From NCBI RefSeq assembly GCF_004571065.1, contig NZ_SPQN01000005.1, forward strand, positions 1 through 64,000: a stretch of DNA of 64,000 nucleotides. The letters are read 5' to 3'. The position numbers were made by a program, and so were the translations under genes. The stretch's first letter is position 1; every line of letters starts with the position of its first letter. Below, in pieces: positions 1 to 64,000 of the stretch. The notes under the pieces were generated by a model. That model did not search any database. It saw only the letters and a program-made list of their open reading frames with translations, and had not been told where the DNA came from. Source of the DNA: Geodermatophilus sp. DF01-2 (lineage in GTDB: Bacteria; Actinomycetota; Actinomycetes; Mycobacteriales; Geodermatophilaceae).

Positions 1-294
1 GATCTCGCGCGGGCCGTGCTCGGCACCCGGCTGCGCCCGCTGCTCGGCCGGACGACGGCGATCGGCCGCCACGACCTGACCGCCGCGCTCGCGGGCCGGT
101 TCGCCGAGCACGTGCACCGGCTGGTGTCCGCGCTGGCCGATCCGGCGGCGGTGCCGGCCGCCGTGGCCACCGCCCGCAGCTGGGGTGCCACCTCCGGCGT
201 CGACCTCGCCACCGGCATGGCATCCGCGCTGGCCCGGCTGCTGCGCCGACCGGATGCCCCCTCGAACCCCAGACCCCGAACACAGGAGGAGCGC
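1..294 (+). CDS. DUF2877 domain protein (AllH/YlbF-like), C-terminal part, joined in frame to FdrA
   Basis: The reading frame is open from the window edge. It ends in a helical stretch and a glycine-rich motif (GATSGVDLATGMASAL) like the C-terminus of DUF2877 proteins, the family of E. coli YlbF/AllH. In E. coli this protein works with FdrA (AllF) and YlbE (AllG) as an oxamate carbamoyltransferase. The 5' end lies outside the window. There is no stop codon before the FdrA start at 295: the frame runs through a Pro/Arg-rich linker (about 15 residues) into FdrA. Either DUF2877 and FdrA are one polypeptide, or FdrA also restarts at its own Shine-Dalgarno site. The DUF2877 assignment rests on motif resemblance plus context. 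Confidence 0.6.
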
Positions 295-1803
295 ATGAGC
301 TCACCCGACACCGAGACGCTGCAGGCCACGGTCTTCCCCCGCCTGTACCGGGACTCGGTCGCCCTGATGGCGCTCGCGTCGAGCATCGAGAAGCGGGAGG
401 GGGTGCTCCGCGCCGGAGCGGTGATGGCCACCCCGGGCAACCTGGAGATCCTGGGCCGCTCGGAGATGCTTCCGCTCGACCTGACCGCCGCCCCCGACGA
501 CCTGGTGCTCGTCGTCCGGGCTCAGGACGAGCAGACGGCGAACGAGGCCCTGGAGGCCGCCACCGCCGGCCTCACCGCCACCGAGCAGAGCGGCGGCGCC
601 CCGAGAGAAGAGGTCGCCCCGCAGACGATGCGGGAGGGGCTGGCCGCGGCAGCGGACGCGACGCTCGTCACCGTCTCGACCCCGGGCCCCTACGCCCCGG
701 CCGTTGCGGAGCAGGCCCTTCGCCGCGGCCTGCACGTCTTCTGCTTCTCCGACAACGTGCCGCTGGCCGACGAGGTGCGGCTCAAGCGGCTGGCGGTCGA
801 CCGGCAGCTGCTGCTCATGGGGCCGGACTGCGGCACGGCGATCCTCGACGGCGTTCCGCTGGGCTTCGCCAACGTCGTGCGCCCCGGACCGGTCGCGATC
901 GTCGCCGCCTCGGGTACGGGCGCCCAGGAGGTGTCCTGCCTGCTGGACGACGCCGGCACGGGCATCTCCCAGCTGATCGGCGTCGGCGGCCGGGACCTGT
1001 CGGCGGAGGTCGGCGGCCTCATGACCGAGCTGGCGCTGGACCTGGTCGCGGCGGACGACGCCAGCGAGATCGTCGTCCTGGTGTCCAAGCCGCCGGCCCC
1101 CGAGGTCGCGGACCGGCTGCTGGCCCGGCTCGCCGGGCTCGGCAAGCCGGTGGTGGCCTGCCTGCTCGGCGCGGAGGACGCGGATGGGCCGGTCGTCGTG
1201 CGCGGCACCCTGGAGGGCGGCGCCGCCGCGGCGGCCGCGCTCGCCGGCACGCCTCTCGCCCTCCAGGACCCGGGCACGGAGCCGGCGGACGCGGCGCCGC
1301 TGCCCGGGCGGATCCTCGGGCTCTACACCGGGGGGACCCTCGCCTCGGAGACGAAGGTGGTGCTCGGCCGCGCCTGCCTGTCGGCCGAGGTGCTCGACCT
1401 CGGGGACGACGAGTACACCGCCGGCCGCCCCCATCCGATGATCGACCCGTCGGCGCGGGCCGACCGGGTCGCCCGGGCCGGCGCCGACCCCGACGTCGCG
1501 CTGGTGCTGGTGGACCTCGTCCTCGGCCACGGCGCCAGTCCCGACCCGGCCACCCCGCTGGCCGAGGCGGTGCGCGAGGCCCGGGCCAGCGCCGCCGCGG
1601 ACGGCCGCGAGCTCGTCGTCGCCGGGTCCGTGTGCGGCACCGCCGCCGACCCGCAGGACATCGAGACGCAGCGGCGCATCCTGCAGGAGGCCGGCGTCGT
1701 CCTGCACCCGTCGAACGCCGCCGCGGCCCGGTACGCGGTCGCCCGTGCGACCGGCTCCCTGCCCACCGACCCCACGCTGCTGCACCGTCAGGAGACCGCA
1801 TGA
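295..1803 (+). CDS. fdrA: FdrA/AllF-like acyl-CoA-synthetase-fold protein (oxamate carbamoyltransferase subunit)
   Basis: About 502 residues from ATG 295, which has an AGGAGG at 284-289, five bases upstream. FdrA proteins have succinyl-CoA-synthetase-like nucleotide/CoA-binding folds; here the Gly-rich loop IVAASGTGAQE (near residue 200) and GVGGRDLSAEVGG are visible. Known for the family: FdrA with YlbE and YlbF forms the E. coli oxamate carbamoyltransferase (AllFGH), which splits oxalurate into oxamate and carbamoyl phosphate late in anaerobic allantoin use. The next two genes are the YlbE homologue and carbamate kinase, the same set as in E. coli, which supports the role. Its stop overlaps the next start as ATGA. 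The frame is also open upstream into the DUF2877 domain, so a fused protein is possible. Confidence 0.85.
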   Translation: MSSPDTETLQATVFPRLYRDSVALMALASSIEKREGVLRAGAVMATPGNLEILGRSEMLPLDLTAAPDDLVLVVRAQDEQTANEALEAATAGLTATEQSGGAPREEVAPQTMREGLAAAADATLVTVSTPGPYAPAVAEQALRRGLHVFCFSDNVPLADEVRLKRLAVDRQLLLMGPDCGTAILDGVPLGFANVVRPGPVAIVAASGTGAQEVSCLLDDAGTGISQLIGVGGRDLSAEVGGLMTELALDLVAADDASEIVVLVSKPPAPEVADRLLARLAGLGKPVVACLLGAEDADGPVVVRGTLEGGAAAAAALAGTPLALQDPGTEPADAAPLPGRILGLYTGGTLASETKVVLGRACLSAEVLDLGDDEYTAGRPHPMIDPSARADRVARAGADPDVALVLVDLVLGHGASPDPATPLAEAVREARASAAADGRELVVAGSVCGTAADPQDIETQRRILQEAGVVLHPSNAAAARYAVARATGSLPTDPTLLHRQETA

Positions 1804-3191
1804 TCACCGGAGGTGTCCGGATTCTCAACGCCGGGCTGCCGCTCATCGTCGAGGGCGTGCCCGCCGCCGACGTCGTCCAGCTCGACTGGCGCCCGCCGGC
1901 GTTCGGCGACGCCGACCTGGCCCGCCTGGCGGCCGGCCTCGACGACGAGGTGACCGAGGAGGCCAACGCCCGCGCCGTCGCCGCCGTCCACGCGGTCCGC
2001 CCGCGGCTGGTGCGGGTCCGCCCGGCCCGCGAGGTCGTGCCGGACATCGCCGAGGGGCGGACCCTGCTGCACGCCGGCCCACCGATCGAGGTGGCGCGCA
2101 TGTGCGGCCCGATGCTGGGCGCCCTCGTCGGGGCGGCGCTGTTCGAGGGCTGGGCGTCGGACGCCGAGGACGCCGAGGCGCAGCTGCGCTCCGGGCGGAT
2201 CGCCGTCTCCCCCTGCCACCACTCCGGCGCGGTCGGGCCGATGGCCGGCGTGCTGGCGCCGTCCATGCCGGTGTTCGTCGTGGAGGACGGCGGACGCCAA
2301 GCCTTCGCCTCTCTCAACGAGGGGCTGGGCAAGGTACTGCGCTTCGGCGCCTTCGACGACGAGGTGCTCACCCGCCTGGCGTGGATGCGCGACGTCCTCG
2401 GCCCGGTCCTGGACGAAGCCCTCCGCGGCCGCGAGCCCGTCGACGTGACGGCGCTGTTCGGCCAGGCGCTGGCGATGGGCGACGAGGGGCACAACCGCAA
2501 CGTCGCGGCGACGAGCCTGCTGACCCGTCGCCTGGCCCCCGTCCTCGCGGGGCTGCCGCGCGGCATCGAGGTGCTCGAGTTCCTCGCGGGCAACGACCAC
2601 TTCGCGCTCAACCTGTCGATGGCCGGGGCCAAGCTCGCCCTCGACGCGGCGGCCGGCATCGAGCACTCGACGCTGGTCACCGCCATGGCTCGCAACGGCG
2701 TCGAGTTCGGGCTCCGGGTGGCCGGCACCGGCGAGCGGTGGTTCAGCGCGCCCGTCGGCCCGGCGGACGGCCTGTTCTTCCCCGGCTACGGCATCGAGGA
2801 CGCCAACCCCGACCTCGGCGACTCCGCGATCACCGAGACCCTCGGCATCGGCGGCTTCGCGATGGCCGCCTCGCCGGCGATCACCCGGTTCGTCGGGGGA
2901 ACCCCGGACGACGCCCTCGCCACCACCCGGTCGATGCGGCGGATCACCCTCGCGCCGCACCCGGCGTTTCCGCTGCCCCCGCTGAACTTCGCCGGCAGCC
3001 CGAGCGGCATCGACGTGCTCCGGGTGCTCGACACCGGCGTCCTGCCCGTCATCAACACCGGCATCGCGCACAAGCAGGCAGGTGTCGGCCAGATCGGCGC
3101 GGGCATCGTCGACGCGCCCGCGGAGGTCTTCGGGCAGGCCGTCGTCGCGCTGTCCGAGGCGCGGCACGCACGAGGGGACGGCGCCCGGTGA
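1800..3191 (+). CDS. ylbE: DUF1116 protein, YlbE/AllG-like oxamate carbamoyltransferase subunit
   Basis: 463 residues; ATG 1800 overlaps the fdrA stop (ATGA), so translation is probably coupled. The sequence is a typical full-length DUF1116 protein, with blocks such as SPCHHSGAVGPMAG (near 145), MGDEGHNRN (near 230) and NTGIAHKQAGVGQIGAG near the C-terminus. E. coli YlbE (AllG) is the partner of FdrA in oxalurate/oxamate carbamoyl transfer. The product carbamoyl phosphate would be used by the carbamate kinase encoded next. The start is fixed by the overlap and by the conserved N-terminus. The exact substrate in this organism is not shown by sequence; oxalurate is inferred from E. coli. Confidence 0.85.
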   Translation: MITGGVRILNAGLPLIVEGVPAADVVQLDWRPPAFGDADLARLAAGLDDEVTEEANARAVAAVHAVRPRLVRVRPAREVVPDIAEGRTLLHAGPPIEVARMCGPMLGALVGAALFEGWASDAEDAEAQLRSGRIAVSPCHHSGAVGPMAGVLAPSMPVFVVEDGGRQAFASLNEGLGKVLRFGAFDDEVLTRLAWMRDVLGPVLDEALRGREPVDVTALFGQALAMGDEGHNRNVAATSLLTRRLAPVLAGLPRGIEVLEFLAGNDHFALNLSMAGAKLALDAAAGIEHSTLVTAMARNGVEFGLRVAGTGERWFSAPVGPADGLFFPGYGIEDANPDLGDSAITETLGIGGFAMAASPAITRFVGGTPDDALATTRSMRRITLAPHPAFPLPPLNFAGSPSGIDVLRVLDTGVLPVINTGIAHKQAGVGQIGAGIVDAPAEVFGQAVVALSEARHARGDGAR

Positions 3192-4180
3192 ACCGCACCG
3201 CACTCGTGGCCATCGGCGGCAACGCCCTGGTGCTCGACGGCGAGCCGGGCTCGGTTCCGCTGCAGCAGGAGCGGGCCGCGGCCTTCGCCGGCCAGGTCGC
3301 CGACCTCGTGGCAGACGGCTGGACGGTGCTGGTGAGCCACGGCAACGGGCCCCAGGTCGGCTTCATCCTGCGCCGGGGCGAGCTGGTGGCCCCGGAGGCC
3401 GGGATCGAGGGGCTGCCCGACCTGCCGCTGTGGCTCGCCGTCGCCGACTCCCAGGGCGGGATCGGACACCTGCTCGCGGTGGCGATCGACACGGCGCTGG
3501 AGCGCCGCGGCCTGACCGCGCGCGCCGTCGGGGTGCTCACCCACGCGGAGATCGATCCGGCCGACCCGGCCTTCGCTGCACCGGCCAAGCCCATCGGATC
3601 GGCCATGACCGCCGACGTCGCGCGGCTGCGCGCGTCACAGGAAGGCTGGTCGGTCACCGAGACCTCACCCGGCAGCTTCCGCCGCGTGGTGGCCAGCCCC
3701 CGTCCACGGCGGATCCTGGAGGCCGACCAGATCCGCGGGCTGGCGACCCTCGGTGCCGTCGTCATCGCCGCCGGCGGCGGGGGCATCCCCGTCGTCCGGA
3801 CCGAACAGGGGTGGCAGAGCGTGGACGCCGTCATCGACAAGGACCGCGCGTCCGCCGTCCTGGCCGCCACCGTCGACGTCGACACGCTGGTGCTCGTGAC
3901 CGGCGTGGACCAGGTGTTCGTCGGCTTCGGCACGCCCGGCCAGCGCGCCCTGAGCGAGGTGAGCGCGACCGAGATGCGTGGGCACCTCGAGGCCGGCGAG
4001 TTCCCGCCGGGATCGATGGGCCCGAAGGTCGAGTCCGCGCTGCAGTTCCTGTCCGACGGCGGGCACCGCGCCGTCATCACGTCCCTGCCGCGGCTGCGCG
4101 AGGCCCTCGCCGGCGAGGCCGGGACGCACATCACCACCTGCGGCGGGGAGCCCGCCGCGTCCCCGGGAGCCGCCCGGTGA
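3188..4180 (+). CDS. arcC: Carbamate kinase
   Basis: 330 residues from GTG 3188, overlapping the ylbE stop (GTGA). It carries the amino-acid-kinase signatures of carbamate kinase: AIGGNAL at the N-terminus, SHGNGPQVGF (near 50) and a C-terminal GSMGPKVESAL block. The enzyme moves phosphate from carbamoyl phosphate to ADP, giving ATP, CO2 and ammonia. Behind fdrA-ylbE it is the counterpart of E. coli YbcF/AllK, turning carbamoyl phosphate from ureide breakdown into energy and ammonium. No arginine deiminase or ornithine carbamoyltransferase gene is nearby, so the fermentative arginine pathway is a less likely context. Confidence 0.95.
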   Translation: MNRTALVAIGGNALVLDGEPGSVPLQQERAAAFAGQVADLVADGWTVLVSHGNGPQVGFILRRGELVAPEAGIEGLPDLPLWLAVADSQGGIGHLLAVAIDTALERRGLTARAVGVLTHAEIDPADPAFAAPAKPIGSAMTADVARLRASQEGWSVTETSPGSFRRVVASPRPRRILEADQIRGLATLGAVVIAAGGGGIPVVRTEQGWQSVDAVIDKDRASAVLAATVDVDTLVLVTGVDQVFVGFGTPGQRALSEVSATEMRGHLEAGEFPPGSMGPKVESALQFLSDGGHRAVITSLPRLREALAGEAGTHITTCGGEPAASPGAAR

Positions 4181-4197
4181 GTCACCAGGAGAACTCC

Positions 4198-4890
4198 ATG
4201 ATCGAGGTTCAGGCCGAACCGCAGCCGTTCGTGTTCGATCCGGGGCACGTCGCCCTGCTGTGCATCGACTTCCAGCGGGACTTCCTCGAAACCGGCGGCT
4301 TCGGGGAGTCGCTGGGCAACGACGTCGCCCGGCTGCGCAACGCCATCGCGCCGACCCAGGCGGTGCTCTCGGCCTTCCGGGAGCGCGGCTGGACGGTCAT
4401 CCACACCCGGGAGGGGCACCGCCCCGACCTGACCGACCTGTTCCCCGCCAAGCGCGACCGCGGCAACCCGTCGCTGCGGATCGGCGAGGAGGGCCCGATG
4501 GGCCGGTTGCTCGTCCGGGGCTCGGCCGGGCACGAGATCGTGCCGGAGCTGGCCCCGCAGCCGGGTGAGGTGGTGCTGGACAAGCCGGGGAAGGGCTCGT
4601 TCTACGCCACCGACCTGGAGACGATCCTGCGGGCCCGCGGCATCACATCCCTCGTGGTCGCCGGCGTGACCACGGAGGTGTGCGTGCAGTCGACGGTGCG
4701 GGAGGCCAACGACCGCGGCTTCGAGTCCCTGGTCCTGTCCGACTGCACCGGATCGTACTTCCCCGAGTTCCACGCCTCGGCGCTGGCGATGTTCGCCGCC
4801 CAGGGCGGCATCGTCGGCTGGGTCGGCACGTCGGCCGACCTGCTGGACGCGCTCGAGCAGTCCCCCGTACGGACGGAGAAGGCGGAATGA
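4198..4890 (+). CDS. Isochorismatase-family cysteine hydrolase, biuret-amidohydrolase-like
   Basis: 230 residues from ATG 4198, with AGGAGA just upstream. It has the family's catalytic triad: Asp24 (in CIDFQRDF), Lys129 (DKPGKGSF) and Cys162 (TTEVCVQST). The stretches IHTREGHRPDL, DKPGKGSF and REANDRGFE closely resemble the biuret amidohydrolase BiuH of Rhizobium, which cuts biuret to allophanate and ammonia; ureidoacrylate hydrolase RutB is a more distant relative. In this operon the natural substrate could be biuret, a ureide or oxamate. The downstream permease carries an allophanate-hydrolase-type domain, which favours biuret/allophanate chemistry, but this is inference. The stop overlaps the permease start (ATGA). 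Confidence 0.85.
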   Translation: MIEVQAEPQPFVFDPGHVALLCIDFQRDFLETGGFGESLGNDVARLRNAIAPTQAVLSAFRERGWTVIHTREGHRPDLTDLFPAKRDRGNPSLRIGEEGPMGRLLVRGSAGHEIVPELAPQPGEVVLDKPGKGSFYATDLETILRARGITSLVVAGVTTEVCVQSTVREANDRGFESLVLSDCTGSYFPEFHASALAMFAAQGGIVGWVGTSADLLDALEQSPVRTEKAE

Positions 4891-6842
4891 GCGAGAAGCG
4901 CGGAGCGACGGCGACCAGCGCCGCCGCGCCCAGGTGGTGGGTCAAGGGCGACTGGAACGGCCTGTTCGGCCTCGGCACGAACGTGCTTCTGAACGTCATC
5001 GTGCTGACCGGGCTGTGCCTGGCCGTGGTGCAGATCCCGGCCGACACGGTGTACGGGCGCATCCTGCCCGCGCTGGGCATCGCCTTGCCGCTGGGCAACA
5101 TCTGGTACGCGTTCCTGGCGCGGCGGCTGGCCCGGCGCGAGGGGCGCAGCGACGTGACCGCGCTGCCCTACGGGCCGAGCGTGCCGCACACGTTCATCGT
5201 GGTCTTCGTCGTCATGCTGCCGGTGCTGCTGGCCACCGGGGACGCCCTCGCCGCGTGGCGGGCGGGCCTGGCCTGGGCGTTCATCATCGGCGTCATCGTG
5301 CTGCTCGGCGCGGTGTTCGGTCCGTGGATCCGCCGGTGGACGCCGCGGGCGGCGCTGCTCGGCGCGCTCGCCGGTATCTCGATCACCTTCATCTCGATGA
5401 GCCCGGCCGCACAGATGTGGCAGGCGCCGTGGATCGCGTTCATCGCCCTGGCGTTCATCCTGGTCGGCTGGCTGGGCGACCGTAAGATGCCGTTCGACGT
5501 CCCGGTGGGCCTGCTCGCCGTCCTGGTCGCCACGGCGGTGGCCTGGATCGGCGTGCTGGCCGGCTGGTCGGGAATCCTGCAGCCGAGTGCGGTGGCCGAG
5601 TCGATCTCCGAGCTCGCGCTGCGGCTGCCGTTCCCGTCCGGGGACGTGCTGACCGGGCTGCAGGACATCGCTCCGCTGCTGGCCTCGGCCATCCCCCTCG
5701 GCATCTACAACTTCACCGAGGGCATGACCAACGTCGAGTCGGCGGCCGCGGCTGGCGATCGCTACTCGGTGCGTCAGGTGCTCTCGGCCGACGGGCTGGG
5801 CGCGGTGATCGGTTCCTTCCTGGGCTCGCCGTTCCCGCCGGCGGTCTACATCGGCCACCCGGGCTGGAAGCAGGTCGGCGGGCGCATCGGCTACTCGCTG
5901 GTCACCGGGATCGTGGTCGCCGTCGTCTGCTTCACCGGGCTGGTCGGTACCTTCCTGGCGGTCTTCCCGATGCAGGCCCTGGTGCCTGTGCTCCTCTACA
6001 TCGGCCTGGTCATCGGTGCGCAGGCGTTCAACGTCAGCGCGCGCCGGTACGCCCCGGCCATCGTGCTCGCGATGTTGCCGAGCCTGGCCGAGTGGGCCAC
6101 CGGGCAGATCGACAACGCGCTCGCCGCCGCGGGCACCGATGCCGCCACCGTCGGCGTCGCCACCCTGGTGGACAACGGCGTGGTCTACGACGGGCTCAAG
6201 CTGCTGGGCCAGGGGGCCGTGCTCGTCGGCATCGTGCTCGGGGCCATCGCCTGCTTCGTGATCGACCGCAGGATGTACGCGGCCGCGGTCACCGCGGCGG
6301 TCGGGGCGGCGTTGTCGTTCATCGGCCTGATCAACGCCTACGAGGTGGGCTTCAACGCTTCGCCGGCGGTCACCCTCGGGTACGCCTTCCTCGCCCTGAT
6401 CCTCGCCTTCTTCGGCTGGCGGGAGCGCAACGAGGACGGCGGCGTGCTGGACGACGAGCTGCTCTTCGTCAACGGCACCCTCATGCGGGGCCTGGAGCTG
6501 CACGGCAACCTGTCCGGCGCGGAGCTCCTGGAGGAGACCGCGACCGCGCCCGAGTACCGGGTGCACACCATCGGCGACGTGCACCCGGGCATGTACAAGG
6601 TCAACGGCGGCGAGCAGGGGGCGTCGATCTCCGGTGAGCTGTACCAGGTGCCGCTCGACGTGCTGCTGAAGGTCATCGAAGGCGAGCCGCCAGGTCTCTA
6701 CCGGGGTCCGGTCGAGCTGATCGACGGTCGCGTGGTCCCGGGCATTCTCTACGCCCGGGAGATGGCCGAGGCGCACCCGGACATCACCGAGCACGGTGGT
6801 TGGCGGCAGTACCGCGCGACGGTGGCGCCCTCGGCGCACTGA
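4887..6842 (+). CDS. NCS2/AzgA-like permease fused to a C-terminal allophanate-hydrolase C-domain-like (GGCT-fold) module
   Basis: 651 residues from ATG 4887. Residues 1 to about 530 are a polytopic membrane protein with many hydrophobic helices, resembling the nucleobase/xanthine-uracil type permeases (ALPYGPSVPHTF motif, GIYNFTEGMTNVESA near 275-290). Residues about 535-651 are soluble and look like the C-terminal domain of allophanate hydrolases and related GGCT-like proteins: LLFVNGTLMRGLELHGNL, PGMYKVNGGEQGASISGELY, then GLYRGPVELIDGRVVPGILY and GGWRQYRA. The domain probably lies in the cytoplasm, so uptake and a ureide-handling module are joined in one chain. It is the last gene of the ATGA-coupled operon. 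The transported compound is unknown; biuret, allantoin-like ureides or a triazine/pyrimidine product are all possible. Confidence 0.8.
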   Translation: MSEKRGATATSAAAPRWWVKGDWNGLFGLGTNVLLNVIVLTGLCLAVVQIPADTVYGRILPALGIALPLGNIWYAFLARRLARREGRSDVTALPYGPSVPHTFIVVFVVMLPVLLATGDALAAWRAGLAWAFIIGVIVLLGAVFGPWIRRWTPRAALLGALAGISITFISMSPAAQMWQAPWIAFIALAFILVGWLGDRKMPFDVPVGLLAVLVATAVAWIGVLAGWSGILQPSAVAESISELALRLPFPSGDVLTGLQDIAPLLASAIPLGIYNFTEGMTNVESAAAAGDRYSVRQVLSADGLGAVIGSFLGSPFPPAVYIGHPGWKQVGGRIGYSLVTGIVVAVVCFTGLVGTFLAVFPMQALVPVLLYIGLVIGAQAFNVSARRYAPAIVLAMLPSLAEWATGQIDNALAAAGTDAATVGVATLVDNGVVYDGLKLLGQGAVLVGIVLGAIACFVIDRRMYAAAVTAAVGAALSFIGLINAYEVGFNASPAVTLGYAFLALILAFFGWRERNEDGGVLDDELLFVNGTLMRGLELHGNLSGAELLEETATAPEYRVHTIGDVHPGMYKVNGGEQGASISGELYQVPLDVLLKVIEGEPPGLYRGPVELIDGRVVPGILYAREMAEAHPDITEHGGWRQYRATVAPSAH

Positions 6843-6969
6843 TCTCTTCCTACGCAGAGATGCCGTCCACCCCGATGGCGATGTCAGCGGGGTGGACGCG
6901 CCCGCAGGTGTCGAGCCGCGGCACCACGACCTGAGCGAGGGACGCCGCCGGGTCGGGCACCATGGCCGA

Positions 6970-7230
6970 GCCCTGGGAGTACGCCTCGACCGATCTGGTG
7001 TATCTGCCGGTGTACGCCCGTCCGCTCGACCAGGTGGAGATCTCTTCTCCATCCTCCGGTCCAGCGGAAGTGGTCAATCGTGGCGACGTCGCCGACCTCG
7101 ACCAGTTGGCCGGGCGGCTGGTGGCCTTCCAGGACCGCTCCAACGCCACCGCCGAGACCTTCGAATGGCACTTCGGCCGCGAGTCCCTCGGCCGCCTCCT
7201 CGAAGGACTTATCGATCAGGAGCCGCTGGC
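6970..7230 (+). pseudogene. IS630-family transposase remnant (C-terminal part)
   Basis: An open stretch reads LVYLPVYARPLDQVEI, then RLVAFQDRSNATAETFEWHFGRESL. This matches the end of IS630-type transposases (VxxPVHASWLNQVEI ... NATAxPFxWxFT) with degenerate positions. No N-terminal DDE part and no inverted repeats are seen. It is a decayed scar downstream of the permease operon. Confidence 0.6.
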
Positions 7231-7412
7231 CGCAGGACCCCGACGTTTCAACGGCAGGTTCCACAAGGCGACCAGCGACCGGCGGACGACGGGCCGAGCC
7301 GGCTGCGGGCGGCGGATCTCATGGCACGCCGGGCCGACGCCTCGTGCCGGTCAGGGGCGCAGGAGGCGCGCTCGGTCCCGACGGCGACCGCAGCGGTGCG
7401 GGAGCCGGTCTA

Positions 7413-7527
7413 GACGTGTGCGAGGTGCGACTTCACGGTGGCGTGGCTGAGGCAGACCCGCGGGGCCACAAGCACCTCACCGTCGTGGTCGACCACGACA
7501 CCGGACGACTGGTCTGGGCCGCACCGG
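7413..7527 (+). pseudogene. ISL3-family transposase remnant
   Basis: A short in-frame piece, RGHKHLTVVVDHDTGRLVWAAP, is typical of the catalytic core of ISL3-type transposases. It stops abruptly at the end of the chemoreceptor gene on the other strand (7528). Nothing else of the element remains, so two different IS families left fragments side by side here. Confidence 0.55.
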
Positions 7528-9081
7528 TCATCGCTGGAAGGCCGCCACCGCCTGCTGCAACTCGTGCGACATCCGGACCAGCTCCGTGGCGGCGGTCTGC
7601 ATGTCGCCCACTCCGGCGTGGGTCTGCTGCGCCCCGTGAGCGACCTCGGCGACGGTGGTGGCGATCGACCGGCTCATCTCGTTGGTGGTGGCGGTCTGCT
7701 CCTCCACCGCGCTGGCGATCGTCGTCTGGTAGTCGTTGATCTGGGCGATGACCGTGGTGACACCGGCGATCGCCTGAACGGCGCTGGCGGTGTCGCCCTG
7801 GATGGCCTCGACCCGCTGGGCGATGTCCTCGGTCGCCTTCGCGGTCTCCTGCGCCAGCTCCTTGACCTCGTTGGCGACGACGGCGAAGCCCTTGCCGGCC
7901 TCGCCGGCGCGCGCGGCCTCGATGGTCGCGTTGAGAGCGAGGAGATTGGTCTGCTCCGCGATCGACGTGATCACCTTGACCACGTTGCCGATCTCGACCG
8001 AGGACTCGCCGAGCCGCGCCACGGTACCGTTCGCGTCCTCGGCGGCCGTGACGGCGCTGCCGGCCACGCGGGCGGCCTCGGCGGCGTTGTGGGCGATCTC
8101 CTTGATCGACGCGCCCATCTGCTCGGCGCCGGCGGCCACGGCCTCGATGCCGCTGCTGACCTCCGCCGCGGCGGTCGTGACGCTCTGCGCCTGCTCGGTC
8201 GACCGCTCGGCGGTGTCGGCGATCGTCTCGCCCGTCGCGGACAGCGTCCGAGCCGCGCTCTCCAGCAGCTGCGAGGCGTTCCCGACCTCGCCCACCACGG
8301 CGGAGACTCGGTCGAGCGTCCCGTTCAGCGCGCCGCCGAGGCGGTCCAGCTCGTTCCGGCTGTCCGGCACGTCGAACCGCCGGCGCAGGTCCCCGGAGGA
8401 GAAGACGTCGGTCATGTCCCGCAGCGGACGGGTGATGCTGCGCGAGACCAGCAGGGACAGCGCGACGATCGCGGCGAGCACCGGGAGCGCCCACAGCGCC
8501 ATGTCCAGCAGCTCGGCCCGGAAGGCACCGTCGAGGTCGGCGACGTAGATGCCGGAGCCGAGAACCCACTCCCACGGCTCGTACCCCGCGACGAAGGAGA
8601 TCTTCGGCTGCGGGTCCTCCTCACCGGGCTTTGGCCACATGTACTCGACGAAGCCGCTGCCGTCGCGCTCGACGACCTCCACCATCTCCACGAACAGCTT
8701 CTTGCCCGTGGGGTCCTCGTTCTGCCTCAGGTTTGTGCCATCCAGCTCGGGCCTGATCGGATGCATGACCATCGCCGGCTGCATGTCGTTGATCCAGAAG
8801 TACTCCTCGCCGGCGTACCGCAACTGGCCGATCACCGTCATGGCGGCCGCCTGCGCCTCGGCCTCGGTTATCTGCCCGCCGGCTTCGAGCTCGCCGTAGT
8901 AGGCGACGACGCCGAGGGCCGCCTCGACGGCCGCCCGGGCCTTGTTGCGCTGCTCCTCCTCGATCGTGGAGCGCACGTTGAGCGCGCCGATGACCGCGAT
9001 GGCCGCCATTCCGATCGTCGCCGCCAGCACCAGCACCAGCAGGCGCGTGCTGATCCTCACCCCGCGGAATCGCCCCACCAT
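7528..9081 (-). CDS. Methyl-accepting chemotaxis protein with single Cache (sCache_2) sensor
   Basis: 517 residues from ATG 9081, with GGGAG about eight bases upstream. The open frame extends 64 codons further but that part is low-complexity and carries the promoter. Order: N-terminal membrane helix (about 10-35), periplasmic sCache_2 domain with the usual EEYFWINDM and WVLGSGIYV motifs (about 40-200), second membrane helix, HAMP, then the cytoplasmic signalling hairpin with the conserved tip [19 protein letters not shown]. Such receptors bind small organic acids or amino acids outside the cell and control CheA. No che genes are in the window. A sigma-28-type promoter lies 39 bases upstream, so it is probably co-expressed with flagellar genes. 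Confidence 0.95.
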
Positions 9082-9119
9082 GTCCAGCTCCCAGCGCCAT
9101 GGACGAATTGCCGCGGGAC

Positions 9120-9146
9120 GTATCGGCGGAATTCGGACGGTGTTGA
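9120..9146 (-). promoter_or_regulatory. Sigma-28 (FliA/WhiG)-type promoter of the chemoreceptor gene
   Basis: On the minus strand TCAA is followed by exactly 15 bases and GCCGATAC, against the flagellar sigma consensus TAAA-N15-GCCGATAA. It sits just upstream of the ATG at 9081. The same layout precedes the GGDEF-EAL gene at 26552. Confidence 0.65.
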
Positions 9147-9375
9147 GTTGAAACCCCCGTCCCATGCCGGGACGGCGCCTCGTCCGCCCGCCCGCCGCGC
9201 GGTGATCGTCGGCCCGACCCCTCGGGTCCCCGGCTGGCGCACCATCCTGAGGCGGGGTGGCGGAACGGGCCACCGGACTCTACGGTGCGCACGCTCGACT
9301 TCTGTCCGGTACGGATTCGATCGAGAGGAGGATGGGAAGCCGGGCCGTGCAGCGGCACCGACGTCCTGGTGACCG

Positions 9376-10500
9376 ATGCGCTATTCCCGGCGGTGGCTTC
9401 GGCCCGGTCACTTGGGGACGGAGGCGGAACAGGCGACGTTCCGGACCCTCCATTCCGCTTCCCTCACCGCGCCCGAGCTCCGCGAGGGCCTGACGGCCGG
9501 CTCCGCCGAACGCGCGATCAGGCACCTGCGCGACCTGCTCGGGGTGCCCGCCGTCGCCCTCACCGACACCGTGTCGATGCTGGCCTGGGACGGTCGGTTC
9601 GGGCACCACGAGCCGCAGACACCGGCTCTCGCCGCCTTCGTGGTCGGATCGGGCAACACCGTGGTGCGCGACCGCAAGGACTTTCCCTGCGCCGACGCCG
9701 GCTGCGCACTGCGGCAGGTCGTGGTCAGCCCGCTGGTGGTCGAGGACCGGGTGGTCGGCACCCTGCAGGCGTTCACCTCCCACGCCTCCGCCGGGCTCGT
9801 CCGGGCCGCCGGCGAGGTCGCCCGATGGGTGTCGGGGAACCTGGAGCTGGCCGAGCTCGACGCCTCACGCACCCGGCTGATGGAGGCCGAGGTCCGGGCG
9901 CTGCGGGCGCAGATCAGCCCGCACTTCATCTACAACTCGCTGACCGCGATCGCGTCGTTCGTGCGCACCGATCCCGAGCGAGCTCGCGAGCTGCTGCTGG
10001 AGTTCGCCGACTTCACCCGGTACTCCTTCAGCCGGCACGGCGAGTACACGACGCTGGCGGAGGAGTTGCGGTCGATCGAGCGGTATCTCGTGTTGGAGAA
10101 GGCCCGGTTCGGCGATCGGCTCCAGGTCACGCTCCGGGTGGCGCAGGAAGTGCTGCCGGCCGCTGTGCCGTTCCTCTGCCTCCAGCCGCTGGTGGAGAAC
10201 GCCGTCCGGCACGGCCTGGAACGCAAGCCGGGAACCGGAACGGTGACCATCATCGCCGCCGACCAGGGCGGCGAGTGCCTGATCTCGGTGGAGGACGACG
10301 GCGTCGGGGAGGACCCGGAGAAGGTGCGACGGGCACTCGCCGGCGACGCCTCCGTCGACTCGGTGGGGCTGGGCAACGTCGACGCCCGGCTGCGCACCGC
10401 CTTCGGTGACGACTACGGTCTGGTCGTCGAGACCGGCCCCGGGGCCGGCACGAAGGTTATCGTGCGAGTTCCGAAGTTCGCCCCCGGAGTGCGCCCGTGA
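9376..10500 (+). CDS. LytS/YehU-type sensor histidine kinase with GAF domain
   Basis: 374 residues from ATG 9376. An N-terminal GAF-like domain (about 40-160) with a CADAGCAL cysteine pair is followed by a His_kinase domain with phospho-acceptor His183 (QISPHFIYNSL) and a C-terminal ATPase domain (LVENAVRHG, DDGVG, VGLGN). There is no clear membrane segment, so it is probably soluble. It overlaps the LytTR regulator by GTGA, forming a two-component pair. The pair lies directly upstream of acetate-type symporters, so it likely controls organic-acid uptake, much as LytS/LytTR systems sense pyruvate in other bacteria. The Cys pair could be a redox or metal site, but that is speculative. Confidence 0.9.
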   Translation: MRYSRRWLRPGHLGTEAEQATFRTLHSASLTAPELREGLTAGSAERAIRHLRDLLGVPAVALTDTVSMLAWDGRFGHHEPQTPALAAFVVGSGNTVVRDRKDFPCADAGCALRQVVVSPLVVEDRVVGTLQAFTSHASAGLVRAAGEVARWVSGNLELAELDASRTRLMEAEVRALRAQISPHFIYNSLTAIASFVRTDPERARELLLEFADFTRYSFSRHGEYTTLAEELRSIERYLVLEKARFGDRLQVTLRVAQEVLPAAVPFLCLQPLVENAVRHGLERKPGTGTVTIIAADQGGECLISVEDDGVGEDPEKVRRALAGDASVDSVGLGNVDARLRTAFGDDYGLVVETGPGAGTKVIVRVPKFAPGVRP

Positions 10501-11240
10501 CCGCCGACCGGTTGATCGTCCTCGTGGTGGACGACGAACGCCCCGCCCTCGACGAGCTGCGCTGGCTGCTCGAACGGGACGGGCGGATCGGGACCGTGGT
10601 GACCAGCGACTCGGCGACCGAGGCGCTGCGTGTCCTCCAGGAGCGCAGCGTCGACGCGGTCTTCCTCGACATCCGGATGCCCGGGCTCACCGGCGTCGAC
10701 CTGGCCCGGGTGCTGTCCCGATTCAGGACGCCGCCTCCGGTGGTCTTCGTCACCGCCTACGACGACCACGCCGTGGAGGCGTTCGAGCTGGGCGCCGTTG
10801 ACTACGTCCTCAAGCCGGTCCGCGACGACCGGCTGGCCGAGGCGGTCCGCCGGGTGGTCGGCGCGCGGGGCGGCGGTTCCGCACCGGCGGACGACGACAT
10901 CGCGGTCGAGCTGGGCGGGGTGACCAGGTTCGTGCCGCGGTCCAGCGTCCGCTACGTCGAGGCGCAGGGCGACTACGCCCGGCTGCACACCCCATCGGGC
11001 AGCCACCTGGTCCGGGTGCCGCTGACCGCGCTGGAGGAGGACTGGAAGGACGCCGGGTTCGTCCGGATCCACCGGTCGCTGCTGGTCGCGCTCCAGCACG
11101 TGGAGGAGGTGCGGATGGACGCCGGCCGGTGCACGGTGGTCGTCGGCGGCATCGAGCTCGGTGTCAGCCGTCGGCACACGCGGGAACTCCGGGACCTCCT
11201 GGTGCGGCGGGCGCGTCCGGGTCCCTCGGGCAGGGGGTGA
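10497..11240 (+). CDS. LytTR-family response regulator
   Basis: 247 residues; GTG 10497 overlaps the kinase stop. The receiver domain (1-120) has the acidic pair VVDDE, phospho-acceptor Asp58 (FLDIRMPG), and the Thr/Lys switch residues (FVTAYDDH, LKPVRDD). The LytTR DNA-binding domain (about 140-240) shows YVEAQGDYARLHT and FVRIHRSLLVAL. It probably activates the symporter genes just downstream. Its target sites cannot be assigned from one locus; the intergenic stretches before 11790 and 13638 are the places to look. Confidence 0.93.
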   Translation: MTADRLIVLVVDDERPALDELRWLLERDGRIGTVVTSDSATEALRVLQERSVDAVFLDIRMPGLTGVDLARVLSRFRTPPPVVFVTAYDDHAVEAFELGAVDYVLKPVRDDRLAEAVRRVVGARGGGSAPADDDIAVELGGVTRFVPRSSVRYVEAQGDYARLHTPSGSHLVRVPLTALEEDWKDAGFVRIHRSLLVALQHVEEVRMDAGRCTVVVGGIELGVSRRHTRELRDLLVRRARPGPSGRG

Positions 11241-11243
11241 GCG

Positions 11244-11618
11244 ATGTCGGACGCCACGCCCCGCCGGGTGCGCGTCACCAGTCCGCGTACCGGGGCTACC
11301 CGCGCCCAGCGGGTCCCGGCCGCCAGGGAGATCGAGGCCCAGACGCTGCTCGGCGAGGTCTACATGACCTCGCTGCTGCGCTCCCAACTGCGCCTGGCGC
11401 TGCTCGCGCTGGCCGCCGTGGCCGTGCTCGTCGGCGGGATCCCCTTGGTCTTCTGGCTCCTGCCGGACCTCTCCGCGGTCGAGGTGCTCGCCGTGCCGCT
11501 CCCGTGGTTGCTGCTGGCGTTCGCCGTCTATCCGCTCCTCTTCGCCACCGGCTGGCTCTACGTGCGCGCCGCCGAACGCAATGAGCGGGACTTCACCGAC
11601 GTGCTGGACCGCTCGTGA
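11244..11618 (+). CDS. Small two-helix membrane protein paired with a sodium:solute symporter
   Basis: 124 residues from ATG 11244, four bases after the response-regulator stop and with GGGGG/GAGCG purines upstream. It has a charged cytoplasmic N-terminus (about 55 residues) and two hydrophobic segments (about 48-70 and 80-105). It precedes a sodium:solute symporter, the same position that DUF485 proteins (such as the one at 13638) hold before ActP, so it is probably a divergent helper subunit. Its stop codon is the first base set of a 75-bp direct repeat that separates it from the symporter. Confidence 0.75.
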   Translation: MSDATPRRVRVTSPRTGATRAQRVPAAREIEAQTLLGEVYMTSLLRSQLRLALLALAAVAVLVGGIPLVFWLLPDLSAVEVLAVPLPWLLLAFAVYPLLFATGWLYVRAAERNERDFTDVLDRS

Positions 11619-11772
11619 CCGAGCTTGCGAGGTCACGCATGGGCACAGCACCCTCGGGCACGGGGTCGAAGCGCCAGCGAGGAGAGCTCGTGACCGAGCT
11701 TGCGAGGTCACGCATGGGCACAGCACCCTCGGGCACGGGGTCGACGAGCGCCAGCGAGGAGAGCTCGTGACC
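11611..11772 (+). repeat. Tandem 75/77-bp direct repeat with internal inverted repeat
   Basis: Two near-identical copies start at 11611 and 11686, and a partial third starts at 11763 (GCTCGTGACC). Copy 2 has two extra bases. Each copy holds an inverted repeat, CGTGACC then ten bases then GGTCACG. The first copy supplies the TGA of the upstream small membrane protein. It lies between that gene and the symporter start at 11790 and could form RNA hairpins in the operon message. Confidence 0.9.
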
Positions 11773-11789
11773 GGGAGCATCGGCCGGCC

Positions 11790-13322
11790 GTGACCGCCGC
11801 CGGCTACAGCATCATCGGCGTCACGTGCGTCTTCGTGGCCACGTTGGCGATCGGCGCCTACGGGTGGCGGTTCTCCCGCACCACCAGTGACTTCTTCGTC
11901 GCCTCCCGCACGGTGCGGCCTGGGCTCAACGCGTCGGCGATCGGCGGAGAGTACCTCTCCGCAGCCTCCTTCCTCGGCGTCGCCGGCCTGGTGCTCGCGT
12001 TCGGCACGGAGATGCTGTGGTACCCGGTCGGCTGGACGGCGGGCTACCTCGTTCTGCTGGTGCTCGTCGCCGCGCCGCTGCGCCGCTCCGGCGCCTACAC
12101 GCTGCCCGACTTCGCCGAGAGCCGGCTGGAGTCGCTCGGCGTGCGCCGGTTCTCCTCACTGCTCGTCGTGGCGATCGGCTGGCTCTACCTGATGCCGCAG
12201 TTCCAGGGCGCCGGCCTGGCGTTGGCCACCACGACCGGAACCGGGCCCTGGCTGGGCGGCGTGCTGGTCGCGGCGGTGGTGCTGGTCAACGTGCTGTTCG
12301 GCGGGATGCGCAGCATCACCTTCGTACAGGCGTTCCAGTACTGGCTGAAGCTCACCGCGCTGCTGTTCCCGGTGCTGTTCATGACCGCCGTCTGGCTCGG
12401 CGACGGTGGCGTCTCGCCCGCCTCCGCCGACGTGGGAGGTCCCGACATGTCCGGAGACGAGTGGGCGTCGCCACTCGCCGGGGGGAGCGAGCACCAGCTC
12501 TACACGACGTACGCGATCATCGTTGCCACGTTCTTCGGCACGATGGGGCTTCCCCACGTGGTGGTGCGCTTCTACACCAATCCCGACGGCGCCGCGGCCC
12601 GCCGCACGACCCTCTTCGTGCTGGCTCTGCTCGGCCTCTTCTACGTGCTGCCGCCGATCTACGGCGGCCTGGGCCGGCTCTACGCCCCGGACCTGATCAG
12701 CAGCGGCCGCACCGACACCGTGGTGCTGGAACTGCCGGCGCGGATGCTGGGCGGCACGACGGGCGAACTGCTGTCTGCCCTCACCACGGCGGGGGCGTTC
12801 GCCGCGTTCCTGTCCACGTCGTCCGGGCTGACCGTCGCGGTGGCCGGTGTGCTCAGCCAGGACGTGATGGGCCGCCGATTCCGCGGCGTGCGCGCCTTCC
12901 AGGCGGCCGCCGTCATCGCCGTCGTCGTCCCGCTCGGCCTCGCGCTGCTGACCGAGGGGGTAGGTGTCGCCCGGGCCGTCGGCCTTGCCTTCGCCTTCGC
13001 CGCCTCCACGTTCTGTCCGCTGCTGGTGCTGGGCATCTGGTGGCGCCGGCTCACCGACGCCGGCGCGATCGCCGGGATGCTCGTCGGTGGCGGCGGCGCC
13101 GGCGGGGCGGTGCTGGCCACCCTGGCCGGCGTGGCACCCGACGGTTGGCCCGGCGCGCTGCTCGCCCAGCCGGCGGCCTGGACCGTTCCGCTGGCGTTCC
13201 TCACCATGACGGTGGTCTCCCTGGCCACCCCCCGGAGGGTGCCGCGGCATGCCTCTCGCACCATGGCCAGTCTGCACACTCCCGAGGCGGTGCAGCTGGA
13301 CCGTGGACCTCTGCCACGGTGA
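11790..13322 (+). CDS. Sodium:solute symporter (SSS family), acetate/monocarboxylate type
   Basis: 510 residues from GTG 11790; upstream in-frame codons belong to the repeat and were not used. The protein is a typical SSS permease, with FFVASRTVRPGLNASAIGGEYLSA split into its usual blocks (SAIGGEYLSAASFLG near 50), GLPHVVVRFYT (near 250) and LSTSSGLTVAVAGVLSQD (near 340). It resembles ActP-type cation:acetate symporters and differs from the second symporter at 14026, so the locus has two related uptake systems. It follows the LytS/LytTR pair and the small membrane protein in what looks like one operon, and probably imports acetate, pyruvate or a similar acid with Na+ or H+. Confidence 0.88.
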   Translation: MTAAGYSIIGVTCVFVATLAIGAYGWRFSRTTSDFFVASRTVRPGLNASAIGGEYLSAASFLGVAGLVLAFGTEMLWYPVGWTAGYLVLLVLVAAPLRRSGAYTLPDFAESRLESLGVRRFSSLLVVAIGWLYLMPQFQGAGLALATTTGTGPWLGGVLVAAVVLVNVLFGGMRSITFVQAFQYWLKLTALLFPVLFMTAVWLGDGGVSPASADVGGPDMSGDEWASPLAGGSEHQLYTTYAIIVATFFGTMGLPHVVVRFYTNPDGAAARRTTLFVLALLGLFYVLPPIYGGLGRLYAPDLISSGRTDTVVLELPARMLGGTTGELLSALTTAGAFAAFLSTSSGLTVAVAGVLSQDVMGRRFRGVRAFQAAAVIAVVVPLGLALLTEGVGVARAVGLAFAFAASTFCPLLVLGIWWRRLTDAGAIAGMLVGGGGAGGAVLATLAGVAPDGWPGALLAQPAAWTVPLAFLTMTVVSLATPRRVPRHASRTMASLHTPEAVQLDRGPLPR

Positions 13323-13637
13323 CCCTCGCCGCTCTGACGACGTGGGCGAGACGCACTGCCGTTGGCGCACGGCGCAGTAGAGAACCGGAGCGCCCCGACC
13401 TGCGGCCCACGACCGGCCGAGGTGCGCACCGTCATCTCATCCGAATCCGACGGTGCCGTCGCTTCGCGACCGCTCGTCCCGCAAGACCTGCCGTACGCCG
13501 ACCGCCGCTCACCGCTCAGCGCAGCGTCCGCACGTTCCCCTGCCCTCCCCGGGACGCGCTTCCTAGCGTGACAGCGCTCACAGCCGTCCACCGTTGCGTA
13601 GCAACGATCAGCCTGACTCTGACCTGGAGGCCGCACG
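13323..13637 (+). other. Intergenic region upstream of the acetate-uptake operon
   Basis: No gene is seen in these 315 bases. They hold a CRP/GlxR-like site (13567-13582) and a short perfect palindrome CGTTGC-GTA-GCAACG at 13592-13606, followed by the CTGGAGG ribosome binding site of the DUF485 gene. This is the likely promoter region of the DUF485-actP pair. Confidence 0.6.
13567..13582 (+). promoter_or_regulatory. CRP/GlxR-type operator
   Basis: CGTGA-CAGCGC-TCACA matches the consensus TGTGA-N6-TCACA at nine of ten half-site positions. It lies about 55 bases before the TTG start of the DUF485-actP operon. CRP/GlxR control of acetate genes is known in other actinobacteria; binding here is inferred from the motif. 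Confidence 0.55.
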
Positions 13638-14033
13638 TTGACCGAGATCAAGGAACGGCGTCTGCTGACGCCGGAGGAGTACCGGGAGGCGCAGGCCTCA
13701 CCGGAGTTCCAGGAGTTGAAGAAGCGGTTCCGCGCCTTCGCGTTCCCGATGACGGTGGCGTTCCTGGCCTGGTACCTGCTCTACGTCCTGCTCTCCACGT
13801 ACGCGCCCGACTTCATGGCGACCAGCGTGTTCGGCAACGTCAACGTCGGCATCCTGCTGGGCCTGGGACAGTTCGTGTCGACGTTCGTGATCACGCACCT
13901 CTACGTGGCGCACGCCGGCAAGCGGACCGACCCGATCGCCGACGAGATGCGGAATCGGCTGGAGCACCACGAGTACGCGCCCGGTACGCGGGGGACCGGC
14001 TCGTCCTTCGACCAGGGGGCGACCCGTGGGTGA
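13638..14033 (+). CDS. DUF485 membrane protein, ActP partner
   Basis: 131 residues from TTG 13638, with CTGGAGG seven bases upstream (13624-13630). It starts with a soluble segment (LTPEEYREAQASPEFQELKK), typical of DUF485, followed by two membrane helices (about 35-57 and 72-95). DUF485 proteins (YjcH in E. coli) are encoded directly before cation:acetate symporters and are thought to assist them. The coding end overlaps the actP start by eight bases, so the two are translationally coupled. Confidence 0.92.
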   Translation: MTEIKERRLLTPEEYREAQASPEFQELKKRFRAFAFPMTVAFLAWYLLYVLLSTYAPDFMATSVFGNVNVGILLGLGQFVSTFVITHLYVAHAGKRTDPIADEMRNRLEHHEYAPGTRGTGSSFDQGATRG

Positions 14034-15645
14034 CGTCCTCGCCGCCGAGAGCACCACGATCGGCACGCCCGCGCTCAACATCGCGATCTTCGCGGCCTTC
14101 GTGGCGGTGACCCTGGTCATCACCTTCCGCGCCAGCCGCAACAACAAGACTGCAGCCGACTACTACGCTGCCGGCCGCAACATCAGCGGCACCCAGAACG
14201 GGCTGGCCATCGCCGGGGACTACCTGTCGGCCGCGTCGTTCCTGGGCATCGCCGGGGCGATCGCCCTCTACGGCTACGACGGGTTCCTCTACTCCATCGG
14301 CTTCCTGGTGGCCTGGCTGGTGGCGCTGCTGCTGGTGGCGGAGCTGATGCGCAACACCGCGCGGTTCACGATGGCCGACGTGCTGGCGTTCCGGATGCGG
14401 CAGGGTCCGGTGCGCACGGCGGCGGCGATCTCCACGCTGGCGGTGTCGTTGTTCTACCTGCTGGCCCAGATGGCCGGAGCCGGTGCGCTGGTGACGCTGC
14501 TGCTGGGGGTGACCGGCGAGGCGGCGCAGGCGTTGACCGTCGTGGTGGTCGGCGCGCTGATGATCATCTACGTCCTCGTCGGTGGCATGCGCGGCACCAC
14601 GTACGTGCAGATCATCAAGGCCACGCTGCTCATCGCCGCCGCGCTGGTGATGACGGCGTGGACGCTGGCGCTGTTCGGCTTCAACCTCTCGGCGCTGCTC
14701 GGTGGTGCCGCGGATCAGGCCACCGCCGGTGTCGACGTGCTGGCGCCGGGCGCGCAGTACGGCGTCGACGACCTCACCAGGCTCGACTTCATCAGCCTGG
14801 CGATCGCCTTGGTGCTGGGCACGGCGGGCCTGCCGCACGTGCTCATGCGCTTCTACACCGTGCCCACCGCCAAGGACGCCCGCCGGTCGGTCGTCTGGGC
14901 GATCTGGCTGATCGGCATCTTCTACCTGTTCAGCCTGGTCATCGGCTACGGCGCGGGCGCGCTGGTCGGCCCGGAGACGATCGCGGCGGCACCCGGGGCG
15001 GTCAACTCCGCGGCTCCGCTGCTGGCCTTCGAGCTGGGCGGCACGGTCCTGCTGGGCATCGTCGCCGGGGTGGCGTTCGCGACGATCCTGGCGGTGGTCG
15101 CGGGGCTGACGATCACCGCGTCGGCGTCCTTCGCGCACGACGTGTATGCGTCGGTGATCAAGAAGGGGGACGTGCCGCCCAACGGAGAGGTCAAGGTCGC
15201 CCGGATCACCGCCGTGGTGGTCGGCGCGATCTCGATCGGGTTGGGCATCTTCGCCCTGCAGGCCGGGCTGAACATCGCCTTCCTGGTGGCGCTGGCCTTC
15301 GCCGTGGCCGCGTCGGCGAACCTGCCGACGATCATCTACACGCTGTTCTGGCGGCGGTTCACCACCCAGGGCGCGTTGTGGTCCATCTACGGCGGGCTGA
15401 TCGCGTGCGTGGGGCTGATCATCTTCTCGCCGGTGGTCTCGGGCGGGGAGTTGTCGCTGTTCCCGACCGTCGACTTCGCCTGGTTCCCGCTGCGCAACCC
15501 GGGCCTGGTCTCCATCCCGCTGTCCTTCCTCCTGGGCTGGCTGGGCACCGTGCTCACCAGGGAGAAGCCGGACGAGCCCAAGTGGGCCGAGCTCGAGGTC
15601 CGGGCCATGACCGGGATCGGCGCGGAGAAGGCGGTCGCGCACTAA
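14026..15645 (+). CDS. actP: Cation:acetate symporter
   Basis: 539 residues from GTG 14026, overlapping the DUF485 gene. It is full length for ActP and carries the SSS blocks AGRNISGTQNGLAIAGDYLSA in its usual parts, MADVLAFRM (near 115), GGMRGTTYVQIIKA (near 190), GLPHVLMRFYTVP (near 270) and TITASASFAHDVYASV (near 365). It imports acetate (and often other short acids such as glycolate or pyruvate) with a cation across the inner membrane. Acetyl-CoA synthetase is encoded 400 bases downstream, giving uptake plus activation in one locus. The CRP-like site upstream suggests carbon-source control. Confidence 0.93.
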   Translation: MGDVLAAESTTIGTPALNIAIFAAFVAVTLVITFRASRNNKTAADYYAAGRNISGTQNGLAIAGDYLSAASFLGIAGAIALYGYDGFLYSIGFLVAWLVALLLVAELMRNTARFTMADVLAFRMRQGPVRTAAAISTLAVSLFYLLAQMAGAGALVTLLLGVTGEAAQALTVVVVGALMIIYVLVGGMRGTTYVQIIKATLLIAAALVMTAWTLALFGFNLSALLGGAADQATAGVDVLAPGAQYGVDDLTRLDFISLAIALVLGTAGLPHVLMRFYTVPTAKDARRSVVWAIWLIGIFYLFSLVIGYGAGALVGPETIAAAPGAVNSAAPLLAFELGGTVLLGIVAGVAFATILAVVAGLTITASASFAHDVYASVIKKGDVPPNGEVKVARITAVVVGAISIGLGIFALQAGLNIAFLVALAFAVAASANLPTIIYTLFWRRFTTQGALWSIYGGLIACVGLIIFSPVVSGGELSLFPTVDFAWFPLRNPGLVSIPLSFLLGWLGTVLTREKPDEPKWAELEVRAMTGIGAEKAVAH

Positions 15646-16051
15646 GAAGGACCCCCTGCCCCCCGCCAGCGAAGGACCCCGTCCTCCCCACCCTTCGCAA
15701 GCTCAAGGTGGGACCCGGGACGGGGCCGGCGGCGGGGCCTGCAGGAAGCCACCGCCGGCGGCGAGGAGACCGGATCTCCCCGGCTCTCCGCGCCGTCGGC
15801 GGGCTCCGGCACCGGCCAGATGCGGCGGCCGTTCCGAGCCGGACCGAGCGAGCCGCACGATCCGCGATCCGGTTGCGTCCGACCTCGGGACCTTCCTGCC
15901 CACGACCCTCGTGCTGAGCCGGTGCGACGCCGACGTCCGGTGACTCGCTGGTGTCGACGGCCTTTCCCTGACCCCTTCGGCGGCCGGTGGTGCATGCCGC
16001 AGGCGCCGCTGCACGCTCCGGCAGCGGCCCCGTTCCAGGAGATGAGAGACC
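15646..16051 (+). other. Intergenic region between actP and acsA
   Basis: This 406-base stretch holds the hairpin at 15677-15725 and the acsA ribosome binding site (AGGAG near 16038). I see no gene, RNA or clear operator in the rest. Confidence 0.5.
15677..15725 (+). terminator. Long imperfect hairpin downstream of actP
   Basis: CCCCGTCC at 15677-15684 pairs with GGACGGGG at 15718-15725, and an inner CCCACCCTT/AAGGTGGG stem pairs with a one-base bulge. There is no T-run, as is usual for high-GC actinobacterial terminators. It probably ends or attenuates the actP transcript. Confidence 0.55.
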
Positions 16052-18019
16052 ATGAGCAGCCCCGCACTGACGAACCTGATGCACGAGACCCGGCGGTTCG
16101 ACCCGCCGGCCGAACTGGCCGAGCACGCCAACGTGACGGCCGACGCCTACGGATCGGCGACGCAGGACCGATTGGCGTACTGGGAGGAGCAGGCCGGGCG
16201 GCTGACCTGGGCCGAGCCCTTCACCCGGGTGCTGGACTGGGACGACCCGCCGTTCGCGAAGTGGTACGTCGGCGGCAAGCTCAACGCCGCCTACAACTGC
16301 CTGGATCGGCACGTCGAGGCCGGGCTCGGCGACCGGATCGCCTACCACTGGGTGGGGGAGCCGGAGAACGACACCCGCGACATCACCTACGCCGAGCTGA
16401 CCGACGAGGTCTGCCGGGCGGCGAACGCCCTGCTGGAGCTCGGCGTCCGGACCGGCGATCGGGTGGCCATCTACATGCCGATGATCCCGGAGACCGTCGT
16501 GGCGATGCTCGCGTGCGCGCGGATCGGCGCCCCGCACACGGTCGTGTTCGGGGGGTTCTCGTCCACGGCACTCCAGGACCGGATCCTCGACTGCGACGCG
16601 CGGATCGTGATCACCGCCGACGGCGGTTACCGGCGCGGCATACCTTCGGCGCTGAAGCCGGCCGTCGACGAGGCGCTGAAGAGCTGCCCGGACGTGCGCA
16701 ACGTCGTGGTGGTCCGCCGTACCGGCCAGCAGATCGAGTGGAACGAGGGCCGCGACCTCTGGTGGCACGAGGTCGTCGGCAAGCAGTCCAGCGAGCACGA
16801 GTGCGAGGCCTTCGACGCCGAACACCCGCTGTACGTGATGTACACCTCCGGGACCACCGGCAAGCCGAAGGGCATCCTGCACACGACCGGCGGCTACCTG
16901 GTCGGCTGCTCCTGGACCCAGTGGGCGGTCTTCGACCTCAAGCCCGACATCGATGTCTACTGGACGGCCGCCGACATCGGCTGGGTCACCGGGCACTCCT
17001 ACATCGTCTACGGGCCGCTGTCGAACGCGACCACCTCGGTCATGTACGAGGGCACCCCTGACGCGCCGCACAAGGGCCGCTGGTGGGAGATCGTCGAGAA
17101 GTACGAGGTGAGCATCCTGTACTGCGCACCCACTGCGATCCGCACCTTCATGAAGTGGGGCGCAGAGATCCCGCAGAAGTTCGACCTGTCGTCGCTGCGG
17201 TTGATCGGCTCGGTCGGGGAGCCGATCAACCCCGAGGCGTACATGTGGTACCGCGAGACCATCGGCGGCGACCGCTGCCCGGTGGTCGACACCTGGTGGC
17301 AGACCGAGACCGGGATGATCATGATCACGCCGCTGCCCGGGGTGACCTCGGGCAAGCCCGGCTCGGCCATGACGCCGCTGCCCGGCGTCTGCGCCGCCGT
17401 CGTCGACGACTCGGGGAAGCCGGTGCAGAAGGGTTCCGGCGGTTACCTGGTGCTCACCGAGCCGTGGCCGGCGATGCTGCGCACCATCTGGGGCGACGAC
17501 CAGCGCTACGTCGACACCTACTGGTCGCGCTTCCCCGGGGTGTACTTCGCCGGTGACGGCGCCAAACTCGACGAGGACGGCGACATCTGGCTGCTCGGCC
17601 GGGTGGACGACGTCATGAACGTCTCCGGTCACCGGCTCTCCACCACGGAGATCGAGTCGGCGCTGGTCTCCCACCCGAAGGTCGCCGAGGCGGCGGTCGT
17701 GGGCGCGAACGACCCGGATACCGGGCAGGCGGTGAACGCCTTCGTGATCCTGCGCGAGTCGGCGGCCGACGAGGGCGCCGGCGCCGAGATCGTCACGGAG
17801 CTCCGTGACCACGTCGCCAAGGAGATCGGCCCGATCGCCAAGCCGAAGTCGATCATGGTCGTCCTCGAGCTGCCCAAGACCCGGTCCGGGAAGATCATGC
17901 GCCGGCTGCTGCGGGACGTCGCCGAGAAGCGCGAGGTGGGTGATGTCACCACGCTCGCCGACTCGTCGGTGATGGACCTGATCTCGGCGAATCTCGCGGG
18001 CGGCAAGCAGGAGGACTGA
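16052..18019 (+). CDS. acsA: Acetyl-CoA synthetase (AMP-forming)
   Basis: 655 residues from ATG 16052, with AGGAG upstream. All Acs hallmarks are present: YTSGTTGKPKG (ATP-binding P-loop, near 270), the WWQTETG motif (near 415), the YFAGDGAKLDEDGDIW core, and the C-terminal PKTRSGKIMRR with Lys614, the residue that is acetylated to control Acs activity. It turns acetate, ATP and CoA into acetyl-CoA through acetyl-AMP. It sits behind two acetate-type symporters and likely receives the imported acid. Length is normal (E. coli Acs 652). Confidence 0.97.
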   Translation: MSSPALTNLMHETRRFDPPAELAEHANVTADAYGSATQDRLAYWEEQAGRLTWAEPFTRVLDWDDPPFAKWYVGGKLNAAYNCLDRHVEAGLGDRIAYHWVGEPENDTRDITYAELTDEVCRAANALLELGVRTGDRVAIYMPMIPETVVAMLACARIGAPHTVVFGGFSSTALQDRILDCDARIVITADGGYRRGIPSALKPAVDEALKSCPDVRNVVVVRRTGQQIEWNEGRDLWWHEVVGKQSSEHECEAFDAEHPLYVMYTSGTTGKPKGILHTTGGYLVGCSWTQWAVFDLKPDIDVYWTAADIGWVTGHSYIVYGPLSNATTSVMYEGTPDAPHKGRWWEIVEKYEVSILYCAPTAIRTFMKWGAEIPQKFDLSSLRLIGSVGEPINPEAYMWYRETIGGDRCPVVDTWWQTETGMIMITPLPGVTSGKPGSAMTPLPGVCAAVVDDSGKPVQKGSGGYLVLTEPWPAMLRTIWGDDQRYVDTYWSRFPGVYFAGDGAKLDEDGDIWLLGRVDDVMNVSGHRLSTTEIESALVSHPKVAEAAVVGANDPDTGQAVNAFVILRESAADEGAGAEIVTELRDHVAKEIGPIAKPKSIMVVLELPKTRSGKIMRRLLRDVAEKREVGDVTTLADSSVMDLISANLAGGKQED

Positions 18020-18101
18020 GCGTCGAACCGGGCCTCCGGGCCTCCGGGCTCGTCGAGGTCGGCCGCGCAGCACCGATGCGGAGAGTGGAGAGGTGCTCGG
18101 C

Positions 18102-18773
18102 GTGACCGAACCCATGCTGCTGTCTGATGCTCGGGTGGCCGCGGTGCCGGTTCGGGACTGCGCTGAACCGCTCGTCGACCTGCGGGCGTGCACAGCTGTC
18201 CGCGTCGACCTGCGCAAGCAGGACCCGGCCGGCGCCTTCGCGCACGTCCGCCAAGGACTGCGCCGCCGACTGGAACGGGCTGCCGAGCTGCTGCCACAGG
18301 GGCTTCAGGTGCTGATGATCGAGGGCTACCGGCCGCCGGAGCTGCAGCTCCAGTACTTCGCCGACTACCGCCACGAGCTGCGGCAGCTGAACAGGGACTG
18401 GCCGGACGACGAGATCCACGCGGCCGCCAGCCGCTACGTCGCGCCGCCCGACGTGGCACCCCACCCCACGGGAGGGGCTATCGACGTCACCCTCAGCACG
18501 ACCGCGGGGGAGGAGTTGGACCTCGGGACGCGGGTCAATGCCAGCCCCGAGGAGAGCCACGGTGCTTGCTACACCGACGCCTCATGGGTGCCTGCCGCCG
18601 CTCGTCGGCACCGCGCCGTTCTGGCGGAGGCCCTCGGAACCGTCGGCTTCGTGAACTACCCGACGGAGTGGTGGCACTGGTCGGTCGGCGACCGCTACTG
18701 GGCGGCTGTCACCGGCGCGCCAGCTGCCTTCTACGGGCCCGTGCGCCGTCCGGACGGCAGCGCCGCCACTTGA
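18102..18773 (+). CDS. VanX/DdpX-type D-Ala-D-Ala dipeptidase
   Basis: 223 residues from GTG 18102, with GGAGAGG eight bases upstream; GTG 18093 is an alternative in-frame start adding three codons. The zinc-peptidase signature of M15D dipeptidases is intact: EGYRPPELQ (near 70), PHPTGGAIDV (zinc His and Asp) and EWWHWS near the C-terminus. There is no signal peptide, so it acts in the cytoplasm, cutting D-Ala-D-Ala. VanX does this for glycopeptide resistance; DdpX does it to use cell-wall dipeptide as carbon. No vanHA or ddp transporter genes are adjacent, so a recycling or nutrient role is at least as likely as resistance. Confidence 0.88.
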   Translation: MTEPMLLSDARVAAVPVRDCAEPLVDLRACTAVRVDLRKQDPAGAFAHVRQGLRRRLERAAELLPQGLQVLMIEGYRPPELQLQYFADYRHELRQLNRDWPDDEIHAAASRYVAPPDVAPHPTGGAIDVTLSTTAGEELDLGTRVNASPEESHGACYTDASWVPAAARRHRAVLAEALGTVGFVNYPTEWWHWSVGDRYWAAVTGAPAAFYGPVRRPDGSAAT

Positions 18774-18915
18774 CCGCCGCCACTTGACCTGGACGAAGGA
18801 CGTCCCCTCCCGTCACTCCGGCGCGGCGCGGCAGTGTCCGGAGACCTCCTCGCCGGCCCCGGCCCACATCCGCGGGTGTCGAGGCGGCGCCGCAGGGCCT
18901 CGGCAGAGTCGTCTG

Positions 18916-19068
18916 TCACGTGAGGCCGAGGGTGGCCAGCGGTAGCTGCGGTGTTCGGGTGTGTTGTCGCAGGCCGGCGGCGATGTTGGGATGGCCGGCC
19001 AGTCGGAGGGCGTTGATCGCCAGGGTGCGCAAGGCGGCAAGGTTGGTCGGGCCGTGGTCGGTGCGCAT
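18916..19068 (-). pseudogene. ISAs1-family transposase remnant (last 50 codons)
   Basis: The minus strand reads [15 protein letters not shown], then [18 protein letters not shown], the usual C-terminal end of ISAs1-type transposases, ending at a stop at 18916. The rest is missing. The fragment abuts the truncated sulfatase-modifying-enzyme gene, so the element probably removed the 5' part of that gene. The intact-length but decayed relative is at 25219-26130. Confidence 0.7.
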
Positions 19069-19600
19069 CACCCGGTCACCCAGGTGTCGTGGGAGGACTC
19101 CCAGGCCTACGCGGACTGGGTCGGACGGCGGCTGCCGACCGAGGCCGAGCACGAGTTCGCCTCCCGTGGAGGCACCGGGAACACGGTCTACGCCTGGGGC
19201 GACGAGCGGTGCCCCGGAGGGCCGCCACCTGGCGAACACGTGGCAAGGGCCGTATCCCTACCGGAACACCGGAGAGGACGGGTGGGTCACCACCTCCCCG
19301 GTGGGTTCCTATCCGGCGAACCCCTACGGGGCCGTGGACCTGATCGGCAACGTCTGGGAGTGGACGGCCGACCGGTGGACCTCCCGCCACCCCGAGGCGG
19401 CCGCCTCCCCGTGCTGCGCGCCTGCCGACCTCCCGCACCCCGGTCCCGAGCGTCCGCGCGATGCCTTCGTGGTCAAGGGCGGATCGCACCTCCGTGCTCC
19501 CGAGCAGTGCTTGCGTTACCGGCCCGCCGCGCGCCAGCTCCAGAACCGTGACTCCGCCTCGACCCACCTCGGGTTCCGCTGCGCGCTGGACATCGGGTAG
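19067..19600 (+). pseudogene. Formylglycine-generating-enzyme (SUMF1-like) gene, truncated and frameshifted
   Basis: Two reading frames together encode the C-terminal half of an FGE-sulfatase protein: [19 protein letters not shown] and [16 protein letters not shown] in the first frame, then [56 protein letters not shown] and HLGFRCALD in the second. The shift lies near 19205-19225. The N-terminal half is replaced by the IS remnant. FGE converts a sulfatase active-site cysteine to formylglycine; the enzyme from this gene cannot be made. No sulfatase gene is in the window. Confidence 0.85.
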
Positions 19601-19654
19601 GACGACCCCGGCCCCGGACGCCGTGGTATGGCGTGGTGCGGGTGGTGCCGGTCG

Positions 19655-20910
<1,256 letters not shown>

Positions 20911-20944
20911 TCAGCGGTGAGGCGGACGGGGTCCTTTCTCTTCT

Positions 20945-22048
20945 TCAGCGGTCCCGGCGGTAGCGTGCGAGCTTGTCCGGGTCGACCTCGATGCCGATCC
21001 CCGGTCCGGGACGGACGGTGAGCTCGCCGCCGGAGATCTCCAGCGGCTCGGTGAGCAGGTCGTCGCTCATGTCCAGGAAGTTGGAGAGCTCGCCGGCCCG
21101 GCGCGACGAGCTGCGGTGGGCGGCACCGAAGGCGACGGTGCAGGCGGTGCCGATCTGGCCGTCGATCTGGTTGCCCATGACGACCTCGGCGCCCAGGCCT
21201 TCGCACTGGTGCAGGATGCGCTGGGAGGTGCTGAAACCGGTGCGGGCGGTCTTGATGCTGATCATGGTCGCCGCGCCGTCGAGCAGCTCGCGGGTGACGG
21301 CGCCGGGCGTCGGAGCGCTCTCGTCGGCGACGGTCGGCACCGTCGTCCGGGCGGTGAGCCAGCGGCGGCCGAGCACGTCGTCGGCCGGGCAGAGCTCCTC
21401 GGACAGGGTCAGGTCGAGGTCGGCCATCGCCTGCAGGGCGCGTGCTGCCTCCGACGGCGTCCAGCCGCGGTTGCCGTCGACGTAGAGCTCCACGTCCGGG
21501 CCGAGCGCCGCCCGCAGGGCGCGGCAGGCGCCGACGTCGAGCTCCACCGGACGCCGGCCCACCTTCACCTTGAAGGTTCGGACGCCGTAGCGGTCCCGGA
21601 CACGCTCGGCCTCGGCCACCATCTCGGCGTCGGGCGCGAACCCCACCATGTGGGACACCCGCAGCCGGTCGGTCCAGCCGCCGAGCAGGTCGGAGACGCT
21701 GAGACCGAGCGTGCGGCCCAGCGCATCCCAGATCGCCATGTCCACCGCTGCCTTGGCGGCCGGGTTGCCGACGGTGCGGTCCATCCGCGCGGAGGCGGCC
21801 TCGCGTTCCAGCAGGGTGAGCCCGACCAGTTCCGGCGCGAAGAGCCTGTCGATCACCGCGACGACGGACTCCTGGGTCTCGCCGTAGGTGTACGGCCGGG
21901 GCGGGGCCTCGGCGACGCCGATGACGCCGTCGTCGGTGTGCACCCGGACCAGCACGTGGTCGGCGACGTGGACCTCGCCGCTGGCGAAGCGGAGGGGCTT
22001 GCGGTACGGGATCGCGAACGGGATCGCCTCGATCCTGGTGATCTTCAT
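20945..22048 (-). CDS. catB: Muconate cycloisomerase
   Basis: 367 residues from ATG 22048, overlapping the LysR stop (ATGA). It is an enolase-superfamily protein: N-terminal capping domain (1-120), catalytic KxK (FKVKVGRR, near 165), metal ligands in VDGNRGW (Asp), SEELCP (Glu) and VADESAP (Asp), and a second catalytic Lys in SIKTARTGF. It converts cis,cis-muconate to muconolactone. Chloromuconate cycloisomerases are close relatives; the operon with catA and catC and no dienelactone hydrolase favours the ordinary pathway. Confidence 0.94.
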   Translation of the reverse strand: MKITRIEAIPFAIPYRKPLRFASGEVHVADHVLVRVHTDDGVIGVAEAPPRPYTYGETQESVVAVIDRLFAPELVGLTLLEREAASARMDRTVGNPAAKAAVDMAIWDALGRTLGLSVSDLLGGWTDRLRVSHMVGFAPDAEMVAEAERVRDRYGVRTFKVKVGRRPVELDVGACRALRAALGPDVELYVDGNRGWTPSEAARALQAMADLDLTLSEELCPADDVLGRRWLTARTTVPTVADESAPTPGAVTRELLDGAATMISIKTARTGFSTSQRILHQCEGLGAEVVMGNQIDGQIGTACTVAFGAAHRSSSRRAGELSNFLDMSDDLLTEPLEISGGELTVRPGPGIGIEVDPDKLARYRRDR

Positions 22049-22989
22049 CGCGCTCCTCCGAGGGGGACGGCGTCCGGAGCGGGCGGGTGCCGGAGGGCCG
22101 TGTCGGGTGCGATGAACCCGTTGGCCTCCAGCGCCTGGAGCAACCGTGCGAGGGCGGGGAAGGGGTCGTCGCTGCGCCAGGCGAGGGCCAGGTCGATGTG
22201 CACGTCGTCGGCGACGGGCACGTAGCTGACTTCCTCGACGTGCAGGGCCAGGGCCGACTCGGGCAGCAGTGCCACCCCCAGGCCGGCGGCGACGAGCGTG
22301 AGCATGATCGAGGTCTTCGCGGCCTGGTGGGTGCGCCGCGGCAGGAAACCGGCGGCCAGGCAGGCCTGGGTCACGACGGTGTCGACGACCGAGTCGGGGA
22401 CGCCGTAGACGACGAAGTCCTCGTCCCGCAGTTCGCCGAGCGCGACCGGCTCCTCGCCGGCGAGACGGTGGCTCCGGGGTACGGCGAGGACCAGGCGCTC
22501 CCGGGTGATCAGCCGGGATGACAGTCCCGTCCGGCGCATCGGCGGCCGCAGCACCGCGAGGTCGATCCGGTCCTCCTCGAGCGCGGACTCCTGCGCCGGA
22601 GTGAGCAGGTCGGGCTGGAACCGCAGCACCAGGCCGGGCACCTCCCGGGCGGCGATCCCGGCGAGCCGCGGGAGCTGGCGGAATGCCGCCAGCCCGGTCG
22701 CCCCGACGCGCAGGAGGCCGGTGCTGCCGACTCCGACGAGCCGGACGCGCGTCTGCGCGGCCTCGACCGAGTCGAGGATGCGCTGCGCGTCCCGCAGGAA
22801 GGCCTCGCCAGCGGGCGTGAGCTCCACCCGCCGGGTCGTCCGGTAGAAGAGCATGGTCTCGAGCTGCGACTCCAGTTGCCGGATGGCTTGGGACAGCGGG
22901 GACTGGGCCATGTGCAACCGCTCAGCTGCTCGCCCGAAGTGGCGGGTCTGGGCGACCGTGACGAAATAGCGCAGTTGACGGAGCTCCAC
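22045..22989 (-). CDS. LysR-family regulator of the catechol operon (CatR/BenM-like)
   Basis: 314 residues from GTG 22989, with GGAGG upstream; the longer open frame to 23094 was not used because it lacks a good start signal. The N-terminus is a winged HTH ([30 protein letters not shown]) and the rest a periplasmic-binding-protein-like effector domain. CatR/BenM-type regulators answer to muconate. It is the first gene of its own operon with catBAC, and it faces the benA remnant across 263 bases, the classic position of a regulator of both ben and cat genes. The target site likely lies between 22990 and 23252. Confidence 0.9.
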
Positions 22990-23252
22990 GTCGCCTCCTT
23001 CGTCGCTCCAGGGCTCGGCCGCCGAGGGTGTGCCGGCTGCTTCGTCGACATGCCCGGCGGCGTGTGACGCAGCCAACGTACGACGGTCGAGCATGTATCG
23101 ACAAAGACTCAGTTCGGCTCGATCCAGACGGCAGACGTCTTGGAAAGTGCCGGGTCAGGACTAGGCAGAGTGCCGATGCGGCCGTGAGGCATGCCACGGA
23201 CAGCGATGGCAACGCACTCGCCCCACCGCCGACCCGACCGGAGGCATCCGCC

Positions 23253-24040
23253 ATGACTGCCGACGTGACGCACCTGCGCGAGGTTCTCGCCGACGCCGTC
23301 GTCGACGATCCCGAGGCCGGGATCTACCGCGCCGACCGCCGGATCTTCACCGACGAGGAGATCTCCGAGCTCGAGATGACCTCCATCTTCGAGGGCAACT
23401 GGGTCTACCTCGCGCACGAGAGCCAGCTCCCCAACCCGGGCGACTACTTCACGACCTACATCGGCCGCCAGCCCGTGGTCACCACCCGTGACAAGAACGG
23501 CGAGCTGCACTGTCTGATCAACGCCTGCGCGCACCGCGGTGCGATGCTCCGCCGCCGCAAGACCGACAACCGGATGACGCTGACTTGTCCGTTCCACGGC
23601 TGGACGTTCCGCAACGACGGCGCGCTGCTCAAGGTCAAGGACCCGGACGGGGCCGGCTACCCGGCGACCCTTCGACGAGGACGGCTCGCACGACCTGGTC
23701 GAGGTCGCGCGGTTCGACAGCAACCGCGGCTTCCTCTTCGGCAGCCTGAACTCGGACGTCAGCACGATGGCCGAGCATCTCGGCGACACCACCAAGGTCA
23801 TCGACATGCTGGTCGACCAGTCGCCCGAGGGCCTGGAGGTGCTGCGCGGCTCCTCGGCCTACACCTACGACCGTAATTGGAAGGTGCAGGCGAAGAACGG
23901 CGCCGACGGCTACCACGTCAGCGCGACCCACTGGAACTACGCGGCCACGACCTCCTGGTGCAGCACCGGCGAGTCGGAGAACACGGCGAAGGCCCTGCAC
24001 GCTGGCGGCTGGGGCACGTTCGGCGGCGGCTACTGGCCTC
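23253..24040 (+). pseudogene. benA: Benzoate 1,2-dioxygenase large subunit (benA), frameshifted and truncated
   Basis: Starts well at ATG 23253 (GGAGG at 23240-23244) and encodes the Rieske domain ([21 protein letters not shown]). The frame then breaks near 23670 by a one-base change. The next frame continues the protein ([59 protein letters not shown]) until about 24040, where homology stops. The last half of the catalytic domain and all of benBCD are missing. The joined sequence would have hydroxylated benzoate to its cis-diol on the way to catechol. Confidence 0.88.
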
Positions 24041-24121
24041 ATCACTCCCGGTGCGGATCGGATCGCCGCCGGCCAGGGAGCCCTCCTGCTCGGATCCGGA
24101 CCATCGCGGCCCGGTCACCGC

Positions 24122-24153
24122 AGCGGCCGGCCCCGGGGCAGGGGCCGGCCGCT
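24122..24153 (-). terminator. Strong hairpin terminator of the beta-helix gene
   Basis: A perfect 13-bp stem (AGCGGCCGGCCCC with its complement) closes a six-base loop, placed six bases past the stop of the minus-strand gene at 24159. No T-run follows. Confidence 0.75.
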
Positions 24154-24158
24154 GTGCC

Positions 24159-25160
24159 TCAGCGGTAGCCGGGGGACGTGTAGTTCAGCCCGACCGACCC
24201 GGCCGGAACGAAGTCTCCCGTCGCCGGCCGCCCCTCACGGACCTCACCGGTGATGGAGGGGTCGCGCGGCCAGGTGGCCACGCCGTTGGCGACCGTGGCG
24301 GGGCACTCCTTGTGGGTCACCGACGGCCAGACGCTCTGGCTGAAGGGCCGGCCCGGTCGGGGGGTGACGTAGACGTTGTCCAGCAGCAGCGGGTAGTCGT
24401 CGTCGCAGTCGGTCCAGATGTAGTAGCCGCCCTTGTCGATGGGGGCGTCGTTGGTGCCGACGATGTTGGTGTTCTGGATGATCCCGCGGCCGATCTCGCC
24501 GCGGTTCTCGAAGATGTGCAGCCCCTGGAAGTTCGACGAGCCGCTCAGCCGGTCGATGCGGAACTCTCGGACACCGCCCCAGGGCTGGAAGACGTCGGCG
24601 TGGTTGCCGCTGGCCCCGCCGCGCAGGCCGTCGACCCGCACGTTCTGGATCTGCAGCACCGCCTTCGGGGCGTTCACGGCGATGCCGTCGGACTGTGCGC
24701 CGGCCACGGCGCCGTCGATGCGGACGCCCTCGATGTGCACCGTCCCGGTGCAGTTGCGCACGTAGATGGCGCGCTGGTCGTAGCCGTTCACCGTCGCCGA
24801 GGGCAGCACCTTGATCTCGCCGCCGATGACGACCGCGTTGCGGCAGTCGGTGATGGCGATCGGGCCGACGGGGTGATCCGGGGACAGCTTGATGTAGACA
24901 TCGCCACCGCGACCGCTCACCGTGGTGAGCGTGTTCGTGGCGGTCACCTTCTTGACCGGGTAGTTCGTGTACCCCGCGGGCGGGGCCCAGCTGAGTGCAC
25001 TGGCGGCGTCACTCACCTCGGCAGCTGCCGCCGGGGCCACGGCGACGTCGGTCAGCGGGACGAAGCAGCCGAGGGCGAGCAGCAAGGCGACTGGGCGCCT
25101 ACGGCCGCCGAGGAGCGCGCGTCGGGTGGCTGGTACGGGCTTCCGTGGGGAACGAGGCAC
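24159..25160 (-). CDS. Secreted right-handed beta-helix (pectate-lyase-like) protein
   Basis: 333 residues from GTG 25160. The first 46 residues form a long signal peptide: twin-Arg-rich start, a hydrophobic core ([13 protein letters not shown]) and an APAAAA cleavage region. The mature part has repeated short strands with N/D-rich turns ([46 protein letters not shown]) typical of parallel beta-helix proteins, and conserved [10 protein letters not shown]. Relatives include carbohydrate lyases/hydrolases and surface adhesins, but no catalytic set is certain. Cysteines in CRNA, NCTG, DCDDD and ECPA may form disulfides. It is a single-gene unit with its own terminator, probably leaderless. Confidence 0.75.
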
Positions 25161-25167
25161 GCAACAG

Positions 25168-25195
25168 AATGTAGCACAACGTTTACATAGGGCAA
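25168..25195 (-). promoter_or_regulatory. Promoter of the beta-helix gene, probably leaderless
   Basis: On the minus strand TTGCCC (25190-25195), 16 bases, TACATT (25168-25173). The expected start of transcription falls at or next to the GTG at 25160, leaving no room for a ribosome binding site. The sequence here is clearly more A/T-rich than its surroundings. Confidence 0.55.
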
Positions 25196-25218
25196 CGTAC
25201 GTGCGGAACTGGCAACGA

Positions 25219-25241
25219 GTCAGGGCCTTCGCGAAGTCGGG
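25219..25241 (+). repeat. Left terminal inverted repeat of the ISAs1-like element
   Basis: Matches the reverse complement of 26108-26130 at 20 of 23 positions. Confidence 0.85.
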
Positions 25242-26107
25242 AATGACGGCCTGACCCGCAGGGCCCTGGTTGATCGTGCGGCGTCGACGGTGTCGGCGGC
25301 GGTGCTACCGGCCCAGGCGTTGCGACGCTGGAAGGCGGCGATGTTGGTCTCGCCGCGGAGCCGGGCGAGGAGGCCGATGTTGCGCAGGGCGGCCATCAGG
25401 TGCGGCCCGGTGCCGGTGCGGATTCGGGAGGCATCCTCACCGTGGGTGACGTCGCGACGTGATGGACACGGTTCTCGATGCCCAGTGGCTTTGCAGCCAG
25501 CCGGCCAGCAGCGCGGGGTCGGCCTGGCGGTGGTCCAGGCAGGCAATCGCGTAGACCCCCGGTGGGAGCGGTTGCCGGTTGCTCTGGCGGTGCGGCTACG
25601 GATCACGCGCAACACCTGGGCGGCGTACGGGCAGAGGGCGTCAATCCCGCCGGCGCCGTCGGCGGCGAGCACGGCGATCGAGCGGGACTCGGCCCTGCCG
25701 TGCCCGGACTGCCGGCGTGGCTGCCGGTCGACCTGCGCCCAGGGCAGCCCGGCGAGCGCGGTGGGCCGCACAGCCGGACCTTGTGCTGCCCGTCGCGGGC
25801 CCACTGGGCCAGTGCGGTCCACGACCAGGCACCGGCCATCACCCCGGTCAGCGCAAGGATCACGATCGCTTGCAGCGAGTTACGGCGGCCCCGGGCCTGA
25901 TGCGGGTCGGGCACCGCCATCAGGGGGCGACCGGAGTGATCGCCTCGACCTCCGACAGCCCGTCGGGCCGGTCGGGAAGATCAGCGGCGGCGGAGACGGT
26001 GACGCAACAGCGGGCACGGCACTCTCGCGGGGATCGACGGCTTCAGCACCCTCAGATCACCACGACTCCCGTGCCCGCCCCCAAAATCCCAGGTCGACGG
26101 TTCATCA

Positions 26108-26130
26108 CCTGACTTCGCAAAGACCCTGAC
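26108..26130 (-). repeat. Right terminal inverted repeat of the ISAs1-like element
   Basis: Partner of the repeat at 25219-25241; the element's transposase pieces lie between them. Confidence 0.85.
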
Positions 26131-26551
26131 TTCAGGGTGACGTGGCCGCCCGATCGTTCGGATTCCTGCACGCGGTGTGCCATTTCTCGGCGTGAGATCG
26201 ACCTCCATTATTGCGGGCTTTCCGTCGGCGCAGGTGGTCGGCCCACAGCATCGAAGAGCGAGCCTGTGCAGTGAGCGGTGGAGGGCGCTCGTGGGAGCGG
26301 CCGAAGCGAATGTGCAGGGTAGGCGGCATCGACGAGGTGCCGAGTGTCAAGCCTCGAGTTCCGCCGGGATGTGGAGGAGCGCTCGAGAATCCCCTCTTGG
26401 TGGAGGGAGACTCATTCCCTGGGATGAGTCGCCGGACTCGCCCACCGCACCGAGGCCAAGAAGGGAGGTGACGACTCTCAAGGACGGCGCGGATCTGCCG
26501 ATCATTCCTTCGTCCCTGACCGGTCGTCCCCGTTTTGTATGAGGTATCCCG
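26131..26551 (+). other. Intergenic region upstream of the GGDEF-EAL gene
   Basis: 421 bases between the IS end and the ATG at 26552. Apart from the sigma-28-type promoter near its end I see no gene, RNA or clear repeat. Confidence 0.5.
26478..26504 (+). promoter_or_regulatory. Sigma-28 (FliA/WhiG)-type promoter of the GGDEF-EAL gene
   Basis: TCAA at 26478-26481, 15 bases, then GCCGATCA at 26497-26504, close to TAAA-N15-GCCGATAA. It lies 47 bases before the ATG. The chemoreceptor gene at 9081 has the same element, which makes chance less likely. Confidence 0.65.
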
Positions 26552-28663
26552 ATGCTCAGCTCTCTGTCGGTGCGTGCCCGTGTGGGTGTCAGCGTGGCGG
26601 CCATGGTGCTGCCGTTGTTGGCACTGTCCGCGACGGCGGTCACCGCCCTGGAGGGCACGCTGGATCGCTTCGCCGACACCGCCGACGAGGCGGTCGAGGA
26701 GGCGCTGCCGCTGGCTCGACTGCAGACGCTGGTGATCCAGGTCGAGCGACGCGGGCTGAGCGCGATCCTGGAGCCCAGCCCGACGGCCGGGGCCGACTAC
26801 CAGGCTGCCCGGCGGCAGCTGCAGGAGGCCTTCGGCGACCTCGAGGGCAGCGAGCTGACCGAGGAGGGCGAGCTCGTCACCACCGCGTCCGCTCGCGCCG
26901 AGGACGCCGTCCGGCTGCTGGACGCGGTGCTGGACCGGTCGGCTCCCACGGATGGACCCTCCTCGGCCGCGGTACCGCAGCTGTCGGCGATCGAACGCTC
27001 CACCGAGGCGGCGCTGCGCGCTCTCGAGGAGGCCGAGCAGCTGGCCTCGGCCGACATCGTCGAGGAGTACCAGATCGCCCAGCAGGTCCAGCGCCGCGCC
27101 GTCCTCTGGATCGTCGCGGTCGTGCTCGTCGGGCTCGTCCTGGCCGCGGCGGGGGGCCTGCACCTGACACGCGTGGTGCTCACGCCGCTCCGGACGTTGC
27201 GGGAGGCCGCCCGCCGGCTCGGCGAGGGGATGCTGTCCCACCGCGTCGCGCTGCCGCGTCGGGACGAGTTCGGCGAACTCGGCTCGGCGTTCAACGCCAT
27301 GGCCGGCGACCTGGAGCGCAGCCAGGCCGAACTCACCCACCATGCCCTGCACGACGCGGTGACGGGGCTGCCCAACCGGGTGCTGCTGGCCGACCGCATC
27401 CGCCAGGCCCTGGCCCGCAGCTCGCGGCGCGGCACGCAGGTCGCACTGCTGCTCATCGACCTGGACGGGTTCAAGGCGGTCAACGACACCCTCGGGCACA
27501 CCGCGGGCGACGAGGTCCTGCGGTCGGTCGCCGATCGGCTGCGGCTGTGCCTGCGACCCGAGGACACCGCCGCCCGCCTCGGCGGGGACGAGTTCGCGGT
27601 GCTGGCGGAGGGGGAGACATCCGCCCAGGTGCTGGGCATCGGCGAGCGGATCCTGAGCTGCCTGCGGCCGGCCTTCGTCCACGACGACCGCGAGCTGTTC
27701 CTGACCGCCAGCATCGGCATCGCCTTCGCCGTACCGGGGCAGGACGGCGCCGGTGAGGACCTGCTGCGCCACGCCGACCTGGCGATGTACCGGGCCAAGG
27801 CCGGTGGCAAGGACGACCTGTGCGTCTTCGACCCCACGATGCACGACGTCGTCGAGGACCGGCTGAGGATGAGCAACGAGCTGCGGGGTGCGCTCGACCG
27901 CGGTGAGCTGGCGCTGCACTACCAGCCGATCTACAGCATCAAGGGCGAACCGCTCGTCGCCGTAGAGGCCCTCATGCGGTGGAACCACCCCACCCGGGGC
28001 GCGGTCCCGCCCAGCGAGTTCATCCCGCTCGCCGAGGCCAACGGGGTGATCACCACCCTCGGCACATGGGCCCTGGACGAGGCCTGCGGGCAGCTGCGGC
28101 AGTGGCACGACACCGTCGGAACCGGCGCCGCCGGTGAGCTGCAGGTCAGCGTGAACCTCTCCGCGCGCCAGCTCGCCGACGACGGCCTGGCGGACCTCGT
28201 CGCGCGGACCCTGGCCCGGCACGACATCGCGCCGCACCGGCTGATCCTGGAGATCACCGAGAGCATGATGATCCACGACGTGGAGGCCACCATCCGCCGG
28301 CTGCGCGAGCTCAGGGATCTCGGGGTGCAGCTGGCCGTCGACGACTTCGGCACCGGCTACTCGTCGCTGGGCTACCTCCGCCAGTTCCCGATCGACCGCA
28401 TCAAGATCGACAAGTCGTTCGTGGACCAGCTGGGAACCTCCCAGGGCCGCGCCCTCGCCGAGGGGATCATCAACCTCGCCCACTCGCTGGCCCTCGAACC
28501 CATCGCCGAGGGCATCGAGCACGAGTACCAGTTGGCCGCGCTGGACGACCTGGGCTGCCAGCTCGGTCAGGGATACCACTTCGCCCGACCCGAGAGCCCG
28601 GAGACCATCACCCGGCGACTCGCCGGCCAGGTGCAGCCGGCGTTCACCGAGGCACCGGCCTGA
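26552..28663 (+). CDS. Membrane-bound diguanylate cyclase/phosphodiesterase (HAMP-GGDEF-EAL)
   Basis: 703 residues from ATG 26552, with GAGG seven bases upstream. Layout: membrane helix (about 10-33), periplasmic four-helix-type sensor (about 35-180), second helix (near 187-208), HAMP, GGDEF domain with intact GGDEF (near 345) and EAL domain with intact EAL (near 472) plus the downstream ITESMM, DDFGTGYSSL and IDKSFV motifs. Both catalytic sites look complete, so it may make or break cyclic di-GMP depending on signals. Its flagellar-type promoter suggests it tunes motility versus attachment. It is a single-gene unit with a hairpin terminator at 28686. Confidence 0.95.
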   Translation: MLSSLSVRARVGVSVAAMVLPLLALSATAVTALEGTLDRFADTADEAVEEALPLARLQTLVIQVERRGLSAILEPSPTAGADYQAARRQLQEAFGDLEGSELTEEGELVTTASARAEDAVRLLDAVLDRSAPTDGPSSAAVPQLSAIERSTEAALRALEEAEQLASADIVEEYQIAQQVQRRAVLWIVAVVLVGLVLAAAGGLHLTRVVLTPLRTLREAARRLGEGMLSHRVALPRRDEFGELGSAFNAMAGDLERSQAELTHHALHDAVTGLPNRVLLADRIRQALARSSRRGTQVALLLIDLDGFKAVNDTLGHTAGDEVLRSVADRLRLCLRPEDTAARLGGDEFAVLAEGETSAQVLGIGERILSCLRPAFVHDDRELFLTASIGIAFAVPGQDGAGEDLLRHADLAMYRAKAGGKDDLCVFDPTMHDVVEDRLRMSNELRGALDRGELALHYQPIYSIKGEPLVAVEALMRWNHPTRGAVPPSEFIPLAEANGVITTLGTWALDEACGQLRQWHDTVGTGAAGELQVSVNLSARQLADDGLADLVARTLARHDIAPHRLILEITESMMIHDVEATIRRLRELRDLGVQLAVDDFGTGYSSLGYLRQFPIDRIKIDKSFVDQLGTSQGRALAEGIINLAHSLALEPIAEGIEHEYQLAALDDLGCQLGQGYHFARPESPETITRRLAGQVQPAFTEAPA

Positions 28664-28685
28664 GACCTCGACCTCCTCGAGGCGG

Positions 28686-28719
28686 CCCAGGACACCGGTC
28701 GACCGACCGGCGTCCTGGG
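28686..28719 (+). terminator. Hairpin terminator of the GGDEF-EAL gene
   Basis: Two 16-base arms (CCCAGGACACCGGTCG and its complement with a single mismatch) around a two-base centre, 22 bases past the stop. Confidence 0.75.
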
Positions 28720-29181
28720 AGGGAACCGGAGGGTGGGGAGCCCCCGTCGGGGTCAGCGCGCTGCAGAGGCGCCCGCACCCGCGAACACGACGCCGGCCGG
28801 GTCGTCCAGGACGACGTCCTCCAACGCCAGCCGGCATCGCCGGCACGTCACCGGCGCCGCGGCCACGGTTGCCTTCCCGGTCCACGGACCCGTCGCTCGG
28901 ATCACGTGGACGGCGTGAAGCGCAGGACGTGGTCGACGGGTCGCCGTCCGGTCGTGGTGCCGGAGGTGGACGGGTGGCCCAGGCGCAGCAGCATCTGGGG
29001 ATGGCCGATCAGCAGCAGCCGACACCGTGCGCTCCGACCCCGGCCGCGTGGTCGGCGGAGCCCGGGTGGAACGGCACGCCGGAGAGCGCGCTGACCAGCG
29101 ACCGTGGCTCCCGCGGGACGGCGTGCGCCGCGGGTCCGCCTCGGCGCGCCGGCGTCGCTCCGGGCTCGTGCGAAGGGCCGC
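28720..29181 (-). other. Gene-poor stretch with decayed coding pieces
   Basis: Besides the nitroreductase-like end at 28902, the minus strand has an open run ending at 28753 whose last part contains a CRRC pair (VTCRRCRLALE) like small zinc-ribbon proteins. It has no convincing start or ribosome site, so I do not call it as a gene. Confidence 0.4.
28902..29020 (-). pseudogene. Nitroreductase-like C-terminal remnant
   Basis: The minus strand reads LIGHPQMLLRLGHPSTSG, then RRPVDHVLRF before a stop at 28902. This resembles the last 35 residues of Acg/NADPH-nitroreductase-type proteins common in actinobacterial dormancy/hypoxia loci. Upstream codons do not continue the match. The call is tentative. 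Confidence 0.4.
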
Positions 29182-30426
29182 TCACTCCGACCTCCCGGAG
29201 GCGCCGGGCGCTGGGGTGGTGACGAGGTCGGCCTGCCAGAGGTCGGGGCCGAACACCTCGTACTGGATGTCGCGGGCGGCGACGCCACGCTCGATGAGCG
29301 CGCTGCGGACGGCCTGCATGAACGGCAGGGGGCCGCACAGGTAGTAGGTGGCGTCTCCGGGCGGCTGCAGCTCTCCCAGGTCCATCACCCCGCCGTACAC
29401 GCCGTCGACCGGCAGGCTGCACTCGGCGCCGCGCTCGAACCAGACGTGCACCGAGCCGTTGGGCAGGGCCCGGACGTCGTCGAGCACCTGCCGGCGCAGG
29501 GCCCAGGACGCCTCGTCCAGGTCGGCGTGCAACAGGGTGACGTCGAGGCGGGACCCGGCGGTGACCAGATGGCTGAGCATGCCGGCCATGGGCGTGATGC
29601 CGATGCCGGCGCTGGCGAAGACGACGGGGCGGCCCGAGTCGTCGAGGACGACGTCACCGAACGGCAGCGACATGGTGATCGTGTCGCCGACGTCGACGGT
29701 GTCGTGGAGAAGGGCGGAGACCTCGCCGTCGGGCTTGCCGTCCCCGCGCACCCGCTTCACCGCGAAGGAGCGGTGCTCGCCGTCGTCGGCGCGGGTGAGG
29801 CTGTACTGCCGCGGCTGGTGGACGCCGTCGGTCATGGGCATCCGGACGGTGACGTACTGGCCGGGCAGCGAGGTCTTGACCAGCCGGTCGTCGATGCGCC
29901 GGACCCGGAAGGTCACCACGTCGTCGGTCTCGCGGTTCTTCTCGACGACCCGCCAGTCCCGCCAGACGGTCTCGGGTCGCACGCCGCGGGCGCTGTAGAG
30001 GCCGCGCTCCTGGTTGATCAGGGCGTAGGCCATGAGCCAGTAGACCTCGTCCCAGGCGGCGGCGACCTCGGGGGTGACGGCGTCGCCGAGGACGTCGGCG
30101 ATCGCCCAGAACAGGTTGTCGTGGACGATCTGGTACTGGTCGGGCCGGATGCCCAGCGAGGCGTGCTTGTGGGCGATGCGCGCGAGCAGGTGGTCGGGGA
30201 GTTCCTCGGGGCTGTGCACCAACGCGCTGGCGAAGGCGGCGACCGATCCGGCCAGTGCCACCTGCTGCGTGCCCTCGGCCTGGTTGCCACGGTTGAAGGT
30301 CCCGTCGAGCAGCTCCGGATGCGCCTCGAACATGTGCTCGTAGAAGCGCCGGGCGATCTCGCCGATGTTCTCGGCGACGGCGGGCAGCGTGGCCTGGACG
30401 ACGGGACGGGATCGGTCGGAGAGCAC
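29182..30426 (-). CDS. hmp: Flavohaemoglobin / nitric oxide dioxygenase
   Basis: 414 residues from GTG 30426, with AAGGAG seven bases upstream; the frame is open much further but lacks a better start. A globin domain (about 1-140, with LARIAHKHASLGI and VYWLMAYALI) is followed by an FAD domain (RQYSLTRADDGEHRSF, near 205) and an NAD-binding domain (FASAGIGITPMAGML, YLCGPLPFMQ). It oxidises NO to nitrate with O2 and NAD(P)H. Placed back to back with narGHJI, it fits protection against NO made during nitrate and nitrite reduction. Length is normal for the family (about 400). Confidence 0.96.
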   Translation of the reverse strand: MLSDRSRPVVQATLPAVAENIGEIARRFYEHMFEAHPELLDGTFNRGNQAEGTQQVALAGSVAAFASALVHSPEELPDHLLARIAHKHASLGIRPDQYQIVHDNLFWAIADVLGDAVTPEVAAAWDEVYWLMAYALINQERGLYSARGVRPETVWRDWRVVEKNRETDDVVTFRVRRIDDRLVKTSLPGQYVTVRMPMTDGVHQPRQYSLTRADDGEHRSFAVKRVRGDGKPDGEVSALLHDTVDVGDTITMSLPFGDVVLDDSGRPVVFASAGIGITPMAGMLSHLVTAGSRLDVTLLHADLDEASWALRRQVLDDVRALPNGSVHVWFERGAECSLPVDGVYGGVMDLGELQPPGDATYYLCGPLPFMQAVRSALIERGVAARDIQYEVFGPDLWQADLVTTPAPGASGRSE

Positions 30427-30617
30427 TCGGACTCCTTGCGCGGGGGTGGGGAAGAGGGCCGGCCCTGCCCCGTTGACCGCAGGCCCGGCGACCCTCCGAA
30501 CGTACAACAGGCGGTAGCTGGACTTACGAGTCAGTCTGGTAGAAATGGCACACCGGCAGTGCTCCGGCGGGTCGCTTCCGGAGCCGGACGGCAAGGGGGT
30601 ATCCGTGCAGGTACGCC

Positions 30618-30720
30618 ATGACCTACGTGGTCGGGAGCCGTGCATCGATGTGCTGGACCGGGCTCGTGTCGAGGGGTGCCCGTCGACGGCGTCCACGACC
30701 CCGACCCGGGCGCCGTCCTG
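30618..30720 (+). pseudogene. 7Fe ferredoxin gene remnant
   Basis: With one base skipped near 30635 the reading gives MTYVVG and EPCIDVLDRARVEGCPSTAS, matching the N-terminus of 7Fe ferredoxins such as the intact one at 45249-45599 (AYVIGEPCIDVMDRACVDECPVD). A first-cluster Cys is changed to Arg and the rest of the protein is missing. It is a decayed second copy beside nar. Confidence 0.75.
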
Positions 30721-30873
30721 CGTGGGCGGGCCGTCCGACGACGTGTCCATGACTGGATTCTCACGAGCCAGCTCGGAAAATCGCCGGCATCACTACCACC
30801 GACCGACCCCTCTGCGGGATGACGGTCGGCTCGCCGCCGCGGCGGGCCACCGCGGCATCCGGGAAGGAGCAGC

Positions 30874-33800
30874 GTGACCAGCACCGATCAGGCGGCGGGG
30901 TTGGACAGCGAGCTGTCCGAAGCCCTCGTCCGGACGTCCCGCTTCTTCCGCAAGGGCGAGGTGAGCGCCGACCTGCGGTCCCTGCACCAGATCGGGGGAA
31001 GGGACGCCGACAGCTTCTACCGAGACCGTTGGTCCCACGACAAGGTGGTCCGCTCCACGCACGGGGTCAACTGCACCGGGTCGTGCTCGTGGAAGGTGTA
31101 CGTCAAGGACGGCATCATCACCTGGGAGGCGCAGCAGACCGACTACCCGTCGGCGGGCGTCGACCGGCCGGAGTACGAGCCGCGCGGCTGCCCGCGGGGA
31201 GCGGCCTTCTCCTGGTACACCTACTCGCCGACCCGGGTCCGCTATCCCTACGTCCGCGGCTCGCTGCTGCAGATGTACCGGGAAGCGCGTCAGCGCCTCG
31301 GCGATCCGGTGCTCGCGTGGGCCGACATCGTGTCCGACCCGGAGAAGGCCCGAACCTACAAGTCGCAGCGTGGCAAGGGTGGACTCGTCCGTGCCTCGTG
31401 GGACGAGGCGACGGAGATGATCGCCGCCGCCCACGTGCACACCATCAAGGAGTACGGGCCGGATCGGATCGCCGGTTTCTCGCCGATCCCCGCGATGTCG
31501 ATGGTCTCCCACGCCGCCGGGTCGCGGTTCATGGCGCTGATCGGCGCCCCGATGCTGTCGTTCTACGACTGGTACGCCGACCTGCCGGTCGCCTCCCCGC
31601 AGGTCTTCGGTGACCAGACCGACGTGCCGGAGTCAGGGGACTGGTGGGACGCCTCCTACCTGATCCTGTGGGGCTCCAACGTGCCGGTGACCCGCACGCC
31701 GGACGCGCACTGGATGACCGAGGCCCGCTACCGCGGCCAGAAGGTCGTCGTGATGAGCCCGGACTACTCCGATGCCACCAAGTTCGCCGACGACTGGCTC
31801 GCTCCGCATCCCGGCACCGACGGCGCGCTGGCGATGGCCATGGGCCACGTCGTGCTCAGGGAGTTCTTCCTCGACCGCCAGGTGCCGCGGTTCACCGAGT
31901 ACGTCAAGCGCTACACCGACCTGCCGTTCCTGCTGACCCTCACCCCACGCGGCGACGACGCCGAGGCCGGTTACGTGCCGGGCAAGTTCCTCACCGCCGC
32001 CGACCTCGGGGACGTCGAGGAGGGCGCGGAGTTCAAGACCGTCCTGGTGGACTCGGCCACCGGGGAACCGCAGGTCCCGAACGGCTCACTGGGTTTCCGC
32101 TACGGCGAGGCCGGCAAGGGCCGGTGGAACCTCGACCTCGGCGAGGTCGACCCGCTGCTCAGCCTGTACGCGCCCGGCGCCGAGGTCGCGCCGGTCGACC
32201 TCGCCCGCTTCGACACGCCCCGCGGCGAGGGCGCGACGATGCGCCGCGGCGTCCCGGTCCGCCGGATGGGCAAGCACGTGGTGACGACGGTGTACGACCT
32301 GCTGCTCGCGCAGTTCGGGGTCGGGCGTGCCGGCCTCCCGGGGGAGTGGCCGACCGGCCTGGACGACGCGTCGCAGCCGTACACCCCGGCCTGGCAGGAG
32401 CAGTTCACCGGCGTGTCGGCCGCCGCGGCCGCTCGCATCGGCCGGGAGTTCGCGCGGAACGCCGAGGAGTCCGGCGGCCGCTCCATGATCATCATGGGCG
32501 CCGGTACGAACCACTGGTTCCACTCCGACACGATCTACCGCGCCTTCCTCACCCTCACGACGCTGACCGGCTGCCAGGGCGTCAACGGCGGCGGCTGGGC
32601 CCACTACGTCGGGCAGGAGAAGGTCCGCCCGATCACCGGCTGGATGACGCTCGCCGGCGCCCTGGACTGGGCGCGGCCGCCGCGGCAGATGATCCAGACC
32701 GCCTACTGGTACCTGCACACCGACCAGTGGCGCTACGACCGGACCACCCTGGACGGCTTCTCCTCCCCGCTGGGGAAGGGCCGGTTCGCCGGGAAGACGC
32801 CGGCCGACGTCCTCGCGGAGTCGGCCCGCATGGGGTGGATGCCGTCGTTCCCGACCTTCAACCGCAACCCCCTCGACCTCGCCGACGAGGCCATCGCAGC
32901 GGGGGAGGCCGCCGGGACCGACCCGGGCACGCACGTGGTGAACGAGCTGAGGTCCGGCCGGCTGCGGTTCGCCGCCGAGGACCCCGACGCCCCGGAGAAC
33001 TTCCCGCGGGTGCTGACGGTCTGGCGGGCCAACCTGCTCGGCTCCTCCGGCAAGGGGAACGAGTACTTCCTCGAGCACCTGCTCGGCGCCGACTCGTCGC
33101 TCCGCGCCGAGGAGGCGTCACCGGAAGCCCGGCCCAAGGACCTCGTCTGGCACGACGAGGCGCCCACCGGCAAGTTGGACCTGCTACTGGCGCTCGACTT
33201 CCGGATGACCAGCACGACGGTGTTCTCCGACATCACGCTGCCGGCCGCCACCTGGTACGAGAAGCACGACCTGAACACCACCGACATGCATCCGTACGTC
33301 AACTCGTTCAACCCGGCGATCGCCCCGCCGTGGGAGACGCGCACCGACTTCGACGCCTTCGGCGGGATCGCGCGTGCCTTCAGCCGGCTGGCGGCGACGC
33401 ACCTGGGTGTGCGACGGGACCTGGTGGCGCTGCCACTGCTGCACGACACCCCCGACGAACTCGCCAACCCGCGCGGTGTGGTCCGGGACTGGAAGGCGGG
33501 TGAGTGCGATCCGGTGCCGGGGAAGACGATGCCGAAGCTCGTCGTCCAGGAGCGGGACTACGCGGCCGTGGGGCAGAAGTGGTCGGCCCTCGGGCCGCTG
33601 GTGGAGGAGCTCGGGCTGCAGATCAAGGGCGTCACGACCGAGCCGGACGAGGAGGTCGACCACCTGCGGCACAAGAACGGGGTCATGCGGGACGGCGTCG
33701 CGGCCGGCCGCCCCGCGCTGGCCCGGGACGTGCACTGGTGCGAGACCATCCTCGCCCTCTCGGGGACGACGAACGGGCGGCTGGCCACGCAGGGGTTCCG

Positions 33801-34587
33801 CAACTCCGAGGAGCGCACCGGGACGCGGATGGCCGACCTGGCTGCCGAGCACGAGAGCCAGTTGATCACCTTCAGCGACACGCAGGCCCGGCCGACCCCG
33901 GTGATCACTTCTCCGGAATGGTCGGGCAGCGAGCACGGTGGACGGCGGTACTCGCCCTTCACCATCAACGTGGAACGGCTCAAGCCGTGGCACACCCTCA
34001 CCGGGCGGATGCACTTCTTCCTCGACCACGACTGGATGGCCGATGCGGGGGAGAACCTGCCGGTCTTCCGGCCACCGCTGGACATGCACACGCTGTACGG
34101 GGAGCCGCAGGTCGGGGACACCGGGGAGCTCGGCATCACCGTCCGGTACCTGACCCCGCACAACAAGTGGTCGATCCACTCCGAGTACCAGGACAACCTG
34201 TTCATGCTGTCGCTGTCCCGAGGCGGGCAGACGATCTGGATGAGCACGCAGGACGCCGCCAAGGTCGGAGTCCGCGACAACGACTGGATCGAGGCGGTCA
34301 ACCGCAACGGTGTCGTGGTGGCCCGGGCCATCGTGTCCTCCCGCATGCCGGAGGGGACCGTCTACATGCACCACGCCCAGGAACGCCTCATCGACGTCCC
34401 GAGGGCAGAGACCTCGGGCAAGCGCGGGGGCATCCACAACTCGCTGACCAGGCTGTTCCTCAAGCCGACCCACCTGATCGGGGGCTATGCGCAGCTCTCC
34501 TTCGCCTTCAACTACCTCGGTCCCACGGGGAACCAGCGCGACGAGGTCACCGTGATCCGCCGCCGCAGCCAGGAGGTGCAGTACTGA
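30874..34587 (+). CDS. narG: Respiratory nitrate reductase, alpha subunit
   Basis: 1237 residues from GTG 30874, preceded by GGGAAGGAGC. The N-terminal Fe-S motif has His63, Cys67, Cys71 and Cys106 (HGVNCTGSC, RGCPRG), as in NarG-type enzymes with a His-ligated FS0 cluster. The molybdenum ligand region (YADLPVASP) and molybdopterin-binding parts follow throughout. It reduces nitrate to nitrite on the cytoplasmic side of the membrane, taking electrons through NarH and NarI. There is no twin-arginine leader, as expected. It is first in narG-(49 codons)-narH-narJ-narI-narK. Length is normal. Confidence 0.98.
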   Translation: MTSTDQAAGLDSELSEALVRTSRFFRKGEVSADLRSLHQIGGRDADSFYRDRWSHDKVVRSTHGVNCTGSCSWKVYVKDGIITWEAQQTDYPSAGVDRPEYEPRGCPRGAAFSWYTYSPTRVRYPYVRGSLLQMYREARQRLGDPVLAWADIVSDPEKARTYKSQRGKGGLVRASWDEATEMIAAAHVHTIKEYGPDRIAGFSPIPAMSMVSHAAGSRFMALIGAPMLSFYDWYADLPVASPQVFGDQTDVPESGDWWDASYLILWGSNVPVTRTPDAHWMTEARYRGQKVVVMSPDYSDATKFADDWLAPHPGTDGALAMAMGHVVLREFFLDRQVPRFTEYVKRYTDLPFLLTLTPRGDDAEAGYVPGKFLTAADLGDVEEGAEFKTVLVDSATGEPQVPNGSLGFRYGEAGKGRWNLDLGEVDPLLSLYAPGAEVAPVDLARFDTPRGEGATMRRGVPVRRMGKHVVTTVYDLLLAQFGVGRAGLPGEWPTGLDDASQPYTPAWQEQFTGVSAAAAARIGREFARNAEESGGRSMIIMGAGTNHWFHSDTIYRAFLTLTTLTGCQGVNGGGWAHYVGQEKVRPITGWMTLAGALDWARPPRQMIQTAYWYLHTDQWRYDRTTLDGFSSPLGKGRFAGKTPADVLAESARMGWMPSFPTFNRNPLDLADEAIAAGEAAGTDPGTHVVNELRSGRLRFAAEDPDAPENFPRVLTVWRANLLGSSGKGNEYFLEHLLGADSSLRAEEASPEARPKDLVWHDEAPTGKLDLLLALDFRMTSTTVFSDITLPAATWYEKHDLNTTDMHPYVNSFNPAIAPPWETRTDFDAFGGIARAFSRLAATHLGVRRDLVALPLLHDTPDELANPRGVVRDWKAGECDPVPGKTMPKLVVQERDYAAVGQKWSALGPLVEELGLQIKGVTTEPDEEVDHLRHKNGVMRDGVAAGRPALARDVHWCETILALSGTTNGRLATQGFRNSEERTGTRMADLAAEHESQLITFSDTQARPTPVITSPEWSGSEHGGRRYSPFTINVERLKPWHTLTGRMHFFLDHDWMADAGENLPVFRPPLDMHTLYGEPQVGDTGELGITVRYLTPHNKWSIHSEYQDNLFMLSLSRGGQTIWMSTQDAAKVGVRDNDWIEAVNRNGVVVARAIVSSRMPEGTVYMHHAQERLIDVPRAETSGKRGGIHNSLTRLFLKPTHLIGGYAQLSFAFNYLGPTGNQRDEVTVIRRRSQEVQY

Positions 34588-34742
34588 TGCGCGGTCGTCC
34601 AACCGGCCGGGTCCCGGGTCGAGTGAGCAGTTCCGGTCGGTCCGGACGGCGTGTCGGCGCGTGTCGGCGTCCACGACTGCGTACTCGGCCGGACGGCGGC
34701 GCAGGGAGCACCAGCCACCAGGAGGTGACCTACTGATGCGCG
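34569..34742 (+). repeat. Duplicated ribosome-binding/start region flanking the narG-narH micro-ORF
   Basis: Two 25-base copies, at 34569-34593 and 34718-34742, agree at 22 positions (CCAGGAGGTG, three variable bases, TACTGATGCGCG). Each contains AGGAGG and a TGATG stop/start. They are 149 bases apart, so the stretch between looks like an insertion that copied the narG-narH junction. Confidence 0.85.
34587..34736 (+). CDS. 49-residue Arg-rich micro-ORF between narG and narH
   Basis: ATG 34587 overlaps the narG stop (TGATG) and its TGA overlaps the narH ATG (TGATG), with an AGGAGG before both starts. The peptide is basic (MRGRPTGRVPGRVSSSGRSG at the start) and ends in SHQEVTY, which echoes the narG C-terminus EVQY. 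No homology is recognised. It may be a by-product of the duplication that only keeps translation coupled; a true peptide is not shown. Confidence 0.45.
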   Translation: MRGRPTGRVPGRVSSSGRSGRRVGACRRPRLRTRPDGGAGSTSHQEVTY

Positions 34743-36463
34743 TCATGGCCCAGATGGGCATGGTGATGAACCTCGACAAGTGCATCGGGTGCCACACCTG
34801 CTCGGTCACCTGCAAGCAGGCGTGGACCAACCGCACCGGGGTCGAGTACGTCTGGTTCAACAACGTCGAGACGCGGCCCGGTCAGGGCTACCCACGCACG
34901 TACGAGAACCAGGAGAGGTGGAAGGGCGGCTGGGAGGTCGGCCGGAACGGCAGGCTGAGGCTGCGGACCGGCAGCCGGCTCAAGCGGCTGCTGACCATCT
35001 TCTCCAACCCGATCCAGCCGTCGATCAACGACTACTACGAGCCCTGGACCTACGACTACGAGACGCTGACCAACGCTCCGCTGCAGGAGCACACACCCGT
35101 CGCCCAGCCCTACTCCCAGCTGTCCGGCAAGCCGATGAAGGTGGAGTGGAGCGCCAACTGGGACGACAACCTGGGTGGCGCTCCGGAACTCACCCAGGAC
35201 GACCCGGTGCTGCAGAAGATCTCCGGGCAGGTCAAGGAGAAGTACGAGCAGACCTACATGTTCTACCTGCCGCGGATCTGCGAGCACTGCATCAACCCGT
35301 CGTGCGCGGCGTCCTGCCCGTCGGGGGCGATCTACAAGCGGGAAGAGGACGGCATCGTCCTCGTCGACCAGGACCGGTGTCGCGGCTGGCGGATGTGCGT
35401 CACCGGCTGCCCGTACAAGAAGGTCTACTTCAACCACCGCACCGGCAAGGCGGAGAAGTGCACGTTCTGCTTCCCCCGCGTCGAGGTCGGCATCCCGACC
35501 GTCTGCTCGGAGACCTGCGTCGGCCGGCTCCGCTACATCGGCATCGTCCTCTACGACGAGGAGCGGGTGCTGGAGGCGGCGTCCACCCCGGACCCCCAGG
35601 ATCTCTACGAGGCCCAGCGCTCGATCATCCTGGACCCCGACGACCCGCAGGTCATCCGTGCCGCCGAGCAAGCGAGGATTCCGCGGGACTGGATCGAGGC
35701 CGCGCAGCGCTCGCCGATCCACGCGCTGATCAACCGGTACGAGGTCGCGCTGCCGCTGCACCCGGAGTACCGGACGATGCCGATGGTCTGGTACATCCCG
35801 CCGCTGTCGCCGGTGGTCGACGCGCTCACCGAGACCGGGCACGACGGCGAGGACGCCGGCAACATCTTCGGTGCCATCGAGTCGCTGCGGATCCCGGTCG
35901 AGTACCTGGCCGAGCTGTTCACCGCCGGCGACACGGACCGGGTGACGGGTGTGCTCCGGAAGCTCGGCGCGATGCGGTCCTACATGCGCGACCTCAACCT
36001 GGGCCGGCCGGCCGACGAGTCGATCGCCGCGGCGGTCGGCATGACCGGCCAGGACATCGAGGACATGCACCGGCTGCTCGCCATCGCCAAGTACGACGAG
36101 CGCTACGTCATCCCCACCGCGCACGCCGAGCAGGGGCCGGAGATGGAGGAGCTCGACGTCGGCTGCTCGCTCGACTACGACGGCGGCCCGGGGATGGGCG
36201 GCTGGGGCCCGTTCGGCGAGACCTCGGGCGGTGTCACGCCGATCGCCGTCGAGAACTTCCACATGCTGGCCGGCCGGCAGACGACCGACATGCTGGCCGC
36301 CCCCGCATCCAAGGAGCAGCGGGTGAACCTGCTCAACTGGGACGGCAAGGGGTCGCCCACCGGGCTGTTCCCGCCACGCCCGGACGAGAGCCCCGGACTC
36401 CACGGGCCGGACGGCGGCGGTGTGGGGGAGGGCTCGCCCGCCGTGACGGACCCCAAGCCGTGA
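34736..36463 (+). CDS. narH: Respiratory nitrate reductase, beta subunit
   Basis: 575 residues from ATG 34736, with AGGAGG ten bases upstream. The Fe-S ligands are all visible: CIGCHTCSVTC (Cys16, 19, 22, 26), CEHCINPSCAASCPSG, CRGWRMCVTGCP, in which Trp replaces a Cys and gives the [3Fe-4S] cluster usual in NarH, and a CTFC...CSETC set. It passes electrons from the haem subunit NarI to NarG. Translation is coupled by TGATG to the small upstream frame and by GTGA to narJ downstream. The C-terminus is somewhat extended and Gly/Pro-rich. Confidence 0.97.
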   Translation: MRVMAQMGMVMNLDKCIGCHTCSVTCKQAWTNRTGVEYVWFNNVETRPGQGYPRTYENQERWKGGWEVGRNGRLRLRTGSRLKRLLTIFSNPIQPSINDYYEPWTYDYETLTNAPLQEHTPVAQPYSQLSGKPMKVEWSANWDDNLGGAPELTQDDPVLQKISGQVKEKYEQTYMFYLPRICEHCINPSCAASCPSGAIYKREEDGIVLVDQDRCRGWRMCVTGCPYKKVYFNHRTGKAEKCTFCFPRVEVGIPTVCSETCVGRLRYIGIVLYDEERVLEAASTPDPQDLYEAQRSIILDPDDPQVIRAAEQARIPRDWIEAAQRSPIHALINRYEVALPLHPEYRTMPMVWYIPPLSPVVDALTETGHDGEDAGNIFGAIESLRIPVEYLAELFTAGDTDRVTGVLRKLGAMRSYMRDLNLGRPADESIAAAVGMTGQDIEDMHRLLAIAKYDERYVIPTAHAEQGPEMEELDVGCSLDYDGGPGMGGWGPFGETSGGVTPIAVENFHMLAGRQTTDMLAAPASKEQRVNLLNWDGKGSPTGLFPPRPDESPGLHGPDGGGVGEGSPAVTDPKP

Positions 36464-37170
36464 GCCGCCGACTCCTGCCGCGCCGGACGGCCGCCACCTC
36501 GGGTCAGCTGGCGGCCGCCCGGCAGGTGGCGTCGCTGCTGCTGGGGTATCCCGACGAGGAGCTGCTCGGGCGGCTGCCGCTGTTGCGCGCCGCCGTCGCG
36601 CCGCTGCCGGTGCAGGTCGCCGGCCCCCTGGGCCGGTTCCTCGACCACCTGGAGACCACGTCGCTGACCGAGCAGCAGGCGGCCTACGTCGAGATCTTCG
36701 ACCTGCGCCGCCGCTGCTCGCTGTACCTCACCTACTACGCCTACGGCGACACCCGGAAGCGCGGTATGGCGCTGCTGCAGTTCAAGCACCTGTACAGCCG
36801 CGCCGGCCTCACCCTGACCGACGACGAGCTGCCCGACCACCTGGCCGTCGTCCTCGAGTTCACCGCGACCGGGGACCCTGCGCGCGGCGAGCGGCTGCTG
36901 CGCGAGCACCGGGCCGGCCTCGAGCTCATCCGGCTGGCGCTCGAGGAGCGCCGGTCGCCGTACGCCTGGGTGCTGCAGGCGGTGTGCGCGACCCTGCCGC
37001 CGGTCCGAGCCGAGGACGAGGAGGCGGTGCTGCGGCTGGCCCGAGAAGGGCCGCCGACCGAGGAGGTCGGCCTCGACCCCTACGGGGCGACCCCGTTCGC
37101 GCCGCCGGAGTACCTGCCGCCGGCCACCCCTGGTCCGCGTTCCGGATTTCCCGCTGGAGCCCCCGCATGA
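36460..37170 (+). CDS. narJ: Nitrate reductase assembly chaperone (delta subunit)
   Basis: 236 residues from GTG 36460, overlapping narH by GTGA. It is an all-helical NarJ/TorD-type protein with the family blocks LLGYPDEELL (near 28), AAYVEIFDLRRRCSLYLTYY split over residues 70-90, GDTRKRGMALL and LPDHLAVVLEF. NarJ holds NarG in an open form and aids molybdenum cofactor and FS0 insertion; it is not part of the finished enzyme. The tail past residue 200 is Pro-rich and variable. Confidence 0.95.
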   Translation: MSRRLLPRRTAATSGQLAAARQVASLLLGYPDEELLGRLPLLRAAVAPLPVQVAGPLGRFLDHLETTSLTEQQAAYVEIFDLRRRCSLYLTYYAYGDTRKRGMALLQFKHLYSRAGLTLTDDELPDHLAVVLEFTATGDPARGERLLREHRAGLELIRLALEERRSPYAWVLQAVCATLPPVRAEDEEAVLRLAREGPPTEEVGLDPYGATPFAPPEYLPPATPGPRSGFPAGAPA

Positions 37171-37907
37171 GCGTTCCCGAGGTCCTGCTCTGGGTCGTCC
37201 TCCCGTACGTCAGCCTGGCGATCTTCATCGGCGGGCACATCTGGCGCTACCGGTACGACAAGTTCGGCTGGACCACCCGGTCGAGCCAGCTCTACGAACG
37301 ACGGCTGCAGCGCTGGGGCAGCCCGCTGTTCCACTTCGGGATCCTGTTCGTCCTCGTCGGGCACGTCATCGGTCTGGGCATCCCCGAGTCCTGGACCGAG
37401 GCGGTCGGGATCACCGAGGAGATGTACCACGTCGCCGCCATCGGGATCGGGGCCATCGCCGGCTTCGGCACGCTGGTCGGGATGGCCATCCTGATCTACC
37501 GGCGGCGCACGGTGGGGCCGGTGTTCTCGGCGACCACCAGGAACGACAAGTTCATGTACCTGGTCCTCGCCCTCACGATCCTGCTCGGGCTGAGCAACAC
37601 CGTCCTGGGCGTGCTGGGGCACGAGGGCGCCGACTACCGCGACACGGTCTCGCCGTGGTTCCGCAGCATCTTCTACTTCCAGCCGCAGCCGGAGCTGATG
37701 ACGGCAGCGGGGCTGGGCTTCCAGCTGCACGCCCTGTCGGCGCTGGTGCTGTTCGCCATCTGGCCGTTCACCCGGCTGGTGCACGCCTTCAGCGCGCCGA
37801 TCGGCTACTTCACCCGGCCCTACATCGTCTACCGCAGCAGGAACCGGCAGCTGGGCAACCGGGCCACACCTCGGGGTTGGGACCGGGTGGGAGGTCCGCG
37901 GCGATGA
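37167..37907 (+). CDS. narI: Respiratory nitrate reductase, gamma subunit (cytochrome b)
   Basis: 246 residues from ATG 37167, overlapping narJ by ATGA. Five membrane helices are visible, with the haem-ligand His residues in HIWRYRYDKFGW (near 28), FHFGILFVLVGHVIG (near 58-70), and LHALSALVLFAIWPFTRLVH (near 190-208). It takes electrons from menaquinol or ubiquinol and hands them to NarH across the membrane. Length is close to E. coli NarI (225). Confidence 0.96.
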   Translation: MSVPEVLLWVVLPYVSLAIFIGGHIWRYRYDKFGWTTRSSQLYERRLQRWGSPLFHFGILFVLVGHVIGLGIPESWTEAVGITEEMYHVAAIGIGAIAGFGTLVGMAILIYRRRTVGPVFSATTRNDKFMYLVLALTILLGLSNTVLGVLGHEGADYRDTVSPWFRSIFYFQPQPELMTAAGLGFQLHALSALVLFAIWPFTRLVHAFSAPIGYFTRPYIVYRSRNRQLGNRATPRGWDRVGGPRR

Positions 37908-39136
37908 GTGTTGCACCGAGTTCGGCAGCCGGTACGCAGCAGACGGCCGCGGTTCCGCGGCAGGCCTGGGAGATGCTCGCCGTCGCCACCCTCGGGTTCG
38001 CGGTCAACTTCTGGGCCTGGGCGCTGCTCAGCCCGCTCGGCGGGTACTTCGCCGGCACCCTCGAGCTGAGCCCGCTGCAGACCTCACTGCTCGTGGCCGT
38101 GCCCGTCGTCGTGGGCTCCCTCGGCCGGATCCCGGCCGGCGCGCTGACCGACCGGTTCGGAGCCCGGGTCATGTTCCCCCTGGTCAGCGCGCTGACGATC
38201 GTGCCCGTGCTGTTCGTCGGCTTCGTGGCCCCGGACTCCTACGCGCTGATGCTCGTCGGGGGCCTGTTCCTGGGGCTGGGCGGCACCACGTTCGCCGTCG
38301 GCGTCCCGCTGGTGAACGCCTGGTTCCCGCCGGACAAGCGGGGCCTGGCCCTGGGCATCTTCGGCCTCGGCACGGGTGGTACCGCGATCGCGGCGTTCAG
38401 CACCGTGCCCCTCCGCCAGGCGTTCGGCCCGGGCACCCCCTTCCTCCTCGTCGCGGTCCTGCTCGCCGCCTACGCGGTGCTCGCCTGGGTGCTGCTCCGC
38501 GACGCACCCGGCCGGGCGCTGCCCACCGGGAGCGCCGCCCGGCGGGCCTGGGAGACCCTCAAGCTGCCGATCACGCTGCAGCTGTCGTTCCTGTACGCGG
38601 TCGGCTTCGGCGGGTTCGTGGCCTTCAGCGTCTACCTACCGACCTACCTGCGGGTGACCTTCGGCCTGGAGCCGGGCGACGGTGCGCTGCGGACGGCGGG
38701 CTTCGTCGTCCTCGCGGTGGTCATGCGGCCGGTCGGCGGCTGGCTGTCCGACCGGTTCCACCCGGGTCCCGTGCTGGTCGTGTGCTTCGCGGTCGTCTCG
38801 GTGTTCGCGGCCCTCTCGACACTGGAGCGGCCGCTGCAGCCGCTCGGCACCATTGCTTTCCTCACCATGGCCGCAGCGCTGGGAGCGTCGTCGGGTGCGG
38901 TCTTCGCGCTCGTGGCGATCGCCGCCCCCGCCGGCACGGTCGGCTCGGTGACCGGCATCGTCGGTGCCGCCGGCGGCCTGGGCGGCTTCCTGCCGCCGCT
39001 GGTCATGGGGGCCGTCTACGGCTACTACGGCAACTACGGTCCCGGGCTGTGGCTCCTGGCGGGCACCGCGCTGGTCGCCGCCGTCTACACCGCTTGGGGC
39101 ATGCGGCCGGTGGGTCGGACCGCCCGCACCGATTGA
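37904..39136 (+). CDS. narK: Nitrate/nitrite MFS transporter
   Basis: 410 residues from ATG 37904, overlapping narI by ATGA. It is a 12-helix major-facilitator protein with the NarK signatures: the RIPAGALTDRFGAR loop motif (near 70), GLGGTTFAVGVPLVNAWFPP split near 120-145, GLGTGGTAIAAF (near 155) and GAAGGLGGFLPPLVMG (near 350). It brings nitrate in, or swaps it for nitrite, feeding the cytoplasmic NarG site. Being last in the nar operon, it is probably expressed only with the enzyme. Confidence 0.95.
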   Translation: MSVAPSSAAGTQQTAAVPRQAWEMLAVATLGFAVNFWAWALLSPLGGYFAGTLELSPLQTSLLVAVPVVVGSLGRIPAGALTDRFGARVMFPLVSALTIVPVLFVGFVAPDSYALMLVGGLFLGLGGTTFAVGVPLVNAWFPPDKRGLALGIFGLGTGGTAIAAFSTVPLRQAFGPGTPFLLVAVLLAAYAVLAWVLLRDAPGRALPTGSAARRAWETLKLPITLQLSFLYAVGFGGFVAFSVYLPTYLRVTFGLEPGDGALRTAGFVVLAVVMRPVGGWLSDRFHPGPVLVVCFAVVSVFAALSTLERPLQPLGTIAFLTMAAALGASSGAVFALVAIAAPAGTVGSVTGIVGAAGGLGGFLPPLVMGAVYGYYGNYGPGLWLLAGTALVAAVYTAWGMRPVGRTARTD

Positions 39137-39176
39137 GGGCGCTGCGCAGCGTGCGGCCTGTGGCAGGTTCCGGAAC

Positions 39177-40310
39177 GTGACGTCCACCGCCGGATCGAGA
39201 ACGGACACGACCGGGCGACTGCGGGGCCGGCTCCAGCACGCCGTCCACGGTCTGACGCCCGGGTACTTCGCGCTGGTCATGGGCAGCGGCATCATCTCGG
39301 TGGGCATGCTGCTGGACGGTCACATCGCGCTGTCCGTGCTGCTCCTCGTGGTCTGCGCGGTGTCGTTCGTGGTGCTGCTGGTGCTGACCGCGTGGCGATT
39401 GCTGGCCTACCGCGACGCGGTCGTCGACGACTTCACCGACCCTCGCCGCGGATTCGGCTTCTTCACCGTCATCGCGGGCACGAACGTGCTGGGCGTGCGG
39501 CTGGCGATGGACGGCCATCACGAGGTCACCGCCGGCCTGCTGGTGGTCGCCGGCGTGACCTGGCTCGTGCTGGGCTACGTCGTCCCATGGACGGCCGTGC
39601 TGAGCAGCGAGCAACGCCCCGTGGTGGCGACCGCCAACGGAACATGGTTCATCTGGGTCGTCGCCAGCCAGTCCGTCGCCGTCTCCGCTGCCTCCATCGA
39701 GCCGGTGTTCGCGGCCGTGCGCGACGAGCTCGCCGTGGTGGCGGTGTTCTCGTGGTCGGTCGGCGTCTTCCTGTACGCGGCAGCCGGCATCTTCGTCTCC
39801 GCACGGCTGATGCTCTACGACCTGCGCCCGGTCGACCTCACTCCGCCCTACTGGGTCGCGATGGGCGCCAGCGCCATCACCGTGCTGGCCGGGGCACGCA
39901 TCGTCGAGATGGCCGACGCACCGATGGTCGACGCCACCCGCGGGCTCATCGCCGGCGCATCCGTGTCGTTCTGGGCGTTCGCCACGTGGCTGATCCCGGC
40001 GCTGGTGGCGGCCGGCTGGTGGCGGCACCGCACCCACGGCGTGCCGCTGGTCTACGAGGCGACGCTCTGGAGCGTGGTCTTCCCCCTCGGCATGTACGCC
40101 GTGGCGGGCCTCTACCTCGACCAGGCCAACGACCTGCCCGTCGTCGGCGCGGTCGGCGCGACCTGGCTCTGGGTCGCATTCGCCGCGTGGGCACTGACCC
40201 TGGCCGCGATGATCGTCCACGTCGTCCGCACCGTCGTCCTGCCCGCCGGGCGCGGAACCACCTCAGCGATTCCGTCCGGGGCGGTGGTCAGCCGTCGACC
40301 CGACCGATGA
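39177..40310 (+). CDS. TDT-family transporter (tellurite-resistance/dicarboxylate type)
   Basis: 377 residues from GTG 39177, 40 bases after narK. About ten hydrophobic helices and the opening LTPGYFALVMGSGIISVG are typical of the TDT family (TehA, Mae1, SLAC1-like anion channels), whose members move malate, sulfite, nitrate or chloride. Its place behind narK and same strand suggests it could export or import nitrite, nitrate or another anion. Specific substrate is unknown. Its 3' end overlaps the opposite-strand methyltransferase by 23 bases. Confidence 0.8.
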   Translation: MTSTAGSRTDTTGRLRGRLQHAVHGLTPGYFALVMGSGIISVGMLLDGHIALSVLLLVVCAVSFVVLLVLTAWRLLAYRDAVVDDFTDPRRGFGFFTVIAGTNVLGVRLAMDGHHEVTAGLLVVAGVTWLVLGYVVPWTAVLSSEQRPVVATANGTWFIWVVASQSVAVSAASIEPVFAAVRDELAVVAVFSWSVGVFLYAAAGIFVSARLMLYDLRPVDLTPPYWVAMGASAITVLAGARIVEMADAPMVDATRGLIAGASVSFWAFATWLIPALVAAGWWRHRTHGVPLVYEATLWSVVFPLGMYAVAGLYLDQANDLPVVGAVGATWLWVAFAAWALTLAAMIVHVVRTVVLPAGRGTTSAIPSGAVVSRRPDR

Positions 40311-41091
40311 GGCTCACCGCTCCCAGGTGGTGGCGATGGCGGCGGAACTGGCTGCGCATGGCGAGCACCCGCCGGCGTGCGACGGGGTCCGTCGCCAGCC
40401 GGCGCAGGATCCGCGCGGTTCCCCGGACGCCCTCGTCACGGAGGACCCGAGTGGGTTCCAGCAGCCGCATCGGCGCCCGAGCCTCGTGCACCACCGACAT
40501 CCCCGCGGACTCCAGCAGCCTGCGCCACTCGGGAACGGTCGAAGGACGAGCGCCGATCCGGATGGTGCGGGAGAGGTCGGCGCGGACCCGTTCGGCGGCG
40601 CTCTCGTCGAGGTCGTCGGGCAACAGGCAGAGCTCGTGGATGCCGTACCGGCCGCCCGGGCGGAGCAGCCGCGCGGCCTCCCGCACGATCCGGAGCTTGG
40701 CCGGGTCGGGTTGCATGGTCAGCATGGCCTCGCCGAACACGACGGTCGCACCGCCGTCCTCGAGCCCGGTGGTCTCCGCGTCGGCGATGCGGCAGTCCAC
40801 CGGAGGACCGGTGGTCAACTGCCGGACCTGGGCTGCGGCCGCCGGGTCGCGTTCGATCCCGATGTAGGAGGCGGGGTTGCGCGCCAGGACGAGCCGGGTG
40901 GTGGTTCCCAGCCCGGGCGCGAGTTCCACGACCCGGTCCCCGCTGTCGATGTCCAGGGCGTCCAGCATCGCGCCGGTCAGCTCACGGCCACCCGGGCGGA
41001 GCACCCGCTTGCCGAGGCGGGCGAGCAGCCAGTGCCCGGGCATCCGGGAGGCGTCGAGAGCGGCTCCGGGCAGCTGGTCGGGATCAGGCAT
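40288..41091 (-). CDS. SAM-dependent methyltransferase
   Basis: 267 residues from ATG 41091, with GGAAGG eight bases upstream; an ATG at 41124 would add 11 codons. It has the class I methyltransferase fold: motif I VVELAPGLGTTTRLVL (near 60-75), an acidic GIERDP after the second strand, DAETTGLEDGGATVVFGEAM and LLRPGGRYGIHEL. A basic C-terminal tail (RSQFRRHRHHLGAV) follows. No close named relative is recognised. The position between the nar/TDT genes and the stress-protein genes hints at a redox or nitrogen-stress link but gives no substrate. Confidence 0.8.
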   Translation of the reverse strand: MPDPDQLPGAALDASRMPGHWLLARLGKRVLRPGGRELTGAMLDALDIDSGDRVVELAPGLGTTTRLVLARNPASYIGIERDPAAAAQVRQLTTGPPVDCRIADAETTGLEDGGATVVFGEAMLTMQPDPAKLRIVREAARLLRPGGRYGIHELCLLPDDLDESAAERVRADLSRTIRIGARPSTVPEWRRLLESAGMSVVHEARAPMRLLEPTRVLRDEGVRGTARILRRLATDPVARRRVLAMRSQFRRHRHHLGAVSLIGRVDG

Positions 41092-41151
41092 GGTGGGACA
41101 CCTTCCGTAGCGCGGGGTGGTCATCGGAAACGTGGAGGCTCCCTCGAATGG

Positions 41152-42105
41152 TCAGCCGGGGTCCGGTCGATGCGCGCCGGACCGGACGATCGCCACGGGG
41201 CAGCGCGCGCCCCGGAGCACGTCCTGACTGACCGAGCCCAGGAGCAGGCCACGCACACCCCCGCGGCCACGGCTCCCGACGACCAGCAGAGCCGCACCCG
41301 CGGATTCCGTGTCGAGCACGGGAGCCGGAGGACCCTGCGCGAGGCCGAGCTGGACGTCCACCTGCGGGAAGTGCTGTTGCCAGGGGGCGACGGCGTCCTC
41401 CAGCAGGCGGCGGTGATCGGCTTCCACGGCGGCGCGGTCATCGACCACGGGGAGCAGATCTGCCGGACTGCGCGTCGACCAGCAGTGCAGGGCCGTCAGA
41501 CCGATGCTGCGCCGTGCGGCTGCCTGGAAGGCGTAGGCGATCGCCGACTCCGACAGCTCTGTGCCGTCGACCGCGACCACCACCCGATTCGCCGACGGCC
41601 CAGGGGTGGCGCCGTGCAACTGCCGGACCACGACGACCGGGCAGTTGGCGTTGGCGGCTACCGCGATGCTGACCGAACCGAGGACCACGCCCGCCCAGCG
41701 GCGGAGCCCCCGGCTGCCCACGACCAGCGTCTCGGCATCGCGGCTCTCGTCGAGCAGAGCGACTGCGGGGCTCCCGGTCACCAGCTGAGTGCTGACGGGG
41801 CCGTCTCCGACGATCGCTCGGACGTCCTGTGTCGCCTCCTGCAGGACCTGAGCGGGGACGTCCTCTGGCCGCTCACCTCCCTCCCGGCCGCACCGGGGTG
41901 GGCAGACGTGCACGACCCTCAGCGGCCGCTGCCGCGCCGCGGCTTCGGCTGCCGCCCAGCGGAGGGCATCCTTCTCGTAGAGGGGACCCTCCAGGCCCAC
42001 GACCACCGGTCGCTCGCCCAGCCGGGCGGGGTCATGACCGTTCGGTGCGTCGCCGTACCGGTCACCTACGGGCTTTGTCGGGTCTCTTCCGACCGGACGT
42101 GTCAC
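41152..42105 (-). CDS. Tandem universal stress protein
   Basis: 317 residues from GTG 42105, overlapping the hemerythrin-DUF2249 gene by GTGA. Two UspA domains are present (about 25-155 and 165-310), each ending in an ATP-binding motif: VVGSRGLRRWAGVVLGSVS and VVGSRGRGGVRGLLLGSVS. Tandem Usp proteins are common in actinobacterial hypoxia/NO regulons (DosR type). The operon with a hemerythrin protein supports expression under low oxygen or NO. The start is set by the GTGA overlap and the conserved N-terminus. Confidence 0.9.
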   Translation of the reverse strand: MTRPVGRDPTKPVGDRYGDAPNGHDPARLGERPVVVGLEGPLYEKDALRWAAAEAAARQRPLRVVHVCPPRCGREGGERPEDVPAQVLQEATQDVRAIVGDGPVSTQLVTGSPAVALLDESRDAETLVVGSRGLRRWAGVVLGSVSIAVAANANCPVVVVRQLHGATPGPSANRVVVAVDGTELSESAIAYAFQAAARRSIGLTALHCWSTRSPADLLPVVDDRAAVEADHRRLLEDAVAPWQQHFPQVDVQLGLAQGPPAPVLDTESAGAALLVVGSRGRGGVRGLLLGSVSQDVLRGARCPVAIVRSGAHRPDPG

Positions 42106-42803
42106 TGTGGACGCCGGCGAGTGACCTCGGCCCGCCAGCGCTGCGGTCCCTCCTCGAGGTAGGTCCAGCCGTAGTCGGCACCCCATCGGTCGGCCACCAG
42201 CGCGCTGAGCACGGTCGGTGCGCTGTGCGATCGGACCTCCACCGTCTCGTCGGCCGACAACCGCGCCAGGCGCTGCATCGCCACCCGCGTGGCGAAACCC
42301 ACGGGCAGGACATCGAGGTCCAGCACCGGCCCTTCGGTCAGCGGGTACCAGGTTCGCGACCACGTCGGCCGGCGTCGTGGCTCGATTCCCTCCAGGGTCG
42401 TCGTGGCCAGCGCGCGCTCCTCCCGTGCGAGATGCCGGTCCAGCTGCTGCCGCAGGTCCAGCAGGAACTCGGCGAGACGATTCCCGTCCTGCTCACCGAT
42501 CTCGGCATCGATCTCTCGTGCGAGCCGGTCGGCCGCATCCCGCAACGCCACGTGATCCCGCATCAGGACCTCGACCTGAGCGCTGCCGAAGCCGCCGGTC
42601 GCCAGGGGGAACAGCAGCCGTTCTTCGTGCGCTGCCTGATCGAGCAGCTCGTATCGCAGGTAGTCCACCAGTTCCCGCAGCTCCCTGCGGGGCCACCGCC
42701 CGTCGCGCAGGACGGTCAGGATGCGGTCCTCGTGAGCCTCGACCTGCTGCAACAGGATCGCGTGCTCGTCGGCCAGTAGGTGTCCCTGCGATCGCTGGTT
42801 CAT
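42102..42803 (-). CDS. Hemerythrin-DUF2249 fusion protein
   Basis: 233 residues from ATG 42803, with GGAGGT upstream. Residues about 10-150 form a hemerythrin four-helix bundle with the iron-ligand pattern DEHAILL, HEERLLFPL, RDHVALRDAAD and LDRHLAREERAL. Residues about 160-230 match DUF2249 (DLDVLPVGFATRVAM, EVRSHSAPTVLSALVADRWG). Such proteins are found beside denitrification and NO genes and may bind O2 or NO or repair iron centres. It heads the operon with the tandem Usp gene, under the 39-bp palindrome at 42822-42860. Confidence 0.88.
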   Translation of the reverse strand: MNQRSQGHLLADEHAILLQQVEAHEDRILTVLRDGRWPRRELRELVDYLRYELLDQAAHEERLLFPLATGGFGSAQVEVLMRDHVALRDAADRLAREIDAEIGEQDGNRLAEFLLDLRQQLDRHLAREERALATTTLEGIEPRRRPTWSRTWYPLTEGPVLDLDVLPVGFATRVAMQRLARLSADETVEVRSHSAPTVLSALVADRWGADYGWTYLEEGPQRWRAEVTRRRPQ

Positions 42804-42821
42804 CCCGACCTCCGTCAGGTC

Positions 42822-42860
42822 GCTCCCGTTTACACGAGTGACATTAGTATAAACGGGAGC
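42822..42860. promoter_or_regulatory. 39-bp palindromic operator between divergent hemerythrin genes
   Basis: GCTCCCGTTTA (42822-42832) and TAAACGGGAGC (42850-42860) are perfect 11-base inverted arms around 17 A/T-rich bases. The minus strand carries a TATACT -10-like box at the edge of one arm (42846-42851), about 40 bases from the ATG at 42803. A repressor on this site could control the hemerythrin-DUF2249-usp operon and perhaps the hemerythrin gene at 42968. Confidence 0.7.
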
Positions 42861-42967
42861 CCATGGCGATCGGTCTCCGTCCGCATCGCCGAGCGGCGGA
42901 AGGCGCACCGTCACCGGACGACCGGCCTCGGGCGTGTGTGCGGACCCGACGTCGAAGGGAAGATCGG

Positions 42968-43456
42968 ATGTGCGACCACTGCGGCTGCCGTGACCTGACC
43001 CCTATCGCGCGGTTGATGGACGAGCACGACCGCCTGCGCGAACTCACCGGCCACATCCGTTCCCACCTGGCCGTCGGCGACGATCCCGCGGCACGGGCCC
43101 ACTTCGAGGAGCTGCTGGTCGTCCTCGGCCCGCACGTGGCCGAGGAGGAGGGCTCCCTCTTCCCCATGCTGCGCCGCAGCGGCGAGCTGGCCGACCACGT
43201 CACCGTGCTCGAGGAGGAGCACGCCGGGCTCTACGACGACGTGGACGACCTCGACGACGCAGCGGCCGCAGCCGACGGCGCCCAGCGCTGGCGGGACGGC
43301 GTGCAGCGCGTGCTGGAGGACCTCGACCGGCACATGTTCAAGGAGGACTTCGGGCTCTTCCCGGCGGCCCTGGCCACGCTGGACGGCGCGGACTGGGACG
43401 CGATGGAGGAGTGGAAGCAGGCGCACGACGCCCCGGCCGAGCCGCTGGGAACGTGA
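42968..43456 (+). CDS. Hemerythrin-domain protein with N-terminal Cys motif
   Basis: 162 residues from ATG 42968, with GAAGGGA upstream. It begins with MCDHCGCRD, a possible metal or redox cysteine site, then a hemerythrin bundle with the ligand set MDEHDRLREL, GPHVAEEEGSLFPML, EEEHAGLYDDVDDL and DRHMFKEDFGLFPAAL. The function is likely O2/NO/iron binding, as for DUF2249-linked and RIC-like proteins. It faces the hemerythrin-DUF2249 operon across the palindrome, so the two are probably co-regulated. Confidence 0.88.
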   Translation: MCDHCGCRDLTPIARLMDEHDRLRELTGHIRSHLAVGDDPAARAHFEELLVVLGPHVAEEEGSLFPMLRRSGELADHVTVLEEEHAGLYDDVDDLDDAAAAADGAQRWRDGVQRVLEDLDRHMFKEDFGLFPAALATLDGADWDAMEEWKQAHDAPAEPLGT

Positions 43457-43463
43457 CCCTCGC

Positions 43464-43618
43464 TCACCTGTCGGTGACGGCGATGCGGCCGTGTGCGCCT
43501 CGTTCGGCGTCGACCATGACGTGCGAGACGAAGGGGTACGACCCGGCCTCCGGGAAGGTCAGCTCGACGAACCCGCCCTGGGCCGGTGCCAGCGCCAGCG
43601 CCTGGCTGCCGCCTCCGC
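43464..43618 (-). pseudogene. Copper nitrite reductase / cupredoxin C-terminal remnant
   Basis: The minus strand encodes VPGGGGSQALALAPAQGG, FVELTFPEAGSYPFVSHVM and DAERGAHGRIAVT, the last 50 residues of NirK-type multicopper proteins, including the His of the last copper-site region. Upstream of about 43618 the match ends and the opposite strand carries a piece of a regulator. It is a deletion scar, which suggests that this strain lost a nitrite-reducing copper enzyme. Confidence 0.7.
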
Positions 43619-44055
43619 CGGGTACCAGTTGCTGGCGGAGGTCCTCATCAGCCATCTGAAGAGCACCGCACGGCAGCCGGCCGCGGAGGCCGTCGCCGTG
43701 CGGTGCTCCTGGGGTCGGGTCCTCGGTGAGCAGCCGGGGGCGACGGCGCCAGCGACGACGGCAGCGCCGTCGGTGCGCGAGGCGACCGAGGACCTGGTGG
43801 CCCTGCTGGACAGCCTGGGCTTCGCTCCCCGGTCCACCGGGTCGGAGGACGTCATCGAGCTGCACCACTGCCCCTTCCACCAGGTCGCCGGAGGCCACTC
43901 TCCGGTCGTGTGCGGGGTGCGCCTGGGGTTGATGCAGGGAGCGCTCGCCGCACGGGCGGCTCCGTTGCGGGCCGCGAACATGGAACCGTTCGTGACGCCG
44001 ACGCTCTGCCTGGCCCGTCTCGAGAGAGCCCGGACGCCGGTGCCCGACCGCAACC
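43608..44055 (+). pseudogene. Truncated paralogue of the Fe-S-type HTH regulator
   Basis: The plus-strand frame reads YQLLAEVLISHLK, then LVALLDSLGFAPRS, HHCPFHQVAGGHSPVVCGVR and LGLMQGALAAR, aligning to residues about 90-230 of the intact regulator at 44489 (YQFLSEIL, LLRILDEIGFAPEL, PHCPFREVAAEHREVVCSIH). The DNA-binding HTH part is missing, replaced by the nitrite reductase remnant. The conserved Cys/His set is kept. Confidence 0.8.
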
Positions 44056-44488
44056 ACTGGGCGGCTGGACGACGCCCGCCGACGGAAGGGGAACGCCGTG
44101 ATCGAGATGCTCGGCGACCATCGCCAGCGGGGAGGAGCAGTGACCTGCGTCGGAGGCCGGCGATCTCTGGAGCCGCGGGAGCACGCCGACCGCGAACCGG
44201 CGGCCCGGCTGACCGAGCTCGAGGACGAGCTGGCCACGGCCACGGGCACCTGGCGGAGGGCAATCGGAGCCCGGCGCCCGGCTGAGGTCCCCGAGCTCGG
44301 CACGATGCGGTGACCGAGGCCTGTGACGCCGTCATCGCGGCGGCCGAGGCGGGCTACCGGCTGGTGGTCGGGTACACCCGTGGCACGCCTCGTCCGCTCG
44401 GGTCTCGCAGCCTCCCCGTCCCCCGTGGAAGGTAGGTCCGTGGACAGCGCACCGGCGTCCCGACCCGTTCGTCTGTGAGACTCGGTTC
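44056..44488 (+). other. Intergenic region upstream of the HTH regulator
   Basis: 433 bases with only short open frames (for example 44098-44313 and 44310-44436) that show no homology and no good start signals. Probably decayed sequence plus the regulator's promoter; no clear operator is seen. Confidence 0.45.
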
Positions 44489-45241
44489 ATGAACATGTCG
44501 CCGGAGGAGCTGTCCGCGCAGGAGACCGCGCGTGCCGGTGTCAGCCGGCAGCGCATCCTGGAGCTGCTGCGTGCCGCCGCCGGGGGATTCGGCGTCCAGG
44601 AGTTGGCTCAGCGGACCGGACTGCACACCAACACCGTGCGCTTCCACCTCGATCGGCTGGTCGCCGATGGGTTGGTGCAGCGGCACGTCGAGGAGCGAAC
44701 AGAACCAGGACGTCCGCGGTTGGCGTTCACCGCCGCGCCGCCGCCGCACCCTGCCCGGGATCGACGCAACTACCAGTTCCTCTCCGAGATCCTCGCCAGC
44801 TTCGTCACTGGCACGACCGCCGACCCGCCGGCCGCCGCCATCGAGATGGGACGCAACTGGGGGCGCTACCTCACTGAGCGGCCCGCTCCCTATCAACGCG
44901 TCACCGAGGACGAAGCCGTCGCTCGCCTGCTGCGCATCCTCGACGAGATCGGCTTCGCACCGGAGCTGGCAGCTGACGACCCGCGGCGGATTCTGCTGCC
45001 GCACTGTCCGTTCCGGGAGGTGGCTGCGGAGCACCGCGAAGTCGTCTGTTCCATCCATCTGGGGTTGATGCGGGGAGCGCTGGACGAGATGCGCGCTCCG
45101 GTGACCGCCGACCGGCTGTTGCCGTTCGTCGAACCGTCCCTGTGCGTGGCCCACCTGGCACCAGAGACGGGGGCATCCGAGAGGCACGGCCCGCCATCGC
45201 ACTCTCCTTCCGCGCCGAACGCAGCGACGGGATCTCCCTGA
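44489..45241 (+). CDS. HTH regulator with C-terminal Cys/His cluster (SufR/NsrR-like function class)
   Basis: 250 residues from ATG 44489 (an ATG two codons later is possible). An N-terminal winged HTH (VSRQRILELLRAAAGGFGVQ, HTNTVRFHLDRLVADGLVQR) is followed by a ligand domain with PHCPFREV (Cys), VVCSIHLG (Cys, His) and PSLCVAHL (Cys). This Cys spacing is like SufR-type regulators that bind a [4Fe-4S] cluster and sense O2, NO or iron status. Near hmp, hemerythrins, ferredoxin and nar it is a candidate NO/O2 sensor and could act on the 39-bp palindrome. Neither the cluster nor the target is shown by sequence. Confidence 0.8.
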   Translation: MNMSPEELSAQETARAGVSRQRILELLRAAAGGFGVQELAQRTGLHTNTVRFHLDRLVADGLVQRHVEERTEPGRPRLAFTAAPPPHPARDRRNYQFLSEILASFVTGTTADPPAAAIEMGRNWGRYLTERPAPYQRVTEDEAVARLLRILDEIGFAPELAADDPRRILLPHCPFREVAAEHREVVCSIHLGLMRGALDEMRAPVTADRLLPFVEPSLCVAHLAPETGASERHGPPSHSPSAPNAATGSP

Positions 45242-45248
45242 CAACGAA

Positions 45249-45599
45249 TCAGGAGTCCGCAGTCCGGACCGGACGAGAGGTCACGAGTTCGGTGTCCACG
45301 CCGATGGGGCCGGTCCTGGCCGCTCCGCCGGGGGAGTCCAGGGGTTCGCTTCGCCCAGCAAGGGGCTCGGCGAAGAAGCGCGCGTTGTCCTCCTGGTAGG
45401 GCTTGAGGCTCTGGGGGAGGTCGTCCTCGTAGTAGATGGCTTCGACGGGGCAGACCGGTTCGCAGGCTCCGCAGTCGACGCACTCGTCCGGGTGGATGTA
45501 GAGCGCGCGGGCTCCCTCGTAGATGCAGTCGACTGGGCACTCGTCGACGCAAGCCCGATCCATCACGTCGATGCAGGGTTCGCCGATCACGTAGGCCAC
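45249..45599 (-). CDS. 7Fe ferredoxin ([3Fe-4S][4Fe-4S], FdxA type)
   Basis: 116 residues from ATG 45599, with AGAAGGGAGAG just upstream. The N-terminal 60 residues are a classic actinobacterial 7Fe ferredoxin: EPCIDVMDRACVDECPVDC and DECVDCGACEPVCPVEAI hold the cluster cysteines, with the first set adapted for [3Fe-4S]. The C-terminal tail is long. It moves electrons to redox enzymes; FdxA-type ferredoxins are induced by hypoxia and NO in mycobacteria. It is convergent with the HTH regulator, the two stops being a few bases apart. A decayed copy sits at 30618. Confidence 0.95.
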   Translation of the reverse strand: MAYVIGEPCIDVMDRACVDECPVDCIYEGARALYIHPDECVDCGACEPVCPVEAIYYEDDLPQSLKPYQEDNARFFAEPLAGRSEPLDSPGGAARTGPIGVDTELVTSRPVRTADS

Positions 45600-45732
45600 G
45601 GTGCTCTCCCTTCTCGTAGGTGGTCAGTCAGAGATGTCGTGGGAAGCCACTTCGGCGTAGCGCTCGTGGAGGCGTAAGTGCACAGGTCGATCGGCCGGTG
45701 AGTGGTACCTGGGCTGGATGCACGTCTGCCGT

Positions 45733-46065
45733 CTACCGGTGCTTGGCCACGGTCAGCAGCACGGCTGCGTCGGTGACCGCTTCGAGGCTGTGCCGAGCTT
45801 CGGGGATGATCAGCAGGTCGCCCCGGCGTCCTTCCCAGGTCGCCTGCGGTGCGATGAGTCGGACCCGGCCATCCAGGACCTGCAGGGTCGCCTCGCCGGG
45901 GTTCTGATGCTCAGCGAGGGCGGCTCCGGCGACCATGGCCACCACGGTCTGCCGGAGGGTCTTCTCGTGGCCCCCGTAGACGGTGTCGGCTGAACGACCG
46001 CTCTCGCCGGCACGTGCCGCGCGGAGCAGTTGGCGTGCGAGCGCGTCGAGGCTCGTCTTCTGCAT
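45733..46065 (-). CDS. Cupin-domain protein
   Basis: 110 residues from ATG 46065. It folds as a small single cupin: HEKTLRQTVVAMVAGAALAE, then LQVLDGRVRLIAPQATWEG, GDLLIIPEARHSLEA and a final TVAKH. The metal-binding His residues are partly conserved (ALAEHQNPGEATLQV, EARHSL). Such proteins act as small metal-bound sensors or enzymes; similar cupins are found with hemerythrins and DosR-type genes. Its function here is not known, but it closes the redox cluster. Confidence 0.8.
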   Translation of the reverse strand: MQKTSLDALARQLLRAARAGESGRSADTVYGGHEKTLRQTVVAMVAGAALAEHQNPGEATLQVLDGRVRLIAPQATWEGRRGDLLIIPEARHSLEAVTDAAVLLTVAKHR

Positions 46066-46551
46066 GGCCACCACCCAAGACTCGGCCGCCGGACGTCGTT
46101 CCTGACGGTTGGCGCGGTCGCACCGCGCGCTTCGCCACTCGCCTCTCTTTCTACCAGCTAGGCTCATACTTACAAGTGCTCATTGTGTCGGGGGGTGGGG
46201 ACGTGGAGCGGTCAACGCCTCGGCTTGGTGTCGTGCCTCCTCGTAACCGCGCTGTCCCGTGGCCGTCGGTCAGGGACGTCTCGTCGGGAGGTGTCAGCGG
46301 ATGTAGACAGTCGCTCCACGCGACTGCCCCCCTCAACTGCTACGAGACCCGGGACGACCTCCACCGCGCCGCCGGGACATGCGCCGCCGGCGGTCTCGGC
46401 GACCTCGTGCAGCGCGCCGCCGCGGCGGGCGACCCGGCGCGCGAGGCCGAGGCGGAGGACGTACTGCACGCCACGGTGTACGTGCTTCCGGCAAGCAGCG
46501 CCGCGGCAGCGGGCCACCTGGCACGAGGCCCGCTGGGGGTGAGCGACGCGG
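46066..46551 (+). other. Intergenic region without a recognised gene
   Basis: 486 bases with overlapping short frames on both strands and no homology seen. The stretch near 46150-46190 is A/T-richer (for example CATACTTACAAG) and probably holds the cupin promoter. Confidence 0.4.
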
Positions 46552-46896
46552 CGTGAGCGCCGCCCGCTCCGGAGCGGCCGAACGTGATGCGGCGGTGAGC
46601 GCGCTGGATGCGATCACCGACCTCGTGCGTGAGGGGCGCCCAGCGTTCGACGCTTCGGCCTACCGGCGTCATGCCCTGGCGTTCCACTGGGTCAACGTCG
46701 GCAGCCAGCTCGAGCAGTACGTGCGCGTATTCAACGACGACGTACCGATCGCGGAGATGACCCCGCAGTCAAGCTGCGGGATCGGCTGGCCTACCAGCCG
46801 ATCGCCCACCTCGACGCAGACATCCTGTGGGACACCTGCGTCGAGGATCCGCCGGAGCTGTGGCCGTTCCTCGTCGCCCTCCGCCAGTCGCTGTAG
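46552..46896 (+). pseudogene. HepT-like (DUF86) ribonuclease toxin gene, frameshifted
   Basis: From GTG 46552 the frame reads AYRRHALAFHWVNVGSQLEQ, VRVFNDDVPIAEM, then shifts near 46765 and continues as VKLRDRLAYQPIAHLDADIL and WDTCVEDPPELWPFLVALRQ before a TAG. The second part contains the RxxxxH-like catalytic area of HepT (RDRLAYQPIAH in place of the usual RNxxxH), so key residues are also changed. HepT normally pairs with a MntA antitoxin gene, and none is recognised upstream. Confidence 0.6.
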
Positions 46897-46902
46897 TGCC
46901 CC

Positions 46903-46935
46903 AGCGGCCCGGCCATGCGATGTGGCCGGGCCGCT
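46903..46935 (+). terminator. Hairpin after the HepT-like remnant
   Basis: Perfect 12-bp stem AGCGGCCCGGCC/GGCCGGGCCGCT with a nine-base loop, six bases past the TAG of the remnant. It may still stop transcription. Confidence 0.7.
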
Positions 46936-47114
46936 CACCCATCTGGAAGCCGGAACGAGGGGCGTCGACCGGTCGGAGAACTCGATTCGGCCTGCCGATC
47001 CACGAGCCCCGTCTCATCGGCCTCACCGAGCCCATCTCCGCCCGGGAAGAGCCACAAACCCCACTCGGAGCGATACAAGGGCGCACGGGGGACGAGGCGC
47101 GGCTGCAGCTGTGG

Positions 47115-48668
47115 TCAGCCGAGGATCTCCCTGGTGACGGCGGTCTGCTCGGTCAGGACGCCGCCGATGAGCTGCTGGGTCTCGTCGATCTGCCCGACGA
47201 CGGCGCTGATCTGGGCCAGAGCGTCGACGACGCGCTCGACCTGCCCCTGGATGGCGTTCACCTTGGTGTCCACGTCCTGGGTCGCCCGGGCGGTCTCGGC
47301 GGCGAGCTCCTTGACCTCGCCGGCCACCACGGCGAACCCGCGCCCGGCCTCGCCGGCCCGGGCGGCCTCGATCGTGGCGTTCAGGGCGAGCAGGTTGGTC
47401 TGGTCGGCGATCCCCCGGATGACCTTGACGACCTTGCCGATGTCGGCGCTGGCCCCGCCGAGCTCGGCCACCTCACGGTTGGCCTCGTCGGTCAGCCGCC
47501 GGCCGTCACCGGCCACCGCGGCGGCCGACAGCACGTTGCGCTCGACCTCGGTGATGGACTGCAGGAGCTGCTCGCCCGCGGTCCGTAGCTGCTTCGCCGC
47601 GGTGAAGCGCTCGAGGGCCTGGCCGAGCAGGAAGGCCGCGTTGCGCAGGGCATCCTCCCGACCGGCCGACAGCGTCAGCGTGGTGGTCGCGAAGAAGTCC
47701 ATGGTGCCGACGACCTCGCCGCCGACCAGGATGGGCAGGCACACGCCCGACTTGACACCGGCCCGCTGGGCGGCCGGGGCGCGGACGCAGTCGGTCACCT
47801 CGGCCAGATCCTCGACGAACACCAGGTCCCGCGTGCGCCAGGCCCGCCCCGACAGGCCGACGCCCTCCTGGAAGGAGGCCGCGAGCGTGACCTCGCGGAA
47901 CTCCCGGCCCGCATCGCCGGACTCGGTGGCGAAGCGCAGCACCCGCTCGGCCGGGTCGATCGCCCAGTAGGAGGCGTAGGCCCACCCGAAGCCCTGACGG
48001 ATCGTCGCCAGCGCCTGCGACATCGCCTCGTCCAACGTCCGTGCCCCGGCCACCGCCCGGAGCACGCTGTTGACCGCCGCCGTGTCCTCGGCCGCCTGCG
48101 CCTGCCGTTCACCGGTGGCCACCCGCTCGATCGCCTGGGACACCAGCTGCCCGATGCGGCGCAGCGTCTCCAGCCGCTGCGCGGACGGCGACAGCGTCTC
48201 GGTGGCGAAGAAGTCCATCGTCCCGGTGACTCTGCCGTCCTCCATCAGCGGGAAGCAGACACCGCTGCGCACCCCGACGCGCTGTGCCACCGGGGCCCGA
48301 ACGCAGTCGCGGACCTCGCCGATGTCGGGGACGAAGACGAGGTCACGGGACCGCCAGGCCCGCCCGGACAGGCCCACGCCTTCCCGGAAGGACGCCGCGA
48401 GGGTGACCCGCCGGAACTCCTCGCCCGCGTCGCCCGACTCCTGCACGAACCGCAGCGCGTTCCCGACCGGATCGATCCGCCAGTAGGAGCCGTAGGCCCA
48501 ATCGAAGCGTTCCCGCACCAGGTCCAGCGCGATGCGCACCGCCTCCTCCGACGTCCGAGCGTCGGCCAGCGCCTTCACCACGGCGGTCACCGCGTCGACG
48601 TTGGCGCGCGCCTCGACGACCTCCGCGTCGCCCTCCAGCGCCTGACGGCGGTCCCTGAATCCCAACAA
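47115..48668 (-). CDS. Soluble chemoreceptor with two GAF domains
   Basis: 517 residues from TTG 48668, chosen because CGAGGAG lies six bases upstream; the frame is open to 49490 but that part has no coding character. Two GAF domains (about 30-190 and 205-365) are near copies of each other (both contain [23 protein letters not shown] and GTMDFFAT). They are followed by a short MCP signalling hairpin with the tip [19 protein letters not shown]. No membrane helix is seen, so it is a cytoplasmic receptor, probably for a small molecule or redox signal. It could join the flagellar chemotaxis array. Confidence 0.9.
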
Positions 48669-48998
48669 CTCCAACTCCTCGCCTCGGTCTCGGTTTCGGT
48701 GCCGGTATGCGGCACGTCCGTTCGCGCATCGGCGCGCAGGTGCCCGGCCGTCGCGATCGACTGCGCCTTCTGTCGGCATGCCGCAGCTGCGGCTTGAGTC
48801 CGATGTCGTTCCGCCGGGCCGAACCCGTCGGAGCGACGGGCATCGACGGCGAAGCCTGCCGACACACCGGTCAGGCCCCCGTGCACCGCCCGCTGGGGCG
48901 AGGCCGATGCGCAGCGAGTCGCTGGCATGTGACCGAAGGGCGTGGGTAGGGGCCAGGGCAGCCGTGCGGACGTGCGGCTGTTGACGAGGGGAGAACCC
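48669..48998 (-). other. Intergenic region between the GAF chemoreceptor and the small conserved gene
   Basis: 330 bases with the candidate sigma-28-type promoter at 48770-48797 and divergent start regions. No other gene is supported. Confidence 0.45.
48770..48797 (-). promoter_or_regulatory. Candidate sigma-28-type promoter of the GAF chemoreceptor
   Basis: Minus strand TCAA (48794-48797), 16 bases, GCCGACAG (48770-48777). Spacing is one base longer and the -10 weaker than at the other two sites, and the leader is about 95 bases, so this call is weaker. Confidence 0.35.
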
Positions 48999-49268
48999 GT
49001 GCCTGACGTATCTCAGCCCATCACCGACAACAGCGTGAAGGTGCGCCAGCTCAGCCACTACCAGTTCAGCTGGGTGGCCGGTGAGCCCGGGAAGCCCGGC
49101 ACCTTCACCCTGCAGTTGGTGCTGGACCAGGGTGCCTGGGAAGAGGTCCTGACCGTGGACCGGGACGACGCCGACGTCCTCCAGGACCTGCTGGCGAACA
49201 CCGGCACCGTCCACTACGACGTCGGTCGGCGTGTGCTGATGTTCGGCGTCACCCCGGCCGGCAGCTGA
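48999..49268 (+). CDS. Small conserved protein of unknown function
   Basis: 89 residues from GTG 48999, with GAGGGGAGA upstream. It is soluble and beta-rich: [38 protein letters not shown], then [18 protein letters not shown] and [13 protein letters not shown]. The composition and alternating pattern suggest a folded small domain. I recognise no family. It is followed by a very strong hairpin (49285-49327), so it is its own transcription unit beside the chemoreceptor. Confidence 0.75.
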
Positions 49269-49284
49269 CATCCACAGGAGCGCG

Positions 49285-49327
49285 CGAGGGCCCGCCGACC
49301 GGCTCGTACCGGGTCGGCGGGCCCTCG
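49285..49327 (+). terminator. Very strong 16-bp hairpin terminator
   Basis: CGAGGGCCCGCCGACC at 49285-49300 pairs perfectly with 49312-49327 around an 11-base loop, 17 bases after the stop at 49268. Confidence 0.8.
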
Positions 49328-49522
49328 CCCTGGCCGGAGCAGGACCTGGTCTTGAGCACTCCCCTCGGGCCGACGTGACGACGTTCACCGGGGGTGCGCG
49401 ACCCGCGCGGGGCATGAACCGATCGGACGACTTCTCGACGGCCGGCGTCCGCGCGAACGACGAAGATCCCCGGCGCCATGCGGCCGGCAACGGATCCCGA
49501 ACCAGCGACTGGAGTGTGGGCT

Positions 49523-50506
49523 GTGCAGACCGATGTCTCGCGGTGGCTGAGCCGCCGGACCTATGTGGGCGCCGACTATGACGCGGCCACCCTGTGCGAG
49601 GCCAAGCGCCGCCGGGGCGTCACGGTCAGCGTGGTGCTCCCGGCGCTCGACGAGGAACGCACGGTCGGCGCGATCGTCTCGGCCATCCGCCGCGAGCTCG
49701 TGGAGCGCACCCCGCTGGTCGACGAGCTGGTGGTGGCCGACAGCGGCTCCACGGACCGCACGGCCGCCGTCGCCGCCGCGGCCGGTGCCCGGGTGATCAC
49801 CGTGGACGACCTCCTCCCGTCCCACGGACAGGTCCCGGGGAAAGGCGAAGCGCTGTGGAAGTCCCTGTACGCCACCGATGGTGACCTCGTCGTCTTCGTG
49901 GACTCCGACCTGGTCGCCTTCGACGCCCAGTTCGTCGTCGGTCTGCTCGGTCCACTCCTCTCCGACCCATCCGTGGGGTACGTCAAGGCGCTCTACGACC
50001 GCCCGCTGACGACGGCGGAGGGGATGATCCCGACCGGCGGGGGCCGGGTGACCGAGCTGCTCGCGCGGCCGCTGCTCAACGCCCTGTGGCCGGGGCTGGC
50101 CGGCTTCGTGCAGCCCTTGTCCGGCGAGTACGCCGGGCGTCGGGAGCTGCTGGAACAGGTGCCGTTCGTCTCCGGCTACGGCGTCGAACTGGGCCTGCTG
50201 GTCGACCTGGCCGAGGTGGCCGGCATCGACGCTCTCGCGCAGGTCGACCTGGGCACCCGTCAGCACACCCATCAGTCCGACGCCGCACTGGGCCGGATGG
50301 CCGGACAGATCTTGCAGACCGCCTTGGCGCGCTGTCCTGACATCGCTGTCCGGAACGACGCCCTGATGCAGTACGTGCGCACCGGCATGGAGGTCGAGCC
50401 GGTGACCTGGGACGTCGGCGTGCGCCAGCGGCCGCCGATGCGGACGGTGCCGGCCTACGCCGCCCGCCGGTCGGCCAGGGAGGCCCGGCTGGGGCGGTCG
50501 GCGTGA
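49523..50506 (+). CDS. gpgS: Glucosyl-3-phosphoglycerate synthase
   Basis: 327 residues from GTG 49523 (GGAG eight bases upstream; ATG 49478 and GTG 49514 are in frame). It is a GT-A glycosyltransferase: [17 protein letters not shown], the [12 protein letters not shown] block, DXD-type metal site [10 protein letters not shown] and [20 protein letters not shown]. GpgS joins glucose from a nucleotide sugar to 3-phosphoglycerate, the first step to glucosylglycerate (a solute made under nitrogen limitation or salt) and to mycobacterial methylglucose lipopolysaccharide. It is coupled by GTGA to a GT4 enzyme. Confidence 0.92.
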
Positions 50507-51714
50507 AGATCCTCATGGACGCCGGGCCGTGGCTGGCGGTGCCACCCGGGGGGTACGGCGGGGTGGAGAACGTCGTCGCCACCTTGACGACCGAGTTGCG
50601 CCGTCGGGGACACAGCGTGGTCCTGGCCACCGTGGGGGAGAGCGACCTCCCGGTGGAGGAGCGCGTGGCGGCCTTCCCCACCGGGCAGTTCGGCCGCCTG
50701 GCCGCGCCCTATCCGGGGGTGGTCGGCATCGCCCACGCCCACGAGCAGGTCGTGCTGGACACGATCGGGCGGCACGCCGCCGCCGGGCAGCCGTTCGACA
50801 TCGTGCACACGCACGTGGAGGTCGTCGGCCCGGCCGTGCTGGGAGCACTGGGCCGGAGCGGCCCGCCGGTGCTGGCCACGCTGCACTGGGACCTGCACCG
50901 CAACGCCGACTTCTGGGCCGGCTTCGACGGCCGAGGCCGGGTGTTCTACGCCGGCGTCTCCGCCGCTCAGGTCGCCCGCGGACCGGAACTCCTGCGGCGC
51001 CAGACCCTCGGCGCCGTCCCACTGGCGGTGCCGCTCAGCCGGCATCCCCGGCCGGCGGCACCCTCCGAACGCCGTCCGGACGTGGTCGCGCTCGGACGGA
51101 TCACGCCGCTCAAGGGCACCGCCGTCGCGGTCCGCGCGGCGCGGCAGGCCGGGCTGCCGGTGGTGCTGGCCGGGCCGGTGGCCGGACGCCCGGACGAGGC
51201 GTCCCTGCGCCGGAACCTGGCCGACCCGGCGGCGCACCTGCACGGCAACGTCGACGTCCGCTACTTCCTCGACGAGGTGGCACCGCTGCTGGACGGTGTG
51301 ACCGCCCGGTGGATCGGCAACGTCTCCGGAGAGGCCAAGGACGACCTGCTGCGGTATGCGCAGGCCGCACTCTTCCCGATCGACTGGGAGGAGCCGGGCG
51401 GCACAGCGGTCTGCGAGGCGCTGGCCGCCGGGACGCCCGTCGTGGCGATGGCCCGCGGCTGCCTGCCCTCGCTCGTCGAGCCCGGAGTGACCGGGTTCCT
51501 CGCCGAGGACGAGGCCGGCTTCGCACGCGCCGTCGGCCGACTCGACGAGCTCGACCCGGCTGCCTGCATGGCCGCCGCCCGCCGCCGGTTCGCCCCGGCG
51601 TCGATGGCCACGGCCTACGAACGGCTCTACTCCGAGGCGATGGCCCTCGCCGGCGGTACCGGGACGGTGGCCGGGCGAGCCCAGGACATTTCGGGATCGG
51701 CGAAGTCGGCATGA
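50503..51714 (+). CDS. GT4-family glycosyltransferase
   Basis: 403 residues from GTG 50503, overlapping gpgS by GTGA. It is a GT-B fold protein: N-terminal PPGGYGGVENVVATL (donor/acceptor loop), HTHVE in the middle, then ALGRITPLKGTAVAV and the C-terminal PIDWEEPGGTAVCEALAAG with the E-x7-E motif. It likely uses a nucleotide sugar. Coupling to gpgS suggests it extends glucosyl-phosphoglycerate or acts in the same compatible-solute/glycan pathway, though such GT4 enzymes have many acceptors, so the substrate is open. Confidence 0.85.
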   Translation: MKILMDAGPWLAVPPGGYGGVENVVATLTTELRRRGHSVVLATVGESDLPVEERVAAFPTGQFGRLAAPYPGVVGIAHAHEQVVLDTIGRHAAAGQPFDIVHTHVEVVGPAVLGALGRSGPPVLATLHWDLHRNADFWAGFDGRGRVFYAGVSAAQVARGPELLRRQTLGAVPLAVPLSRHPRPAAPSERRPDVVALGRITPLKGTAVAVRAARQAGLPVVLAGPVAGRPDEASLRRNLADPAAHLHGNVDVRYFLDEVAPLLDGVTARWIGNVSGEAKDDLLRYAQAALFPIDWEEPGGTAVCEALAAGTPVVAMARGCLPSLVEPGVTGFLAEDEAGFARAVGRLDELDPAACMAAARRRFAPASMATAYERLYSEAMALAGGTGTVAGRAQDISGSAKSA

Positions 51715-51803
51715 CGCCGTCCCCTCGACGGCGGGACACGGTCGAGGTCGTGCCCCACAGGTAGCCGTCGACGCTCTTCTCCGACGGGCGGTGGCCGGTC
51801 TCC

Positions 51804-52277
51804 TCAGTCGCCCGAGTGCCAGCGGGGGAGCGCCAGGGCGGCGTCCATGCGCCGGAGCTCGTCCCGGTGCAGGGCGCTGAGTCGACCCAGGAGCTGCTCG
51901 CCCTCGCCGGTCAACGCCACCCGGACGGCGCGGGCGTCGTCCGGGTCCGGCATCCGGCGGACGAGGTCCTGTCGCTGCGCCCGGGTGACCAGCTCGACGA
52001 CGCTGTGATGGCGCAACTGCAGTCGATCGGCCAGCTCCCGGACGACGGCCCAGTCCCGCCCCGGAAACCCCTTGATCGCCAGCATGAGCTGGTACTGCTG
52101 CGGGGTGAGGCCGTGCTGCCGCACCGCTTCTTCGCTGAAGCGCAGATAGCGGCGGATGCCGAACCGGAATCGGGCCAAGGCCTCGAAGTCCTCCTTGGTC
52201 AGCCGGCCTCCGTCCGGCGATTCGTCGTCCGACCCGGACCTGCGGCTGCCGACCGACGGTCCCTCGTCACCTGCCAC
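51804..52277 (-). CDS. MarR-family regulator
   Basis: 157 residues from GTG 52277. A disordered acidic start is followed by the MarR winged HTH: FRFGIRRYLRFSEEAVRQHG, LTPQQYQLMLAIKGFPG, LADRLQLRHHSVVELVTRA and RMPDPDDARAVRVALTGEG (wing). It is transcribed away from the usp gene at 52365. There is no ribosome binding site before the GTG and an A/T-rich box sits right upstream, so the message may be leaderless. It probably represses itself and the usp gene through the 13-bp palindrome at 52289-52301. Confidence 0.88.
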   Translation of the reverse strand: MAGDEGPSVGSRRSGSDDESPDGGRLTKEDFEALARFRFGIRRYLRFSEEAVRQHGLTPQQYQLMLAIKGFPGRDWAVVRELADRLQLRHHSVVELVTRAQRQDLVRRMPDPDDARAVRVALTGEGEQLLGRLSALHRDELRRMDAALALPRWHSGD

Positions 52278-52288
52278 GGTGGAAACAT

Positions 52289-52301
52289 ATCGTGTTACGA
52301 T
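52289..52301. promoter_or_regulatory. Candidate MarR operator between divergent genes
   Basis: ATCGT-GTT-ACGAT is a perfect inverted repeat with 5-base arms, 12 bases from the marR start and 64 bases before the usp ATG. Short A/T-containing palindromes like this are typical MarR targets. Confidence 0.5.
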
Positions 52302-52364
52302 GGCTTCGTCGGCGTCGGGTGCCGCAGACGAGCTCCTGCGGTCATTGGCGCAGAGGAGACGATC

Positions 52365-52916
52365 ATGACCGGCAACGGGTCGACCGGTTCCACCACCGAC
52401 GCGGTCGCGGATTCCGTCGGCGCCCCGGGCGTGGAGGAGAACCTGCGGTCCGTCACCGGCGTCGTCGTCGGGGACGACGGTTCAGCGGCGTCCCGGGATG
52501 CGGTGCTCTGGGCTGCCGAGGACGCCGCCCGGCGTGGCGCCCCACTGCACGTCGTCCGCTGCTGGCAGATGACCACCGCTCCCCAGCCCGGCTCCTGGAA
52601 GGTCGGTTACATCCCTCCCTTGGAGGACTGGGAGCAGGCGGTGATCCGGGAGCTCGACGCCGCGTGGGCGTCGCTGCGGGACCGGGTTCCCGAGCTGCGC
52701 CTCCATGCCGTGCACGGCAGGCCGGGTCGCGTGCTCGTCGAGGCGTCCCGGGACGCCGATCTCGTCGTCGTCGGCTCGCGCGGCCACGGCCGGCTCGCCG
52801 ACCTCGTTCTCGGCTCGGTCGCCACGGACGTCGCGCGCGAAGCGCAGTGCCCGGTCGTCATCGTCCGGCCCCGGACCGACCGTCCCGGCGAAGACGACGC
52901 CACCAGGGCCGGCTGA
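52365..52916 (+). CDS. Universal stress protein
   Basis: 183 residues from ATG 52365, with GAGGAGACG upstream. A low-complexity N-terminus is followed by a single UspA domain (about 30-170): VTGVVVGDDGSAASRDAVLW, and the ATP motif VVGSRGHGRLADLVLGSVAT then CPVVIVRP. Such proteins bind ATP and support survival under starvation or oxygen stress. It is divergent from, and probably controlled by, the MarR regulator. It differs from the tandem Usp at 41152. Confidence 0.9.
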   Translation: MTGNGSTGSTTDAVADSVGAPGVEENLRSVTGVVVGDDGSAASRDAVLWAAEDAARRGAPLHVVRCWQMTTAPQPGSWKVGYIPPLEDWEQAVIRELDAAWASLRDRVPELRLHAVHGRPGRVLVEASRDADLVVVGSRGHGRLADLVLGSVATDVAREAQCPVVIVRPRTDRPGEDDATRAG

Positions 52917-52968
52917 TGCCGACGAGTGGCGTCGGCGCGCCGCCCGTGTAGCTCCCTCAGGTCGAGAG

Positions 52969-53011
52969 CCCACCGGTCTGCGCGCCGCCTCGGCCCCAGC
53001 CGACCGGTGGG
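52969..53011 (+). terminator. Hairpin between usp and the urease operon
   Basis: CCCACCGGTC at 52969-52978 pairs perfectly with GACCGGTGGG at 53002-53011 around a 23-base loop, 53 bases past the usp stop. Confidence 0.45.
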
Positions 53012-53133
53012 ACGACGAGCCGGTGCACAGCGGGCGTGCTCGGACGACCTGTGTGACGCTGACCACGCCAGCGCCCTGACCTCTCGAAGTCGCCGAGGTC
53101 GCAGAGGCGGTAGGTCGGTGGAGGGAGACCAGG

Positions 53134-53436
53134 ATGTTGTTGACCCTCAAGGAGCGGGAGAAGCTGCTGATCTTCACCGCCTCCGAGCTGGCACTCAAGC
53201 GGAAGGCCCGAGGTCTCAAGCTCAACCTCCCCGAGGCCACCGCGGTCATCACCGCCTTCCTGCTGGAAGGGGCCCGTGACGGGCGTTGCAAAGCGGACCT
53301 GCAGAACGACGGCCGCCACGTGCTCACCCGCGAGGACGTGATGGACGGGGTTCCGGAGATGCTGGCCCAGTTGCACGTCGAGGCGACCTTCCCCGACGGG
53401 ACCAAGCTGATCACTCTGCCGGAGCCGATCCAGTGA
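53134..53436 (+). CDS. ureA: Urease gamma subunit
   Basis: 100 residues from ATG 53134, with GGAGGGAG upstream. It is a normal-length Ure[21 protein letters not shown] at the start, [41 protein letters not shown] and [10 protein letters not shown] at the end. It is one of the three structural subunits of nickel urease, which turns urea into ammonia and CO2 in the cytoplasm. It is first in ureA-ureB-ureC-ureF-ureG-ureD and overlaps ureB by GTGA. Confidence 0.97.
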
Positions 53437-54020
53437 ACCGGCTCGGTCAGCGGGTCAAGGACACGCTGTCCAACCGGATGCAGCAGCCCGGCGGGGCAGG
53501 GCAGTCGCTGACGAGTCGCGCGCTGGCCTGGGCGCAGCACGCGGCGGAGCGCAACCCGGGACTGGCGAAGCTGGCCGGCCGGATGGCGAGCCCGATGCCG
53601 CCGCCGTCCAGGACGCGTCCCGGCAGCGGGAAGGACGTCCCGCTGGGGTCGGGCAAGGGAGGCGCGATCGCGATCACCCATCCCGGTGCCGACTCCTCGG
53701 CCCGCCCCGGCACGCCCGGCGAGATCCTCTACGGCGAGGGGCCGATGGAGATCAACGTCGGGCGCGAGGCCGTCACGGTGACCGTCGTCAACACGGCGGA
53801 CCGGCCGATCACCGTGGGCTCGCACTACCACTTCGCCGAGGCCAACCCGGCACTCTCCTTCGACCGACAGGCCGCCTGGGGACGACGGCAGAACATCATC
53901 GCCGGGGGCATGACCCGCTTCGATCCCGGGTCTCGCCAGGAGATCGAACTGATCCCGTTCGCCGGGCGGCGCATCGCCGCCGGTTTCCGCGGCGAGTGCG
54001 CGGGCCCGCTCGATGGCTGA
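53433..54020 (+). CDS. ureB: Urease beta subunit with long N-terminal extension
   Basis: 195 residues from GTG 53433, overlapping ureA. The UreB core is residues about 95-195 ([62 protein letters not shown]-like [10 protein letters not shown]). The first ~90 residues are extra: basic and Pro/Ser/Gly-rich with helices ([20 protein letters not shown]). Ordinary UreB is about 100 residues. The extension may form a linker between subunits or bind nucleic acid or membrane. The reading frame is continuous and the start is set by the ureA overlap, so it is not an error of start choice. Confidence 0.93.
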
Positions 54021-55722
54021 GATCGAACGCCAGGAGTACGTGGCGACGCTGGGCCCCACGACGGGCGACCGGCTGCGCCTGGCCGACACCAGCCTCGTCA
54101 TCGAGATCGAGGAGGATCACTGCGTCGGCGGCGACGAGAACGTCTTCGGCGGCGGCAAGTCCGGCCGTGAGTCCCAGGGCCAGTCGCACACCCCACGCAC
54201 TGAGGGCACGCCCGACCTGATCGTGACCAACGTGGTGATCCTGGATCACTGGGGCATCGTCAAGGCCGACGTCGGCATCCGGGACGGGCGCTTCACCGCC
54301 GTCGGCAAGTCCGGCAACCCCGACATCATGGACGGCGTGCACCCCGATCTCGTCGTCGGGCCGTCCACGGAGATCATGAACGGCACGGGGCTGATCATGA
54401 CCGCGGGTGCGATCGACACCCACGTGCACCTGGTGTCCCCGCCCATGGCCGAGGTGGCGCTGGACGCCGGCATCACGACCATCGTCGGCGGCGGCACCGG
54501 TCCGACCAGCGGCTCGCAGGCGACGCTGGCCACGCCGGGCGCCTGGTGGCTCGAGCGCATGTTCGAGGCGATGGATCCGTGGCCGGTGAACGTGGCGTTC
54601 CTGGGCCGCGGTACCACCGTCTCGGAGGACGCGCTGTGGGAGCAGCTGCGCGCCGGAGCCGCGGGCTTCAAGTGCCACGAGGACTGGGGCGCCACGCCGG
54701 CAGTGATCGACGCCGCGTTGAGGGTCGCCGACGCGTCCGGCGTGCAGGTCGCGATCCACAGCGACACCCTGAACGAGGCGGGCTTCGTCGAGGACCTGCT
54801 GCGCACGGCCGCCGGCCGGACGTTCCACGCCTATCACACCGAGGGCGCCGGCGGCGGGCACGCGCCCGACATCATCCGCATCGCCGCCGAGGCCCACGTG
54901 CTGCCCTCCTCGACGACGCCCACGCGGCCGTTCACGGTCAACACCGCGGACGAGCAGCTGGACATGGTGCTCGTCGCCCATCACCTCAACCCGAAGGTCC
55001 CGGCCGAGCTGCAGTTCGCCGAGAGCCGGGTCCGGGCGACGACGATCGCGGCGGAGGACGTCCTCCAGGACATCGGCGCGATCTCGGCGATGTCCTCCGA
55101 CGCCCAGGCGATGGGCCGGCTCGGGGAGACGGTGCTGCGCACCTGGCAGACCGCCCACGTGATGAAGGAGCTGCGCGGCCCGCTGCCGGGCGACGGCCGG
55201 GCCGACAACCACCGGGCCCGCCGCTACGTCGCCAAGTACACGATCTGCCCCGCCGTGATCCACGGCCTCGAACGCGAGATCGGGTCGATCGAGGTCGGCA
55301 AGCTGGCCGACTTCGTGCTCTGGGAGCCGGCGCTGTTCGGCGTCAAGCCGACCTCGGTGTTCAAGGGAGGCATGGCCGCGATGGCCATGCTGGGGGACCC
55401 GAACGCCTCGGTGCCCACCCCGCAACCGGTGCTCGCCCGGCTCGGCTACAACACGCACACGCGGGCCGCGCAGGCCACCAGTCTCGCGTTCGTCTCCCCG
55501 TCGGCCCTGGACGACGGCCTGGCGGACCGGCTCGACGTGCACCGGCGGCTGGTGGCGGTGGAGAACGTCCGCGGCCGGACGAAGGCCGACCTCCCGCTCA
55601 ACGATGCGCTGCCGGAGATCGACGTCGACCCGGACACCTTCCAGGTGCGCATCGATGGCGAGGTGGTCGACCATTCGCCGGTCACCGACCTGCCGATGAC
55701 CCAGCGCTATTTCCTCTTCTGA
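54013..55722 (+). CDS. ureC: Urease alpha subunit (catalytic), divergent active-site flap
   Basis: 569 residues from ATG 54013, overlapping ureB by eight bases. The nickel ligands are present: His137 and His139 (DTHVHL), carbamylated Lys220 (GFKCHEDWG), His249 (AIHSDT), His275 ([13 protein letters not shown]) and Asp363 (SSDAQAMG). His222 and His323, used for substrate and catalysis, are kept too. However, the mobile-flap Cys normally in VCHHL is Ala322 (VAHHL), HFICPQQ is HLVSPPM, and Leu beside the lysine is Cys221. It should still hydrolyse urea but may differ in kinetics and in inhibition by thiol reagents. Confidence 0.95.
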
Positions 55723-56426
55723 TGGCCGGCACGGGCGCCGCGGAGGCGACAGGGGCCGACGCGGCCGCGGCGCTCCTGCTGCTGTCCGACGGTCGCCTTC
55801 CGGCCGGGGGACACGCCCACTCCGGCGGGCTCGAGGCGACGGTAGCCGCCGGCCGGGTGCACGACGTGGCCTCGTTGGAGGGGTTCCTCCGCGGCCGCGC
55901 CGCCACCAGCGGAACGGTGGCGGCCGCCTTCGCGGCCGCGGCGTGCGCCAGGGTGATCCGCGGTGAGGTCGCCGACCTGGGAACCCTCGACGCGGAGCTG
56001 GACGCCCGCATGCCCTCCCCGGCGCTGCGGGCGACCTCGCGCAAGCTGGGCCGCCAGCTCCTGCGCGCCGTCCGCGTGATCCGGCCGCACCCCTGCTGGG
56101 ACGAGATCGGCACCAGCCCGCACCATCCTCTGGTGCTCGGCGCCGCTTGCGCGGCTGCCGGACTGCCGCCCAGGGCAGCCGCGCTGGCCGCCGTCCACGA
56201 CGCGGTGGTCGGGCCGGCCACCGCCGCCGTCCGGCTGCTCGGCCTCGACCCGTTCGCGACCCACGCCGCCCTGGCGCGGCTGGGGCCGATGCTCGACCGG
56301 ATCGCCGCCGATGCCGACAGCTGTGCCGTCGGCGACCCCGCCGACCTACCAGCCGACAGCGCTCCGCTGCTCGACCTCGCCGCAGAACAGCACGCCACCT
56401 GGGAGGTGCGTCTCTTTGCTTCCTGA
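55722..56426 (+). CDS. ureF: Urease accessory protein UreF
   Basis: 234 residues; ATG 55722 shares a base with the ureC stop (TGATG). It is an all-helical Ure[21 protein letters not shown] at the start (typical SDxxxPxGxxxHSxGLE pattern), [39 protein letters not shown] and [15 protein letters not shown]. UreF joins UreD and UreG to load nickel and CO2 into the urease active site. The protein is a little divergent and Ala-rich. Its stop lies inside the ureG start region, giving an overlap. Confidence 0.92.
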
Positions 56427-57111
56427 CCACGATCTCGCCGATGCCGACCACGAGCACCCACACCCGCACACCGATCCCGCCGGCACCCTGCCGCGCACCC
56501 CCGGCCGGGCGCTGCGGATCGGCATCGGCGGCCCGGTCGGATCGGGCAAGACCGCGCTCGTCGCCGCGCTGTGCCGCGCCCTCGGCAGCGAGGTGGACCT
56601 GGCCGTGGTAACCAACGACATCTACACCACCGAGGACGCCGACTTCCTGCTCCGCAACGGCGTCCTGCCCGAGCAGCGCGTCCGCGCCGTCGAGACCGGC
56701 TGCTGCCCGCACACCGCCATCCGCGACGACATCTCGGCCAACCTGGAGGCGCTGGAGGATCTCGAAGAGAGCCTGCCGGGGGTGGAGCTGCTGCTGGTGG
56801 AGAGCGGCGGGGACAACCTCACGGCGACGTTCAGCCGCGGCCTGGTCCACCACCAGATCTACGTGATCGACGTCGCCGGTGGCGACAAGGTGCCGCGCAA
56901 GGGCGGTCCGGGCGTGACCCGAGCTGATCTCCTGGTCATCAACAAGACCGACCTGGCCGACCGCGTCGGTGCCGACCTGTCGGTGATGGACCGCGACGCC
57001 CGGGCCCAGCGCGGCGAGCTGCCGACGATCTTCCTGTCCCTGACCGAGGACCCCACCGCCGCTCCGGTGGCCGCCTGGGTGCGGGCCTGCCTCGCCAGCA
57101 GCCGGGAGTGA
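56416..57111 (+). CDS. ureG: Urease accessory GTPase UreG with His-rich N-terminus
   Basis: 231 residues from TTG 56416 (GGGAGG nine bases upstream). The start [17 protein letters not shown] is rich in His and Asp, so it could bind nickel. The GTPase core follows: [15 protein letters not shown] (P-loop), [30 protein letters not shown] (CPH nickel motif), [12 protein letters not shown] and VINKTDLA. It drives nickel insertion by GTP hydrolysis. No ureE is in the operon, so the His-rich tail may replace the UreE nickel store. Confidence 0.95.
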
Positions 57112-57893
57112 TGCGCGCCAGAGCCGAACTGGCCACGGACTACATCCAGCGGACCGATGGCAGAGGCCGAAGTCGCATCACCACGCTGCGCTCGGAATCG
57201 CCCTTGATGCTGCGGCCCACCTTTCCCAAGGGGCCCGAGCCGTGGACTGACGGAGCCGCGAATGTCGCCCGGGTCTGCCTGGCCGCTGGCGCAGCCGGCC
57301 CGGTCGGCGGGGACGAGCTGGTCCTGCGCGTCGACGTCGGGCGGGACAGCACCCTGGTACTGCGCGACGTGTCCGCGACCCTGCTGCTCCCCGGCCCGGG
57401 CGGCGAGCAGTCGAGCACCCGGGTCACCGTCCACGTCTGCTCCGGAGCCACCCTCGTCTGGATTCCGGAGCCGGTGATCGCCGCGCACGGCTGTCGCCAC
57501 CGCAGCGACATCCGGGTCGACCTCGACCCCGGCGCTCGTCTGCTGCTCAGGGAGGAGCTGCTGCTGGGCCGGCACCGCGAGTCGCCCGGAACCGTGTACC
57601 AACACCTGCGGGTCCGGCTCGACGGCCGGCCGCTGCTCAACCAGCAGCTGAGCGTCGGACCCGGCGCCCCCGGCTGGGGCAGCCCCGCGGTGACCGGCGG
57701 ACGACGGGCACTGGGAACGCTCCTCGTCGTCGACCCCCGCTGGTCCGATGACCCGCCACCCGCCGCTGCGCTCGACGGCGACAGCGCCGTCCTCCCGCTC
57801 AACGGGCCGGCGGCGCTCGTGAGCGCGGTCGCCACCGACAACCTCTCGCTGCGCCGCAGCCTGGACGTCGGACTCGATCGCCTCACGGGATGA
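57111..57893 (+). CDS. ureD: Urease accessory protein UreD
   Basis: 260 residues from ATG 57111, sharing a base with the ureG stop (TGATG); GTG 57108 would add one residue. UreD features: an N-terminal RSRITTLRSESPLMLRPTF, GDELVLRVDVGRDSTLVL, GATLVWIPEPVIAAHGCRHR and LLLREELLLGRHRE. It is the scaffold that docks UreF and UreG on the apo-urease and channels nickel. It ends the urease operon; the C-terminal segment is Pro/Ala-rich. Confidence 0.9.
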   Translation: MRARAELATDYIQRTDGRGRSRITTLRSESPLMLRPTFPKGPEPWTDGAANVARVCLAAGAAGPVGGDELVLRVDVGRDSTLVLRDVSATLLLPGPGGEQSSTRVTVHVCSGATLVWIPEPVIAAHGCRHRSDIRVDLDPGARLLLREELLLGRHRESPGTVYQHLRVRLDGRPLLNQQLSVGPGAPGWGSPAVTGGRRALGTLLVVDPRWSDDPPPAAALDGDSAVLPLNGPAALVSAVATDNLSLRRSLDVGLDRLTG

Positions 57894-58180
57894 GGGGTGG
57901 CAGGGGCAGCGCCGACGGCCGCAGTTCCCTGCACTGCTCTCACTGCGCGGACCTGCGGAGAGCGACGGCGTAGCGGTGCTGCCGCCGACTTCGCGGCGGC
58001 GTGCACGGCGGGCTCGGCCGCACCGCCATGCCGGGTAACGCGCCGAACAGTCGCAGCCAACGTCGACCCCCGTCATGCCGGTCAGCCGCAGATCCGACAG
58101 CGTGCCGAGGCTGAAGGCGAGAGCGGCGTGCTTGGAAGCTGGGGATACCGCGTCGAGCGGTTTCCCCGATGGGAAGCTGC

Positions 58181-58873
58181 TCAGCCTTCCATGGTGGATC
58201 GGCGGCGTGAGTGCAGCCGGTAGCCCATTCCACGCAGCGTCTCGATCCGGGTGTCACCGAGCTTCCGGCGCAGGTAGCGCACGTAGACCTCGACGACGTT
58301 GGAGCCGGGGTCGAAGTCCAGTCCCCAGACATGGCTGAGCAGCTGTTCGCGGGTCAGAACTTGGTCGACATGGCGGAAGAACACCTCGGCGAGGGCGAAC
58401 TCGCGGGCGGTCAGCGCTACCTCTGCGGTCCCGCCGTCGACCAGGATCCTGCGGGTGCGCAGGTCGAGGGTCATGTCACCGGCGCGCAGCATCGTGGGTT
58501 CCGGTGCCCGTCCCGGACCCCTGAGCCGGAGCCGGACGCGGGCGAGCAGCTCGTCGAAGCCGAAGGGCTTGCGGATGTAGTCGTCGGCGCCGCTTTCCAG
58601 GCCGGTGACGGTGTCGGCGACGCTGTCGCGGGCGGTCAGCACGACCACGGGCAGGTCGATCTTCTCGGCGCGCAGCAATCGCAGCACGGTCAAACCGTCG
58701 GTGATCGGCAGCCCGAGGTCGAGCACCATCAGGTCGAATGCGCCGGTGCGGGCGTACTGGTAGGCCGACTCCCCGTCCGCGACCACGGTGACGACGAACC
58801 CGTTGCTGCGCAAGCCGTTCTCGAGGAACGAGGCGATGCGCGGTTCGTCCTCGGCGACCAGGATGCGGCTCAC
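58181..58873 (-). CDS. OmpR/PhoB-family response regulator
   Basis: 230 residues from GTG 58873, overlapping the kinase stop. The receiver domain (1-115) has ILVAEDEPRI acidic residues, phospho-acceptor Asp52 (VLDLGLP) and Lys102 (IRKPF). The winged-helix DNA-binding domain (about 130-225) has LTAREFALAEVFFRHVDQVL, VWGLDFDPGSNVVEVYVRYL and TLRGMGYRL. It is the output half of the two-component pair with the histidine kinase. Targets are not known; the acidic secreted protein upstream is a candidate. Confidence 0.95.
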   Translation of the reverse strand: MSRILVAEDEPRIASFLENGLRSNGFVVTVVADGESAYQYARTGAFDLMVLDLGLPITDGLTVLRLLRAEKIDLPVVVLTARDSVADTVTGLESGADDYIRKPFGFDELLARVRLRLRGPGRAPEPTMLRAGDMTLDLRTRRILVDGGTAEVALTAREFALAEVFFRHVDQVLTREQLLSHVWGLDFDPGSNVVEVYVRYLRRKLGDTRIETLRGMGYRLHSRRRSTMEG

Positions 58874-60357
58874 CGGCGCGCCTCGGATCGGCCGGTGGCC
58901 GCGGTTGCCGTGTCGTGGTGGTGGCCGTCGGCCGGCACCAGCGGCAGGTCGAGGATGAACGTCGAGCCCTTCCCCGGTGTGCTGTCCAGCAGTACCCGAC
59001 CGCCGTGGGCGTGGGCTATCGAGGCAACGATGGCCAGGCCGAGGCCGGCCCCATCACCCCGGCGGCCGCGGTCACCGCGGTGTCCGGTGCGGGCGAAGCG
59101 GTCGAAGATGCGGGCGCAGTCCTCGGGGGCGATGCCGGTGCCGGTGTCGCTGACGCCGAGCCGGAGCCGGCCGTCGACCACCGTGGTGCCGATCGAGATC
59201 GCGTCCTCGGGCCGGGTGTGGCGTACCGCGTTGGCGGCCAGCTGCATCAATGCCTGGGTCAGCCGTTGGCCGTCGGCGAGCACTGTCTGCTCGGCCGCGT
59301 CGGACACCGTCCACTGCCGGTCGCCCAGCGCGCTGGCCTTGGCCAGGACCTCCATCACCAGGTCGGTGACGTCGACCTCGGAGAGGTCCAGGAAGTCGGG
59401 GCGTTCGGCCTTGGCCAGCAGCATCAGGTCGTCGACCAGACGGTTCATCCGGTGCAGCTCGTCGAGCACGAGGGCGAGGGTCCGCGAGCGTTCCGCTGGT
59501 TTGTCGCTGATCAGCTCGAGGTGGCCGCGGATCACGGTGATCGGCGTGCGCAGCTCGTGGCTGGCATCGTCCAGGAGTTGGCGCTGGCCGGCGAAGGCGC
59601 TCTGCAGACGGTCGAGCATCTCGTTGAAGGTGTGCGCCAGGGCGGCGACGTCGTCGGTGCCGGTCACGACGATCCGCTGGTCGAGGTCGGACTCGCGGAT
59701 CGTTTCGGCGGTCCGGCGTAGTGTCCGGATCGGGGCCAGGACCCGGCCGGCGACCTGCCAGCTCGCCAGGCCCGCCAGGGTCAATGCCACGAAGCTGACC
59801 ACCGCCAGCACCCGGACCGTCGAAGCCACCCGCTCCTCGACCGGCGCGGCGAACTCGACCACCACCAGGGCGCCGGTGTCCGGGGCACCCTCCAGGCGCA
59901 CCGGGAAGACGGCGTACCGGGCCGGGCCGGCAGCGCTGGCCACCGTTCCGGACTCCGGCTGGCTCAGACCGGCGATGCGGGACACGAATCGGGGGTCGGT
60001 GTCCAGCCGGGCCGGCGGCTCGGCGCGGGCGCGGTGTGCGGGACGGCCGTCGACCAGGCTGAACAGCGTCTCGTCGGCGTCGGGAACGGCCTCCGCGAGG
60101 TAGCCGGCAAGCAGGTTCCGAACCTCGCGGTAAGGCTCGCCGGTGGCCGGGTCCACGGCTCGTTCCGCGTAGTCGCGCAGCTTGTCGCCTTCGTGAACCA
60201 GTTCCTGGTCCAGTTCGGCCTCGGCCCGCTCGGTCAGCACGCGAGCGGCGATGACCAGTTCCGCGCTCAGGGCCAGCGCCACCAGCAGCATCATCCAGCC
60301 GATGATCCGACTGCGCGCGCTCGGACCTGCGGCGCGCGGCGCGGTGTGGTCGGACAC
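58870..60357 (-). CDS. Membrane sensor histidine kinase
   Basis: 495 residues from GTG 60357. A membrane helix (about 19-38), an extracellular domain of about 140 residues, a second helix (near 183-203), HAMP (about 205-255), then HisKA with His267 (LLDDASHELRTPI) and HATPase with NAVRH, DTGTGI and GDGAGLGLAIV. It overlaps its response regulator by four bases and follows the gene for a small acidic secreted protein, seven bases away. All three probably form one operon, and the acidic protein may be a metal- or cell-wall-related partner of the sensor domain. Confidence 0.95.
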   Translation of the reverse strand: MSDHTAPRAAGPSARSRIIGWMMLLVALALSAELVIAARVLTERAEAELDQELVHEGDKLRDYAERAVDPATGEPYREVRNLLAGYLAEAVPDADETLFSLVDGRPAHRARAEPPARLDTDPRFVSRIAGLSQPESGTVASAAGPARYAVFPVRLEGAPDTGALVVVEFAAPVEERVASTVRVLAVVSFVALTLAGLASWQVAGRVLAPIRTLRRTAETIRESDLDQRIVVTGTDDVAALAHTFNEMLDRLQSAFAGQRQLLDDASHELRTPITVIRGHLELISDKPAERSRTLALVLDELHRMNRLVDDLMLLAKAERPDFLDLSEVDVTDLVMEVLAKASALGDRQWTVSDAAEQTVLADGQRLTQALMQLAANAVRHTRPEDAISIGTTVVDGRLRLGVSDTGTGIAPEDCARIFDRFARTGHRGDRGRRGDGAGLGLAIVASIAHAHGGRVLLDSTPGKGSTFILDLPLVPADGHHHDTATAATGRSEARR

Positions 60358-60363
60358 GTCGAT

Positions 60364-60819
60364 TCAGCTGTCGGTGTCGTCGTCAGCACCGTCGTCGTCA
60401 GGGTCGGTGCCGTCGTCGGTGCTTCCGTCGTCGATGTCGACGCCACTGCCGGCGCCCCCGTCGTCGATGCCGTCGTCGTCATCGTCGTCGTCCCCGGCTG
60501 TCGGCGCGGGTCCGCCGGTCACCCTGGCGGCTCCCGGCGGTGCTGAGGGCGGGATGGGAGGCGCGGTGGTCGGAGCCGTGGCGGTGGTCCCAGGCGGAGG
60601 CGGTGCGGGATCGACCGCTCCCGGGTCGTCCGGCTGGGTCGATGGGCCGATCGGGGGAGCGACCGCGGATGTGCTCGGCCGGTCTCCGGCGGGACCGACC
60701 ACGACCACGCCGCCCAGATCTGCCGGTGGGTGGTCGAGCACCGCTCCACCGAGCGCCCACGCGGCAGCCAAGAGCAGCAGCGTCGCCCCCAGGAGCGCAG
60801 CCGTTCGGCGACGAGTCAT
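60364..60819 (-). CDS. Small secreted protein with poly-Asp tail
   Basis: 151 residues from ATG 60819. A short basic start and one hydrophobic segment (RRRTAALLGATLLLLAAAWA) form a signal peptide or anchor. A Pro/Thr/Ala-rich middle follows, and the last 45 residues are mostly Asp with Gly/Thr (DDDDDDDGIDDGGAG, then TDPDDDGADDDTDS). The tail should bind calcium or other cations, or be intrinsically disordered. It is first in the operon with the histidine kinase and response regulator. No named family is recognised. Confidence 0.75.
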   Translation of the reverse strand: MTRRRTAALLGATLLLLAAAWALGGAVLDHPPADLGGVVVVGPAGDRPSTSAVAPPIGPSTQPDDPGAVDPAPPPPGTTATAPTTAPPIPPSAPPGAARVTGGPAPTAGDDDDDDDGIDDGGAGSGVDIDDGSTDDGTDPDDDGADDDTDS

Positions 60820-61016
60820 GCCGCCAAGCCTCCTCCACAGAGCTTGCGGCCCGATAAGCCGGAGATGAGACGACTCTCAGCTCCAGGGTGCCGCTGGCAC
60901 CCGTCCCGGGCGATCGACATGAGAAATCTGTAAAGCAGCGCCAAGGCAGGTCTTATCCGGGTCGCGCAGCGTCGTAGACGACGAATCCGGTGACGACCGC
61001 AGGAGCGCGTGCACAC

Positions 61017-62108
61017 ATGGTGGCCCGTTCGCAACGCCAGCCCCGGCCCGACCTCCGACAGCTGGTGACCACGTCCGGTCAGTCGGGCGGGGAAGTGACC
61101 TCGCGGATCGAGTTCGACGGGGCACCCACCGTTGAGGCCATGCAGTGGGCGCGCGGCGTCCTAGCCGAGGCTGTCCCGGCCCTGGTCGGGAAGACCGCTG
61201 GGGTTCGTGTGCTGCGCGGCGGACCGAAGCGGTTGGCCGTGCTCGACATGAGGGCCGGCCCCGGGCTGGTGCTCAAGCAGTACTCCGATGACCGGGGCGC
61301 GTGGACCCGGCGCTGGCTGCAGCGCCTGGCCGAGGCGGGTTTCGCCCCGCCGGGCCGGTTCGCGGTCACGCCGGCGCCCGGATGGTCCGGCACGCACCGC
61401 ACGCTGGTCACCGAGGTGGCGCCCGGAGCCGCCTGGACGGACTGGCTGCTCGCTCCGGCAGCGGACCGGGACGTCGCCGCGGTCGCCGCCGCCGACTGGC
61501 TGACCGCGCTGCAGGCGCTGCCGGTCGCGCTGCCCGACCGCACCGGCTACCGCGCGGGCGAGGAGTTGCGCCGCGAGAGCGGCCGGCTCGCCGATCGGTA
61601 CCCCGACTCCGCCGATCGACTCCTCCGGGTCGCCGACGCCGCCCACGGCCGGCTGTACGGCGATCCGAGCTCGCCTGGTACCGGACTGGTGGCCTCCCAC
61701 GGTGACCTGCACCCGGAAAACCTCCACCTGGCGGCCGGTGGTCCGTTGACGGTCACCGCCATCGACCTCGACACAGCCGGGCTGCGCCGGCCGGCCTACG
61801 ACGCCGGATACGCCCTGGGCCAGCTGCTGGTCGTCTCGTGGATGCGCACCGGCTCCTTCCAGCCCGGAGCGGCCGCGGGCCTGGCGTTCTGGCGACGCTG
61901 GACGGCCTGTGGCGGCACCGACGCCGAGGCGGTCCCGGCGGAGGTCGCCCGTGCGCTGGTGCAGAGCCTGCACTTCGAGCTGATCACCTACCGCACGGGC
62001 CGCGCCGACCTGCTCGACCGCTGGCTGGGCGTCGCCATCGCGGTGCTCGCCGGCGGCGTCCCCGCCACCTTCTCCGCCCTCACCACCGGACAGGAGCCCA
62101 CGTCGTGA
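61017..62108 (+). CDS. APH-like (maltokinase-type) phosphotransferase
   Basis: 363 residues from ATG 61017 (AGGAG eleven bases upstream; GTG 60990 and GTG 61095 are alternatives). The kinase-like fold has a VLKQYSDDRGAWTRRWL region for ATP, the catalytic SHGDLHPENLHL (Brenner-type) and the metal-binding AIDLDTAGLRRPAYD. APH-family kinases act on aminoglycosides, choline or maltose. The start of the next gene overlaps (GTGA) and encodes a GH57-like enzyme, so a sugar or glycogen/trehalose substrate is more likely than an antibiotic. Confidence 0.8.
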   Translation: MVARSQRQPRPDLRQLVTTSGQSGGEVTSRIEFDGAPTVEAMQWARGVLAEAVPALVGKTAGVRVLRGGPKRLAVLDMRAGPGLVLKQYSDDRGAWTRRWLQRLAEAGFAPPGRFAVTPAPGWSGTHRTLVTEVAPGAAWTDWLLAPAADRDVAAVAAADWLTALQALPVALPDRTGYRAGEELRRESGRLADRYPDSADRLLRVADAAHGRLYGDPSSPGTGLVASHGDLHPENLHLAAGGPLTVTAIDLDTAGLRRPAYDAGYALGQLLVVSWMRTGSFQPGAAAGLAFWRRWTACGGTDAEAVPAEVARALVQSLHFELITYRTGRADLLDRWLGVAIAVLAGGVPATFSALTTGQEPTS

Positions 62109-64000
62109 CGGCCGCCCCGATCGCCTTCGTGCATCACGCCAACCAGTTCGTGATCACCGACGGGTACCCAGACCGCGACGGGATCAGCACCACCGCGTCC
62201 GGTTACGACGCGGTCCTGTCCTTGCACGTCGACCACGGCATCCCGGCGGCGCTGCACATCTCCGGCCCGGTGCTGGAGGCCATCGCCTGGCACCGGCCCG
62301 CCCTGTTGGCCCGGTTGCGCCAGCACCTGGCCAGCGGTCTGGTCACCCTGGTCGGCGGCACCTACGGGGAGAACGTGATGCCGCTGGCCTCGGCGCGGCA
62401 CAACCGTCGGCAGCTGCGGGCGTTCCACGACCTGGCCGAGGACCTGCTCGGGGTGCCCCGGCGACGGCTGAAGACGGCGTGGGTGCCCGAGCGGGTGTGG
62501 GCCACCGGTGCATGCGCGCCGCCGCTGCGGGACGCCGACGCCACCGGCGTCCGCTACGAGCGGGTGCTGCTGGACGACCGGCTGGCACACCCCCTGAGCG
62601 ACGGCCGCTACCCGGGCAGCACACGGGAGGCCTTCGATGCCGCCGGCCCCTACCGCTGGTTCAGCGACGGCTTTCCCCCCACCATCCGCGGGCAGCTGCA
62701 CTTGGGGTCGCTGGCGCCGTACCGGATCGCCGACGGCGACGGGCTGGTCGCCGTCCCGATCGCCTCCTCCCTGCGCTATCTGGTGCCGCCGCACGACCCG
62801 GACCACCTGCGGCTGCTCACCGAGCTCGCCGCGGACGCGCACCGGGCCCCCGAGGGATCGCTGCTGGTGTTCGCCGACGACCTCGAGCGAGTCGCCGGCG
62901 TCGCCGGGTGGGAGCAGGGGCTGGAACGGTACGCCCGGTTCCTGCGCTGGCTGGCCCGCAGCGAGGCGCTGCAGCCGGTCGCGCTCGACGACTGGTGCGA
63001 CCGGGTCGTTCCCACGCCGGAGATCCCGGTGGAGGCCGGCGCCTACTACGAGCTGGCGCACCAGTACGGCGCCGGGGAGGACTACGGCCGCTGGGGCGAC
63101 GACCCGCGGTGGCGCCCTTCTGCCGAGCGCCTCGACCGGGTCGAGGCCGCGGTGGAACAGGCCGAACAGGACGGCGCCGATCCCGGGCTGTGCGCGCTGG
63201 CCGAGCGGCTGGTGCTGTTGGGCCGCCACGAGACCGCCTGGCAGGACCCCGACGTCGGCGGCGGACGTGCCCCGGCCCCGTGGGTGCTGACGACCGCCGC
63301 ACACGCCGCCGACGCACTGCCCGTGCTCGCCGCCGCCCGGTGGGCCGCCGACCGGATCGCGCACGGCCTGCGGGTCCTGGTCACCGACGTGGACGGGGAC
63401 GGCGAGGACGAGCTCGTCCTCAGCAGCCACCGGCTGTTCGCCGTGCTCTCGCCCCGGCACGGTGGACGACTGAGCCTGCTGGTGCGCCGCGACACCGATC
63501 CCGACGGGACGTCGCGGGCGGTGGTCGTGGTCGGCAACCCGGCCGACCACTGGAACTTCCAGACCGAGTTGCACCAGCACATGCAGGCGCCGCCGAACCA
63601 TCCCGGCGCGCTGGCCGTGCTCGGCACCGAGACCCACCGGCACGAGCTGGGCCGGGTCGAGGTCACCGCCCAGACTGCGGTCGTGGAACTGATCGACGTC
63701 GAGCCCGGCCCCGACCGGGGCCTGACCAAGCAGGTGCTCCTCACGGCAGACGGCACCGCGCTGGTGGCTTGCGTTCGACGCAGCGGTCTGCCGGGAGAAC
63801 TGCGGACGACGGTCGCGCTGTCCCCGGACTACCCCGCCCTCCTGCGTACCGGCCGCAACGCCACGAGCCCCATCCACGGCCGGACGTGGTGGGGCGCTCG
63901 CACCGCGACGGTCGACGCGTGGGTCGCGCACGACCCGGCCGAACACACCGGCTCGCTGATCGGCACCAGCCCGACCACCGGACACGCCCTGGTCGGTGGG
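62105..64000 (+). CDS. GH57-like glycoside hydrolase/glucanotransferase, 3' end outside window
   Basis: At least 632 residues from GTG 62105, overlapping the kinase by GTGA; no stop before the window end. The N-terminal barrel has features of GH57 enzymes: FVHHANQFVI near the start, LVGGTYGENVMPL (near 80), the WVPERVW segment (near 125; the Glu fits the GH57 nucleophile) and FADDLERVAG (near 260; Asp as candidate acid/base). A helical linker and a beta-rich C-terminal region follow. It probably cuts or transfers alpha-1,4-glucans with the kinase upstream. Family assignment is by motif only. Confidence 0.7.
   Translation, partial: MTAAPIAFVHHANQFVITDGYPDRDGISTTASGYDAVLSLHVDHGIPAALHISGPVLEAIAWHRPALLARLRQHLASGLVTLVGGTYGENVMPLASARHNRRQLRAFHDLAEDLLGVPRRRLKTAWVPERVWATGACAPPLRDADATGVRYERVLLDDRLAHPLSDGRYPGSTREAFDAAGPYRWFSDGFPPTIRGQLHLGSLAPYRIADGDGLVAVPIASSLRYLVPPHDPDHLRLLTELAADAHRAPEGSLLVFADDLERVAGVAGWEQGLERYARFLRWLARSEALQPVALDDWCDRVVPTPEIPVEAGAYYELAHQYGAGEDYGRWGDDPRWRPSAERLDRVEAAVEQAEQDGADPGLCALAERLVLLGRHETAWQDPDVGGGRAPAPWVLTTAAHAADALPVLAAARWAADRIAHGLRVLVTDVDGDGEDELVLSSHRLFAVLSPRHGGRLSLLVRRDTDPDGTSRAVVVVGNPADHWNFQTELHQHMQAPPNHPGALAVLGTETHRHELGRVEVTAQTAVVELIDVEPGPDRGLTKQVLLTADGTALVACVRRSGLPGELRTTVALSPDYPALLRTGRNATSPIHGRTWWGARTATVDAWVAHDPAEHTGSLIGTSPTTGHALVGG

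Follow-up and report, generated by a model that had tools for sequence, protein, structure and literature searches.

A carrier fused to an allophanate-hydrolase-type domain in a putative triuret breakdown operon of Geodermatophilus

Allophanate hydrolases carry a C-terminal domain, AH_C, that in Geodermatophilus sp. DF01-2 is found in the same reading frame as a membrane carrier. What does such a domain do on a carrier, and what does the surrounding operon break down? The gene lies near the start of the window, i.e., the whole stretch of 64,000 nucleotides analyzed here (contig NZ_SPQN01000005.1, positions 1 to 64,000 of the forward strand), which holds the following features:

1..294, + strand: 3' end of an AllH-like gene (Pfam AllH PF11392, 40 bits, cut-off 25)
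295..1803, + strand: AllF/FdrA-like subunit of an oxamate-carbamoyltransferase-type enzyme (Ligase_CoA, CoA_binding)
1800..3191, + strand: AllG-like subunit (Pfam AllG PF06545, E 2.6e-85)
3188..4180, + strand: carbamate kinase (NF009007, 319.8 bits, cut-off 266)
4198..4890, + strand: predicted TrtA-like triuret hydrolase, an isochorismatase-family cysteine hydrolase (best PDB match 6xix; TrtA-type residues)
4887-6842, + strand: carrier~AH_C fusion gene, one intact 651-aa frame with ATG at 4887 and stop at 6840-6842
4887..6431, + strand: carrier half (residues 1-515), a probable remote member of the NCS2 permease superfamily (hhalign against the NAT profile)
6462..6815, + strand: AH_C domain of the NGTLMRG type (PF21986, E 1.1e-31 at these bases)

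The fused gene and its two halves

The ATG of the fusion gene overlaps the stop codon of the upstream hydrolase gene as ATGA. An earlier note had described a carrier-like protein followed by an allophanate-hydrolase-type domain in a single frame, and this is confirmed by the intact frame and by a Pfam match in the expected C-terminal part. Here, residues 526-643 correspond to AH_C (PF21986; 106.8 bits, cut-off 27, E 9.2e-31) and also to GGACT (37 bits, cut-off 22.8), and PDB entry 5c5z matches residues 524-643 (E 1.1e-21). The two motifs quoted at the time, GLYRGPVELIDGRVVPG and GGWRQYRA, are both present in the translation. The domain has its Pfam family in common with the AH_C of allophanate hydrolase and urea amidolyase (PDB 4gyr, 4iss), and Glu584, Thr553, and Gly578 occur in nearly all aligned members. 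In contrast to these enzymes, the window AH_C lacks an amidase half and begins with NGTLMRG instead of a GAHLxG-like sequence. Glu584 is invariant in all 32 NGT-type AH_C domains (32/32). In the phylogenetic tree, the window AH_C and the AtzF C-terminal domains form separate clades on opposite sides of a split with 100/99 support. No AtzF-type amidase half was found among the scanned operon genes, nor in the organism's own genome at E 1e-60, where the query of the genome-wide search was presumably AtzF-type.

For the carrier half, direct searches returned no significant family match. Residues 1-515 gave nothing below E 0.015 in Pfam, that match being to a ribosomal-protein family under its cut-off, and PF00860 was absent among the Pfam matches with E up to 10, a range in which HMMER filters drop most matches above 0.1. 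NCBIfam models matched the AH_C part of the fusion and none matched the carrier, and a profile search of the PDB with the carrier yielded zero matches at E up to 10. The NCS2/AzgA-like label therefore depends on profile-profile comparison. In hhalign, the carrier aligned to the NAT/NCS2 profile with a probability of 91.5% (E 8.5e-7), colinear over 213 columns, and to the AzgA profile with 52.9% (E 1.4e-4, 123 columns); unrelated and reversed controls reached at most 1.7%, but the single NCS2 proteins XanQ, UacT, and YbbY also reached only 0.1-1.2%. The carrier half is probably a distant NCS2-superfamily permease, judged by this colinear profile alignment with the NCS2 permeases (NAT, with XanQ and UacT; AzgA, with GhxQ), from which it differs in the lack of a PF00860 match and in its fused soluble domain.

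Hydrolase, transcarbamylase, and carbamate kinase

The gene upstream of the fusion had been called biuret-hydrolase-like. Its relationship to BiuH is borne out, whereas the specificity implied by that name is not, as five of the six residues that discriminate TrtA from BiuH (positions from PMC7948467) are of the triuret-hydrolase type, namely F35, N41, E160, Y187, and I205. The sixth, position 134, is Ser, the BiuH consensus, instead of the Ala of TrtA, and mutation at this position has been reported to be neutral (PMC7948467). The catalytic and substrate residues D24, F29, K129, K132, C162, and Q202 are all present; these and the five discriminating residues are common to TrtA of Herbaspirillum sp. 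BH-1 (PDB 6XIX; PMC7948467). In the PDB, the hydrolase matches TrtA 6xix with 268 bits and the biuret hydrolases 6xjm and 6azo with 246 and 209 bits, and its score of 267.7 bits against the BiuH model NCBIfam NF050097 lies below the cut-off of 370. Biuret was set aside as its substrate on the basis of the discriminating residues and the NF050097 score, and we infer from sequence a triuret hydrolase (TrtA). The Herbaspirillum enzyme was shown experimentally to convert triuret to 1-carboxybiuret and one ammonia (PMC7948467). Published TrtA operons hold BiuH and AtzF (PMC7948467), whereas the window operon holds AllFGH and carbamate kinase instead.

This AllFGH set and the carbamate kinase had gone unnamed in the earlier note. 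The AllG and AllH matches both exceed their cut-offs within one operon, and AllF scores 425.5 bits against the FdrA model NF004760, just below its cut-off of 433. The start of the AllH-like gene lies beyond the contig end (the contig begins at window base 1), and its frame runs stop-free into allF; a complete AllH occurs in relatives such as L059. The three carbamate kinase models other than NF009007 score under their own cut-offs, and arcC model TIGR00746 gives 300.1 against a cut-off of 358. The oxamic transcarbamylase AllFGH of E. coli has the same subunit families and a carbamate kinase (PMC11326118); in contrast to that set, the window set adjoins TrtA and not allantoin genes. The same paper describes E. 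coli AllFGH as an oxalurate enzyme (PMC11326118). With K-12 AllG the window AllG shares 49% identity, and with the AllG of another module locus (L112) 53%, so that the two kinds of AllG are set apart only modestly. The AllG of the module in E. coli CFT073 shows 51-66% identity to eight other module AllGs and 47% to the K-12 AllG of the allantoin cluster.

Distribution and rearranged forms

A TrtA/BiuH-family gene lies on the same strand within 1.5 kb of the carrier in 79 of the 80 kept loci. Across the window and the loci, 97 hydrolases were identified, and 78 of them, among them the window's own, have the TrtA-type residues E160, Y187, and I205. Besides the window, the full-length fusion occurs in 19 of the 80 loci, together with one truncated remnant (L081), all in Actinomycetota; the 17 full-length copies that were aligned share 68-96% identity with the fusion protein of the window. 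The join is thus not confined to this genome next to a frameshift, the outcome that the earlier note had named as refuting its reading. The fused carriers form one clade in the carrier tree, and the 19 loci are therefore not independent evidence.

Split versions of carrier and AH_C are found in Chloroflexota and proteobacteria. Five split operons encode AH_C by a gene of its own, which in one of them, L080, contains a stop. A different genus of the order to which Geodermatophilus belongs has the same AH_C type joined to the carbamate kinase of the operon. An NGT-type AH_C occurs in 25 carrier loci, 24 of which also have allG, whereas only one of the 52 loci without allG, the remnant L081, has such a domain. 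Two loci (L145, L146) show the order TrtA-AllF-AllG-CK-AH_C with no relative of the window carrier within the 18 kb fetched, and their genomes hold such relatives elsewhere.

The cluster of E. coli CFT073 consists of a TrtA-like hydrolase (all six discriminating residues TrtA-type), AllHFG-like proteins, carbamate kinase, AH_C, and a carrier. Its AH_C, C_RS22505 (PDB 5c5z), is separate, unlike the fused domain of the window, and its carrier matches the NCS1/cytosine-permease family and is unrelated to the window carrier. Literature searches on c4763, which we take to be C_RS22505, and on N-carboxycarbamate returned nothing of use. Among 5426 complete E. coli genomes, 1542 carry this version of the core, with its other carrier, over at least 80% of the cluster length; the cluster of the probiotic strain E. 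coli Nissle 1917 matches that of CFT073 without a difference across all 7214 bases. Since the same set occurs here with AH_C as a gene of its own and a carrier of another kind, it is likelier that AH_C is a portable enzyme of the pathway than a sensor specific to the carrier; likewise, it could function independently of the carrier, given the separate genes in the five split operons and CFT073 and the fusion to carbamate kinase.

Further loci vary the set. Four proteobacterial loci have TrtA, AllFG, and carbamate kinase together with an amidase~AH_C protein built like allophanate hydrolase, which would make the path complete if AllFGH yields allophanate. Peptoclostridium has a hydrolase without E160 and Y187, AllFGH, carbamate kinase, and two carriers, and a search for AH_C in this set found none. 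An E. coli plasmid carries a carrier relative, AllHFG, and carbamate kinase without TrtA or AH_C, so that other ureides may be the substrates of carrier and transcarbamylase.

A candidate triuret route, its alternatives, and its meaning

The operon may be a module for the uptake and phosphorolytic breakdown of triuret in which AH_C disposes of the leftover; we give this reading a probability of roughly one half. The carrier would import triuret or a close ureide, and TrtA, its function taken from the diagnostic residues, would remove one ammonia to yield 1-carboxybiuret. This compound is oxalurate with an NH inserted. AllFGH would phosphorolyse it to carbamoyl phosphate and allophanate, on the model of the E. 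coli relative, which forms carbamoyl phosphate and oxamate from oxalurate. By its family function, carbamate kinase would convert carbamoyl phosphate to ATP, ammonia, and CO2. In the least certain step, AH_C would act as a cytoplasmic enzyme clearing the N-carboxylated leftover, most likely allophanate, thereby pulling the reversible transcarbamylase step forward; this reaction is a guess from the homologous domain. Fusion to the carrier in Actinomycetota, or to carbamate kinase in the other genus, might keep AH_C in step with its partners and would be unnecessary for its chemistry.

Alternatively, one operon could hold two parallel pathways for products of urate oxidation, with AllFGH and carbamate kinase degrading oxalurate, TrtA degrading triuret, and AH_C only speeding decarboxylation of the TrtA product. 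A 2025 paper on nitrifiers reads the collocation of biuH/trtA with allFGHK in this manner (PMC12625717), and the oxalurate role of E. coli AllFGH (PMC11326118) and the plasmid set without TrtA both fit. We nevertheless regard it as unlikely, as the module AllG differs, if modestly, from K-12 AllG and the enzymes searched for that could process the TrtA product further are often missing. Among 26 genomes (25 with the module, one with the remnant L081), a second AH_C was not found in 23, an AtzF-type amidase at E 1e-60 in 25, AtzH in 24, and urease alpha in 17; 12 of the 26 lack all of these as well as a second TrtA/BiuH relative. These absences are soft, because the genome-wide searches covered families other than AtzE-type amidases and 14 of the 25 module loci come from MAGs by title.

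In a second alternative, AH_C would be a TrtB-like decarboxylase converting 1-carboxybiuret to biuret, AllFGH would then form carbamoyl phosphate and urea from biuret, and the urea would go to urease or be excreted. Biuret is N-carbamoylurea and likewise an oxalurate analogue, and carboxybiuret decarboxylates spontaneously to biuret with a half-life of about 20 min (PMC7948467). Urease alpha is present in nine of the 26 genomes, the window's included; the latter has two matches, and urea need therefore not be a dead end there. Cellulomonas timonensis likewise gave two matches, and Blastococcus capsensis none. In the 17 genomes without urease alpha, half of the nitrogen would be lost, and we consider this reading rather improbable.

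The earlier suggestion of channelling or sensing at the membrane finds no support, given that AH_C is also a separate gene or fused to carbamate kinase. A covalent link to the carrier has been kept in one Actinomycetota clade, as a non-enzymatic sensor or gate might require; such a role is made very improbable by the occurrence of the same AH_C subfamily separately beside the carrier, separately with an unrelated carrier, and on carbamate kinase, as well as by the invariant Glu584, and for channelling of allophanate a study on the related urea amidolyase argued against it (PMC5770610). An assembly or frameshift artefact is dismissed in view of the full-length copies in loci of other species, even though the copy L081 is N-truncated and sits outside the module.

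Beyond the operon itself, we tentatively propose, at somewhat lower confidence than the module, an undescribed ATP-conserving triuret route in which TrtA and carbamate kinase work with an AllFGH-type transcarbamylase acting phosphorolytically on 1-carboxybiuret and with a new class of AH_C enzyme that stands alone or is fused, the whole being fed by a carrier whose family is absent from Pfam. Neither a triuret carrier nor the joining of both pathways as one route was found in the open-licence literature searched. If true, triuret hydrolysis and carbamoyl-phosphate-yielding phosphorolysis, which are kept separate in the single paper on their collocation (PMC12625717), would form one energy-saving route. 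Triuret in human urine would then be a plausible substrate for the E. coli form. The proposal offers a testable function for the structure-solved 5c5z, for a carrier family that has no Pfam match, and for the second AllFGH set that more than one in four complete E. coli genomes carry.

The fusion and its operon

The intact frame at 4887–6842 (+) encodes a fusion protein of 651 residues. AH_C (PF21986) matches residues 526–643 (E 9e-31, far over the cut-off), which bears out the earlier note's claim of an allophanate-hydrolase-type domain at the C-terminus, and this is the sole AH_C match in a search of the window's own genome assembly. A simple hydropathy scan of the carrier half (residues 1–515) picks out 16 hydrophobic stretches. 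Neither Pfam nor NCBIfam yields a significant match for this half, nor does the PDB when searched with a profile of 24 relatives; likewise, none of five carrier relatives from plasmid records matches a Pfam transporter family. In profile-profile comparisons, the carrier profile aligned with 23 NAT/NCS2 proteins over 213 colinear columns (probability 91.5%, E 8.5e-7) and with 10 AzgA proteins over 123 columns (52.9%, E 1.4e-4). In single-sequence comparisons GhxQ reached 31.8%, but XanQ, UacT and YbbY only 0.1–1.2%; control comparisons, with unrelated carriers or with sequences or profiles reversed, gave at most 1.7%. Judged by these alignments, the carrier half is probably a distant NCS2-superfamily carrier, short of proven NCS2 membership.

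The contig's first base is window base 1, and the operon runs from there with overlapping or closely spaced genes:

Contig start, + strand, end of an AllH-like gene
Second, + strand, AllF/FdrA
Third, + strand, AllG
Fourth, + strand, carbamate kinase
Fifth, + strand, cysteine hydrolase
4887–6842, + strand, carrier–AH_C fusion

At window 1–295 the AllH-like frame continues into allF without a stop, allF having its own start preceded by a purine-rich stretch; in L059, a fused locus of another genome, AllH and allF are two separate genes. Among the longer fused loci the operon mostly opens with AllH, ahead of which lies a divergent gene that is presumably PucR; the gene before a Peptoclostridium operon is annotated as PucR in its record. 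Window 7528–15645 holds a chemoreceptor with a Cache domain (−), a histidine kinase paired with a LytTR response regulator, and two genes for SSF symporters, of which one adjoins a DUF485 gene.

Distribution of the carrier–AH_C join

The scan for relatives used one genome per species and kept 80 of 104 related loci. The join recurs in other actinobacteria, where the earlier note had suggested looking for it, being full-length in 19 of the 80 loci (L059–L077); all named fused records are from Actinomycetota. A further full-length join, in L030 (genome G646), has an AH_C identical to that of L065. Among 296 genomes sampled from the class, the full-length join occurs in two (the window's and G646) and any match at E 0.001 in 59. 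In a carrier tree from a short search, with SH-aLRT as its only support measure, the 21 fused rows, including the window and L081, form one group with support 100; the fused rows and L030 also cluster in the AH_C tree, on a weak branch (85/90). L081 (9956–11530, Actinotalea ferrariae) is an N-truncated fusion copy whose surrounding module genes are absent, and its genome has no TrtA/BiuH relative at E 1e-30; it is probably a remnant.

In three Chloroflexota loci (L079, L091, L112), a separate AH_C directly follows the carrier in the same operon as AllHFG, kinase and hydrolase. Two proteobacterial MAGs (L078, L080) have the order carrier, AH_C, hydrolase, AllHFG, kinase, the place of AllH in L080 being taken by a gene left unclustered in the gene table. 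A stop codon lies within the matched stretch of the separate AH_C of L080 (10112–10480, Cupriavidus MAG), which may be broken or missequenced, and in L091 (about 5250–8150, Chloroflexi MAG) the AllF and AllG matches fall within one called 979-aa frame.

A putative route from triuret

The best PDB matches of the window hydrolase are triuret hydrolase (TrtA; 6xix, 268 bits; 6xj4, 263), ranked ahead of biuret hydrolases (BiuH; 6xjm, 246 bits; 6azo, 209). Reported positions discriminating the two are F35, N41, E160, Y187 and I205, A134 being neutral on mutation (PMC7948467); the window hydrolase is TrtA-type at all five, with Ser at 134. Gene calling in the window and the 80 loci gave 97 hydrolases, of which 78 carry E160/Y187/I205 and 19 are BiuH-type, and the loci of all 19 also contain a TrtA-type copy. 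The hydrolases of L064 and L066, which gene calling had merged with the kinase, are TrtA-type in direct translation.

The TrtA reaction is reported, with a carboxybiuret half-life of 20 min (PMC7948467). Gene content, residues, phylogeny and co-occurrence are what was observed here; in the best reading, the carrier would take up triuret or a close ureide, TrtA would cleave it to 1-carboxybiuret, the operon's AllFGH would phosphorolyse this product ahead of carbamate kinase, and AH_C would act on the N-carboxylated leftover. Oxalurate phosphorolysis by OXTCase is reportedly reversible, and carbamoyl phosphate yields ATP (PMC11326118).

In four proteobacterial loci (L083, L085, L086, L093), one strand carries TrtA together with an amidase–AH_C arranged like allophanate hydrolase, and the opposite strand AllF, AllG and carbamate kinase; this gene set fits a predicted path from triuret through 1-carboxybiuret and, via AllFGH, to carbamoyl phosphate and allophanate, the latter passing to allophanate hydrolase. 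Other carrier-family loci have genes labelled AtzE, AtzG and AtzH in this analysis beside TrtA, and AtzE and AtzH are annotated in one plasmid record; these two enzymes are reported to act on 1-carboxybiuret and its product (PMC6219798). Across the sampled loci, TrtA and the carrier form the constant pair, and the downstream gene set is variable. Further enzymes were searched for in 26 genomes, one being the window's and the remaining 25 coming from related loci (that of L081 holding only the remnant). A second AH_C was found in three, a second TrtA/BiuH-family member (E 1e-30) in one, an AtzF-type amidase in one, AtzH in two and urease alpha in nine; outside the module, 12 lack all five of these, absences that are soft since 14 of the 25 loci are from MAGs by title.

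Several observations count against the best reading. On a Peptoclostridium plasmid (L142, 7658–16420), two carrier paralogues surround a TrtA-like hydrolase, followed by AllHFG and carbamate kinase, but AH_C was not detected and H and F replace E160 and Y187 of the hydrolase. On a conjugative IncF-type E. coli plasmid (L141, 5094–11519), a carrier of 39% identity is accompanied by just AllHFG and carbamate kinase, neither TrtA nor AH_C being found on that stretch. Two matches to urease alpha (window 54019–54375 and contig C155 67710–68066) occur in the window's own genome, both on the window's contig and separated by about 13 kb. L147 (8058–8960) joins an NGTLMRG-type AH_C, of the NGT-type subfamily to which the fusion's domain belongs, to a glyoxalase-family domain, and no module gene was found there in 18 kb; in L148 an NGTVM-type AH_C has a BiuH-type hydrolase and an amidase in its vicinity, AllG being absent.

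Nitrifier contigs reported in 2025 with trtA/biuH (comammox) or biuH (archaeal) beside allFGHK were interpreted there as carrying separate pathways (PMC12625717). A literature search, largely at the level of titles and abstract openings, found no paper on the fusion, a triuret carrier, or AllFGH in triuret breakdown.

AH_C and its partners

NGT-type AH_C occurs in 25 of the 80 loci, and all of these but the remnant L081 (24 loci) also have allG; allG accompanies an AtzF-type AH_C in four. Where allG is missing (52 loci), AH_C is of AtzF type in 17 and absent from 34, L081 being the last. The AH_C tree (129 columns, with several long branches flagged and some inner forks open) splits, with support 100/99, into 38 rows (22 carrier-fused, five split, that of E. 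coli and ten more) and 40 of AtzF type. Glu584, presumably the catalytic Glu known from the GGCT fold, is invariant in 32/32 NGT-type domains and present in 45 of 46 others.

The E. coli CFT073 cluster reads hydrolase, AllH, FdrA, AllG, carbamate kinase, AH_C, cytosine-permease-type carrier, LysR. Its hydrolase has six of six TrtA-type residues, and its AH_C sequence is that aligned for PDB 5c5z. At least 80% of the cluster is present in 1542 of 5426 complete E. coli genomes; 127 of 1616 matching places are plasmid-borne. The AllG of this cluster is 66% identical to that of L145, 65% to L080, 62% to L083, 61% to L078, 57% to L079, 55% to the window, 53% to L112 and 51% to L068, as against 47% to AllG of K-12, the same species. 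This pattern is consistent with a substrate other than that of K-12, although the window AllG is 49% identical to K-12 and 53% to L112, so that the gap between AllG kinds is modest.

In L145 (7765–9126), from another genus of the window's order, as well as in G361 and relatives, carbamate kinase is fused in frame to an NGTLMRG-type AH_C. A match spanning both parts occurs in eight of 148 genomes of that genus, L145's own included; one has an internal stop and one ends at query residue 430 of 470. L146 has separate kinase and AH_C genes with a one-base overlap. No carrier relative lies within the 18-kb stretches of L145 and L146, but both genomes have carrier relatives elsewhere. AH_C, fused to the carrier in one group and to carbamate kinase in another, has thus become attached to different partners within one pathway on two or more occasions; it looks like a part of that pathway.
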